From: Mimachlamys varia
Taxonomy: Eukaryota; Mollusca; Bivalvia; Pectinida; Pectinidae
NCBI GenBank assembly: GCA_947623455.1
Contig: OX392529.1
Location: 8,990,001 to 9,054,000 of the forward strand
Reading direction: 5' to 3'
Length of the DNA: 64,000 nucleotides
Below the pieces are notes generated by a model, which was not told the origin of the DNA, did not search any database, and worked only from the letters and a program-made list of their open reading frames with translations. The position numbers and the translations under genes are program-made. Shown here in pieces: positions 1 through 64,000 of this stretch; position 1 is the stretch's first letter; every line of letters starts with the position of its first letter.

Positions 1-796
1 CCAGCTCTCTGTGTGGTAGGGGTTGTCGCAATTACCTACTCTATGTTAGTTAGGGGCTGTCCCAATTAGCTGTTCTTTGTTAGGTAGGGGCTGTCCCAAT
101 CACCTGCTCTATGTTAGGTAGGGGCTGTCCCAATTAGCTGTTTAGCTGTTCTTTGTTAGGTAGGGGCTGTCCCAATCACCTGCTCTATGTTAGGTAGGGG
201 CTGTCCCAATTACCTGCTCTATGTTAGGTAGGGGCTGTCCCTATCACCTGCTCTATGTTAGGTAGGGGCTGTCCCAATTACCTGCTCTATGTTAGGTAGG
301 GGCTGTCCCTATCACCTGCTCTTTGTTAGGTAGGGGCTGCCCCTATCACCTGCTCTATGTTAAGTAGGGGCTGTCCCAATCACCTACTCTCTTTTAGGTA
401 AGGGCTGTCTCAATCACCTCCTCTATGTTAAGTAGGGGCTGTCCCAATCCCCTGCTCTCTATGTAAGGTAGGGGCTGTCGCAATCACCTGCTCTATGTTA
501 GGTACACTGTAGGGGCTGTCCCAATCACCTGCTCTCTGTTAGGTAAGGGCTGTACCAATCACTGCTCTCTGTTAGTTAGGGGCTGTGCCAATCACTTGCT
601 CTATGTTTGGTAGGGCTGTGCCAATCACCTGCTCTATGTTAGGTAGGGGCTGTCCCAATCACCTGCTCTATGTAAGATTGGGCTGTGCTAATCACCTGCT
701 CTCTGTTAGGTAGGGGCTGTGCCAATCACCTGCTCTATGTTAGGTACACTGTAGGGGCTGTCCCAATCTGTTAAGTAGGGCTCTCAGAATCACCTG
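1..796. repeat. 34-bp minisatellite, left part
   Basis: About 23 imperfect copies of a 34-bp unit containing GTTAGGTAGGGGCTGTCCCA and a CACCTGCTCTAT segment. Copies differ by substitutions and small indels. There is no sustained open frame. The array resumes after a fold-back element that has been inserted into it. Confidence 0.93.
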
Positions 797-804
797 CTCT
801 ATGT

Positions 805-1213
805 CACAGGCACTTGTGGCCAGGAGAATAACCATATATATTTATAACATATAGAATTTGAAAAAATAGAATAAAATATATAAACTAAATTTTCCAAATT
901 TCTTTTTATGTTATTAATTATCTAAATCCATAATGAAAATATCTGCAAAATTTCAGCTTGATACGTCAAGCGGTTAAATTTCACAAAAAATCGACTACAT
1001 GTACCTGAAAAAGAGATATGATAGTCGATTTTTTGTGAAATTTAACCGCTTGACGTATCAAGCTGAAATTTTGCAGTTATTTTCATTATGGTTTTAGATG
1101 ATTAATAACATAAAAAGAAAATTGGAAAATTTAGTTTATATATTTTATTTTATTTTTTTCAAATTTCGCTATATTTTATATGTTGGTTATTCTCCTGGCC
1201 ACAAGTGCCTGTG
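805..1213. mobile_element. hAT-like fold-back MITE with 8-bp target duplication
   Basis: Two arms of about 190 bp (805-998 and 1021-1213) are near-perfect inverted repeats around a spacer of about 20 bp. The tips are CACAGGCACTTGTGGCCAGG and its complement. The element is flanked on both sides by CTCTATGT (797-804 and 1214-1221), which is part of the surrounding minisatellite unit, so the boundaries are unambiguous. An 8-bp duplication fits hAT-type transposition. No coding capacity is visible, so it is non-autonomous. Confidence 0.88.
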
Positions 1214-1470
1214 CTCTATGTTAGGTAGGGTTGTCCCAATCCCCTGCTCTCTATTGGGGAGGGGCAGTCCAAATCACCTGCTATCTGTTAGGTAGGGACT
1301 GTTCCAACCACCTCCTCGATCTCTGTTAGGTAGGGGCTGTTCCAACCACCTACTCGATCTCTGTTAGGTAGGGGCTGTTCCAACCACCTCCTCGATCTCT
1401 GTTGGGGAGTGGCTGTCCTAATCACCTGCTCTCTGTTAGGTAGGGGCTGGCCCAATCCCCTGCTCTCTGG
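1214..1470. repeat. 34-bp minisatellite, right part with longer variants
   Basis: Continuation of the first array beyond the inserted MITE. Several units here carry an extra CTCGATCT segment and are a few bases longer than those to the left, so this side has diverged or expanded on its own. Confidence 0.88.
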
Positions 1471-1487
1471 ATTGGAATCTGTGATCG

Positions 1488-1770
1488 ATTTATTAATTTA
1501 TATAGTACGCATTATTATTATAACAGCACTATGTACATTTGGACGAAATGTCGCGCTACGTTTTTGACAGCTGACTTCTCTAACTCGCCCTATTTTGGGT
1601 AGTGAGCTGATTACAGCGGTCAGAACACCGACACTCGGCTTTTGTACTCTTTGCTTGACAAAGGAAACAGACGTTTTCGAAAGCTCGCAAATTAAGTTTT
1701 CAATTCCTGTTTGTGTACAAAACAATCTCAGTATATATCATTCATACCAAACTGATGAATCTAACTCCTA
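1488..1770 (-). mobile_element. Terminal fragment of a Penelope-like element
   Basis: The segment matches, in inverted orientation, the non-coding end at 9466-9680 that abuts the Penelope-like ORF remnants. Shared blocks include TTAATTTGCGAGCTTTCGAA and a block with CCAAAATAGGGCGAGTTAGA. Its 1737-1765 end also matches the other terminus of that element (10878-10905, CATTCATACCAAACT). It is a solo terminal piece without reverse transcriptase. Confidence 0.65.
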
Positions 1771-2316
1771 GCACTATGTATGGTTTTGCCTGTTTGTAGC
1801 GCCATTATTAACTTTCAAATAATTTTATTTCAAATAAATACGACATCCTTCATGCAATTGTAATCATATTTATTTGTTGTCTGTGCTATAGTAGCCATGG
1901 TTACCAACCCGAATATGCATAAATTATGCAAATGTAATTTTTTGGGACAATTTAGGTCAATTTGTATATAGTTTTCACGTAGCAACCATAGAGCGCATTC
2001 TTGAACAAACTTTATATTTCTCCTAAAATGTTGCAAAGTGCCCACATATTCTCATTTGATATTAAATTTGTTCAGAAATGCGCTCAATAGATTCTATTAA
2101 AAAAAACTATCCAGAAAACGGGCCAAAATTGATTAAATGGTAAAATTTCCCTTATTTATGCATATTTGAGATTGTTGCTATGGCAACCAAAATTGAAACA
2201 ACAAATAATCATCGTTCCAGTTTCATAAGGGATGTATTCCATATTTGAATTACATTGATTTGATATTATCCCTTTCACAATTTGATGATTTGGGAAATTC
2301 CCAAACCATACATAGT
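1768..2316. repeat. Possible MITE with short inverted termini
   Basis: The segment begins with ACTATGTATGGTTT and ends with AAACCATACATAGT, an inverted pair about 530 bp apart. It sits directly against the Penelope-like fragment. No target duplication is clear and the interior shows no coding frame. Confidence 0.4.
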
Positions 2317-4250
2317 CCTTAGAATAACTTTAGTCTTTATCTTTTTATGGTTTCGATTACTGATCCTCGCTAGTTAAACATATGTTTCATACTCTGTAAA
2401 TTAATATTTGTATGATATAATTGTGACATATGACAGTTAAATAAACAAATTGACTTGACTGACTTGCATATTGGGCCTTATTTTTATTTCATTTTATGTA
2501 AAAAATGTCAACCAAATTGTTGCTGTGTTGTACATGGTGATCTATAGTTTTAGTGTTATCTCTATACACCTGCACTGCTGGAATCTCCAGTGAGCTATAA
2601 AACATTATATTTTACACAAAAACACAACTTTCACAGCAATACGCGTATGGGCAACGAGGAGGAATGCGATAGGGAACTGGGAAACGTGATTATTTCATTA
2701 GCGTTGCCAATTACCGCCTAGAAGTACTGTTAACTGTAACATACCAAACCGCGGAGGTATGGTTTACCCACAAACATTATACTATACAGATATTTAGATG
2801 CCAGGGTAGGTTATAATCCTATATTATTAGATTATGTTTTTTGTAATATAAACGATGATGCAGTTTTGATGATAACACGGACAGTTTAATAATTGAACCG
2901 AGACATTTAATATCGCAACAATAAAAAGTCAAACAAGAACGTTTTTGTATATATTGGACAAATGTATTTCAGTTTAATGTTAACAATAATCTGATAATTT
3001 TGATAACTAGTTGAGTGTTTTTCGTTAGTAATTTAGAAGAAATTTTGATGTGTGAAGGAAATGTCAGGTAGACTTCTCATTGTTTAATAGGAACTTTACC
3101 TGTACTGACTAGTGTTTCCATATCGTATTACAGCTGATTTAGATCTGGACCCAGTGCCAGTTTTGTCGTAAAGTTGTCAATACAAGAGTCGACAATTCTT
3201 TTTAAGTTTCTTTTAATAAAACTACTTTCTCAGATATAATTCCATCAAGACTTACAAACTGCCACATTTCAAACATACATTTGAGTTCAGAAGGTTTGTC
3301 ATAACATCAATCAATATCGATGTTTCGTTTCTCATGATGGATGCTTTATGTTTGTCGCTATAAGCTGTCAAATGATGAATAGCGTAAGGCAAGGTGCAAT
3401 TTATATCGATTTACTGTGTAGCTGGAATCAAAGTTATCAAATTCACAGATGTAAGATATTTTCATGAAAAATTACCAAATTAGTTGACCCCTTGTTGGGT
3501 TACAAGCTCAACCATCACTTTTGGAAACTGTTTCTCACTGTTTAGGCCGCAGAATACCGAACCAGCGACTGACCGAGCAGTCAAATAAAATCGATGAACC
3601 GATTAACAAAAGTCGACGAAAAATAGCCTACCGCTGACAATGAACTTTACATCGCGATATATCACGATCATATATTTAAATAAAAAAAAAAACAGTTCCG
3701 AGAGTCAATGTAACCCGACCTCCAGCGAGAAGGTTTACTGTGATTGAACACTTGTCCACTTTGTCGTTGTTGACCTACAAACGTTCTTAGATATGACTGG
3801 AGACATCATGGTGTGTCCTAGGTGGTTCCAGTAACGATTAACTTTCTGAAGCATCTGGTTTCAGTTCTGTTTATGGATTGTCGTCTGGTGTGTAGACGCT
3901 GTTGCTCACCTTCTATTATATTATTTTCCATGACTTTTCCTTTCTATGGTGGCTGTACAAACCTATGTTTCCATAAACATCTTTTCAATGGGATTAGTTA
4001 AACCTGCTCTTATATTGTAACCGCGCATAGTTATACTATCATAAAGGTCAGAAGAACTTCCAATAAAACCAAGGTCACGCGAAATGTAAAACACTAATTG
4101 CTATTTGTAATTGCATAAAATGATTGAAGAGATTGTCAGTAAAAAACAATCATGGCATACTCACTGTTTATAAACACATTTGTGTTGATGGCATGTTATT
4201 CGGTTTGTATTCTTACTTCAAATTATACGATGTGGATATGGGGGGATCTC
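2317..4250. other. No gene recognised
   Basis: AT-rich unique-looking sequence with frequent stops in all frames. I see no exon with matching splice sites, no RNA gene and no array. Confidence 0.6.
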
Positions 4251-4257
4251 CCAAAGC

Positions 4258-5104
4258 TGGTAAGGTATCACACAATATGTCTCTGTACCAGATGGTATGG
4301 TAAGGTATCACACAATATGTCTCTGTACCAGATGGTATGGTAAGGTATCACACAATATGTCTCTGTACCAGATGGTATGGTAAGGTAGCACACAATATGT
4401 CTCTGTACCAGATGGTATGGTAAGGTATCACACAATATGTCTCTGTACCAGATGGTATGGTAAGGTATCACACAATATGTCTCTGTACCAGATGGTATGG
4501 TAAGGTATCACACAATATGTCTCTGTACCAGATGGTATGGTAAGGTATCACACAATATGTCCCTGTACCAGATGGTATGGTAAGGTATCACACAATATGT
4601 CCCTGTACCAGATGGTATGGTAAGGTATCACACAATATGTCTCTGTACCAGATGGTATGGTAAGGTATCACACAATATGTCTCTGTACCAGATGGTATGG
4701 TAAGGTAGCACACAATATGTCTCTGTACCAGATGGTATGGTAAGGTAGCACACAATATGTCCCTGTACCAGATGGTATGGTAAGGTATCACACAATATGT
4801 CTCTGTACCAGATGGTATGGTAAGGTAGCACACAATATGTCTCTGTACCAGATGGTATGGTAAGGTATCACACAATATGTCCCTGTACCAGATGGTATGG
4901 TAAGGTATCACACAATATGTCTCTGTACCAGATGGTATGGTAAGGTGGCACACAATATGTCTCTGTACCAGATGGTATTTTAAGGTAGCACACAATATGT
5001 CTCTGTACCAGATGGTATGGTAAGGTATCACACAATATGTCTCTGTACCAGATGGTATGGTAAGGTAGCACACAATATGTCTCTGTACCAGATGGTATGG
5101 TAAT
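4258..5104. repeat. 40-bp minisatellite, about 21 copies
   Basis: Near-identical 40-bp units that include CACACAATATGTCTCTGTAC and CAGATGGTATGGTAAGG. Variation is mainly TATCA/TAGCA and TCT/CCC changes at fixed positions. Forty is not a multiple of three, so the long minus-strand frames cycle through three reading phases of the same unit and are not genes. High identity suggests recent expansion. Confidence 0.96.
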
Positions 5105-8100
5105 AACTACTATGTGCGTATCACACAAGTTCGGTAGTTCCCGCCAAATCAATTTTCGGAGCTTATCGTAGTTTCAGGCATTCTCGAAACGTTCCAAATA
5201 TTGTAATGTTAACCTCGTTTTCACATTGAATCGCATCATGAACTCCAGTGACTATGCTGAGTGTTGTGTTTATTTACGTCTTTCATAGGGGTAACACAAT
5301 CTATAACAATATAGCCAAAGGAGCATTGTCTGTGAAACAAGCAGTCGGATACGACGATTGATCAGGGCACAAGTCAAAAATCTGTTTCCTTTGTCATTTG
5401 TCCTTCATTGTTGCATATCTTTGTATATATAAATTTCTAAATATATCAATTCACTACAAAATGAATAACTACAAAATGAATAACTACTCATTTAAGCGAA
5501 CCACTGGCGATCAAATTTGAAATAATTAAATGAAACCGATTATAAAGGAATCATTCCGTTCAAAAGCAGGTCAAGCATACCAACACAGGTGAAAAATATC
5601 CAACAAAACTAAGTAAATATTTACTTTTAATTCGATACAGGTATCACATATATATTGAAACTAGATATTCGCAATACTGTAGACCTCCCTTTTCCTTATC
5701 AGACAGAAATATCCAACTTCCCTTCAGGTAAGATATTTCTTTCTTTTTTTCTGGCAAGACAGCTGCCACGCACAGAAAGCGATCCTTAGGGGCTACTAAT
5801 GTCATGAACAATCGTTATCCAGGCTTCTTATGCAAATGAGTTTTACTTATGCCATAGCATGGCTATACATTCACATATTACATTTACAAACTAATTAATC
5901 GCCTAGGGGATAATAGGGAAGACACAAATATTAATTATCTAACATAAGGATGAAACAGAAAATATCTAACCTCGGGGAGTTCTAACCCTCTCACCCTCAG
6001 GAAAGCTCCCAGTTAAATAGTCGTGAATCTCCCCCTCATGTAAATATATCTCAGTCTCAATCTTAAACGGGGGAAATATAATTTCATTCTTTTACTGTTT
6101 ATGATACAAAACCAATTGATGACATGTTGAAAATAGCTCCATGCCAAACCAATAAGAGTTCCGATGAACGCCGATAGCCTGTATTGTTTGGGTTACTTAG
6201 TACATTTTTGTAATGGCCTCTGGTTGTTGTTAGTAACACTTGTACTCGAGGCGTTCACGCTCTGCAGGCTCGATTACCGATGATTTGCATCATTTGATGG
6301 AGAGGAATGTTCTGGTGATGGAGAGGTGGATCAAGTACTTAAGGGCACCGTAACTCGATATTTGTTATTGCTCAGCAAAGTATTGTCATTGTTTTCATGA
6401 TATTGTACAAATGTCCAAAGACCAACATTCTGTTCGTTAAACCACGTCTTTAGTCCGCGGGATTTGATTCTTGAGCATAGCTTTATAGAAAGAAGACCTT
6501 CACAATTACTTGCTTTTTCTATTTTCGCTTATCAGCCGGCAGACCACCAACAACACCTTTGATAATTATCACAGCCTGGTGTTATGATGATAGCGCATGT
6601 CTTCTTTCGCATAATATATAAGCCTACCATAAATATTACCTTATGGTGCTGAATGTTAACTTCAATTTTGTGTCCCCGCAATTTATCCAACCGATGGTCT
6701 GCAAACATATAAATTTAAAATACGATTGGTAAGGGAACTCCCCTATAGATTGTTTTATTAAATAATTCGACACAATGTATTTACATTGCATTGTCTCAAT
6801 GACACAATGTTAGAGGTAATTGTCACCATACGCATACTTTTACATTTGCTCCGCATTTTCCCATTTACACAATGCTAAGACGTAGTTGCAACCATACGCC
6901 TAAACATCCCTGTGCCACAGGCTATAACATAATTTGCTATTGTGAAGTCACAAATGTCTTTGGTGACATCATTAATTTTAATATTGTCTACACTTGATTT
7001 GCTGTTCAAATTCGGTTAAAAGTGACTAAATAAAGCACCATAACTCTATCAAAATGTAAATATAAATAATGAACGGTTTAGCAAATATTGTTAAAGACCT
7101 TTAACGCACATTGCTATTGATTACAAACTTAATTAAGCTCGGGCTATATCAAATTTGTCATCAATAGCAATGTGTGTTTTAGGATTGTAAAAATTTGCTA
7201 AAACAGTAATTGCTTAATTAACACCTAGCTCCTAAGGCTAAAACAAAATTTATTTTGTGACGTCATCAATCTCTATTGCAACGTCATCATTTTCATTGTT
7301 GTGGACACTTTATTTATGTTCAAAAAACAATTCGAAATAATTCTATCAAAATGTAAATTTAAAATAATGGACATTTAACATTGCTATTATATTGTACTGT
7401 TCTATAACATATATTTTTTTGCTTATTTATTGACGACAATGCTATTGATGACATACTTAGAATAGCATATTAGTGCTGAATGTCAATAATAATGTGGATA
7501 ACAACAGTTGCTAAAACATTTTTTGCTTTTAAAAATGGAAGCAAAATCTCTCGTGTTGTAACACTTGGTTCACTTATGACATACAAAACCTTGTTCAGTG
7601 ATCATGAGAGCTCTGTAGTCACGCTTTGGATAACACGAAAATACACCTTTGGTTAATATTATGTATCCAATTTTGTCTAAATAAAAACACTTCTCTCAAT
7701 GTCGCTTAAAAGATGACACATATACATATTTCAAATCAATATCAATTTTTATTCTTGTATGAAAATTAGAAGAAAAAAAAAGAAAAATAGATTCCTTTAT
7801 AACGATATTCCTCTTAAAATGTCTTTGAATTTAAATATTTTTCTCCAATATGTCTATCGAAACATACGGTCAAATTTGATTGGAGTACAAACTTCAGTCA
7901 AAAATATAAAAGTGTATAAAATAGGAATTCGCTAGCACACTTTATACAGATCCTGAATACAACAGCCATTCCAATGTACTTAACGGATGTCAGGAGTCAA
8001 TTTGTTGTAAAATCCAATTATGGCTTTCGTGTTAATGGGCTCAACGCGGAATCTAGTGTTACTACAATGTAGTTAAGATTGGACGAACACTATGCCATGT

Positions 8101-9463
8101 ATCACTTTAATTCTAAGAAGACGCAACCGACACAAATACTGACACTGTTAAAAAGGTGAAGTGCCTTAATGACGCTCGGTATTGTTTCTTCGTTAACGTT
8201 GAAACATTGAAACGTGATGTATTATAGAAGACACTTGTATTACGATGCGTGTACTGTTGTCGACAGTCATTGACATACGTTTTTATATTCATCTGTCATT
8301 TATATAAAAACCACGATAGTAAATTTACTTAGGGATTTTATCTTGTTAGGTTTCAATCACGTTCAAATTTTGTTTTGATCTCACGTGATATGATTTTGTA
8401 GCATCTAACAATTTATTATCAATTTTGATAGCAAATATGCATCTTTAAAAAATGTAGCAAAAACTTAGATGTCTGTTATTTGTAGAACTTTATTAGATTT
8501 GTTTTTAAAAAATGACCATTATGGCGGCCATTTTGAAAGTTTGTATTTCTGTGTATTTCCTTCACTTCACGAACGGCCAAAATTTCATGATTTTTATGCT
8601 TTATTGATAATTGATACAGCAAGTTCATTTGTGCTGTACAACTTATTTATGTTCATTATAAAGCAAATATTATGCAACAAAGATTTCTTTTTACATTTCG
8701 GGTATGTTTTTAAGATATTTAATATAATTGAAGCGATTTTGATTTTTGACTTAAGAATAGTGAAAAATAACATTTGATAATTAAGAAAACAAGCCCGGTA
8801 CTCCCCAGTTTTCATGACTACTTTAGAATGAAACAAATAAACTTTTCTTTTTCTTCTGCCAAATACCTAGAAAAGTTTGTCGCTAGTTTTTTTATAAAGC
8901 ATTAAAGCTAAAAAAAAAGATGATAATGGAGTAATTTCTCATTTAAAAAATAAGGGCTAAGGGTAACTAAAATTCATTTTGTGAGCTAAAATGATAATTT
9001 AGTGAGTTTTTTCTTCTATAATTAATAAGCAAATACTACTTTTGTCAATTCTGCAAACATTCATACATATCTTATCTCAAATCTAGAAGATATTGAATGA
9101 AATTGTCCTGCAATTGGCCAGCACAGAAATTTTCACATAAATCACGTTTTGCTTATTTTGGTATCTTTGACCGAGCATAGCACAAACACGAGTTCACTAC
9201 CATATATTTCTGTTTGCATTTTCTGCCTTACAACGAACTCCCTTTTCAAAAATTGCATATAAGAAAAAAGTTAGTCGTCAGAAAGTTTCGACCTTTCACT
9301 AGAGAAGATCCTTAAAAGATATTTTGCTCAATACAATCTAATGGTTGTCCAAGATGTACTATACTATCGATGATTGACAAACTGTTAATATTGATCATGT
9401 CATATGGATAATGGACTATATTGTCCGTTTTTTACCATGTTATTATAATATTACTGTTTTGTT
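5105..9463. other. No gene recognised; AT-rich spacer
   Basis: No exon, array or RNA gene can be supported. Two diverged copies of a block of about 300 bp lie near 6910-7200 and 7220-7530, sharing a TCAAAATGTAAAT segment and a GTGACGTCATCAAT-like segment. A hairpin lies near 7107-7174, with arms around ACATTGCTATTGAT and ATCAATAGCAATGT. Short open frames (for example 8469-8777) lack codon structure or homology. Confidence 0.55.
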
Positions 9464-9465
9464 AT

Positions 9466-10911
9466 ATACTGAGTTTGTTTTGTACACAAACAGGACTTGA
9501 AAACTTAATTTGCGAGCTTTCGAAAACGTCTGTTTCCTTTGTGAAGCAAAGAGTACAATAGCCGAGTGTCGGTGTTTTGACCGCTGAAATCAGCTCACTA
9601 CCCAAAATAGGGCGAGTTAGAGAAGTCAGCTGTCAAAAACGTAGCGCGACATTTCGTCCAAATGTACTCTAATACTACAGGTAGACAGAGGGACGGGTAA
9701 GATGTTTACCCATTCCGCCCCTTATTTGATGTTAAAATGGATCATAAAGATGACTCAACTGGTGCCCCCCTCGTCTCTGTCCATTGATTCCCCTTCCTTC
9801 CTAACCCATATGGATTCTTTAATTTTCCTCATTCTCCAGTTTTCCTCCCTTTCCAACACTTTGGAGTTGTTCCAGTCAATGATATGGTTGTGCATGTTGG
9901 CATGGTCTGTGATAGCTGATTTGTTATATTGTTTTTCTGATGTTTTTCTAGTATGTCTTGTGTAGACTTGCTGTTCCACGTCTTTTTGATGTTCTTTCAG
10001 GTGCGTTCCAAATTTCCGACTAGTTTAACCTATGTACGTGTGGTTGCAGATGTTACATGGAATTTGGTAAACCACTCCAGTCTTGTCTTCCTTCTGCATT
10101 TTATCCTTTGGATGTTCCAGGAGTTGTTTGATGGTGTTGTGCGGTCGCATAAGTGTACTGATGTGATGTTTGTGGAGCACTCTTGAAATTGCTTCAGACC
10201 CTCCCCTTATATATGGTATAGTGACCATGTCATTGGTTTTTCTCTCTTTGGTGTTACCTTTCGTTTTCTTGGTGATGTTTATCTTGCTTTCGTCTTCTAT
10301 TTGTTTTTCTACTTTCTTCATCGACCATTCCGGGTACCCACATGTTTTCAGGGCTTGTCTGATATGCTGCTTTTCTTTTTCTACGTCTTCCTTTTCAGTG
10401 AAGATGTTATTGCATCTGTCCAGGAGAGTACGTACTATCCCTAACATCTGGTGCAATGGATGGTGTGAATTGAAATTGAGGATTGGTCTGTGTGCGTGTT
10501 TTTTCTGTATACGAGCAGTTTGATGGAGCCATTATTAACCTTTCTCACTATTAGAGTGTCCAAGAAGGGAATTTTCCCTTCTGCCTCTTCTGATGTAAAT
10601 GTTATGGAGTTTGTGTCATCTACCTGAATAAGATGGGTTGCTAGATTGTTAACATCACCTTTCTTGACCACTTCCAAGATATCGTCAACATATCTTTTCC
10701 ATAGCTTGAGACAACACCCCATCGGAGCAGTCGTGATGACTTTCTGCTCCAGATGCTCCATGAAAACGTTCGCAACAATGGATGATACTGGATTTCCCAT
10801 TGCTGCACCGAACTTCTGTTGGTAAATAGCAGCCCTGAATGAGAAATACGTGGTGTTCAGAATAAATTCAGTATTAATCATTCATACCAAACTAATGAAT
10901 CTTATTCCTAA
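9466..10911 (-). mobile_element. Penelope-like retroelement, 5' truncated, with GIY-YIG domain
   Basis: The minus strand encodes the C-terminal half of a Penelope-like polyprotein: a reverse transcriptase palm followed by a linker and a GIY-YIG endonuclease. The low-coordinate end (9466-9680) is non-coding and inverted relative to the coding strand, because it matches the opposite strand of a sequence found next to the other terminus in the 1.5-kb fragment. Inverted, LTR-like termini are a known trait of Penelope-like elements. The copy is dead (see the coding remnant). Confidence 0.8.
9702..10881 (-). pseudogene. Penelope-like RT/GIY-YIG ORF remnant
   Basis: Three minus-strand frames form one protein. 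Frame 10881-10441 carries RT motifs AMGNPVSSIVANVFME and the catalytic KRYVDDIL. Frame 10456-10025 is a basic linker ending in VYQIPCNICNHTYIG. Frame 10021-9755 carries TSRKFGTHLKEHQ and DHANMHNHIIDW, the rest of the GIY-YIG nuclease. A frameshift lies near 10450. An in-frame TAA at 10022-10024 replaces the acidic residue expected after YIG. The N-terminal RT fingers are missing. Homology to the family is by motif recognition only. Confidence 0.82.
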
Positions 10912-11896
10912 TTACTGTTTTGTTGTAAATCAGTAATATCTGATAGTGGTATGCTGCCATTCTGAGTGAAGATAATGGTCTTATTTCTTCCGCAATTGTT
11001 TTAGTACCGTCACTTTATGCCGATATGCGTGTCTGATAGGCATATTTATCTTATATTGATTAATATGTTTTAAGCATTTTAAATACTTCTGATTCATTAT
11101 CAAACAAACTCACGAGGTAATTAATGCAATCATCTCTTCCACGTCAGTGCTAACTACTAGGTTGCCAAACGAGTGACATAACTCCATAATGATGAAAAAT
11201 AGTTGTAATACACAACCTTCATCAAACAAATGACCAGCAAAGCTTATGCGCACAAAAAGTATCAAATGTGTACGAGTTGGTAACGACAAATTGATCATGT
11301 CGTCTACGCTGTTTGGCGTATGTACAATAACACAGTTATTGAACCGAAAAGACTCGATTCAGCTACGCTTCGTTTGTGACTTTGTCAAAGATGTGGGAAA
11401 GTCTGTGAACCCCCTCATCTCGATTTAGAACCGGCCCAGTTCAGTATTTCCGGTGTTCACAAAGGCTAACATCGAATCGTTTTCCCGTCTATCTAAAGTA
11501 TATGCGTCGCGGTTTTGGCATCCGATCTTGTGTACGCATTCTGCGACTGTTTGTTTGTTTGGGTTTTTTATTCTTAGGGTGTATAGGGTTATTTCGAAGT
11601 GTTTTGAGAGGCATCATGGTTGTTGCTATGCCATGCCTGTGATATATCCTCTGGATGGTTTCGGATATACCTTTACATAAATCATACTTTCCAACTTAAA
11701 GAAAATGCTTCGAGGTATGTTCCACAAAGTACGCCATTTGGTACGTCGTTGTCTTTCTAGTAGCAATACGCAGTGATGCGGTCTCCTCTGTAACGCAAAA
11801 CTGAATGTTATTTTTGTTGTCCAGGCAAACAGGAAGTAGACATTATGACATGGACTTTTAAGTAAGATCCACTATTTTCCCTGTGTCATATATGTG
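10912..11896. other. No gene recognised
   Basis: Short open frames only (for example 11246-11428 and 11453-11680), with no family resemblance or exon-like boundaries. Confidence 0.5.
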
Positions 11897-11901
11897 TCTA
11901 A

Positions 11902-12024
11902 CCACGGGCGCTCGAATCTGGACCCCGCCCCATTTACTCGCCAAATACTCTTATAATATCCTGTTGATGTTATAAGAGTATTTGGCGAGTAAAGGGGGCG
12001 GGGTCCAGATTTGAGCGCCCGTGG
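11902..12024. mobile_element. 123-bp GC-rich hairpin MITE
   Basis: Arms of about 55 bp starting CCACGGGCGCTCGAATCTGG fold back perfectly apart from a few mismatches, around a 13-nt loop. TCTAA is duplicated at 11897-11901 and 12025-12029. The GC-rich tips stand out against AT-rich flanks. There is no coding content. Confidence 0.8.
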
Positions 12025-12029
12025 TCTAA

Positions 12030-12839
12030 CATGGTACCAGGGCTTAGGAACCTGTTAATCATAGAAGATCATACCAGAGACGCTACACTCGTTGACAAAT
12101 TGCTCGGCTGAGGTTTATTACCAAATGTGGATATGACCAGACTGTGATAGATAAAATCACTAAAATATAGATGTCATATTCGCTATATAGTGTTCATTAA
12201 TTTAGTACATTGTGAATATTAAATGAGGGATCGATTGCATGGCGCCATGCCTGAACTTCAATTATTGTTCTTAGTAAGTGTTTTGGTGCAGTTTACAAGT
12301 CACGATGGCACTTCGTTGTATAAGAAACTACCAAGTTTAAGTTAATTGTATAGTATTCATGTCCGTTATCTACATGACACATCGATCTATAGTCACCGAG
12401 AAGGTAATTATAGTTTATTTCCTACAGGACGCATGGAAACTTCCACATATACAATAGATCTAGTGACCCTGTCCTTCGGGATTGTATCAAAACCTCTAAC
12501 TACAACATCACAACGTGTAAACAATGTCTTTACTTTCTTATCTTTATTGAAGTGTGCATCACAAAGCAATATCCAAAAAAAGCAAACAACGTATCTAATT
12601 TCAAATCCGAAATGTTTCCGCGAGACGCAAATATGCCGATTCCTTGTAAATAGCTGTAAAAACACACGATATTATATACGACAAAGAACTGTCATGAGAC
12701 ATTGTTTACTCCAATGATTACAAAAGACGTGGATTTGATATTGCCATGCTACATGTACTTGTATGGTGTGTCCTCGAAGCTAGGAAACACCATGATAGTG
12801 ACCCATGTTGATGATACTTTAACAATAGTCTGATACACC
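12030..12839. other. No gene recognised
   Basis: Spacer between the hairpin MITE and the large 36-bp array. The open frame at 12346-12717 has no recognisable domain. Confidence 0.5.
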
Positions 12840-15548
12840 ATGTTCCTGATTCTGAGGAGCATTTTACTAGCAGTACTACTGTTGAGGCTATGTTCATTTA
12901 TAACACTGTATAACTGTTATATTCCACGTCCATTTATAACACTGTATAACTGTTACATTCCACGTTCATTTATTATAATGTATAACTGTTACATTCCACG
13001 TTCATTTATTATAATGTATAACTGTTACATTCCACGTCCATTTATTATACTGTATAATTGTTACATTCCACGTCCATTTATAAAACTGTATAACTGTTAC
13101 ATTCCACGCCCATTTATAACACTGTATAATTGTTACATTCCACGTCCATTTATTATACTGTATAACTGTTACATTCCACGCCCATTTATAACACTGTATA
13201 ACTGTTACATTCCACGTCCATTTATTATACTGTATAACTGTTACATTCCACGCCCATTTATAACACTGTATAACTGTTACATTCCACGTCCATTTATTAT
13301 ACTGTATAACTGTTACATTCTACGTCCATTTATAACACTGTATAACTGTTACATTCCACGTCCATTTATTATACTGTATAACTGTTACATTCCACGTCCA
13401 TTTATAACACTGTATAACTGTTACATTCCACGCCCATTTATAACACTGTATAACTGTTACATTCCACGTCCATTTATAACACTGGATAACTGTTACATTC
13501 CACGTCCATTTATAACACTGTATAACTGTTACATTCCACGCCCATTTATAACACTGTATAACTGTTACATTCCACGTCCATTTATTATACTGTATAACTG
13601 TTACATTCCACGTCCATTTATAACACTGTATAACTGTTACATTCCACGTCCATTTATTATACTGTATAACTGTTACATTCCACGTCCATTTATAACACTG
13701 TATAACTGTTACATTCCACGTCCATTTATAACACTGTATAACTGTTACATTCCACGCCCATTTATAACACTGTATAACTGTTACATTCCACGTCCATTTA
13801 TAACACTGTATAACTATTACATTCCACGCCCATTTATAACACTGTATAACTGTTACATTCCACGTCCATTTATTATACTGTATAATTGTTACATTCCACT
13901 TCCATTTATTATACTGTATAACTGTTACATTCCACGTCCATTTATAACACTGTATAACTGTTACATTCCACGTCCATTTATTATACTGTATAACTGTTAC
14001 ATTCCACGTCCATTTATAACACTGTATAACTGTTACATTCCACGCCCATTTATAACACTGTATAACTGTTACATTCCACACCCATTTATAACACTGTATA
14101 ACTGTTACATTCCACGTCAATTTATAACACTGTATAACTGTTACATTCCACGCCCATTTATAACACTGTATAACTGTTACATTCCACGTCCATTTATTAT
14201 ACTGTATAACTGTTACATTCTACGTCCATTTATAACACTGTATAACTGTTACATTCCACGTCCATTTATTATACTGTATAACTGTTACATTCCACGTCCA
14301 TTTATAACACTGTATAACTGTTACATTCCATGCCCATTTATAACACTGTATAACTGTTACATTCCACGTCCATTTATAACACTGTATAACTGTTACATTC
14401 CACGTCCATTTATAACACTGTATAACTGTTACATTCCACGCCCATTTATAACACTGTATAACTGTTACATTCCACGTCCATTTATAACACTGTATAACTG
14501 TTACATTCTACGTCCATTTATTATACTGTATAACTGTTACATTCCACGTCCATTTATTATACTGTATAACTGTTACATTCCACGTCCATTTATAACACTG
14601 TATAACTGTTACATTCCACCCCCATTTATAACACTGTATAACTGTTACATTCCACGTCCATTTATTATACTGTATAACTGTTACATTCCACGTCCATTTA
14701 TAACACGGTATAACTGTTACATTCCACGTCCATTTATAACACTGTATAACTGTTACATTTCACGTCCATTAATTATACTGTATAACTGTTACATTCTACG
14801 TCCATTTATAACACTGTATAACTGTTACATTCCACGTCCATTTATTATACTGTATAACTGTTACATTCCACGTCCATTTATAATACTGTATAACTGTTAC
14901 ATTCCACGTCCATTTTTAAAACTGTATAACTGTTACATTCCACGTCCATTTATAAAACTGGATAACTGTTACATTCCACTTCCATTTATAACACTGTATA
15001 ACTGTTACATTCCACGTCCATTTATTATACTGTATAACTGTTACATTCCACGTCCATTTATAACACTGTATAACTGTTACATTCCACGTCCATTTATTAT
15101 ACTGTATAACTGTTACATTCCACGTCCATTTATTATACTGTATAACTGTTTCATTACACGTCCATTTATTATACTGTATAACTCTTACATTCCACGTCCA
15201 TTTATAACACTGTATAACTGTTACATTCCACGTCCATTTATAACACTGTATAACTGTTACATTTCACGTCCATTTATTATACTGCATAACTGTTACATTC
15301 CACGTCCATTTATAACACTGTATAACTGTTTCATTTCACGTCCATTTATAAAACTGTATAACTGTTACATTCCACTTCCATTTATAACACTGTATAACTG
15401 TTACATTACACGTCCATTTATAAAACTGTATAACTGTTACATTCCACTTCCATTTATAACACTGTATAACTGTTACATTCCACGTCCATTTATTATACTG
15501 TATAATTGTTACATTCCACGTCCATTTATAATACTGTATAACTGTTAA
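12840..15548 (+). CDS. Unverified 902-codon repeat frame with signal-peptide-like start
   Basis: An ATG at 12840 opens MFLILRSILLAVLLLRLCS, a good look-alike for a secretory signal. It then runs without a stop through about 73 copies of a 12-residue repeat, YNCYIPRPFI(T/I)L, to a TAA at the array end. The 36-bp unit keeps frame by arithmetic, so openness alone is weak evidence. In favour: no unit carries a stop or indel, and the frequent CGT/CGC change is silent. Against: the common T/I change is not silent, an opposite-strand frame is also open for 800 bp, and no homologous protein is recognised. AATAAA follows at 15643. Most likely a minisatellite, but worth an expression check. Confidence 0.2.
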   Translation: MFLILRSILLAVLLLRLCSFITLYNCYIPRPFITLYNCYIPRSFIIMYNCYIPRSFIIMYNCYIPRPFIILYNCYIPRPFIKLYNCYIPRPFITLYNCYIPRPFIILYNCYIPRPFITLYNCYIPRPFIILYNCYIPRPFITLYNCYIPRPFIILYNCYILRPFITLYNCYIPRPFIILYNCYIPRPFITLYNCYIPRPFITLYNCYIPRPFITLDNCYIPRPFITLYNCYIPRPFITLYNCYIPRPFIILYNCYIPRPFITLYNCYIPRPFIILYNCYIPRPFITLYNCYIPRPFITLYNCYIPRPFITLYNCYIPRPFITLYNYYIPRPFITLYNCYIPRPFIILYNCYIPLPFIILYNCYIPRPFITLYNCYIPRPFIILYNCYIPRPFITLYNCYIPRPFITLYNCYIPHPFITLYNCYIPRQFITLYNCYIPRPFITLYNCYIPRPFIILYNCYILRPFITLYNCYIPRPFIILYNCYIPRPFITLYNCYIPCPFITLYNCYIPRPFITLYNCYIPRPFITLYNCYIPRPFITLYNCYIPRPFITLYNCYILRPFIILYNCYIPRPFIILYNCYIPRPFITLYNCYIPPPFITLYNCYIPRPFIILYNCYIPRPFITRYNCYIPRPFITLYNCYISRPLIILYNCYILRPFITLYNCYIPRPFIILYNCYIPRPFIILYNCYIPRPFLKLYNCYIPRPFIKLDNCYIPLPFITLYNCYIPRPFIILYNCYIPRPFITLYNCYIPRPFIILYNCYIPRPFIILYNCFITRPFIILYNSYIPRPFITLYNCYIPRPFITLYNCYISRPFIILHNCYIPRPFITLYNCFISRPFIKLYNCYIPLPFITLYNCYITRPFIKLYNCYIPLPFITLYNCYIPRPFIILYNCYIPRPFIILYNC
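12893..15548. repeat. 36-bp minisatellite, about 73 copies
   Basis: Uniform 36-bp units containing ACTGTATAACTGTTACATTC and a CCACGTCCATTTATAA segment. Two main variants (ATAACAC and ATTATAC) alternate in long stretches, which suggests a higher-order two-unit repeat. No length variants were seen over 2.65 kb. Confidence 0.96.
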
Positions 15549-15639
15549 ACATGGGTGTAAAATGTGGCGATTGTCTGCGTGAAACTTAATACACTATTTC
15601 GATGTAGCATTATTTCTATAGTTGTAGGTAATTTTAAAT

Positions 15640-17572
15640 AGCATAATAAAATACTATATATTCATATTGATGGCAAATGTATGTCATTATAAAATACTAC
15701 ATATCCATTTTGATGGCAGATGTATGTCATTATAAAATACTACATATCCATTTTGATGGCAGATGTATGGCATAAAATACTATATATTCATATCGATGGC
15801 AGATGTATTACATTATAAAATACTACATATCCATTTTGATGGCAGATGTATGTCATTATAAAATACTATATATTCATTTTGATGGCAGATGTATGGCATT
15901 ATAAAATACTATATATTCATTTTGATGGCAGATGTATGGCATTATAAAATACTATATATTCATTTTGATGGCAGATGTATGGCATTATAAAATACTATAT
16001 ATCCATATTGATGGCAGATGTATGTCATTATAAAATACTATATATTCATTTTGATGGCAGATGTATGGCATTATAAAATACTATATATTCATTTTGATGG
16101 CAGATGTATGGCATTATAAAATACTATATATTCATTTTGATGGCAGATGTATGGCATTATAAAATACTATATATTCATTTTGATGGCAGATGTATGGCAT
16201 TATAAAATACTATATATCCATATTGATGGCAGATGTATGTCATTATAAAATACTATATATTCATTTTGATGGCAGATGTATGGCATTATAAAATACTATA
16301 TATCCATATTGATGGCAGATGTATGTCATTATAAAATACTATGTATCCATATCGACGGCAGATGTATGGCATTATAAAATACTATAATCCATATCGATGG
16401 CAGATGTATGTCATTATAAAATACTACCTATCCACATTGATGGCAGATGTATGGCATTATAAAATGCTATATTTCCACATTGATGGCAGATGTATGGCAT
16501 TATAAAATACTATATATCCACATTGATGGCAGATGTATTGCATTATAAAATACTATATATCCACATTGATGGCAGATGTATGGCATTATAAAATGCTATA
16601 TATTCATATTGATGGCAGATGTATTACATTATAAAATACTACATATCCATTTTGATGGCAGATGTATGGCATTATAAAATACTATATATCCATATTGATG
16701 GCAGATGTATGACATTATAAAATACTACATATCCATATTGATGGCAGATGTATGGCATTATAAAATACTATAATCCACATTGATGGCAGATGTATGTCAT
16801 TATAAAATACTACATATCCATATCGACGGCAGATGTATGGCATTATAAAATACTATAATCCACATTGATGGCAGATGTATGGCATTATAAAATGCTATAT
16901 TTCCACATTGATGGCAGATGTATGTCATTATAAAATGCTATATTTCCACATTGATGGCAGATGTATGTCATTATAAAATACTACATATCCATATCGACGG
17001 CAGATGTATGGCATTATAAAATACTATAATCCACATTGATGGCAGATGTATGTCATTATAAAATACTACATATCCATATCGACGGCAGATGTATGGCATT
17101 ATAAAATACTATAATCCACATTGATGGCAGATGTATGGCATTATAAAATGCTATATTTCCACATTGATGGCAGATGTATGGCATTATAAAATGCTATATT
17201 TCCACATTGATGGCAGATGTATGTCATTATAAAATACTACATATCCATATCGACGGCAGATGTATGGCATTATAAAATACTATAATCCACATTGATGGCA
17301 GATGTTTGGCATTATAAAATGCTATATTTCCACATTGATGGCAGATGTATGGCATTATAAAATACTATATATCCACATTGATGGCAGATGTATTGCATTA
17401 TAAAATACTACATATCCACATTGATGGCAGATGTATGTCATTATAAAATGCTATATATCCACATTGATGGCAGATGTATGGCATTATAAAATGCTATATA
17501 TCCATATTGATGGCAGATATATGGCATTATAAAATACTATATATCCATATTGATGGCAGATGTATGGCATTC
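15640..17572. repeat. 43-bp minisatellite, about 45 copies
   Basis: Units contain GATGGCAGATGTATGGCATT and TATAAAATACTATATAT. There are several subfamilies (TTCATTTTGATGG, CCACATTGATGG, CCATATCGACGG), some one to three bases shorter. It starts about 90 bp after the 36-bp array but is unrelated in sequence. No coding frame persists. Confidence 0.95.
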
Positions 17573-18770
17573 CACTGGAAGCTATATTATTACATCTATG
17601 TAATATCACACCTTCAAAGTATGTGTAGTTAACAAACAACGAGATGGTATTATATAATGCCACTCAATTAACAACCACGACACGTTGATGGAATGATAAA
17701 ACTGACTTCGTTTAGGATTTGTCAAATCGGTCCGTTTGTAATTAAAGATTTCTGCCTGGCCTGAACTTTACCGGGTTATTAGATGTGACTTACTCATTCT
17801 AAAGGTCTACAGCATTCATATATAGCTACCAGTTTCGCCGACATTGTAGGAGTAGCAAGATCATATAAAAAGTGACACGTGTCAATTTTAATATCAGAAA
17901 TTAGTCTCCGTACAAACATTGCATTTATCACAACAGTATTTGTCGGTCGTTGTAATGATACTTAAAGCATAAAATCCAAGATGTCGAAATAAGGTCCAAA
18001 TATAAAATTTATTTAATTACTGTTTCTCAGAGTCGGTAGGCGATTTACGGAGTATCCGAAAATCGACCCGTGCAGTCCGAGCTTTAGATCCGAATTAATT
18101 ACAAAAAAATGAACATTGTTTGCAATAGATTGACAGCTGAAGTTTATAACTCATTATAATTGGTCAGTACTCGGAGAGGTAATATTTCCTTTATCCGGTA
18201 CTTAAGTGTCATAGTGGGAAGGACCAGTTATATAAATCATTTAATTCAAAAGGTAAATAAATGGACATGAATATTGCAGGAGTTAATCCAATTACAATGA
18301 ATCAAAGGAAATACGTGTAATAGTGTCAAAGGTAAGGCATATGGAATGGATGTAATTAATTTAGATAACTTTTGATATATTACTATTACAAAACGAAATT
18401 AAGTTACGAAAAGTTTGCAAAAGAATGAAAAGGATGCATTGTAATTAAATGTCCAATTAGCACTATTTTTCATAAAATTCTTTATGAAACAAATGTGAAA
18501 AAACAGGAAAGCATGAATTATTTGCTAACGATAATATCCTTCAAAATACAAATCTAAAAAATGACTTTTTCCGTGCACGTTGGAATGTCAATATTAAATC
18601 TGATGAAAAATTTCATCAATATAAAATCTAGGTCTCCTTTGAACACAAACTGAACTTAAAGACATGTTAAAAGAAAATTGCAAATGACTGGTACCTCGTC
18701 TCTACACCACCAAAGAAAGGCAGCTGTTTAGCACCAAAAACCATAGAGACAGTTCGTCCGGTTGCAATCT
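17573..18770. other. No gene recognised
   Basis: AT-rich spacer. No exon, array or RNA gene can be supported. Confidence 0.5.
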
Positions 18771-18774
18771 AATA

Positions 18775-18990
18775 CTACATACAGTCAGGGGGGCTGGGTA
18801 AATTCAGACTCTGGTTCGATGGTAAATTTGGCCCACAAAGACCCTTATATAGATTCCTCGATTCTATTAAAATATTGTAGTTCTCCTTGTCTATCCCTTC
18901 CGAGTTGTTCAAGTCTATGATGTGCTTCTGTGTGTTAGCAAGGTTTGTAATGGCAAAAAAAAACTTGAACTTGAAAAAAATGGCCAATTT
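18775..18990 (-). pseudogene. Penelope-like GIY-YIG C-terminal relic
   Basis: The minus-strand frame reads AITNLANTQKHIIDLNNSE followed by an RNLYKGLCGPN-like tail. This parallels the DHANMHNHIIDWNNSK segment of the better copy near 9.8 kb. Only the last part of the nuclease region remains. Confidence 0.6.
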
Positions 18991-19594
18991 TATTATTTCT
19001 AATATATTCTTGCACTTTGTCCGGTTGTATTTTCCTTGCAAGAAGTGTGTTGTTGACAAATGCCACTGCAATCGACAACAAGATATTCAATTGTACTTTT
19101 GTAAGTAAATAAACAAATAGATTATCTATACGCTCCCTTTGTTTTCAGTCTTGATTAGCAATGAGAACAAGCATATTGAGTTTTGCTGAAGCAATACATG
19201 TCCCCTACCGGCCCCCACAAGCTATAAAGATGATACTAAACAAATGACAGGGACTTAGATGACTGTCATCATGACGTATCTGTATACTAAATTTCAGTTC
19301 AATATGTGTACACGTTGCAGAGATAATGCACGGAAACTGAATTATCGGAATTTGTCACAGTCCAAGGGCTGTTACCCTGTAAAACAATCATTCAACACTA
19401 ACCAAATTAGAACTTGACCTAGATATCCCCATGATGTAACTGTATACCGAATTTCAGTTCAATGTGTACACTCGTACACTCATGGAAACCCAAAAAAGGT
19501 GACAGACAGACAGATCGACAGACGGACAGGTAAACTAATAAAAAGCAAGTACCATTGTGACAACAAACCATATTTTTTTTTAATTAATTGTCGG

Positions 19595-19700
19595 GACAGC
19601 TGTATGATGCAGTTTAATTCATTTTTTGTCATACTGTATCAATTACTAAATTTAAAAGGTGCAGCACATGTGTGTGTTACGTCATCGTATGCTCTAAGAA
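19595..19700. repeat. Interspersed repeat, inverted copy of 20355-20470
   Basis: This block, with ACAGCTGTATGATGCAGTTT and ATTTAAAAGGTGCAGCACAT, is the reverse complement of 20355-20470. It is also related to 28057-28170 and 31905-32020. The intervening 650 bp shows no gene. Confidence 0.7.
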
Positions 19701-20455
19701 CTAAAATCAAAGAGAATCAGACCAGGCGCTGCCTAAAGGTAACATCGTCGTCTTCTTTATCAACGACACTTGTCATGTACATTGTAAATCTTGGTGAAAT
19801 CCAAATAGGCTAGGTCCTGAAAGGGCTTAAGTATTTCAAAGCCCAAAAATATTACTTCAAACAATGTTTACTTTGATTTCTTTCAGATGAAAGTGTTTTC
19901 TATTATTATTCATAGCCTATACTGTACAGTTTCTATGAGCAAGGCGTTTTACATATCTTTTTTTTAATTTTGAACCCTACTAAGGTTTTGCTTTTAAGTC
20001 GAATATAGCTTTGTGCTGCAACCTGGGTCACGTGACTTTGGATGTTTTTATACACATCCTCCGTGCGTACAGTACGCTACAAGGAGGCTTTTGCAATCTT
20101 CATGTTTTACACTAATCTTCCTTCTAGTTCGTAGATTCGGTACAGACTCTCGGGTCCTACAGGAAATACCCGTACAGTGTGTTTGTAAAACATTTCAGTG
20201 AAGAACGATGCTTCTTTTAGATTGTCGGTTTGTAAGAAAAAAAACAAGTATATTTGCAGAAGTGGGGTCGGCTAAAGATGAAATGATCTGAAAAGTGTCC
20301 GAATTGATAATCAATTTTATCTTTCATGATATCACGGCATCACCAAAGAAATGTATTTGCAAGATGACGTAACACACACATATGTTGCACCTTTTAAACT
20401 TAGCAATAGATACATTATGCCGAAAAAAAATGAATTAAACTGCATCATACAGCTG

Positions 20456-20479
20456 TTTCGTCCTCATGTGACTCTTCAG
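20456..20479 (-). ncRNA. Hammerhead-ribozyme-like core, copy 1 (degenerate stem II)
   Basis: On the minus strand CTGAAGA is followed by a short stem-loop (GUC...GAC with an enlarged loop) and then GAAACAGCUG. This is the conserved order of a hammerhead core. Stem II is weaker here than in the two related copies. Confidence 0.3.
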
Positions 20480-20914
20480 TGATGCTAGGGGCAAAACGGT
20501 GGGAACCCAACATTTCTAAACTAATGTAGAATCGGAAGGGTCAGGTGCGTACAATCCCTTTATGTTTTTAATTTAGAAGTAAAGATGTAACTAGTTCTGT
20601 ATAATTTCAAATCGTGTACTACGAAAATGTGTAAATCATGTACCGTGCCACTACTCCAATGAGATAACTGTGGCATGTATAGTTGCTTGCTTAGTTTTAC
20701 GTTTTTATTATATTATAAGCCAGTAAATGAAGGTCAACATTTCGATAATATGAAAATAGCGAAGCCTCAAGGAGCATAGCTTTGTTAAACTCTTACATTT
20801 ACTGAGCATATTCTCCCAAAGTCGTTTACCAATGATTAACTGCGAAAATGGGCGAGTCCGTCTAATTTGTAAGCGTGTATGTTTTTTTAAGACTTATATA
20901 ACATTTACTGTTGA

Positions 20915-22295
20915 AAGATGGCCGAACGAGCCCCGCCATTGGGTACGAAGCTGTTGGAAGATCGGATGGCCGAACGAGCCCCACCATTAGGTACGAACCT
21001 GTTGGAAGATCCGATGGCCGAACAAGCCCGTCATTGGGTACAAACATGTAAGAAGATCCGATGGCTGAACGAGCCCGTCATTGGGTACAAACCTGTTAGA
21101 AGATCTGATGGCCGAACGAGCCCCGTCATTAGGTACGAACCTGTTGGAAGATCCGATGGCCGAACGAGCCCGTCATTGGGTACAAACATGTAAGAAGATC
21201 CGATGGCTGAACGAGCCCCGTCATTGGGTACAAACCTGATGGAAGATCTGATGGCCGAACGAGCCCCGTCATTCAGTACGAACCTGTAGGAAGATCCGAT
21301 GGCCGAACGAGCCCCGTCATTGGGTACAAACATGTAAGAAGATCCGATGGCTGAACGAACCCCGTCATTGGGTACAAACCTGATGGAAGATCTGATGGCC
21401 GAACGAGCCCCGTCATTAGGTACGAACATGTTGGAAGATCCGATGGCCGAACAAGCCCCGTCATTAGGTACGAACCTGTTGGAAGATCCGATAGCCGAAC
21501 GAGCCCGTCATTGGGTACAAACCTGTTGGAAGATCTGATGGCCGAACGAGCCCCGTCATTAGGTACGAACCTGTTGGAAGATCCGATGGCCGAACGAGCC
21601 CCGTCATTTGGTACGAACCTGTTGGAAGATCCGATGGCCGAACGAGCCCGTCATTGGGTACAAACATGTAAGAAGATCCGATGGCTGAACGAGCCCCGTC
21701 ATTGGGTACAAACATGTAAGAAGATCTGATGGCCGAACGAGCCCCGTCATTAGGTACGAGTCCCACCATTAGGTACGAACCTGTTGGAAGATCCGATGTC
21801 CGAACGATCCCCGTCATTAGGTACGAACCTGTTGGAAGATCCGATGGCCGAACGAGCCCCGTCATTAGGTACGAACCTGTTGGAAAATCCGATGGCCGAA
21901 CGAGCCCCGTCATTAGGTACGAACCTGTTGGAAGATCCGATGTCCGAACGAGCCCCGTCATTAGGTACGAACCTGTTGGAAGATCCGATGGCCTAACGAG
22001 CCCGTCATTGGGTACAAACCTGTTGGAAGATCTGATGGCCGAACGAGCCCCGTCATTGGGTACAAACCTGTTGGAAGATCCGATGGCCGAACGAGCCTGT
22101 CATTTGGTACAAACCTGTTGGAAGATCTGATGGCCGAACGAGCCCCGTCATTAGGTACGAGTCCCGCCATTAGGTACAAACCTGTTGGAAGATCCGATGT
22201 CCGAACGAGCCCCGTCATTAGGTACGAACCTGTTGAAAGATCTGATGGCCGAACGAGCCCTGTCATTGGGTACGAGTCCCGCCATTAGGTACAAA
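20915..22295. repeat. 48/47-bp minisatellite, about 28 copies
   Basis: Units contain GATGGCCGAACGAGCCCCGT and CATTAGGTACGAACCTGTTG. Some have one C fewer (CGAGCCCG), giving 47 bp and shifting the reading frame. Two truncated units (GTCCCACCATTAGG and GTCCCGCCATTAGG) interrupt the right part. Overlapping open frames on both strands are products of this periodicity. Confidence 0.94.
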
Positions 22296-22689
22296 TCAGC
22301 TTAATTGTGACGTCATACAGGATGCAACGTCCTATTGTCCAGCTTTTAACGTGTTGTTTGGTCCGAACCTGTCCGGGCTAAAACTAGTATTTCAATAAAT
22401 CTTTATAGTACTGCAATTTGAATTTCAAATAGTTTACAATCACTGACCAGTAATGATGTAAAATGACACAATGTGAAAAAACAATACGTTTCGACATCAA
22501 TGCAGCGTAATGCTTTCTGTTATGTTATGAGTGGAGAAGAACCTGGTTGGTGACAACATGTAATATCAGAAGGTATCCGCATTTTCACTCTCTGTGCCTG
22601 TGACAAAAATAGAAATTAAAAAACTCCTTAAGCACCAACAAAGCGATAAAGGAAATGGACATCCGGTTTTCACCAATCAAGGTGAGGTA

Positions 22690-23340
22690 TATCCAATTGT
22701 AATCATAGAGTCAGAACCCTTCGGACTATCGGCCAAATATGATATGTTTGTATGACGTGTTAAAGAGTTTCGCTCTTATAATGAACTTTATTGTATTACC
22801 TTGACAAAAAGTCGTAATAATGAGTAGCTACCATCTGCACATTATGTAGGTGTACCGTTAGCAAAGGCAAATCACAGCATTAAATGTCAACCATGTATAA
22901 ATAATATATAAAGTGCATACTCACCATTTTCCCACGACGTCAATCATAACAATGGTAGGTAACAATGAACAAATAACTCGTGTTATACCAGTAGGCGACC
23001 CATTCTTGAGTATAACAATTAACTGTGTCAGCTTCTGAACGTAATTAGTTTTAATTAATTGATTAATGGTCTTAATATAATATATATTTACAGTCTACAC
23101 TGACATTCATTCGATAACCATTGCTCCACAGACTATCCTTATCACCACAGTACTGTACGTGTCAAATTTCTATGACGTCGACAACATGTGGGTGGAGTTA
23201 TGCAAATCCTACTGTTTGAAACACAATTGTGTGACGTCTCCGAAGATTGGACTATAATGAACAAAATAATTAGGAACATTTCACCGAAAGATGCTGTAAA
23301 TATAATGATAAACTTTAGATATATCGCGGTTAATGATGAT
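22690..23340. repeat. Duplicated block X, first copy
   Basis: Matches 30840-31560 nearly base for base, for example ATGACGTGTTAAAGAGTTTC against the ATGACGTGTTAATGAGTTTC version. It is the left part of a larger tandem duplication. Its right part (from 23092) is also repeated in inverted orientation at 24185-24490. Confidence 0.85.
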
Positions 23341-23466
23341 ACCCCTTATTTAGTTCCATTGTTGGTTTATGTAACAATACCAGAGCAGTCGATGACTAGA
23401 CAGTTCTCCCTTGACCAGGAAGTGGATAATTAGTGCACACATACGTAATGGCTGACATCACATTCA

Positions 23467-23809
23467 GTGGCGTACCTAGGGCTGTTTTGAAGTGTACGCA
23501 GATATGGTGCCGAGGGCACCACCCGAAGCGCTAGGAGGGGATAGGATGGGAGGAGGATGCGTCCATCTTTCGGAGGGGGGGGGGCGGTCTAGGGTGTCCC
23601 CCGCGAACAAAATGCTTTCCTAAAGGTTCTTCGAGCATTTTAACGTGTCCTAGTGCCAATCTTCAGGTAAGATGATTTAAAGAATAAATGCACACACACT
23701 GTTTTTGGACAATAGTCTTTTATATTACAAATGTATTTTAAATTATTTTTTTCTAGGAAAATTATGTGTACGCACCTGCGTACCCGCGTATAGGAAGCTA
23801 CGCCCCTGA
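23467..23809. mobile_element. hAT-like non-autonomous remnant
   Basis: Starts CAGTGGCGTACCTAGGG and ends GAAGCTACGCCCCTG, imperfect inverted termini of the CAGxGGCGTA type seen in hAT elements. The interior is a G-rich, purine-rich stretch followed by AT-rich sequence. No clean 8-bp duplication remains. Confidence 0.5.
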
Positions 23810-24031
23810 CACTGACGACACTTATCTCTGAAGTATAGACAAGCCAGTCGTATCGAATTCCTTCCATTTGTATGGATGGGAAACCACTCTGTGCTGTCAG
23901 TTGCCAGTTGACACAGTGGCCGAGAGAAAGCTTAATCTGCGGTATGCATTTTTATACTATTAACATTCGGTATTATCAACAAGAAAATACAAGTGGTATA
24001 AGTTGAATAAGACTTTTATATGTAAACAATT

Positions 24032-24177
24032 AAGGATTAACTTCTATTTTGTTTAGGTTATCGGGGGATAACTACAATGGAAAACGGGTAAATTCAATAA
24101 CCGGCGAATGTATAATTTACCCGTTTTCTATTGTAGTTATCCCCCGATAACCTAAACAAAATAGGAAGTTTATCCTT
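24032..24177. repeat. Near-perfect hairpin, 63-bp arms
   Basis: Arms 24032-24094 and 24114-24177 are almost exact inverted copies with a 19-nt loop. The central motif is GTTATCGGGGGATAACTACA. The right arm alone recurs, partly, at 31506-31545 in the second duplication unit. Confidence 0.88.
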
Positions 24178-24490
24178 ATATTTACAGTATCTTTCTGTGA
24201 AATGTTCATTATAGTCCAATCTTCGGACACAGATTTCATTTCAAAACTAATAAACGTGGAAATGGTTCAATAAATGTAACAGCATGAAATGTGCAAGCTT
24301 CGCCCACGTTTATTGTTGGTGACGTCACACAATTGTGTTTCAAACTGTAGGATTTGCATAACTCCGCCCACATGTATTGTTGTCGATGTCATAGAAATTT
24401 GTCACGTGTTTGAGTACAGTTATGTGGTGATAATGATAGTCTGTTGAGCAATGGTTATCGAGTGAATGTCAGTGTAGACTGTAAATAATT

Positions 24491-25190
24491 ATCAAAAAAC
24501 GGATTTAATTAACGGCTGATTATGCAAATGGCCTCTCGAACAGCCTGCGCCTTCCCTTTTTGTTACAAAGACTGATACCATATTTCGTAGCTTTATGATA
24601 CATTGGTGGAATACAATTGGTCACTTAACAAACTAAGTTGTGGTATTTACAGATAGAGTGTATGATCTGAGACCCATTAGCCAGACAGGGATTGAGGACA
24701 GAATGTACACCAGCAGCTACTGATTGCTTATCAAAACAGCAACTAATGTGGGATCCCTTTGATGAGCTGGTGAATGGCTGACTTAGGTTTTGGTAGTTGT
24801 ATGTACATTATTACGTTTTTTGGCCTTCCGGTAGAGGGAAAAAAAAGGTGTAAGAGAAAAATGGATAAAGCATATTGGAAGAAAGATAAGGGGAAGTGGT
24901 TTAGAAGGTGATGGTATGAGTTGTTTGTCTTGTCAATCCTACTTAGCCCTTAGTTTTTAAGGATAACCCCTAAGCCGAGAATAGCCCAATCTTAAATAAG
25001 ATGTTGATGTTGGTCTCTTTTCCTGTCTTTCTCTAATCCTCAAATTCAGAATATTCACTTCCTTATAGACAACACTGTTACTTTATCTTACTGCATTCCG
25101 ACGATTTTTAATTTGACGTGAACTTGTGATAATTAAAGGGAAATAATTGTTATGGGTAGCGGCAATGAAAGAAAATAAAGAATACAGAAA
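24491..25190. other. No gene recognised
   Basis: Spacer without arrays or exon-like frames, immediately left of the inverted-repeat-bounded reverse transcriptase fragment. Confidence 0.45.
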
Positions 25191-26100
25191 CGTAAACAAA
25201 ATCATAATCCGAACTCAAAATCGATTAAACTAGGGGCAAAATATGAACAAAGCAAAGATTTACATCGAGACCTATGTAAAAGTAAAGAGAATAAGACCAG
25301 GTGTTCCGGTTGGCATTCCAATGGGCACTAACTGTGCACCACTTTTGGATGACTTGTTTTTGTTTTCATACGAGGCTGAATTTGTCGAGGGGCTTATTAG
25401 AACGGGTAACAAAAACCTTGCCACATCTTTCAATTTCACTTTCAGGTATATCGACGATGTGTTGTCTATAAACAACAAGAAGTTTGCTGACCTAGTCGAT
25501 CGTATATACCCTACTGAACTTGAGATTAAAGACACAACAGACTCTCCTACATCAGCTTCTTACCTCGATCTTTACTTAAAATATGACCAACATGGGCAAC
25601 TTACTACTAAGCTGTATGATAAACTTGACGATTTCGATTTTCCGATCGTGAACTTTCCCTTTCTTGATAGTAACATTACTGCTTCTCCATCCTATGGTGT
25701 TTACATGTCGCAGTTGATTCGTTATTCTAGGGCTTGCTCTGAATATCGCGATTTTCGTGATAGATGTCGACTGATAACGAACAAACTTACGGCACAGGGA
25801 TTCAAGAAATGCAGGTTGATGAAGACTATGGGCAAGTTTTGAGGTCGCCATCTAGCTAACATCGAGAAATATTATGTATCTTTGTGTGATATGAAGATGG
25901 ACGTTTTTGAGTTTGCTTGTTAGTGTGTTTACTTGTTGTGATGGCGGGTGTCGTCGATGAAGCAGAAGACGCTTACTCTTCCGAAACATCTGGTTTTATT
26001 CTCTTGTGCTTTTAAGAGAGTATCCGTGTAAATATTTCCTTTGTTCCTATTTTGTCCCTAGTTTAATCGATTTTGAGTTCGGATTATGGTTTTGTTGACG
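25191..26100 (+). mobile_element. RT-bearing element bounded by 46-bp inverted repeats
   Basis: Left terminus 25191-25236 and right terminus 26054-26100 are inverted copies sharing CATAATCCGAACTCAAAATC and GATTAAACTAGGG. Between them lies one reverse transcriptase fragment and a non-coding tail. The left terminus plus a few dozen bases recur as solo pieces near 30600 and 35700. Inverted termini are compatible with a Penelope-like pLTR arrangement. Confidence 0.7.
25243..25842 (+). pseudogene. Reverse transcriptase fragment (Penelope-like type)
   Basis: A 199-codon frame with RT motifs in order: GVPVGIPMGTNCAPLLDDLF near residue 20-39, the catalytic box FRYIDDVLSIN near 68-78, SYLDLYLKYD near 105-114, and a conserved tail YGVYMSQLIRYSRACSEY. 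It matches the class of Penelope-like and related RTs common in mollusc genomes. It lacks the fingers domain upstream and ends at a TGA just after the RT, with no nuclease domain, so it is a fragment of an element. Family placement is from motif recognition. Confidence 0.7.
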
Positions 26101-26525
26101 CTTTGGTATTCTCTGATTTTTTTTCTGCTTCATCGACGACATCCACCATGTAAATCTTTATTACGTCCAAGTAAACACCAAGTCCTCTAAATGAGTACCG
26201 AGCAAATGTCTATCACAACAGGTAAGCGTTCTAATGAGCATGCTCAAAAACGTCCATCTTCTATCACACAAAGATACAGAATATTTTTCAATGAGACCAA
26301 AAACTTGCCCATAGTTCTGATCAACCTGCCTGTCTCAAATCCCTATGTTGTTTGTTTGTTTGTCAGCAGTCGACATCGGTCACGAAAATCACGATATTAA
26401 GAGTAAAACCTAGAATAAAAGAATCAATTGCGACATGTAAACACATAACTTGGAGAAGCAAAGATGTTACTTTCAAGAAATGGAAAATTCACGATCGGAA
26501 TATAGATATCGTCCCATTTATCGTA

Positions 26526-27863
26526 CTAGGGGTGTTCCAAAAATAATGTCACTTGCAACGGTGCTCATATAGCGGAAGTGCTTTTGTTCATTTTAATTTG
26601 CTCTGCCCTTCAAAATACTCTCCGCCAGCCAGAACACACCTTTTTAGCCGGTCAATTCATTTTTGGAAGCATTTTTCATACTCTTCAATGGGTACACCCA
26701 TCAGACACTGATAAACAGCAGATCCAAGGGCATTTCTCGAATTGTATCTCCTTCCTGATAAATTATATTTAAGTTTTGGAAAGAGAAAATAGTCGCAGGG
26801 GGCCAAGTCTGGCGAATACGGAGGGTGCGGAAGGACGGTAACCTTCTATGACTCCAAAAAGTCAGTCACAATACGTGCCTTGTGAGCGGGTGCATTATCA
26901 TGCAAAAGTCGCACATACGTAAGTCCTGTTTTGGGGCGGCGACTTTTGTAGTAGTTCTTCAACTTTATCAGAACAACGTTTTTATAGAACTTGCCTGTGA
27001 CCGTTCTGCCTTTTGGCACCGGGATTTGAATAGCTGGACCCTTATTAGTGAAAAAAATAGCACACAAAACCTTCTTTACCGTTCGTATTCGTTTGGCAAT
27101 ACTTGGGCGTCTGGCATTTTTAGTGGCCCATATTCGGTTGGCAGCCTTCCGCTTTGGTTCAAAATAATACACCCAGGTCTCATCACCAGTGACTCTATTA
27201 TCAAAGGCCTTTTTACTATATTTTGGGTACATTTTGAGAAGTTTTTTTGCCATTGTTACACGCGTCTTCTTTGCTCATTCGTTAACAAATGGGGTATCCA
27301 TCTTGCAATTTATCTTTCTAACTTTTAGGTGTTTCTTCAAAATTTCATGAACTCTTGCTAACGACAAGTTTGTCATTCGAGCCAATTGTCTTACGGTGAA
27401 TCGAGCATCAGTTTGGAGGATATTTCGGATTTTTTCTATGTTACCTTTGGTCGTAGTTGTTGCAGGACGACCTGGGTGAGCAGCATCTTTCAGTTGCTGC
27501 TGCCCAGCACTAAATTTACCTACCCACCTACAAACAGTCCTGTGAGACATTTGGCCCTCCCCATAAATGTCACACACCTCGCGGTGAATATCTACAGCCT
27601 TTATGCCGAGTAATGACCTACCTTTTATATAGGCCCTAATTTCAAGAACATTTTCACCTCGTTTTCCTTTGATTTTGTGTCTAGTCTAACGAATGGGCTA
27701 TGGAACGATGTACACTTTACCGAGGCCAGTGAACGTGTGGACGAGATATTTACCTGTGTCACGAGCCAGGGATCACTCAATCGACACGAGGTGGTTTTGT
27801 GCATAAATTGCACGATTTTCGCGAAATAAAGCACAGATGACATTATTTATGGAACACCCCTCG
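26526..27863 (-). mobile_element. mariner element, copy 1, with TA duplication
   Basis: Termini are CTAGGGGTGTTCCAAAAATA at the left and its inverted counterpart ending GGAACACCCCTCG at the right, flanked by TA (26524-26525, 27864-27865). The length of 1338 bp is usual for full-length mariner. The equivalent position in the duplicated block (near 31759, ATCGTATAACTTAG) is an intact empty site, which proves the insertion boundaries. Confidence 0.95.
26588..27673 (-). pseudogene. mariner transposase, inactive copy 1
   Basis: The minus strand encodes an N-terminal helix-turn-helix region ([15 protein letters not shown], then [19 protein letters not shown]) followed by the catalytic domain, with [26 protein letters not shown] and [17 protein letters not shown]. 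The spacing from the second to the third aspartate is 34 residues, the mariner D34D pattern. Damage: the start codon position reads ATC, a frameshift lies near 27260, a TAG follows the FLES segment near 26846, and a TGA replaces tryptophan in QKWIDRLK. It cannot make transposase. Confidence 0.93.
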
Positions 27864-28161
27864 TATAACTTAGTAGTAGGCTGTTCATGTTTGTTCATAG
27901 TTGACGAATATGTTGTGCCCTTTATTTCCTTTAGTTCAGAAGGGTATATGACTCATTATCACAAAAGTTCCAGTTTTAATAGTGAAAACAAAAATCAGAA
28001 AAAAACAACTTTCTTTGACTTACAACTTTTATGATTTAAGTAAAATGGGATACATGCAGTTTACAAAGAAGATGAAGTAACACACACATATGCTGCACAT
28101 TTTTCATTTAATAATAAATACTGTATGCCGCAAAAATGAATTAAACTGTATCATACAGCTG

Positions 28162-28185
28162 TTTCGTCCTTCTAGGACTCTTCAG
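28162..28185 (-). ncRNA. Hammerhead-ribozyme-like core, copy 2
   Basis: On the minus strand CUGAAGA is followed by GUCC-UAGAA-GGAC (a four-pair stem II with five-base loop) and GAAAC, in the order required for a hammerhead. Next comes CUGUAUGAUACAG, able to form a stem-III-like hairpin. Stem I pairing is not obvious. Penelope-like elements are known to carry hammerheads, and retroelement relics lie nearby. Confidence 0.45.
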
Positions 28186-29104
28186 TGATGCTAGGGGCCA
28201 AAATGTGGGAATCCCAACAGTTCTCAACTAATGTAGAAGCAGAAGGGTCAGGTTCGTAAAACACAAGTCATTTAATTTACGACTTAAGAAGTAAACCTAA
28301 ACTGAAAATCATTGTTTGCACATCTGAATGTTTACTAGTTCAGTTACTATTGGTAACGCTAACGATCACAGGTAGTTTAAAAAGTCTGTGTTGTTACTAT
28401 TATTGAATTGTTGTTAGTCTTGGGATAAAATATGTCAGTTCTATGCTAATTGATTTCTTTAATTGATAAAGATTCATAAAATTGGTAATCAATTTGTAAA
28501 CACACAATGCTACAGAAAATTACTGGGTGGCTTATTGTTTCTTTTCAACTTTATTCAATTGAATATCAGCTAATGTTTGTGGTTGTAATATCATGACATG
28601 TTGTCCATTGTGTAACAATTTTAAATACCATGATACATGTATTTTAGTCAATTTCACTATTGGCACTCATCGTTTCCCAGCTGTAGAGAGGCCATTCGTG
28701 ATCACCTGCAATGTCCTGCTGAATAAAACCTGCATGTAACTGAATTATATTTCATCAATATGCATATAAATTATATAGCAATGTGTCCTAAACAAACAAT
28801 TTAATTCATTAACTAAAATATAAATTGGTTGTATATGATGGAAGTTCATATTATGCGTCTTGTCACCCAATTGTCTGTGGTGTTACTAGTGATGTCTTTG
28901 TTATTGTTCAGACAGACTACATGCTTCAATAACTGTCAAACTAATCATAGTACTTACTATGTTGTACATGTAACATAATGCAATAATTTCTTGGGCTTTT
29001 ATATGTTCGTGATATGTTGGAAACAAGTTCTTTCTTGGCGCTCTATTTCCGTGTATTTAAGGTCATTTCCCAAGGTGGGGACTTCGAGAAGCATACTTTG
29101 TATA

Positions 29105-29645
29105 CCTGTGCCACACAGTACTTTCTGTACGAGGAAATGTACGTGAGGTCCATAGAAAATAGAAAACTATGTGAGGTCCATAGAGAATAGAAAATTATGT
29201 GAGGTCCATAGAGAATAGAAAATTATGTGAGGCCCATAGAGAATAGAAAATTATGTGAGGTCCATAGAGAAGAGAAAATTATCTGAGGTCCATAGAGAAT
29301 AGAAAATTACGTGAGGTCCATAGAGCATAAAGATTTACGTGCGGTCCATTGAAAATAAAGAATTACGTGAGGTCAATGGACAATAAAGAATTACGTGAGG
29401 TCCAAAGAGAATAAAGAATAACGTGAGGTCCATTTAAAAAAGAGAATTACGTGAGGTCCATTGAGAATAGAGAATTACGTGAGGTCCATAGAGAATAAAG
29501 AATTACGTGGGGTCCATTGATAATAAAGAATTACGTGAGGTCCATTGAAAATAGAGAGTTACGTAAGGTCCATTGATAATAAAGAATTAGGTGGGGTCCA
29601 TTCAGAATAGAGAACTGCGTGAGGCCCTTTGAGAATAAAGACTTC
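29105..29645. repeat. 28-bp minisatellite, unit 1 copy
   Basis: About 19 diverged copies of a 28-bp unit containing TTACGTGAGGTCCATTGAGA. It belongs to the tandem duplication. The homologous array at 33825-34725 has more copies. Confidence 0.92.
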
Positions 29646-30839
29646 AAAATCCATCCCTGTAGGTCGAGCTCTGAGAAAATAATTTACCTGTCGTCAACAT
29701 CATTTTGTTATTGACAACAAATATTTAATTCCTTGTAGAATTCGGAATTAACTTCAGTTTGTTGATTGTAAAGCAATCAAAATAAATCTGAAGCAGCCAT
29801 AGCAATGTATGGGACATTTATACTGCTTGTCTTCTGCCCAAATATTGTGTTTGGGCATTATCTTAATTGAATATTTGGCTACCTAGGTGAGTAAGGCAAA
29901 CTTCATTACTTCCTTTTTGATAATCCTTAATAAATATTTCTTTTTATGGTATTATAAGAATGAAAAAATGAATGATTTGAAGTTCGAAAGAAGAAATGTA
30001 AGATAAAGAGTGAATGAAGGAAAATAGGCCTTAAACTAATATATAAGAGTTAAACCATGGAGTTACCCCATTAATCGTTTAATATGAACCAAATTCATTG
30101 TCCATCAACGCTGGATATAGTCTCATGTTGTAAAACGAATCAAGAATACCAAATCGTCAACAATACAAAGATATGAACAAAGGAAAGATTTACACAACGA
30201 CCAACAAGAGAATAAGACCTGGGCCTGTATTCAGGAACCGTTCTCATGATCAAGCATGGATTCTGTGCTCAACCCAATATCTTGATTCGGTTAAAAACTA
30301 GTAATGAAACGTTATTTTACCAAATATTGCGAATTAGTTTGAAGATGGTTGAAGCCAAATACTTTTTGTAGTGTTCACATTTTACTTTTTGAGCCTTTGA
30401 CACGATTTAAGTTGCAAGAAAGCTGATTTAGGGCAAAATCAATGCTTGAGCATGAGAATAGTTTCAAGAATACGGGCCCAGATGTTCCGGAATAGTAAGT
30501 GTTTTCCGCTTCATCTACGATGCCCGTCATTGAAATTTATGTCATATCCAAGCAAACGTTACGACCTCCTTCATATCATACAGGAATACATCGAACCGTC
30601 AATAAAACCATAATCCGAACTCAAAAATCGATTTTTTGTTGAACTAGGGGCACAATATGAGCAAAGCAAAGATTTACACGAAGACACTTGTAAAAGTATA
30701 GGAGGATAAGACCAGGGGTTCCGGAAAAGTAAGTGTGTTCTACTTCATCGACGACACCCGCCTTGTAAATCCTGGTAACATCCAAGTAAACGTCAAGTCG
30801 TAAGTTCGTTCGTCAGCAACTGACATCACGAAAGTTTCG

Positions 30840-31560
30840 TAGTCCGAATGCTTCGGACTATAGGCCAAATATGACATGCTTGTATGACGTGTTAATGAGT
30901 TTCGCTCTTATAATGAACATTATTGTATCACATTGACAAAAAGTCGTAATAATGAGTAGCTACCATCTGCACATTATGTAAGTGTACCGTTAGCAAAGGC
31001 AAATCACAGCATTAAATGTCAACCATGTATAAATAATATATAAAATGCATAATCACAATTTTGCCACGACGTCACTCATAACAATGGTAGGTAACAATGA
31101 ATAAATGACTCATTTTATACCAGCAGGCGACCCATTCTTGAGCATAACAATTAACTGCGTCAGCTTCTGAACGTAATTAGTTTTAATTAATTGATTAATG
31201 GACGTAATATAATATATATTTATAGTCTACACTGGAATTCACTCGATAACCATTGCTCCACAGACTATCCTTATCACCACAGTACTGTACGTGTCAAATT
31301 TCTATGACGTCGACAACAATACATGTGGGTGGAGCTATGCAAATCCTCCTGTTTGAAACACAATTGTGTGACGTCTACGAAGATTGGACTATAATGAACA
31401 AAATAGTTAGGAGCATTTCACAGAAAGATGCTTTAAATATAATGATAAACTTTTATTTTGTTTTATTGTAGAAATCATAGAGTCAGAACCTTTAATGTTG
31501 CTTAACACGATAACCTAAACAAAATAGAAAGTTAATCCTTAACTAAATATATACATCGCG
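30840..31560. repeat. Duplicated block X, second copy
   Basis: Second copy of 22690-23340. At its right end ATCGCGGTTAATGAT joins directly to AGTTCTGATCAACC. In unit 1 these two sequences are separated by about 2.97 kb (23340-26308). Confidence 0.85.
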
Positions 31561-32007
31561 GTTAATGATAGTTCTGATCAACCTGCCTGTCTCAAATCCC
31601 TATGTTGTTTGTTTGTTTGTTTGTCAGCAGTCGACATCGGTCACGAAAATCACGATATTAAGAGCAAAACCTAGAATAAAAGAATCAACACATAACTTGG
31701 AGAAGCAGAGATGTTATTTTCACGAAATGGAAAATTCACGATCGGAATATAGATATCGTCCCATTTATCGTATAACTTAGTAGCAGACTGTTCATGTTTG
31801 TTCATAGTTTACGAATATGATTGCCCTTGAAAAAAAAAATCAGAAAAAACACAACTTTCTTTGACTTACAACGTTTATGATTTAAGTAAAAGGGGATGCA
31901 TGCAGTTAACAAAGAAGATGAAATAACACGCACATATGCTGCACATTTTTCATTTAATAATAAATACTGTATGCCGCAAAAATGAATTAAACTGTATCAT
32001 ACAGCTG

Positions 32008-32031
32008 TTTCGTCCTTCTAGGACTCTTCAG
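32008..32031 (-). ncRNA. Hammerhead-ribozyme-like core, copy 3
   Basis: Same arrangement as the 28.16-kb copy: CUGAAGA, a GUCC/GGAC stem with UAGAA loop, and GAAACAGCUG on the minus strand. The core is identical although the flanks have diverged (GTAATG in place of GTGATG just outside). Confidence 0.42.
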
Positions 32032-32310
32032 TAATGCTAGGGGCCAAAAGTGGGAATCCCAACAGTTCTCAACTAATGTAGAAGCAGAAGGGTCAGGTTC
32101 GTAAAACCCATTTAATTAACGACTTAAGAAGTAAACCTAAACTGAAAATCATTGTTTGCACATCTGAATTTTTACTTGTTCAGTTACTATTGGTAACGCT
32201 AACGATCACAGGTAATTTAAAAAGTCTGTGTTGTTACTATTATTGAATTGTTGTTAGTCTTGGGATAAAATATGTCAGTTGTATGCTAATTGATTTCTTT
32301 AATTGATAAA

Positions 32311-32453
32311 GTTATACATGTAGCATAATGGTTTTAATTACTTGAACCTCATTTTAATACTGTTTGAAGATATGTATTGGAATATGTCCCGACCCCTGTA
32401 CTTTTGCACTAAAGGGATGTGCATTATTTCCTTCTAATAAAGTTAAAACTAAA
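32311..32453. mobile_element. 143-bp insertion in duplication unit 2
   Basis: Absent from the matching position in unit 1, where GATAAAG runs straight into ATTCATAAAATTGG. The inserted segment ends with TTCTAATAAAGTTAAAACTA and AAG, and TAAAG appears at both junctions as a possible 5-bp duplication. The 3' end resembles a retroposed transcript tail. Confidence 0.55.
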
Positions 32454-33824
32454 GATTCATAAAATTGGTAATCAGTTTGTAAACACACAATGCTACAGAT
32501 AATTATTGGATGGCTAATTGTTTCTTTTCAACTTTATTCAATTGAATATCAGCTAATCCTTGTGGTTGTAATACCATGGCATGTTGTCCATTGTGTAACA
32601 ATTTTAAATACCATGATACATGTATTTTAGTCAATTTCACTATTGGCACTCATCGTTTCCCAGCTGTAGAGAGGGCCATTCCTGATCACCTGCAATATCC
32701 TGCTGAATAAAACTTATATAGCAATGTGTCCTAAACAAACAATTACATTCATTTACTAAAATATAAATTGGTTGTATATGATGGAAGTTCATATTATGCG
32801 TCTTGTCACCCAATTGTCTGTGGTGTTACTAGTGATGTCTTTGTTATTGTTCAGACAGACTACATGCTTCAATAACTGTCAAACTAATCATAGTACTTAC
32901 TATGTTGTACATGTAACATAATGCAATAATTTCTTTGCTTTATAAATCTTATTTTATGAATCTTTCCATTTTCTCAGAAATTATTTATTATTTTTCTCGT
33001 TCAATGTCTATGGTATTACTATGATGGTATCACCAATATTCATGCCCTTGGTGTTACCAATTCAAAGACCTCGTCTCTCACAATGACATATTCCATTTTG
33101 AGAACTGTTAGCCTATGTAAAAAGTTTATGATTCATCTTACTAATAATATATTTGATGGCCTGTAATATTTGTGTTGCAAATATTTGACTGTGCTGTTAC
33201 TTGTCTATGTATGTAGTGTTACAATAATTGCCTTTGGTGTTACTGTTTTGAGGAAATCTTTATTCCAAATTATATAATCTTTTAAGGGTTATCCTCCATC
33301 AGAAATGAACTATAATCATTGTTTTGCGAGTTTACTTATTCAAATAGCAATGCTTTGTTTTTTTCAATAAAATTGATTGATAAACGGATATGATGTCTGA
33401 AGTGTTACCAAATATTCATCGTGGATCTGACCAGTAACACCACAGAAAGTTTGACCATAGGTCAACCTTGTATGAAAATAAAAACAAGTCAGCTAAGAGT
33501 GGGGCACAGTTTGTTCTCAACATTATGTATCGACGTAAATGTTTCTATTAAGAGTAGGGAGGTTTTCAATACCCCCGGTAGAGAGGCGGTGACTGGGTGA
33601 TATAACATGTGGTATTTGATTGGTAGAACAGAGCAGGGAGGAATCTGTGTAGCAGGATGTTAGGGTATCCGGGTTCGCATTGGGCTTTTATATGTTCGTG
33701 ATATGTTGGAAACAAGTTCTTTCTTGGCGCTCTATTTCCGTGTATTTTAGGTCATTCTCCAAGGTGGGGACTACGAGAAGCATACTTTGTATACCTGTGC
33801 CACACAGTACTTTCTGTACGAGGA

Positions 33825-34725
33825 AATTTACGTGATGTCCATAGAGAATAGAAAATTATGTGAGGTCCATAGAGAATAGAAAATTACATGAGGTCCATAG
33901 AGCATAAAGATTTACGTGCGGTCCATTGAAAATAAAGAATTACGTGAGGTCAATGGACAATAAAGAATTACGTGGGGTCCATTGAGAATAAACAATAACG
34001 TGCGGTCCATTTAAAATAGAGAATTACGTGAGGTCCATTGAGAATAGAGAATTACGTGAGGTCCATAGAGAATACAGAATTACGTGGGGTCCATTGATAA
34101 TAAAGAATTACGTGAGGTCCTTAGATAATAAAGAATTACGTGAGGTCCATTGAGAATAGAGAATTACGTGAGATCCATTTAAAATAGAGAATTACGTGAG
34201 GTCCATTGAGAATAGAGAATTACGTGAGGTCCATAGAGAATAAAGAATTACGTGGGGTCCATTGATAATAAAGAATTATGTGAGGTCCATCGAGAATAAA
34301 GAATTACGTGAGGTCCATTGAGAATAGAGAATTACGTGAGGTCCATAGAGAATAAAAAATTACGTGAGGTCCATAGAGAATAAAGATTTACGTGGGGTCC
34401 ATTGACAATAAAGAATTACGTGCGGTCCATTTAAAATAGAGAATTACGTGAGGTCCATTGAGAACAAAGAATTACGTTAGGTCCATGGAGAATAAAGACT
34501 TACGTGGGGTCCATTGATAATAAAGAATTACGTGAGATCCATTGAAAATAGAGAATTACGTAAGGTCCATTAAAAATAGAGAATTACGTGAGGTCCATGG
34601 ACAATAAAGAATTAAATGAAGTCAATTGATAATAAAGAATAACGTTAGGTCCATTGAAAATAAAGAATTACTTGAGGTCCATTCAGAATAGAGAACTACG
34701 TGAGGCCCTTTGAGAATAAAGACTT
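33825..34725. repeat. 28-bp minisatellite, unit 2 copy
   Basis: About 32 copies of the same 28-bp unit as at 29.1-29.6 kb. The copy number differs by more than half between the two units, so the array changed length after the duplication. Confidence 0.92.
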
Positions 34726-35935
34726 CAGAATTCATCCCTGTAGGTCGAGCTCTGAGAAAAGAATTTACCTGTCGTCAACATCATTTTGTTATTGACAACA
34801 CATATTTAATTCCTTGTAGAATTGGGAATTAACTTCAGTTTGTTGATTATAAACCATTCAAAATAAATCTGAAGCAGCCACAGCAATGTATGGGACATTT
34901 ATACTGCTTGTCTTCTGCCCAAATATTTTGTTTGGGCATTATCTTTATTGAATATTTGGCGACCTAGGTGGGTAAGGCAAACTTCATTACTTCCTTTCTG
35001 ATAATCCTTAATAAATATTTCTTTTTATGGTATTATTAGAATGAAAGATAATGAAAAAATGAATTATTTGAAGTTCGAGAGAAGAAATGTAAGATGGAGA
35101 GTGAATGAAGGAAAATAGGCCTTAAACTAATATATAAGAGTTAAACCATGGAGTTACCCCATTAATCGTTTAATATGAACCAGATTCATTGTCCATCAAT
35201 TCTGGATATAGTCTCATGTTGTAAAACGTATCAAGAATACCAAATCGTCAACAATACAAAGATATGAACAAAGGAAAGATTTATACACCGACCAACAAGT
35301 GAATAAGACGTGGGCCTGTATTCAGGAACCGTTCTCATGATCAAGCATGGATTCTGTGCTCAACCCAATATCTTGATTCGGTTAAAAACTAGTAATGAAA
35401 CGTTATTTTGCCAAATATTGCGAATTATTTTGAAGATGGTTGAAGCCAAATACTTTTTGTAGTGTTCACATTTTACTTTTTGAGCCTTTGACACGATTTA
35501 AGTTGCAAGAAAGCTGATTTGAGCGCAAAATCAATGCTTGAGCATGAGAATAGTTTCAAGAATACGGGTCCAGATGTTCCAGAATAGTAAGTGTTTTCCG
35601 CTTCATCTACGATGCCCGTCATTGAAATCTATGTCATATCCAAGCAAACGTTACGACCTCTTTCATATCATACAGGAATACATCGAACCGTCAATAAAAC
35701 CATAATCCGAACTCAAAAATCGATTTTTTATTTAACTAGGGGCACAATATGAGCAAAGCAAAGATTTACACGAAGACACTTGTAAAAGTATAGGAGGATA
35801 AGACCAGGGGTTCCGGAAAAGTAAGTGTGTTCTGCTTCATTGATGACACCCGCCTTGTAAATCCTGGTAACATCCAAGTAAACGTCAAGTCGTTAGTTCG
35901 TTCGTCAGCAACTGACATCACGAAAATTTCGATAT

Positions 35936-36740
35936 TAAGAGCGAGCCAAAGAATAACAACTGCTACATGTCAACACTATAGGTTGTAGAAGCAGTAATGT
36001 TATTATCGAGAAAGTTAAGTTTAGGATAGAATAATCGAAATCGTCACGTTTATCTTAAATCTTAAGGAGTAAGCTGCCAAAATTGACCATTATTAAGAAA
36101 TATCGGGTTAAGCAGAAGATATAAAATAGTCTATAAATAACAGTAATTCCAGACTCCATATACGATCGCCTTAGTCAGCAAATGCATTGATATTTATAGA
36201 CATCACATCATCAAAGACAAATTCAAGCCCGTATAAAAAAAAATATAAGCAATTATAAGCTACAAGGGGTACAGTTTAATCCCATAGGAATTCCAATAGT
36301 CTGCTGTAAAATATTTCCTCCAAAATCAACAATGACTTTGTCAAATGAAAATTGAATCATTCCTACTATTTAGAACATTTGTACCAGTGAAATGTCAGAA
36401 AATATCAGCTTAATAAAATTTATATCATCACTGCTTATATCATCAGTATCACTAGTGATGATATAAGTTTCGGTCCGATATCATGACACCCTACTGTGTA
36501 CTATTTTTTCGTTATTCTAGAATTAAATCATAAATTAAAAACCATTATAGAATTTTGGAAATTAATAGATAAATTAATAGATGTTTTTGTATTTTTAATA
36601 TATTTTTAACAAAAAATATAACTTCATCCTGTGGCATATTAATATTCTATAAGCCTTAGACACTCAGTCCCGTTCAGTTGTAAATGCATATTTTATAAAA
36701 GAAATCAGACTTTAAGGAATTTCGAAAATGTAATAAAAAT
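35936..36740. other. No gene recognised
   Basis: AT-rich spacer. The only local structure is a short palindromic TATCATCACTAGTGATGATA at about 36450-36469. Confidence 0.5.
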
Positions 36741-36747
36741 AAAATTT

Positions 36748-36881
36748 AATGGTTTCCCAATAAATATCAAATATATTTCACTCGTATGGCAGATTTGAAA
36801 TATAGCTTCACTCGTGAAAATATTAAAAAAAGAAATCTGCCATACTCGTGAAATATATTTGATATTTAATGGGAAACCATT
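36748..36881. repeat. Fold-back hairpin with 49-bp arms
   Basis: Arms 36748-36796 and 36833-36881 (AATGGTTTCCCAATAAATAT and complement) are near-perfect inverted copies around a 36-nt loop. A CTCGTATGGCAGATTT segment sits at the inner end of each arm. Likely a MITE. Confidence 0.8.
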
Positions 36882-36983
36882 GAATAGCCTTATATTTTCC
36901 TCAGAAATTCTGTCTTACATTTTCCCCCGAGATGGACGTGACATGCATACATGTGCTGTAACTTTAAACTTTGTAGCTTATGC

Positions 36984-37063
36984 AGCGGGCTGAAGTTAAC
37001 AGCGGATTCGTTATTCGTTATTGGAGATTCAAATAACGAATCCGCTGCTAACTTCAGCCCGCT
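36984..37063. repeat. 80-bp hairpin, likely MITE
   Basis: Arms of 32 bp (AGCGGGCTGAAGTTAACAGC and complement) around a 16-nt loop, flanked by GCTTATGC and GCATATGC, a seven-of-eight match that may be an 8-bp target duplication. Confidence 0.75.
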
Positions 37064-37194
37064 AGCATATGCAGCATGCCGTCAGTGATTCTAGTGGCTA
37101 CGCGGTGGGAATTAAAATTAGAATTAGAACTACTGAAGAAGTGGAAATTGCAGGTGCAAAACATATCCCTTTAATTAATTGATGACTGTAGAAA

Positions 37195-38275
37195 AAAGGA
37201 AGCACAATGGGCCTGCATCGCTCACCCGGTACCTTGTTTTTGCCAAATATTATGCTTCTTGGATTTTTGTTACTCAAAACAAATTGTTTAAAAGGTTTTA
37301 TCAGTGTTGACACTTGTGATCTTGAATACAGGTCATCCTGCTTGACAACGTTGTATGGCTACATCCAAGGAAACTTTCAGCCAAAAATCGTGCTTCTCAA
37401 ACTTGACACCTGTTACCTTGAATAAAGGTCAAGGTAATTCCTGTTCACAAACATTGGCGGGCTTATTGCAAGGAACCTTTCAGTCAAATACATTTTTGAA
37501 GCAAGCTTCTAGGACTTTTGGTTTGTCAGAAGAAGTTGTTTAAATTTTTTAACAGATTTGATCCATGTGACCTTGAATATGGGTCTTTTCTTTTCGCAAA
37601 CTTTGTCAGGCTTTTTTTCCCAGGGAACTTTTCAGTCATATGTCATGCTCCTAGGACTTTTGGTTTATCAGAAGATGTTGTTTAAAGGTTTGAACAGATT
37701 TGACCCCTGTGGCATTGATTATGGGTCAATGCCATTTGTTTTCGCTCACTTTGTTGGGCTTCATCGAATGAACCTTTCACCCAAATATCGTGCTTTTAGG
37801 CCTTTTGGTTAATAAGGAGAAGTCGTTTAAAGGCCCAATATACGTAACTTTCGGCAAACCTTGAAGCGAAAATCAAGCATAATAACGTTTTATATATATA
37901 GATTTAGTTCAGATTAACAGATATCAACAATATTCAAGATGAATTCTAACGCAGTTACCGGTACAGCAGCAGTTGAAACTCTGTATTTGTAAACACGCGT
38001 CCATTTTGAACTGTCTTCTAACTTCGGCTTGTTATTGAAGTGGGCCCCACCTGAATTATTTTCAATTCTTTGAATTTTTCTGTCAAGATTTTCTTATTAG
38101 TTACCGCTCAGGTTTTCTTCGTTTTATGCTTATTTTTGCATTGTTATCAACTGGATTTTTTTCCAGTTACGTATATTGGGCCTTTAAATAGAAAAGTTGA
38201 CGCCGAACGGATGGATGACGGACGCCCCGACATGGCACAAGCTCACTTAGTCCTTTGGGTCAGGTGAGCCAAAAT
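37195..38275. repeat. Mollusc-type interspersed repeat, four diverged monomers
   Basis: Four diverged monomers of about 140-150 bp, each with a GAACCTTTCAGTC-like segment, TTTGGTTTGTCAGAAGAAGT, and GACCTTGAATATGGGTC, ending in the tail GTCCTTTGGGTCAGGTGAGC. The open frames at 37207-37812 are periodic artefacts. The repeat is interrupted at 37831-38183 by a MITE. Confidence 0.7.
37831..38183. mobile_element. 353-bp MITE with TTAA duplication
   Basis: Termini AGGCCCAATATACGTAACT and its inverted copy, flanked by TTAA at 37827-37830 and 38184-38187. This is the target duplication typical of piggyBac-like elements. It lies inside the host interspersed repeat. Confidence 0.78.
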
Positions 38276-38559
38276 ATGAAATGTACTGTATGCATTCAAA
38301 TCGTGTACAAAGAAAATGTGTACATAAAGCTTCAGCAAACCAGCAATACGCCAGTAGAGTGTGTCACATAGATGGTTCACAGCCAACACACATGTGAGTC
38401 GCCATCCATCTTTCGTGGAAAAGAAAGCTCTCACAATCAGAGATCGAAGGCATTCTTTCAGTTTAGTATGAGGTTTGGTTGTGTACTGGGAAGAAAAAAT
38501 AAATGTTTTCATAGACGAAATACTGATGCATGGTTAGATGCTGTACTATTTCGTCAAGC

Positions 38560-39250
38560 ATCAGACTGGAGAGCCAAGGAGTGCTGGTTCAATTATCAGA
38601 CTGGAGAGCCAAGTATTGCAGGTTCAAGCATCAGCCTAGAGAGCCAAGTATTGCAGGTTCAATTATCAGACTGGAGAGCCAAGTATTGCAGGTTCAATTA
38701 TCAGACTATAGAGCCAAGTATTGCAGGTTCAAGCATCAGCCTAGAGAGCCAAGCATTGCAGGTTCAATTATCAGACTGGAGAGCCAAGTATTGCAGGTTC
38801 AATTATCAGACTGGAGAGCCAAGTATTGCAGGTTCAAGCTTCAGACTATAGAGCCAAGGATTGCAGGTTCAAGCATCAGCCTAGAGAGCCAAGTATTGCA
38901 GGTTCAATTATCAGACTGGAGAGCCAAGTATTGCAGGTTCAATTATCAGACTATAGAGCCAAGTATTGCAGGTTCAAGCATCAGCCTAGAGAGCCAAGTA
39001 TTGCAGGTTCAAGCATCAGCCTAGAGAGCCAAGTATTGCAGGTTCAAACATCAGACTAGAGAGCCAAGGATTGCAGGTTCAAGCATCAGCCTAGAGAGCC
39101 AAGTATTGCAGGTTCAAGCTTCAGACTATAGAGCCAAAGATTGTAGGTTTAAGAATCAGACTGGAGAGCAAAGGATTGAAGGTTTAATTATCAGACTGGA
39201 GAGCCATGGATGGCAGGTTCAAGCTTCAGACTGGAAAGCCAATTATTGCA
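38560..39250. repeat. 35-bp minisatellite, about 19 copies
   Basis: Units contain GCCAAGTATTGCAGGTTCAA with alternating AGCATCAGCCTAGAGA and TTATCAGACTGGAGA halves. The three open frames over this stretch are one unit read in three phases. Confidence 0.93.
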
Positions 39251-39254
39251 TTGT

Positions 39255-40190
39255 ATTCTTGTCAATTATAATCAAGCCCAGTGATCCTTGTCAATTATAA
39301 TCGAGCCCAGTTATCCCTCTCGATCATCATCATGCCCAGTGATCCCTGTCAATCATCATCATGCCCAGTGATCCTTGTCAATCATCATGCCCAGTGATCC
39401 TTGTCAATCATCATCATTCCCAGCGATCCTTGTCAATCATCATCATGCCAAGTGATCCTTGTCAATCATCATCATGCCCAGTGATCCTTGTCAATTATCA
39501 TCATGCCCAGCGATCCTTGTCAATCATCATCATGCCCAGTGATCCTTGTCAATCATCATCATGCCCAGTGATCCCTGTCAATCATCATCAAGCCCAGTGA
39601 TCCTTGTCAATCATCATCATGCCCAGTGATCCTTGTCAATCATCATCATGCCCAGTGATCCTTGTCAATCATCATCATGCCCAGTGATCCCTGTTAATCA
39701 TCATCATGCCCAGTGATCCTTGTCAATCATCATCATGCCCAGTGATCCTTGTTAATCATCATCATGCCCAGCGATCCTTGTCAATCATAATCAAGCCCAG
39801 TGATCCTTGTCAATCATCATCATGCCCAGTGATCCTTGTCAATCATCATCATGCCCAGTGATCCTTGTCAATCATCATCATGCCCAGTGATCCTTGTCAA
39901 TCATCATCAAGCCCAGTGATCCTTGTCAATCATCATCATGCCCAGTGATCCTTGTCAATCATCATCATGCCCAGTGATCCTTGTCAATCATCATCATGCC
40001 CAGTGATCCCTGTTAATTATCATCATGCCCAGTGATCCTTGTCAATCATCATCATGCCCAGTGATCCTTGTCAATCATCATCATGCCCAGTGATCCTTGT
40101 CAATTATCATCATGCCCAGTGATCCCTGTTAATCATCGTCATGCCCAGTGATCCCTGTCAATTATCGTCATGTCCGTGATTCTCATCAGT
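39255..40190. repeat. 29-bp minisatellite, about 32 copies
   Basis: Units contain CATCATCATGCCCAGTGATC and CTTGTCAAT. It directly follows the 35-bp array but is unrelated in sequence. Confidence 0.94.
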
Positions 40191-41648
40191 CATCATCAAG
40201 CCAAGTGACAATGTTTTTGCTATGGGTAATTAGTTTTCTGGACCAGAACTTTCCCTGGATTGGTATAAACTCCAAACCCAGCATTGAAGGCAACTTACAT
40301 GAAATATACGACATAAAAAACGTTTTCCAAAAAGCACGTTTTATTTATTTTAAAACAGCTGTATATTTACATGTATACATATTCACACAACTGCTTATCT
40401 GTACATCTTTCTCACTGCCCAGGTATCCTCACACTCTAGTCATACACAACTACACTTATCATAGACACCTACACTTCTCCATACTCACCTCACGTCCATC
40501 AATCAAGCACTACACTCTCCAAAATATACCACAGTTACAGCACATCTACCAACCATACAATACACCAAATGATGCTCTGTACAAAAAAAACATAGAATTG
40601 TATTATAAACAAACAATATATAGAATGGTATTCTATAGAAAATCAAATGTAAACAGTCCACATTTAAGACAATAAAATACAAGTTCACCATGCCCCCTGT
40701 TATATAGTATATACCAGGTACATTGTATATTAGGTCCAATATCCTCTTTCCTTTATGAAAGGCTCTCAGTTTATGCTAGGAAAGAACTAAATTCAGTGAA
40801 ATCAAAAGATTGTGAATAGAAAAATTGATTGGTTTATTAAATTATTCCATAGTTCTTGCAAACTTCAATTTGATCATTTCAAAAAAAAATGTAAAATGAA
40901 GTTAAAGATTTTTCCCATGCTATAATGATACAACAAGGAACAGTATTCCAAGTTATCAGTAGTTTCAAACCTGTACAAAGGGTCATAACTCTCCATTTAG
41001 TTGAATACTTCCATCCAAATAGATACCAACTTGCATTCAATTCGATAGTTGTAAGGAAGAGTATACAGAATTTGCTGCTAACAAAAAGTTTTGTGATAAT
41101 AAGGACTGTAACCCTGATAAAGATGGGCACAAGTTTAGATTTCAGTACAGGACACTCTAGTAGATCTGTCTTCCTTAATCATATCCATGAACGGCAAGAG
41201 ATCAAACATTGCTACAATGGCACAGGTTATGTATACCCAGGTACTAATTATTCCACACTCTGAACGCTGACAGCAGAATAACAAGTGGAGAAGTTGTCAG
41301 AACAGCTTTGATGGCATCTCAATATTCGTTTGAAGCAAGGAAACTTTCCAGGGAACCATTCGACCATTTATATATTTATATAATCCCATTCATCCTATGC
41401 AGAAATGCTTTAGTTCAATCTTCTCTGTATAGCACGGATAAAGAAATTGAGAGAGATAGCAAATTAACCATGCTATCACAGATTAGATGAGGGATCATTG
41501 TAAACCTCTCATTCAAATTCACTCAGTGAAAATTAGACTTGCTTCTATTAATGACTCCTGTCCAAAGCATATTCAATCAAGATAATGGGACTGTCAATCA
41601 CCCATCACAACAATGAAACCTGTACAAGAAGTCTTAACAAGAAAATGT
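40191..41648. other. Unique spacer, possible distal 3' UTR of CDC73
   Basis: No gene recognised. On the minus strand AATAAA occurs at 40833-40838 and again near 40341-40350. These are the first such signals I find downstream of the CDC73 stop codon, so the transcript could in principle end here after passing through both arrays. This is inference only. Confidence 0.3.
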
Positions 41649-44517
41649 ACATAGAACTGGGTACATTACAGTAATGTTAGGGACAGCCTCCAGTATCTCA
41701 ATCTACCATTCACCAGATCCCATTCTGTCCTAGTAACATAGAACTTGGAACATTACAGTAATGTTAGGGACAGCCTCCAGTATCTCAATCTACCATTCAC
41801 CAGATCCCATTCTGTCCTAGTTACATAGAACTGGGAACATTACAGTAATGTTAGGGACAGCCTCCAGTATCTCAATCTACCATTCACCAGATCCCATTCT
41901 GTCCTAGTTACATAGAACTGGGAACATTACAGTAATGTTAGGGACAGCCTCCAGTATCTCAATCTACCATTCACCAGATCCCATTCTGTCCTAGTTACAT
42001 AGAACTGGGAACATTACAGTAATGTTAGGGACAGCCTCCAGTATCTCAATCTACCATTCACCAGATCCCATTCTGTCCTAGTTACATAGAACTGGGAACA
42101 TTACAGTAATGTTAGGGACAGCCTCCAGTATCTCCATCTACCATTCACCAGATCCCATTCTGTCCTAGTTACATAGAACTGGGAACATTACAGTAATGTT
42201 AGGGACAGCCTCCAGTATCTCCATCTACCATTCACCAGATCCCATCCTGTCCTAGTTACATAGGACTGAGAACATTACAGTAATGTTAGGGACAGCCTCC
42301 AGTATCTCAATCTACCATTCACCAGATCCCATTCTGTCCTAGTTACATAGGACTGAGAACATTACAGTAATGTTAGGGACAGCCTCCAGTATCTCCATCT
42401 ACCATTCACCAGATCCCATTCTGTCCTAGTTACGTAGAACTGAGAACATTACAGTAATGTTAGGGACAGCCTCCAGTATCTCCATCTACCATTCACCAGA
42501 TCCCATTCTGTACTAGTTACGTAGAACTGAGAACATTACAGTAATGTTAGGGACAGCCTCCAGTATCTCCATCTACCATTCACCAGATCCCATTCTGTCC
42601 TAGTTACATAGAACTGGGAACATTACAGTAATGTTAGGGAGAGCCTCCAGTATCTCCATCTACCATTCACCAGATCCCATTCTGTCCTAGTTACATAGAA
42701 CTGGGAACATTACAGTAATGTTAGGGAGAGCCTCCAGTATCTCCATCTACCATTCACCAGATCCCATTCTGTCCTAGTTACATAGAACTGAGAACATTAC
42801 AGTAATGTTAGGGAGAGCCTCCAGTATCTCAATCTACCATTCACCAGATCCCATTCTGTCCTAGTTACATAGAACTGGGTACATTACAGTAATGTTAGGG
42901 AGAGCCTCCAGTATCTCAATCTACCATTCACCAGATCCCATTCTGTCCTAGTTACATAGGACTGAGAACATTACAGTAATGTTAGGGACAGCCTCCAGTA
43001 TCTCAATCTACCATTCACCAGATCCCATTCTGTCCTAGTTACATAGAACTGAGAACATTACAGTAATGTTAGGGACAGCCTCCAGTATCTCAATCTACCA
43101 TTCACCAGATCCCATTCTGTCCTAGTTACATAGAACTGAGAACATTACAGTAATGTTAGGGACAGCCTCCAGTATCTCAATCTACCATTCACCAGATCCC
43201 ATTCTGTCCTAGTTACATAGAACTGGGTACATTACAGTAATGTTAGGGACAGCCTCCAGTATCTCAATCTACCATTCACCAGATCCCATTCTGTCCTAGT
43301 TACATAGGACTGAGAACATTACAGTAATGTTAGGGAGAGCCTCCAGTATCTCAATCTACCATTCACCAGATCCCATTCTGTCCTAGTTACATAGAACTGA
43401 GAACATTACAGTAATGTTAGGGAGAGCCTCCAGTATCTCAATCTACCATTCACCAGATCCCATTCTGTCCTAGTTACATAGAACTGGGTACATTACAGTA
43501 ATGTTAGGGACAGCCTCCAGTATCTCAATCTACCATTCACCAGATCCCATTCTGTCCTAGTTACATAGAACTGAGAACATTACAGTAATGTTAGGGACAG
43601 CCTCCAGTATCTCAATCTACCATTCACCAGATCCCATTCTGTCCTAGTTACATAGGACTGAGAACATTACAGTAATGTTAGGGACAGCCTCCAGTATCTC
43701 AATCTACCATTCACCAGATCCCATTCTGTCCTAGTTACATAGAACTGAGAACATTACAGTAATGTTAGGGACAGCCTCCAGTATCTCAATCTACCATTCA
43801 CCAGATCCCATTCTGTCCTAGTTACATAGAACTGAGAACATTACAGTAATGTTAGGGACAGCCTCCAGTATCTCAATCTACCATTCACCAGATCCCATTC
43901 TGTCCTAGTTACATAGAACTGGGTACATTACAGTAATGTTAGGGACAGCCTCCAGTATCTCAATCTACCATTCACCAGATCCCATTCTGTCCTAGTTACA
44001 TAGAACTGGGAACATTACAGTAATGTTAGGGACAGCCTCCAGTATCTCAATCCACCATTCACCAGATCCCATTCTGTCCTAGTTACATAGAACTGAGAAC
44101 ATTACAGTAATGTTAGGGACAGCCTCCAGTATCTCAATCCACCATTCACCAGATCCCATTCTGTCCTAGTTACATAGAACTGAGAACATTACAGTAATGT
44201 TAGGGACAGCCTCCAGTATCTCAATCCACCATTCACCAGATCCCATTCTGTCCTAGTTACATAGAACTGAGAACATTACAGTAATGTTAGGGACAGCCTC
44301 CAGTATCTAAATCCACCATTCACCAGATCCCATTCTGTCCTAGTTACATAGAACTGAGAACATTACAGTAATGTTAGGGACAGCCTCCAGTATCTAAATC
44401 CACCATTCACCAGATCCCATTCTGTCCTAGTTACATAGAACTGAGAACATTACAGTAATGTTAGGGACAGCCTCCAGTATCTAAATCCACCATTCACCAG
44501 ATCCCATTCTGTCCTAG
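41649..44517. repeat. 87-bp satellite-like array, about 33 copies
   Basis: Highly uniform 87-bp units without indels. Each contains the exact 17-bp palindrome AACATTACAGTAATGTT (first base variable in some units) and the segment ACCAGATCCCATTCTGTCCT. Variants (ACTGGG/ACTGAG, GGGACAG/GGGAGAG, CTCAATC/CTCCATC/CTAAATC) occur in runs of neighbouring units, indicating local amplification. Confidence 0.96.
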
Positions 44518-45250
44518 TGACAGAGTTGGTAATGAGATCCCATTCTGTCCTTGTGACAGATTTGGTAACAAGATCTCAATCTGCCTGAATAAGTTAGTAG
44601 GTATTAATCAAGATCCCATTCTGTCCTAATAACAAAGGAGGCAACAAGATCCCATTCTGTCCTACTTGCTTAGAAGGTAACAAGATCCCATTCTGTCCTT
44701 CTTGCTTGGAAGGTAACAAGATCCCATTCTGTCCTAGTTATGTAGAAGGTAACAAGATCCCATTCTGTCCTAGTTACGTAGAAAGTAACAAGATCCCATT
44801 CTGTCCTAGTAACATAGTTGGTACCAAGGTCCCATTCTGTCCTAGTTACATAGTTGGTAACAAGATCCCATTCTATCCTAGTTATGTAGAAGGTAACAAG
44901 ATCCCATTCTGTCCTAGTAACGTAGAAGGTAACAAGATTCCATTCTGTCCTAGTTACATAGTTGGTAACAAGATCCCATTCTGTCCTAGTTACATAGTTG
45001 GTAACAAGATCCCATTCTGTCCTAGTTACATAGTTGGTAACAAGATCATATTCTGTCCTAGTTACATAGTTGGTAACAAGATCCCATTCTGTCCTAGTTA
45101 CGTAGAAGGTAACAAGATCCCATTCTGTCCTAGTTACATAGTTGGTAACAAGATCCCATTCTGTCCTAGTTATATAGTTGGTAACAAGGTCCCATTCTGT
45201 CCTAGTTATATAGTTGGTAACAAGATCCCATTCTGTCCTGGTTACATTAT
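44518..45250. repeat. 36-bp array derived from the 87-bp unit
   Basis: About 20 units of 36 bp with AACAAGATCCCATTCTGTCC and TAGTTACATAGTTGG. The first 26 bases or so correspond to the right end of the 87-bp unit, so this is a shortened derivative. The 187-codon plus-strand frame over it is open because of the period. Confidence 0.93.
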
Positions 45251-45403
45251 CTTCTTAATGAGAACTTAACCAGTCATGCTGACACACCGAGACCCAGTCA
45301 GTAACTCTGTCTTGTATAATCCCAGAATGTAACACTAGATCTGTACTGTTAGTATTGAACTCCTGGAGTTTAACAGGGTTGCATTCTTCATGCTATTTCC
45401 TTC

Positions 45404-45440
45404 TCAGTGTCTCAGATGAGGCTTGTGTTTGGCCATGTGC
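45404..45440 (-). CDS. CDC73: CDC73 exon 14, terminal micro-coding exon (residues 531-542)
   Basis: Acceptor TATTTCAG|G followed by [11 protein letters not shown] and TGA at 45406-45404. It matches the conserved C-terminal pattern xMxKHKxHLRx of the family, which is why it was preferred to the TAG beyond exon 13. Confidence 0.9.
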
Positions 45441-48400
45441 CTGAAATAAACCATACATATGTTACAAGTTGTATGTCTTGCTTTTATCAATTTACAGAGA
45501 AAATTGTCCATCAAAAAATGCAGGAAACCATGTTTCTTTTGTGTGGTTTTTACTTTAACATTCCCAGTCAAATAAATTTGTGAAAGCTAATCACTACAAA
45601 TTATGATTGGTATGACTCATTAAACTGGCTGTACATGTAACATAATTATTTTTCACGAAATTTAAGTGCCACAATCTAGCATTGTCGGATACCCACGGTT
45701 GATCTCGCTTCGCTAACTCACTCATCACCCGTGGGCAAACTCGCCAAGAAATCCTCGTAGGTAATTAATATGTACGAAGCATTTGATTGGTTCCAGTGCA
45801 GTTTCGCAATGGATTTTAAACCAATTAGAATTAGCGTTATATAATCTATACGGAAGCATAACCTAGATAAGTAGCACTGTATTGCTCTTGACTTGTTTTT
45901 GAAGTCAAAGACCTGCAAGACTTGTCTTGTATGATTTTTAAACAAAATTCAAAAGACTTAATTGACGCCGCCATCGTTGTGAACACGTCTTCTACTCGCC
46001 GTTTACACACTTTCTCATGGGCACAGCCATTGTTGTGTATGGTGTACCACCAAACGGGTCTTCAACCTGGAGAGTTCCGAATTACATATAAGATTTTCTG
46101 ATTGGTCCGTTCTTATATACGAATTACCATATTTTACGAGGATTTCTCAGCGAGTTTGCCCACGGGTGATGAGTGAGTTAGCGAAGCGAGATCAATTGTG
46201 GGTATCCGACGAAGCAATCTAGTTGTGATGCAGAAATCTGGAAAGTTAGTAACCATGAAAGAGACTTGGTTTAAAGCATAATACATTAGCTTTAGTGTAC
46301 AGTCAACTACACAGTTGGGTATGATGTAAAAGAAATGGATCAATCTATAAAAAGAACAGACATGTGCAGAATGACATTATACTCATCAGAGATCTGGCAG
46401 AGAAGCTGTTATTGAGAAGACATGTAGTCTTTTCATCAGAAATATTACAACTCGCCCAAGATTTTAAAGACAAACACATATGCTTGTTGATCAGGTAAAT
46501 GAAGAAAAACTACTGGATTTTACAGAAAAATAAGACGACCTACTTATCTAGGATCTCCCAGACTTGTTGCAGGTTGGCACGGTCAAGATGGCGCTTGTTT
46601 CTGTCCAAGGAAACAACATACACATCCCACTTCTTCACATTGTTGTCAATGGGCAGTTCTGCCCACTTCAGGTGGAAAGCTTTGACTGTAACATAACAAC
46701 CTTATATAAGACAAGGGGGACTAAATCTTTTACGACTCTTCTACCCGAGACATCAAGTCAGGAAGCATTAAAACATTTAGTGAAATGAAGTAGAGAGAAA
46801 GCCAATGTGCATTAACTGGCCATGCTGTATTTCTCATTAAAAAAACAAACAAACAAACAAAACATGGTAAACATTGTTTTTCTACAATTTGTACATTTCA
46901 TTATATATTTGCGGAGACCCTGTGGAACCCCTAACAAATATGCAAACATACATAATATGCCTGAAAAACTGTATGTCTCACAAGATAAAAATTCTGCAGA
47001 AAGTTATCCATGGTTTCTGATGGTGTAGTGCATTTTTATTTGATGATAATCATAAATATATGTGTCCAAAAGCCCTTTCATATTCCATTAATGTCACAGA
47101 TGATATTTTAAATCAACTGCACTAATTCTTGAGTTTAAGCTAACAATAATTTGATTTTAACAACGAGTATTGTGAATGCACCAATACATTATTGTGCTTA
47201 TCTGTTTAAATTAGGTTATGCACTAAAGTTAATATATTTACAGAAACTTTTGATACCATTTTGACCCAGTCTGTCGGGTTTCATGGGAGTAAGTCATTAA
47301 TCTGTACAAATCTGAATTTCTATAGCCAATGGATTTCAGCACCACAATTGTTATCGCAAAAATCTATGACACAAACAGATACTTACTCCTGGAGAAGATT
47401 TCTACAGGAACGCCATCCCAGGGCCATCCCTTAAACTGCCAGGCCGGTCCTTGTACAAACACTGCTACAACACGGTCCCTAAATGTACAGAAAGGACACA
47501 AATAGAATAGTCATGTTTCCATATCAGTATAAAACACTACAGAGATACATCAGATTACAGATAAAATTAGATAGTGATTACTATTTATTAAAATAGTGAT
47601 CACTGATACAAACAAAAAGGTTTACATATTAACAATTCCAGCAAGTTATTAGTACTTATAAGTTCATGAACATGTAGGATGTAGGATTTACCAGTCGTCC
47701 GGTGAGAGTTTGAGGGGGTTGTCGATGATTCGGTACGGCACAGTCAAGTTGCCAGCCTTACGACGCTGAATCAACACTTCATTGTCACGCTTGGTTCCCT
47801 GTGCCTTCTTCTCTTCTGTGCTGACAAATCTGTGAGGGAAAATTATTAAAATACGTAGTTACACAGTGAATTAAAGACAGCAATGTCCTGGTCATTCAGC
47901 AAATGTCATTAAAATCAACAAGATATTCACTTCTATGGTCAATCCATACTGTTACATTGAGTGTAAGGTACCTGTGATCCTGAAGGATGTCTTTGGCGTT
48001 GAACATGGTGATGATAGAGGTGGTGGCAGCTGGTATAATAATGATTGGTGTCCGAGACCCTGTAAGGTAACATCAGCTTATTATAGTCTAGTGTACATAC
48101 AAATATATATATAATAATGATGGGTGTCCGAGACCCTGTAAGGTAACATCAGCTTATTATAGTCTAGTGTACATACAAATATATAATAATGATGGGTGCC
48201 CGAGACCCTGTAAGGTAACATCAACTTATTATAGTCTAGTGTACATACAAATATATAATAATGATGGGTGTCCGAGACCCTGTAAGGTAACATCAGCGTA
48301 TTATAGTCTACTGTACATACAAATATATAATAATGATGGGTGTCCGATACCCTGTAAGGTTACATCAGCTTATTATAGTCTAGTGTACATACAAATATAT

Positions 48401-51400
48401 AATAATGATGGGTGTCCGAGACCCTGTAAAGTAACATCAGCGTATTATAGCCTAGTGTACATACAAATATATAATAATGATTGGTGTCCGAGACCCTGTA
48501 AGGTAACATCAGCGTATTATAGTCTAGTGTACATATATAATAATGATGGGTGTCCGAGACCCTGTAAGGTAACATCAGCTTACCGGTATTATAGTCTACT
48601 GTACATACAAATATATAATACATTAATTATTTGTGTCAGAAATTCCTCAATGATATAACTGGAAACTGTTTGTCCTCCATAGCACTGAGTCAATGAATGA
48701 CTGCAAAATGCAAAACCTCTAGCCACTAGCATCAGTATAATAACATTTGATCTATAGTATCACTTTCATTTCGTGACAAAAAGTATACATTTCAAGTTCG
48801 ATAAACAAGATTTATAAGCAAAAACCACACACTGCAAAATCATGTATGTCTATAAATGCTTCAAGTCTCTGTAATTATACAATAAAAGCACCTGCCTATA
48901 TAAATACATGTCTACAGTTACAACCTGTCCATGTAAATCGTGTGTCTTATATGTCACTATAAAGACACCTGTGTATATAGCATTATCATACCTGTACTGT
49001 ATTTACTCTAAACTTTAACTGGTTAAATAAACTTCTTCCAATCTTGTTCTTCACTTTGAATGTCAGGTCGCATTAAATTAACATTTGGTCCCATTGCTAC
49101 AGTGCATCAAAATGGAGGTTTGGGCATGAGAGCTGTTATGACTTTTTAAAAAGTTTGTAAAATCGTTTCTCCGGTTTGTATCGGTATAAATAAAACATTT
49201 GAAGTATGGGGTTGAAAGATATAGCAAGTTTCTGGTGTCCCTTGCCCATGCCTATTTCCCTCGGCTTCGCCTTTGGAAATAAACATGGTCTCGGGACGCC
49301 AGAAACTGGCTATATCTCTCAACCCCATACTTTAATTAACTGTATACTAAGACACCTGTCTATATAGCACTAAAACACCTGTCCATGTAAGCCACATGCC
49401 TATATCACTTAAACACCTGGACCCCACTTATTATCAGGATTCCATTTAAACTATGCAGAAGGACCCCATTTATAAAATACTCAGCACGAACCCTGGTTTC
49501 TTGCATTCTTCAGTTCTAAACTACTGGTTTTTTTTTTTCATTTAAGAAAACCTTACATGAAAACTATGCTTGATAAGTGTGTATTAAGACTTTTTTCCTT
49601 TTCGAAAAGTGAATCTCTTGAAAGATTCTCATACATAATAATGATTTGGCCATCTTCTCTGTAAGGTTCTTCAGCACACATACAACCTACCTTTTTTCTG
49701 GTTTGGAGGGGGCCTGGCCTGGGAGACTGGACGAGATCCCGGGGTGACGGGGGTGGAGGGTTGTACTGGGTGATGGGATACATGGTTTTGCTGAGGTGCT
49801 GCATGGCGGCGTGGCTCTCGCTCTTCTATTTTTTTCTGATTGGCTCCGCCTCCTTCTGTCACGAACTTGAGCGTTTTTCCGTGATAGGTTCCCATTGTAT
49901 CAATCTTAAATCCCTCAGTTTCTGTAAAAATATCGACAAATAGATCAATATAAACATCCTAAAATGACATCAATACTTATTCTGGGAATCAAAGTCCCTT
50001 AATTTAATCAACTTATCGATCATCATAACCTTGGGAATACAAAACTATGCATTTAACTGAAGCATTACCATCCAATGGCCACATGGCCATCCCTACAAGA
50101 TCACAATTATTCTATAGCTCATGTCCCATAGGCCTAAATATATATTACTGTATCTAATACTTATTTTTAAGATTTGGATTATTTCCATGAAACTTTGATT
50201 GTGTGGTTGATGAAATTGGTGTGTGGTTGATAAAATTAACACATCAGGAAAAAGCCACATTTACATCAATTACAAATGCACAATTGGCATTAACGGCAGA
50301 CAAAAATGTTTGGGTGATGTAAATTAACATCAAACTAAATATTGGATTTTGTGAGTAAAAATGTATACATATAGTTCCCCTTCAACAGTTTAAAGTTTAA
50401 GTCTAGACAAGATAATCCTGAAAGCTGTGTATACATTTTTATTTTCATCAGAATACCTTAGCACTTATTTAACTTTTATTATATTAGAAGAACTGCCTCC
50501 TGCTGAATTATAACAAGTTTACATTCAGTGAGACACTGACCTTCTTTGCCTTTGAACCTTTCCTGGTCGTATCTGCTGTAAGCAGCTACTGGTGGAACCC
50601 GCTGTTGGGGCTAAAACAGAAAACAGGACCCTTGTGACAACTGCTAAGTAACTCTAGCCAACAAAATACAGACTTATATATCATGACAGTCTCACATTTG
50701 CTTTAAAATGTATATATATGTGAAATCAACACGGCATATAACCTTTTATTAACATTACTTAAAACCAGAAAATAATGTGTTGGTGAAAATAGAAGCATTT
50801 CTATATTTAACTGTTATAAAGCCACTTTTAAGAAAATTTTACTAAATAATTAATTATCGATATTATTCAGAAAAACTTCAGTTATCTAGTAAATCTATTT
50901 TCCATTCATTGTTGAATAAAATAAGTCTCTCAATTAAATGTACTTTTACAACATTTTTCTGTTGGTGTGATGTAACCTACCACCGAAGGTGTGTGGGGTT
51001 CAGTGTGGTGTTTCTCCTTGCCTTCCTCACGCGCCTTTATAGACTGGAGAATGCCAAACACATTGGCGGCAAATGTCTGAAAGAGTACCAAATATTAAAA
51101 AAAGTTTTGCAAAGAGCCTTTTTTCTTTCTCTATTGCATTGAAAAGATACATGTCTATTTTTGCTTGGAAACCAATACATCCAACTTTACCTTATATTAC
51201 CCATGATCAGAACTACAACTCACATGAAAGTTTATTTTAGAAATGTTACAAATTCAAAGTAGGATCACATTATGCACTGTTAATAAAGGTATGATGCATT
51301 GGCTTCATAAGTATGACCTGGATTGCTTGGTTTTTGGGGTTTTTTTTTGCAGTACATATGTAGAGTAATTCATATTAGGAAAATCGGTGAGAATAATATT

Positions 51401-54400
51401 GGTGAATCTTGTGCTGCAGACTTATGAGACTTTTTCATTCCCAGAGAAAAAGGATAGGGAAATTCCAGTAGAAGGTTTTTAAAATTTTGTATATAGCAAG
51501 GCTTCCAAATTTCCCTATCTTACACACTTGGGCGTGGAAAAGTATTTTTCATTTCAATTACGAGAATAATCCCAGAAAACCATGAAAATATGTTTACACT
51601 GGCTAACACTCGGTAAATAACGACATCTCCCCTGAGTGTTTGGAGGAAAACGAATCTGTCAGGGACATATTTAGCATAACCAACATTTGCAAACATTGAT
51701 TACAAAAAAAACCCACTTATTTCCTTTTTTAGATGTGCAAAATAAATGAAGCATAAACACTTTCAATTTCATCATGTCATTTTCATATTGAAGTATCAGA
51801 GTTTGTAATGCCACATCATGTGAATGGATATAACACTCTTTCATATCCAGGGGTGTAAGATAGGGAAATTCATGGGCAAACTCTATCCAACATAGCGATA
51901 TAAAAAATAATTCATGCGACCCTATTTACCCTGGGGGATTTGATCTTCTACCACACACGAGAATGACAGTACCAGTAAATAGAATCTTTTATCAATTTTC
52001 AGTAGAGATAAAGGTGTGTTAACCTATGGGTGTAGATTCTATATTAAACTGCTCTTTTGAGAAAATTTACTGAATGTCAAGTTGACCAAACTGGTAGGTT
52101 GTAAACAAATTTAGTAGTGCCATATTAGTTGTTTAAAGACAGTGTCATGTAAGTTGTTTAACATACCTTTCCATTACTTTGCAAGCTACTGGTTCGAGTC
52201 CGCCAGAGGCGTTCCCTGCTGACGATGTCTCTTGTCACGTCGACTTCAGCCTCTACAAAACTCCTCTGTTCCAGTGCACCTGGTGCCACTTCATCATCCA
52301 CCTTGATCATTGTCCTTTTCTTGGCCAGACGCTTGGCCTTGATGGCTGCAATTTTCTCCAGAGGCATGGCTTCAGGCAGTGACGAACGTCTGAACAACAA
52401 GTTACATTATACCATCGTCATGGCTTCAGGCAGTGACGAACGTCTGAACAACAAGTTACATTATACCATCGTCATGGCTTCAGGCAGTGACGAACGTCTG
52501 AACAACAAGTTACATTATACCATCGTCATGGCTTCAGGCAGTGACGAACGTCTGAACAACAAGTTACATTATACCATCGTCATGGCTTCAGGCAGTGACG
52601 AACGTCTGAACAACAAGTTACATTATACCATCGTCATGGCTTCAGGCAGTGACGAACGTTTGAACAACAAGTTACATTATACCATCGTCATGGCTTCAGG
52701 CAGTGACGAACGTCTGAACAACAAGTTACATTATACCATCGTCATGGCTTCAGGCAGTGACGAACGTCTGAACAACAAGTTACATTATACCATCGTCATG
52801 GCTTCAGGCAGTGACGAACGTCTGAACAACAAGTTACATTATACCATCGTCATGGCTTCAGGCAGTGACGAACGTCTGAACAACAAGTTACATTATACCA
52901 TCGTCATGGCTTCATGTAGTGACGAACGTCTGAACAACAAGTTACATTGTACCATCGTCATAAAATGGAAAATTGAATTTGTTAACACTTTTTCTTATAT
53001 TTACATATTAATACGACAACTTTGCTTTAGTATTTACGTCCCAATATCTTAAGTTTTTTTTATTAGTCAATATTGCTGACTTGCAAGGACGCTAAATGAG
53101 GGAGTGATTCTGCAACTACTTCTTAGTTTATTATTCATTATTTAGTTGAGGCTATTGTATCTATTAAAGATCTCTGTCTTCTGTCTTTATACATTGTTAC
53201 AGTAGCACAGCTGGGCCAGAACACCTGTAGTTATGCTTAATAGCAATTTGTACCAAAAACAGGCATTTTCAACACCAATTTACATTTCTTTTATTTAAAG
53301 AACTTACGACATTTGTTGCAAAACCGAGGTTTCTCTTGTTGCATCAATCTTGTGGATCCAGTTCATTTTAGCATGTTGAACTTGTTCATCCTAAAACAAT
53401 AAGTCCGGCTTTAACAAGATGTTAGGTTACAGGGAATGTAAAATTAGATCGGTCGTTGGTATTTATTCTCAGCCACTGACCATACACTGTGAATAGTCAG
53501 GTATATTATTAGATCTATCATAATAATCTGTATTTAGTATCTTGTGACTTTTATTACTACAGGTAGAATACAAACCTCTAGACGTGGTTTCTTTTTCTTG
53601 TCTGCCTCTCCGCTGTCTTCCGCACCTCTCTTTACTGCAACATTTCAAAATTACTTCATAATGCAGATATTTATTTAAGAAAGGCAACACAAAAAATTAT
53701 GAGGACACAAGGGAAACATAAATAACATCACAAGCAATATAAATCTCCCTTGCATGTCACATATGATTAAGCTCAGATAGCTAATAATGCAAAAGAACTT
53801 TGCTGCAAAGAGGAGGTTGTTGGGCTTATTGCATGATAATGAAATAGCATGAGTTGTCTTCCTCTGAAGAGCAATAGATCATATGAACCGGCTAAGTTGC
53901 ATGCGAGCTTATTGACGGATAAATACTGGTATATCTTGACGCTGACCTTGGCACCCTGAAATATGAACTTGTTCAAGATATTCTCATAGTCATACCTGAT
54001 CACTACATGAAGGTTGATTAAAATCCATTTGAAAATAAAGTCTATGGAGCAGTGACAAAGATTCTCTATGAATAGTAACTATGACTTGCACCCTGAAACA
54101 CAAACTAGTTAAAGGTATTCATATACTTGACAATATATGAAATGATTTATTAGGTCTGTAATTATGCTTATTAAAATGTAAAATACAAGTCAGCACACAG
54201 GAAGGCAAAGATCCCTTTGATATAATCTTACCCTGTGGGGGCCTCTGAAGGGGGATCTCCAAGGGGGCACTCTTGTCAATGCTGGCTGAGGATGTAGTTT
54301 CGCCATTGAGATAGCTAAGCAAATCTTTTCTGTCTGGTCGACGTACCACTGGCACTTCTGCAGCCTAAAAATACAAAATTATGATAACTTATAGATCTAA

Positions 54401-57400
54401 CTAAATAACTTAGAATTAAACAAATGCATTATAAAGGCTTAAATCGCTGAAGGTATTGTTTAGGCAGTTAACAATTAATATGTGTAAAGTTCTAAGGAAT
54501 CTCATTCTGAAAGACATACTCTAGAGTATAAGGATACACAACCAAAAACACATACTTCTGACATGTTTAGCCAATTACAGTAATTCTGCATTGAAATTTC
54601 AATTTTAATTTTGAAACTAACTTTTTAATCTAGTCATAACAGAACATAATAAACTGACACATCCTGTAACAATGCCAGGTAATATTCTTCGACACTATAA
54701 TTTATATACTTACGGCAGCCTCTCTGACATACAGTGGATGCTGTAGGTGAACATTCCTCAGCAGAAACAGTATGCAGTCTAGAGTGTAATACTCTTTGAC
54801 AATCCCATCTTTTCCAGTTCTGATAAAAATATACATAAATGTGACAATATATATTTAATTTTTAACTCTCTATGACATAGTATGTGAGTCTCTTCTGTTG
54901 AACATGATATATAAATGTGACTTTTTTCATAATGGTTATGTACGAGGGGTGTTCCAAAAATAATGTCACTTGCAACGGTGCTCATATAGCGGAAGTGCTT
55001 TTGTTCATTTTAATTTGCTCTGCCCTTCAAAATACTCTCCGCCAGCCAGAACACACCTTTTTAGCCGGTCAATCCATTTTTGGAAGCATTTTCCATACTC
55101 TTCAATGGGTACACTCATCAGACACTGATGAACAGCAGATCCAAGGGTATTTCTCGAATTGTATCTCCTTCCAGATAAATGATATTTAAGTTTTGGAAAG
55201 AGAAAATAGTCGCAGGGGGCCAAGGCTGGCGAATATGGAGGGTGCGGAAGGACAGTAACCTTCTCTGACTCCAAAAAGGTAAGTCACAATTAATACGTGC
55301 CTTGTGAGCGGCCGGTGCATTATCATGCAAAAGTCGGACATGCTTACTTAAGTCCTGTTTTGGGGCGGCGACTTTTGTAGTAGTTCTTCAACTTTCTCAG
55401 AACAACGTTTTTATAGAACTTGCCTGTGGCCGTTCTGCCTTTTGGCACCAGGATTTGAATAGCTGGACCCTTATTAGTGAAAAAATAGCATACAAAACCT
55501 TCTTTACCGTTCGTATTCGTTTGGCAATACTTGGGCGTCTGGCATTTTTAGTGGCCCATATTCGGTTGGCAACTTTCCGCTTTGGTTCAAAATAATACAC
55601 CCAGGTCTCATCACCAGTGACTATATTTTCAAAAGCTTTTTTACTATATTTTGGGTACATTTTGATAAGGTTTTTTTTGCCATTGTTACACGCGTCTTCT
55701 TTTGCTCATCTGTTAACAAATGGGGTATCCATCTTGCATTTATCTTTCTAACTTTTAGGTGTTTCTTCAAAATTGCATGAACTCTTGCTAACGACAAGTT
55801 TGTCATTCGAGCCAATTGTCTTACGGTGAATCGAGCATCAGTTTGGAGGATATTTCGGATTTTTTCTATGTTACCTTTGGTCGTAGTTGTTGCAGGACGA
55901 CCTGGGTGAGCAGCATCTTTCAGTTGCTGCTGCCCAGCACTAAATTTACCTACCCACCTTCAAACAGTCCTGTGAGACATTTGGCACTCCCCATAAATGT
56001 CACACACCTCGCGGTGAATATCTACAGCCTTTATGCCGAGTAATGACCTACCTTTTATATAGGCCCTAATTTCAAGAACATTTTCAGCTCGTTTTCCTGT
56101 CATTTTGTGTCTGTAGTCTAACAAATAGGCTATGAAACGATGTACACTGTACCGAGGCCAGTGAATGTGTGGACGAGATATTTACCTGTGTCATGAGCCA
56201 GTGATCACTCAATCGACACGAGGTGGTTTTGTGCATAAATTGCACAATTTCCACGAAATAAAGCACAGATGACATTATTTATGGAACACCCCTCGTAATT
56301 TTGTCCAGTTTTAGTGTACTACACAAATACAAATTTTGTGGAATGTGCTATATAAGTACAGGTACTATTCCAGTCAGACATGACTTTGACATGAGCAAAC
56401 CTGAGCACATACTTTAATTTGCATACCATGGCATATTTCTTATCTATGGTGTAAGCATTAATTACATGAAGGTTGTGTGTATCATTTGTATGATTGACAG
56501 CATAGATAAATAATGCTTGCTAAGAAAAAATGTGTCGTTTTATGTTTATGCCGATATTAAGTGTCATAATTTTGCCTTGACAAACGCTTTGACTAAAGGA
56601 AAATTTCTATCTACATACCTCCTTCAGCATACTGAAGATTACATTGATACATTCATAATAATGGTGTTTGCTTCATGTATCTATACAAGTGGGGGGGGGG
56701 GGGGGGGGGGGGACTTAATTTAAGGAATTTCGAAATATATAATATTCGCCTTGGCACGTATTAAAATATATTAACTTGGGCGACATATGCAAGTACTCTC
56801 AACTTCCACATTATCTAGGTGGTAATTATTGCTCTACAGAGCTAATGTTTTCATTGTTACAACACTAACTAAAAATGTGTCTAATTCTTATAAACGCTTA
56901 GTACAAATATTAATACCCTGCCTCCTATGACTCTGCCCCGGCCGGGTATTAAATTGGCCCCATGCCTTGTAATGGAGCAAGCCCGGTGTGATTCACACCA
57001 GGGCGATTTTTGCACCACTTATGAAGTTATCGCCAGATTGGTTCTCATCGATAAATATACTTAAACTATAAACCGTTTCTGTCAATCTCCTACCTAACTT
57101 CTAATTAAAATCCATCTAAAATATTGTTAATTATGAAGTTTACATAAGAAGCATAATCTGAGATGAGCAGCGGCAGCCATGATTTAAGACTTCAGTAAAT
57201 TTCTTGGTTTCTTTTCTGAAGTGTTCCTCTAAATTTGTGAATTGGCGCGTGCGGAACAAATAAGGAAGTCGTCCAGTAACCATATTTGGCGATATACATA
57301 TAAAAACGAGATTTGAGATAACATATCGCACGTTAACTGTCATGGCGGTAGTTTCTTGTGTTTTTCAAGAAGGATATTTCTGGTTCTGCTAATTTTGTGA

Positions 57401-57995
57401 TTTTTTTTTCTTTTATATCATGGTAAACACTCGATATTTCAGCATCCCTGCATTCTTTGAACAACATTATGCTCACATGTGAGGTGGTAATTAAATGAAA
57501 TCTTACAGACTGAACATTTTTGATTTTGTTCCACTACCAGACATCGGACCGCTTCGTAGCTCTATACGACGCAATATATTAAAAACAAAAATGTCTCGTC
57601 GTGAAGAGCTACGTTTTCGCAGCTAATATACGCTTAGATCTTGTATCATGGGGTGTTGGACAGACAGCTTACATTATCTACATTGTTCCGTATACAAATC
57701 AGATCTATTTATATCATTAACTGAAATATTATGAGGTATTGATAGTGGTAAATTTTTCATTTGATCGAAAATTGTGCAATATGCATGCATGTCAATGTAG
57801 TATGTACTGTACAGTACAGTGAGCTATAATTTGGTATTAAATATAACATAATAATCATACTTACCCCCATACGACATAGTTAGTCTTCACATTGGATGGC
57901 CATGCAAGTTCACCAAAAATGACCTGGTCGTCCTTCTCGATGATTTCTTTCTTGTTGATATTGTATTGACGAACTAAACTCAATACATCCGCCAT
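45404..57995 (-). CDS. CDC73: Parafibromin / PAF1 complex subunit CDC73
   Basis: CDC73 is a nuclear subunit of the PAF1 complex, which travels with RNA polymerase II and promotes elongation and histone modification. Fourteen exons join in phase to 542 residues (human protein 531): 57995-57865, 54819-54714, 54364-54232, 53634-53576, 53390-53308, 52389-52167, 51076-50981, 50610-50541, 49921-49691, 48059-47972, 47829-47692, 47478-47387, 46685-46544, 45440-45404. The start [18 protein letters not shown] marks the N-terminal domain. The basic stretch KKKKPR near 137-142 is a likely nuclear signal, [16 protein letters not shown] is the near-invariant central segment, and [13 protein letters not shown] opens the C-terminal Ras-like domain. 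All introns are GT/AG. Introns hold a mariner, two MITEs or hairpins and two acceptor-anchored minisatellites. The 3' UTR end is not clear. Confidence 0.96.
45680..46214. mobile_element. hAT-like MITE in CDC73 intron 13
   Basis: A 535-bp element with inverted ends of about 70 bp (GTCGGATACCCACGGTTGAT at the left; the right copy reads ...CAATTGTGGGTATCCGAC) and an exact 8-bp duplication CAATCTAG at 45672-45679 and 46215-46222. The arms contain GATCTCGCTTCGCTAACTCA. No transposase is encoded. Confidence 0.88.
46544..46685 (-). CDS. CDC73: CDC73 exon 13 (residues 484-531)
   Basis: Encodes [20 protein letters not shown], then [18 protein letters not shown] and LQQVWEILD. The exon ends GATAA|GTAGGT; reading through the donor would give a lysine and then a TAG stop. 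Confidence 0.93.
47387..47478 (-). CDS. CDC73: CDC73 exon 12 (residues 453-484)
   Basis: Encodes [20 protein letters not shown] and [10 protein letters not shown]. The [15 protein letters not shown] core is conserved; the following loop is shorter than in human. Confidence 0.95.
47692..47829 (-). CDS. CDC73: CDC73 exon 11 (residues 407-453)
   Basis: Encodes [20 protein letters not shown], then [20 protein letters not shown] and KLSPDDW. The loop between QRRK and VPYR is shorter than in human. Donor GTAAAT. Confidence 0.94.
47972..48059 (-). CDS. CDC73: CDC73 exon 10 (residues 378-407)
   Basis: Encodes [20 protein letters not shown] and NAKDILQDH, the start of the C-terminal Ras-like domain. 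The acceptor TTACCTTACAG and the first 26 coding bases are repeated upstream in the 72-bp array. Confidence 0.95.
48034..48619. repeat. 72-bp minisatellite spanning the intron 9/exon 10 acceptor, 8 units
   Basis: On the CDC73 strand each unit carries GATGTTACCTTACAG followed by GGTCTCGGACACC. The first unit overlaps exon 10 by 26 bases; seven more lie in the intron, all with AG intact. One unit is about 7 bp shorter and one has an extra CCGG-containing insertion. Each unit also has GTATGT, a donor-like hexamer. Confidence 0.95.
49202..49332. repeat. 131-nt fold-back in CDC73 intron 9
   Basis: Arms starting AAGTATGGGGTTGAAAGATA and its inverted copy pair over about 40 bp, and the inner parts (CCTATTTCC and GGAAATAAACATGG) continue the pairing. 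Probably a MITE. No clear target duplication. Confidence 0.72.
49691..49921 (-). CDS. CDC73: CDC73 exon 9 (residues 301-378)
   Basis: Encodes [20 protein letters not shown], a Q/H/P-rich linker, and [14 protein letters not shown], which matches the human protein. The linker is longer than in human. Acceptor TTTTTACAG, donor GTAGGT. Confidence 0.95.
50541..50610 (-). CDS. CDC73: CDC73 exon 8 (residues 278-301)
   Basis: Encodes [20 protein letters not shown] and GKE. The [14 protein letters not shown] segment is conserved in animals. Donor GTCAGT, phase 1. Confidence 0.93.
50981..51076 (-). CDS. CDC73: CDC73 exon 7 (residues 246-277)
   Basis: Encodes [20 protein letters not shown], the conserved segment after the central motif, and an H/E/P-rich tail. 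Phase 0 on both sides, donor GTAGGT. Confidence 0.94.
52167..52389 (-). CDS. CDC73: CDC73 exon 6 (residues 171-245)
   Basis: Encodes [20 protein letters not shown], a [16 protein letters not shown] stretch, and the highly conserved [20 protein letters not shown]. The acceptor TTGTTGTTCAG|ACG and the first 25 coding bases are the first unit of a 54-bp tandem array running back into intron 5. Only this copy continues into the exon body. Confidence 0.95.
52365..52959. repeat. 54-bp minisatellite spanning the intron 5/exon 6 acceptor, 11 units
   Basis: Eleven nearly identical 54-bp units. On the CDC73 strand each has a TGTAAC branch-like motif, TTGTTGTTCAG, then ACGTTCGTCACTGCCTGAAG. The unit at the exon is the functional splice site. 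Nine further units keep the AG; the sixth (AG position 52660-52661) reads CAA. The 275-codon plus-strand frame over the array is a by-product of the period. Confidence 0.95.
53308..53390 (-). CDS. CDC73: CDC73 exon 5 (residues 144-171)
   Basis: Encodes [20 protein letters not shown] and TSVLQQM, then two bases of the next codon before GTAAGT. It is less conserved than its neighbours. Confidence 0.9.
53576..53634 (-). CDS. CDC73: CDC73 exon 4 (residues 124-143)
   Basis: Short exon encoding [20 protein letters not shown], bipartite basic clusters in the position of the known nuclear localisation signal. Acceptor TTGCAG, donor GTTTGT. Confidence 0.92.
54232..54364 (-). CDS. CDC73: CDC73 exon 3 (residues 80-124)
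   Basis: Encodes [19 protein letters not shown] and [19 protein letters not shown], close to the human sequence in this region. It ends one base into a codon at GGTAAGA. Confidence 0.95.
54714..54819 (-). CDS. CDC73: CDC73 exon 2 (residues 44-79)
   Basis: Encodes [20 protein letters not shown] and [14 protein letters not shown], part of the N-terminal domain. Acceptor TTATCAG, donor GTAAGT. Intron 1 (3045 bp) holds the second mariner. Confidence 0.95.
54943..56295 (-). mobile_element. mariner element, copy 2, in CDC73 intron 1
   Basis: A 1353-bp element with termini CGAGGGGTGTTCCAAAAATA and the inverted counterpart, flanked by TA (54941-54942, 56296-56297). It is closely related to the copy at 26.5-27.9 kb and lies in the same orientation as the host gene. 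Confidence 0.95.
55005..56103 (-). pseudogene. mariner transposase, inactive copy 2
   Basis: Starts with an intact ATG at 56103 ([19 protein letters not shown]), followed by the helix-turn-helix region and [14 protein letters not shown]. Several frameshifts break the frame: near 55680, near 55440, and around [11 protein letters not shown], where an extra alanine codon and shifts appear. The last part, [16 protein letters not shown] then [13 protein letters not shown] and [10 protein letters not shown], is intact to a TGA at 55005. SPAL replaces the usual SPDL. Its damage differs from that of copy 1, so each decayed independently. Confidence 0.92.
56690..56712. repeat. Poly-G tract in CDC73 intron 1
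   Basis: Uninterrupted run of about 23 G on the plus strand (C on the transcribed strand). Its length may be inexact because of sequencing. Confidence 0.85.
57865..57995 (-). CDS. CDC73: CDC73 exon 1 (residues 1-44)
   Basis: ATG at 57995 starts [18 protein letters not shown] and the exon ends ...TNYVVWG at a GTAAGT donor, phase 2. The start is fixed by alignment with the conserved N-terminus of the family. Confidence 0.95.
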
Positions 57996-58482
57996 GGTGG
58001 GTAAAATAGTAGTGTAGTGTACGACCTAAGACCCCTGTGAAGTTCGCAGCGATTGGCTGAAAGAAAGCAAAGGCGATGTATCACTCTTGCTCATTGGTCA
58101 TTAAAAATAGAAAAAGAAAGTAACCGTGTCCACTTCCAAACTGTCTACTATGTTTATATCCTGTAACATATGTTTGTGTGCAAATTGTACGTTTTTCCTT
58201 TAATGAAGCTTAACAACATCACTGACTTGAATGAAAATATTTATTCAGACTGTACCTACAGTTTTCGAGAATAAAATACCTCCAATGGTGGTGACTATAA
58301 GCGGAAATGGTCGAATACTCTTTAACTCAAAGTAAATGAAAACAACAAAAATATGTTAAACGTAAACAAATTTCTTTTCGAAAATATCAGAATATCACAT
58401 TTCCAAAAAAATACTGAAGATACGTCATTGCTTTGATAAACGTATGTAATATATTTATGTTTCCTTCCTTTTCACATTCAAA
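57996..58482. promoter_or_regulatory. Bidirectional CDC73/PGLS promoter interval
   Basis: 487 bp separate the two divergent start codons. ATTGG (CCAAT on the CDC73 strand) occurs at 58052-58056 and 58093-58097. The PGLS start lies in AAAATGGCGGCG, which resembles a YY1-type initiator motif. No TATA box is evident on either side. Promoter function is inferred from arrangement. Confidence 0.55.
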
Positions 58483-58606
58483 ATGGCGGCGCGAATTGTC
58501 ATAGGCGAGACAGACACGGATGTTGCAAACACACTTTGCAATTTTGTTGTTGAAAAGGCCAACAAAGCCATCAACGAAAATGGACAATTCACTGTAGGGG
58601 TATCTG
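58483..58606 (+). CDS. PGLS: PGLS exon 1 (residues 1-42)
   Basis: ATG in AAAATGGCGGCG; encodes [20 protein letters not shown] and a helix ending FTVGVSG, donor GTATGA, phase 1. Confidence 0.93.
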
Positions 58607-61600
58607 GTATGAAAATCTATATGAATTCTACACTGTCACCCTGTAAAAGTGTTGTTATTTACTGAAACAATAGATCGAGCAATCGCACAGGGACCTGTGT
58701 ACAATACAGTACAGTATTTGTTACTAAATTTGCTATATTTGTAACTTAACTAAGGGTTTACATCGACTTTCGGACGAAATAACATCTCAAAACAATAATC
58801 ATTAGTGATGGCACTTCCATCAAAAACCGACCTTAGCCTTAAAACGTGCAAGTTTAGGTTTATAATTTAGCGGTGTAACAAATTACATGTCCCTGTGCCT
58901 AGCTACATGTATAGGGAGCGTTAGTTACGGGTGGAACGATTAACACAAAAAACTACCCCAAAACACTAACAACAACTACATAAGTATATTCAGACCTGAG
59001 AAAACAACTTGAGTTTATCTCAATTGTAAAAAAAGACTCTTAGATTCTTGTAGTTTTGACTCTACATAAAGGGAGATAATCCTTTCAACTTTCTCAATAT
59101 AGTTTTGGTGATTCTTTTTCTAAGATCTTTCATTGTACACCCTCCATCAAAAATGATGATTATGGGTAATGTTGTTGAAAGTTTGAATGCGGGGCGCTAT
59201 TTAGAAAGTGCAGGGAAATTGTTATTTACAGTGAGTGGGGTGTTTTTATTAGATTTTTTAGTAGAGCTATCTTTAAGATAAAAAAAAGTGTTTAAGGTGT
59301 ACATGTGTGCACGAGATCAACAAGGGCTGCCTTGTGTATATGTGCATTGAGGATCTCTTGTGTTGGGGATTGTACTACTACCACCGGAGGGAGGTTCCAT
59401 TGTGTTATTGTGTGTCATGGGAAGAAGGAATATTTGTATACATGTGTCCTTGGTGGCATATAGGTGTCTATATATATGTATAGGGGTGTGTTTGTCTTGT
59501 CCTAGGGTCTGCTGTGTTTGGGTCAATTGCGACATGATGGTGGATGATTTTGTGTAGTAGTATGAGTCTGTTGTTGAGTCTGCGTGTTTGGAGTGTGGGC
59601 CAGTTTAGTTTATCCATCATGTCTTGTACTGAGCTTGTGTTGTGGTATCTGTTTTGTACATAGGTATCATGCTGCTCTGTGTTGTATTTTTTCTAACTGG
59701 TTGACTTGGTTTGTGTTATGCGGGGCTCATATAGAAGAGCAGTATTCCAGTTTGGGTCTCACTTGGGCTTTGTATGCATGTTCTTTTATATGTTGAAAGT
59801 TTATTTTGAGATTTTTCTGTAGTGTGAGTCCAAAGTATTTGGTGGCGTCGACTTGTTGCAATGTGTGGTTGTGCAGTTTGTAATTGTATATTGTTTTTGT
59901 GCGTTTGTTTGTAGTAGATATAATGTTAAATTTGTTTTGGTGAAATGTCATGAGCCAGTCTTGTTCCCACTGTCCTGCTGCGTCTATTGCTTGTTGTAAT
60001 TTATGTGCGCATCATCTTTGTTGTTAATTGTTTTGTAAATGATGCTATCGTTGGCAAAGAGTCTGAGGGTGCTGTGTTTTATATAACTTTTATAATAATT
60101 CCATATTATCATTATGATGCAGTAGCAAGGCCTTTTCACATTAAAATGTTACAATTTTCTTGTGACTTGTCCTGACAACTTTAGAAATGCTGAGACAAAT
60201 GTATACACAAGTCAGACACTTAACATTATTAATGTAGTCGTTGCATGTAAGATGCAAGAATAATCGTACCAAATTCCTAACTCAAAATCGTTTGACAAAT
60301 CAACGATTTTTTGTTCACCGGATCCGAAGGACCATGGTGAGCTTATGCCATACCGTGGCGGCCGTCGTCCATCCGTCATCCGTCAACAATTGTTTAAACG
60401 AGTTCTTCTCCATAACCACTGATAGGAAATCAACCTTATTTGGCAGGAAGCATCCTTAGGTGCCCAGGATTCAAAATTGTACTAATGGTGGGACTGACCC
60501 CCTAGGGGGCTGAGGGCAGGGCCAAAAAGGGTTATTTAGCTATATTGGTTTAAGCGACTTCTTCTCAATAACCACTGATTGGAAATCAGTCTTATTTGGC
60601 AGGAAGCATCCCTTAGTGCTCAGGATTCAAAATTGTACTCCTGGTGGGACTGACCCCCCAGGGGGCTGAGGGTTGGGACCATAAAGAATTACTTAGCTAT
60701 ATTGATATTAGTGACTTCTTCTCCATAACCACTGATAGGAAATCAACCTTATTTGGTAGAAAGAATCCCTAGGTACTCAGGATTCAAAATTGTACTCGTG
60801 GTGGGACTGACCCCCCAGGGGGCTGAGGGGTGGGGCCAAAAAGAGTTATTTAGCTATATTCATATTTCATATTAGCGACTTCTTCTCCATAACCACTGAC
60901 TGGAAATCAGCCTTATTTGGTAGGAAGCATCCCTAGGTCCTCAGGATTCAAAATTGTACTAATGGTAGGACTGCCCCCCCCCCCCCCCCCCCCCACAGGG
61001 GACTGAGGGGCGGGGCAAGAAAGAAAATATTTTACCATGATTACCTCGATACCAATGTGTCCAGGTGAGCGATACAGGCCCTCTGGGCCTCTTGTTTGTG
61101 AAAGGCAGACTGAATTTGAGTGAGCCCAGGCTCACTTTGCTTTTATTTATTGCTGGCTCTGCTACATTTAGTTGCTCAATGAAGCCATTTTCCTAATTGC
61201 AAACTTCTTCCTTTCATTTTAAGTGGCCAAGTGCACATAGTTAAGTTGTCCGAACATTCTACAGCTAGCCCTCAGCCTCTGGGTTGCGAGTTCGAAACCC
61301 AATTGGGGCAGTTGCCAGGTACTGACCATAGAGTACTCTGGCTTCCCTCTACCTGGCACGTCCTTAAATGACCCTGGCTGTTAAATATTATAATTGGACA
61401 TAAAACAAAATAAACCAAACCAATCATTCCGAGTACCATTTAATAAGAGTAAAAAAATATTAGAAATGTAGAATTGCTGATAATGGAATGTGGATTTGAA
61501 GTACTGTGTATTAATGCATTGGATGCTTCTTGTGTAACAGGAGATGCATAAATGTGTCACCAGACCATTGTTTGAACTGACACACTGCTAATAAGTAATT

Positions 61601-63411
61601 TATATTAGATATTTGGTTAATGATGATTGACACATTCCAGTTCCACTACACCCCATACCCCATACCCTTCTCAACTTTAGATTGATGCTCCTCCGAATTA
61701 CAAATGTACCAATAAAGCCACCCTGTCCAATTCCGCTACACAATCATCCTCTCCCAAAAAATGTTTCTTTTGACAAACCTTGTGACTTTTCCCCTTTTTA
61801 CATTATACACCTCATACCAAACTTGGATACCTTTTATGGTCTTTGTTTATGGGAGCTAATATATTATGATTAAATTTCTTTCCAGTTAAGGCAAACAGTA
61901 ACAATATGTAACTTAAAAATAACTATTTTGGAAAATACTTTGTAAAGTTTGACAAAAGTGAAATACACCTGGTACTGAGAGTGAACCTAATAATGAAAAT
62001 TATTGGGTTTCCAGTTGGTTGCCAATTTATTTGCTGAGTTTGTTGAACTTTCTCGCAGACTATAATTTCATGGAAACAAAATGTCTGCACCCCTTTTCTG
62101 GTGCAATTATCTGTTTTGAATATGCAAATGAGACTGAATTTTATCAGATATATATACAAGGACACACTTTAGACACTTTAACCAATTTCATTGATTTTTA
62201 CTGAAACAATATGAAAAATAAAAGAATTCTAGCAGAAGCCATGATTAAACAGATATTATTCATCCTGAACATGCTAAAAGTGAAATATTACAGATTGTAT
62301 CCAAATTTTGATTTGTCGTTTATTGATATTCACTTTATAATGTTCCAATATTGTTATTGTTCCTAATTGTCTTCGTACAGGTGGAAGTTTGGCCAAATTC
62401 TTATGCAATGGTTTACCAAAACAAACGACAGATTGGTCCAAGTGGAGGATTTTCTTTTGTGATGAGAGACATGTGCCTTATGACAATCCAGAATGTACCT
62501 ATCAAATCTACCTGTCAGGATTAGTCAGGGAAGTCAAAATGCCGGAAAGTAACATCTTCCCAATTAATCCAGATTTAACAGGTAAATATAAAAATTAGCT
62601 TATCTTTTAGGTTTTAATATCACTGGAAACAAAATTGTTTAGGGCTAGGTATACAGTTAAAACATGTTTTACCACTGAAACATATTTGTGTGCAAATGAC
62701 ACAGTTATGGATATTTTATTTCATATTTTATTCCATGCAATGGCCTCTTCTACCAATACATTTCTGTATGTATTAAATGTCTAAAAAAAGCTTTCATTAA
62801 TATCTTACATGTGGCATGCAATAAAAAACTTCTGAAATACATAATAAGCAGCAAATATCCACAAGGTCAGGGCTAGAAATTTATAATAAATACCAGTAGT
62901 CAGTTGGGATAGTAGTGTCCATTTTTACAGGTCCATGTATAAAAACCACAAAACCAATATTAATAAACACAGTAAGCAGTATTAAAGTTTTATTAGTCAA
63001 CGAGACATGTGGCTTATAGAATCATTTTAGTTGAGTTAGAGATTTCCCTGCAGGCTGTCATCAGTCTACGCTTTTTGTCTAGCTCCCTAGTACCAGTAGA
63101 GTAATGGAATACATAAAATGAATACATTGTATGTCCAGATAACTTTTGAAAAGTACAGCACTGTGGCCATGGGTATTTCATGGTTTGCAAGGCCTTTAGA
63201 TAGCTTCATGAAAGAGGTATGTGTACAATGATTACCTTTATATATATTTTAATTATAAAACTTTTCAGTTGAGGAGGCAGCCAAGGATTATTTAGAAAAG
63301 ATACGGACTGTGTTCCCAGGGGAAGGTATTCCAAGGTTTGACATGCTTTTACTTGGAATGGGTCCTGATGGTCACACATGTTCCTTATTTCCTGACCACC
63401 CCCTGTTACAG
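58483..63411 (+). CDS. PGLS: 6-phosphogluconolactonase, 5' part (three exons)
   Basis: PGLS hydrolyses 6-phosphogluconolactone to 6-phosphogluconate, the second step of the oxidative pentose phosphate pathway, in the cytosol. Exons 58483-58606, 62381-62581 and 63269-63411 join in phase to 156 residues; the family is about 250-260 long, so one or more 3' exons lie beyond the window. Visible family motifs are [14 protein letters not shown] (phosphate-binding loop region), [25 protein letters not shown], and [19 protein letters not shown] with the catalytic histidine in GPDGHT. Introns are GT/AG. Intron 1 (3774 bp) holds a LINE fragment, a SINE and a multi-copy repeat. Confidence 0.95.
59285..60075 (-). 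pseudogene. Non-LTR retrotransposon (CR1/Jockey-like) RT 3' fragment
   Basis: The minus strand carries the C-terminal part of a non-LTR reverse transcriptase: [20 protein letters not shown] near 60060-60000, [52 protein letters not shown], and a tail with [18 protein letters not shown]. The catalytic box FADD reads FAND. A deletion follows the TLQKNLK segment and stops interrupt the rest. It lies in PGLS intron 1, antisense to the gene. Confidence 0.78.
60310..61090. repeat. Four-monomer interspersed repeat (mollusc type)
   Basis: Four monomers of about 155-180 bp, each with CTTCTCCATAACCACTGATA, TTATTTGGTAGGAAGCATCC, AGGATTCAAAATTGTACT and a GACTGACCCCCCAGGGGGCT hairpin. The right end is CCAGGTGAGCGATACAGGCC and CTCTGGGCCTCTTGTTT. 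A run of about 20 C replaces part of the last hairpin. Another partial copy begins near 63765. Confidence 0.85.
61262..61425 (+). mobile_element. tRNA-derived SINE
   Basis: GGGTTGCGAGTTCGAAACCC contains a B-box-like GTTCGAAAC, downstream of an A-box-like region. The body has GGCAGTTGCCAGGTACTGAC and CACGTCCTTAAATGACCCTG, and the tail is A-rich (ACATAAAACAAAATAAACC). The layout matches mollusc tRNA-type SINEs. It sits in PGLS intron 1, sense orientation. Confidence 0.75.
61426..62380. other. Rest of PGLS intron 1
   Basis: AT-rich intronic sequence. Open frames at 61682-61873 and 62019-62204 lack exon boundaries or homology. Confidence 0.55.
62381..62581 (+). CDS. PGLS: PGLS exon 2 (residues 42-109)
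   Basis: Acceptor TTCGTACAG|GTGGAAG. Encodes [32 protein letters not shown] and [14 protein letters not shown]. Donor GTAAAT, phase 1. Confidence 0.95.
63269..63411 (+). CDS. PGLS: PGLS exon 3 (residues 109-156)
   Basis: Acceptor CTTTTCAG|TTGAG. Encodes [20 protein letters not shown] and the active-site segment [19 protein letters not shown], ending at a GTAAGT donor. The rest of the gene is outside the window. Confidence 0.95.
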
Positions 63412-63744
63412 GTAAGTTGTAGTGGTCAAATATTCCCTGGACATCCTCTGATACAGGTGTGTTGTAGTCAGTCAAATGTTCTACGGACATATCCTCTGAA
63501 TTTTAGTTGGTAAACTCTCTCTTGACGTGGTACATTTGTACCATTTACTTGTACAGTTTATTATAATGTCTGAAGTTTTTAGCTTACTAAAATGCAGGCC
63601 TGTTGCCCACCATCTGTCCATGTTGCATCAACAATATTTGCAAACAACTTTTCAACAAATAGGCCTTGGTGATGATATTTGGGCAATTGTTTACTTGGAC
63701 GACGGGTTACCAAGTTTGATTCACCATCAATGTCCAGAAATTGA

Positions 63745-64000
63745 TTTGCACACTTTATTAACTCACCTAGTCCAAAGGACCAAGGTGAGGTTATGCCATA
63801 GCGTGGCGTCAATCAATCAACAATTGACCTCTTCTTCATATCCACTGATAGGAATTTAATCAAATTTGATAGGAAGCATCCCTATGTGGCAGGAATTGAG
63901 CGGGCCCAAAAGTTGTTCATTTGGCAATATTCATATTAACAACTTCTCTTAAACTAAGAAATATAGGACATTTATATTTCAGTGGTAGCATTCCTAGGTG
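63745..64000. repeat. Partial copy of the 60.3-kb interspersed repeat
   Basis: CTAGTCCAAAGGACCAAGGT, then TATCCACTGATAGGAATTTA and GATAGGAAGCATCCCTATG, correspond to the left monomer at 60.3 kb. The copy runs off the window inside PGLS intron 3. Confidence 0.7.

Follow-up and report, generated by a model that had tools for sequence, protein, structure and literature searches.

Two tandem arrays repeat the splice acceptors of exons 6 and 10 in the CDC73 gene of the bivalve Mimachlamys varia

In CDC73 of Mimachlamys varia two tandem arrays repeat the end of an intron together with the beginning of the following exon, one at the acceptor of exon 6 (array 1) and one at the acceptor of exon 10 (array 2). 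Together, the two ladders hold 19 acceptor units, 18 of which possess the AG, including 16 of the 17 intronic copies. With a probability of roughly 0.8, we consider these arrays to be two mirages, the term used for arrays of this kind in the lancelet, which would have arisen by tandem duplication between short direct repeats, have subsequently expanded and are tolerated through a preference for the acceptor nearest to the exon's own donor. A sequence-only reading of the window, the whole stretch of 64,000 nucleotides analysed here, had described the ladder at exon 6, which is no lone oddity, as array 2 adds another one to CDC73. The positions of the features are collected in Table 1.

Table 1. 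CDC73 and its acceptor arrays in the window (a slash marks a splice boundary)
Feature	Positions	Strand	Description	Source
CDC73 coding span	45404..57995	minus	stop codon included, at 45404	tblastn pieces and exon model
Exon 5	53308..53390	minus	donor TGTC/GTAAGT	exon model
Exon 6	52167..52389	minus	223 nt; acceptor TTGTTGTTCAG/ACG, donor AAAG/GTATGT	exon model
Exon 10	47972..48059	minus	88 nt; acceptor CCTTACAG/GGTCTCGG	exon model
Array 1, exon 6 acceptor ladder	52365..52961	minus	11 x 54 bp and 3 bp of a further unit	TRF, unit listing
True exon-proximal unit of array 1	52365..52418	minus	first 25 nt of exon 6 at 52389-52365, intron end of 29 nt at 52418-52390	
Intronic unit of array 1	52635..52688	minus	single change, acceptor AG to AA	unit listing
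Intron-distal unit of array 1	52905..52958	minus	differs at three sites, -20 of the intron end and two in the exon-like part; AG retained	unit listing
Array 2, exon 10 acceptor ladder	48034..48620	minus	units of about 72 bp; true site and seven intronic copies	TRF, tblastn

The arrays reside in a complete coding region for CDC73 (parafibromin) with 14 coding exons, 13 GT-AG introns and an unbroken frame of 542 residues, the exon ends having been placed by hand on tblastn pieces. In the predicted protein, Pfam recognizes CDC73_N at residues 1-295 (417.7 bits, cut-off 27) and CDC73_C at residues 379-532 (183.3 bits, cut-off 32.8), and exon 6 by itself aligns with residues 172-243 of human parafibromin. 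The gene, its strand and the exon boundary given by the sequence-only reading are thereby borne out, and its name 'exon 6' holds for the gene's own coding exons. According to tblastn, exon 12 (47387-47478) misses three residues of the stretch WPWLLPDG of the human protein. No AATAAA or ATTAAA occurs within 3000 bases past the stop codon, while long arrays of 87 bp x 33 (98% alike) and 36 bp x 21 at 41648-45247 stop 156 bp downstream of it. Introns 5, 6, 9 and 10 span 918, 1090, 1631 and 142 nt, respectively. The summed coding length amounts to 131 at junction 1, 237 at junction 2 and 512 at junction 5, and the human gene is described with junctions at c.131+1, c.237+1 and c.513-1, the latter being intron 6/exon 7 in human numbering in the part of the source available (PMC5698716), which corresponds to intron 5/exon 6 in the coding-exon count used here. 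As these coding positions match, the exon 6 boundary looks old and conserved, and would be common to human CDC73.

Array 1 begins inside exon 6 and extends into intron 5, with 10 of its 11 units intronic; on the gene strand the unit reads ACGATGGTATAATGTAACTTGTTGTTCAG/ACGTTCGTCACTGCCTGAAGCCATG, a 29-nt intron end followed by a 25-nt exon start. Tandem Repeats Finder (TRF) reports a period of 54, 11.1 copies and 99% matches, and the self-identity at a shift of 54 (0.991) lies so far above the highest value among 1000 base-shuffled versions of this stretch (0.317) that the periodicity is not due to chance; both results, together with the intact gene model, agree with the array as originally described. 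Mean pairwise identity of the units over the ungapped stretch compared is 0.987, and nine of the 11 units, among them the exon-proximal one, are identical. The composition of the unit had been read correctly, down to a TGTAAC motif in all 11 units, but the acceptor AG, attributed to every unit, is present in 10 of 11 (true copy included), the unit at 52635-52688 having AA. Equally, the nine complete intronic look-alikes that had been counted stand as far as the AG is concerned (9/10), whereas a match with the true copy across the full 54 bp is found for 8/10. The ten acceptors with AG are identical across the last 19 intron nucleotides, and nine of these across all 54 bp. A reading of array 1 as a coding minisatellite was dropped, with 25 nt alone being coding. 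On the plus strand, antisense to CDC73, an open frame of 296 aa (52162-53052) runs through the array, as the 54-bp period is a multiple of three.

The first sign of array 2 was the peptide GSRTPIIII, which recurred upstream of exon 10 in the tblastn table. This array (TRF period 72, 8.1 copies, 91% matches) has its true acceptor at 48059 and retains the AG in all seven intronic copies and thus in 8/8 units, with copy spacings of 66, 72 (five times) and 76. Its units vary through substitutions and indels, with a mean pairwise identity of 0.896 over the ungapped stretch, a value lowered by the length change in one unit. The entry into the intron is a design common to both arrays, which start 25-26 nt within the exon and place an acceptor in every unit position. 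Among the 26 CDC73 junctions tested, acceptors 6 and 10 alone have repeated copies within the window; five other junctions with a single match of 13-17 nt each were taken as chance.

Since they lie upstream of the true exons, the decoy copies are intronic and do not alter the protein provided that splicing goes to the exon-proximal acceptor, which we think is the case in most CDC73 transcripts. Splicing to a decoy, on the other hand, would lead to an early stop and probably to loss of the transcript. All 10 intronic copy positions of array 1 are in frame with the true acceptor and meet an in-frame TAA 11.3 codons in (a split codon and 11 further codons, earlier given as 12), located 240 to 726 nt ahead of the end of the lengthened exon. 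In array 2, six copies lead to TAG after 11.7 or 13.7 codons, and the nearest copy, 76 bp upstream, shifts the frame towards a TGA in the next exon, so that an early stop is predicted at 17/17 intronic copy positions of both arrays. The earlier designation of array 1 as a ladder of poison acceptors stands for the reading frame and, with one intronic unit being without AG, not for every rung; the poison-acceptor ladder in CDC73 is a prediction from sequence.

How the true sites might be chosen was approached with a small acceptor matrix built from 11 other CDC73 acceptors. The true acceptor of exon 6 scores -0.9, a value reached or surpassed by 16% of the 6686 AGs in the window, and in the stretch scored three AGs outside the array beat it, at 53109 (5.6), at 52345 within exon 6 (1.1) and at 53180 (-0.4). 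The true acceptor of exon 10 scores 6.8 and is exceeded by three AGs at 7.5, two of them decoys and the third outside the array. As both true sites are outscored by other AGs in this matrix, the choice is not accounted for by the strength of the local acceptor signal, and as the decoys of array 1 share the local signal, discrimination must lie there in position or in sequence beyond the unit. Local RNA pairing at the copies showed nothing in favour of the true copies, the true site of exon 6 even being the most paired of its series, in an estimate that is unreliable since some values fall below zero. The true sites yield the shortest exons, 223 nt for exon 6 and 88 nt for exon 10, and the lengths of the flanking introns make exon definition plausible in the case of exon 6, and for exon 10 they allow it. 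With the exon as the recognized unit, near-equal acceptors would be told apart by their distance to the donor of that exon, and the nearest one, followed by the complete exon body, would win. An older rule, which gives precedence to the upstream member of a pair of 3' sites (work of Reed and Maniatis, in the summary of PMC9225289), would pick a decoy in CDC73 and counts against the exon-proximal choice. The accessible part of PMC9225289 likewise finds an overall upstream preference for 3' sites, which is, however, significantly reduced in the exon-definition class for sites of like strength at least 20 nt apart; its cross-exon proximity rule comes from a minigene test on 5' sites in a human context.

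The overall upstream preference would equally suit a reading in which a sizeable fraction of transcripts uses the upstream copies, stops early and decays, with array length setting CDC73 output. The AG in 16 intronic copies and the early stop at every intronic position fit such wastage, as does a junction-spanning repeat of human CBS, for which the excerpted source has more repeats accompanied by lower enzyme activity. We nevertheless hold this unlikely. Within the portions of the reports at hand, other mirages splice normally, namely those in Adh3 and globin genes of the lancelet, which are reported to leave regular splicing intact (PMC3087553), and those in Adh and TnC, of which the same is said (PMC3902484). 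Furthermore, the arrays bear no sign of selection for decoys, and the sole change among ten uniform units of array 1 destroys an AG, a single event and no proof. Regulatory tuning of CDC73 by copy number is possible but unsupported, and still less probable than plain wastage is the wider proposal that a process seeds acceptor copies in the lineage, that the number of poison acceptors sets the waste and that germline or somatic copy change alters CDC73 output at both junctions.

It is very improbable that new exons or introns are recruited from the units through uptake of cryptic signals, a model proposed for lancelet globins in the excerpts of PMC3087553. AG and GT-like motifs do occur in the units, but against a donor matrix built from the 13 true CDC73 donors, which score 6.6 to 13.0, the best array matches reach 6.2 and 4.8, and aligned with human CDC73 the predicted protein has no repeat-derived insert at either junction. 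Decoys as cassette micro-exons were rejected with the same matrix, GAC/GTTCGT (6.2, array 1) and CCG/GTAAGC (4.8, array 2), the best among the 14 matches listed per array, being under every true donor. An assembly artefact that inflated one or few real units is hardly to be expected either. The near uniformity of array 1 would suit it, as would precedents in excerpts on the lancelet, in which repeat numbers vary between assemblies for PGBD5, described along with TnC as carrying a mirage (PMC3902484), and the BflGb6 draft was called aberrantly assembled (PMC3087553). Against it, both arrays contain variant units, those of array 2 with substitutions and indels, and further arrays of like kind exist in the window.

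For the preferred reading of two tolerated mirages, the array ends give a hint at the mode of origin. Read from the flanks, ATG (3 nt) recurs at both ends of array 1 and TATTATA (7 nt) at those of array 2, which fits a duplication between short direct repeats, while their very shortness is a point against a direct-repeat origin. The stretch of intron end and exon start may thus have been duplicated in tandem, and the units would then have been expanded and homogenised through slippage or unequal exchange. In both arrays the intron-distal unit is the most divergent, with three substitutions in array 1 and, in array 2, a slight difference in length, and for BflGb6 the consulted part of the report describes that cluster boundaries escape homogenisation (PMC3087553). 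Unit identity makes array 1 look the younger of the two, or the one homogenised more recently. The chance that a random unit in the coding span covers an acceptor is 0.054 for 54 bp and 0.071 for 72 bp, and 0.109 and 0.144, respectively, for any junction. As array 1 was chosen for this very feature, array 2 is the sole fair draw, and with 0.07 to 0.14 for array 2 the enrichment of arrays at acceptors is weak; a third TRF row within the gene, 1.9 copies of 20 bp in intron 8 (50200-50237), away from junctions, was left out of this sum.

The surrounding DNA is minisatellite-rich in general, as 13 array blocks, merged from TRF rows, take up 25% of the window. Two big adjoining minisatellites, 36 bp x 74 and 43 bp x 45 by TRF, occupy 12895-17571. 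A scan for other genes with junction arrays in the window covered 20 of the 120 open reading frames of at least 60 aa outside the arrays and outside 45300-58100, and returned transposase families and one reverse transcriptase match under the cut-off. The former include a minus-strand remnant of a Mariner-like transposase at 26849-27685 (PF01359, PF17906), the latter is the weak match at 10444-10881 on the minus strand, below the Pfam threshold. A type I hammerhead ribozyme match (35.2 bits, cut-off 34) lies at 28148-28191, also on the minus strand.

That a single gene of a core transcription complex harbours two junction arrays is notable, and raises the question of how frequent junction-spanning arrays are genome-wide. 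In array 1 in particular, the effects of position and exon context can be told from that of local signal strength, which makes it a natural test of acceptor choice, able to decide between an upstream-first rule and a rule of proximity to the exon's donor.

Junction-spanning arrays are already known in kind, and judged by their sequence the CDC73 arrays fit the mirages in structure. Literature searches, with queries other than CDC73 combined with repeats, listed no junction array in CDC73. In the available parts of the lancelet reports, the mirages of Adh3, the globins BflGb6 and BflGb9, TnC and PGBD5 also have a unit that spans the intron-exon boundary, with splice signals likewise retained in many units, and the BflGb6 unit couples the intron 3' end with the 5' part of the exon as in the arrays described here; in contrast, the gene is a different one and CDC73 carries two acceptor ladders at once. 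In humans, as far as the excerpted sources go, the CBS repeat c.1444_1467+7(16_21) is equally boundary-spanning, with a copy number that varies, but lies on the donor side and has a 31-bp unit. CBS c.844_845ins68 duplicates the intron 7/exon 8 junction in two copies only, where splicing strongly prefers the site lying further distal and yields normal mRNA, and a variable repeat in FAM20C, which spans an intron-exon junction too, is said to affect alternative splicing. Finally, competing 3' splice sites were already set against each other in the constructs of Reed and Maniatis (1986), as PMC9225289 summarises them; those were made in the laboratory, whereas CDC73 offers natural series of 11 and 8.
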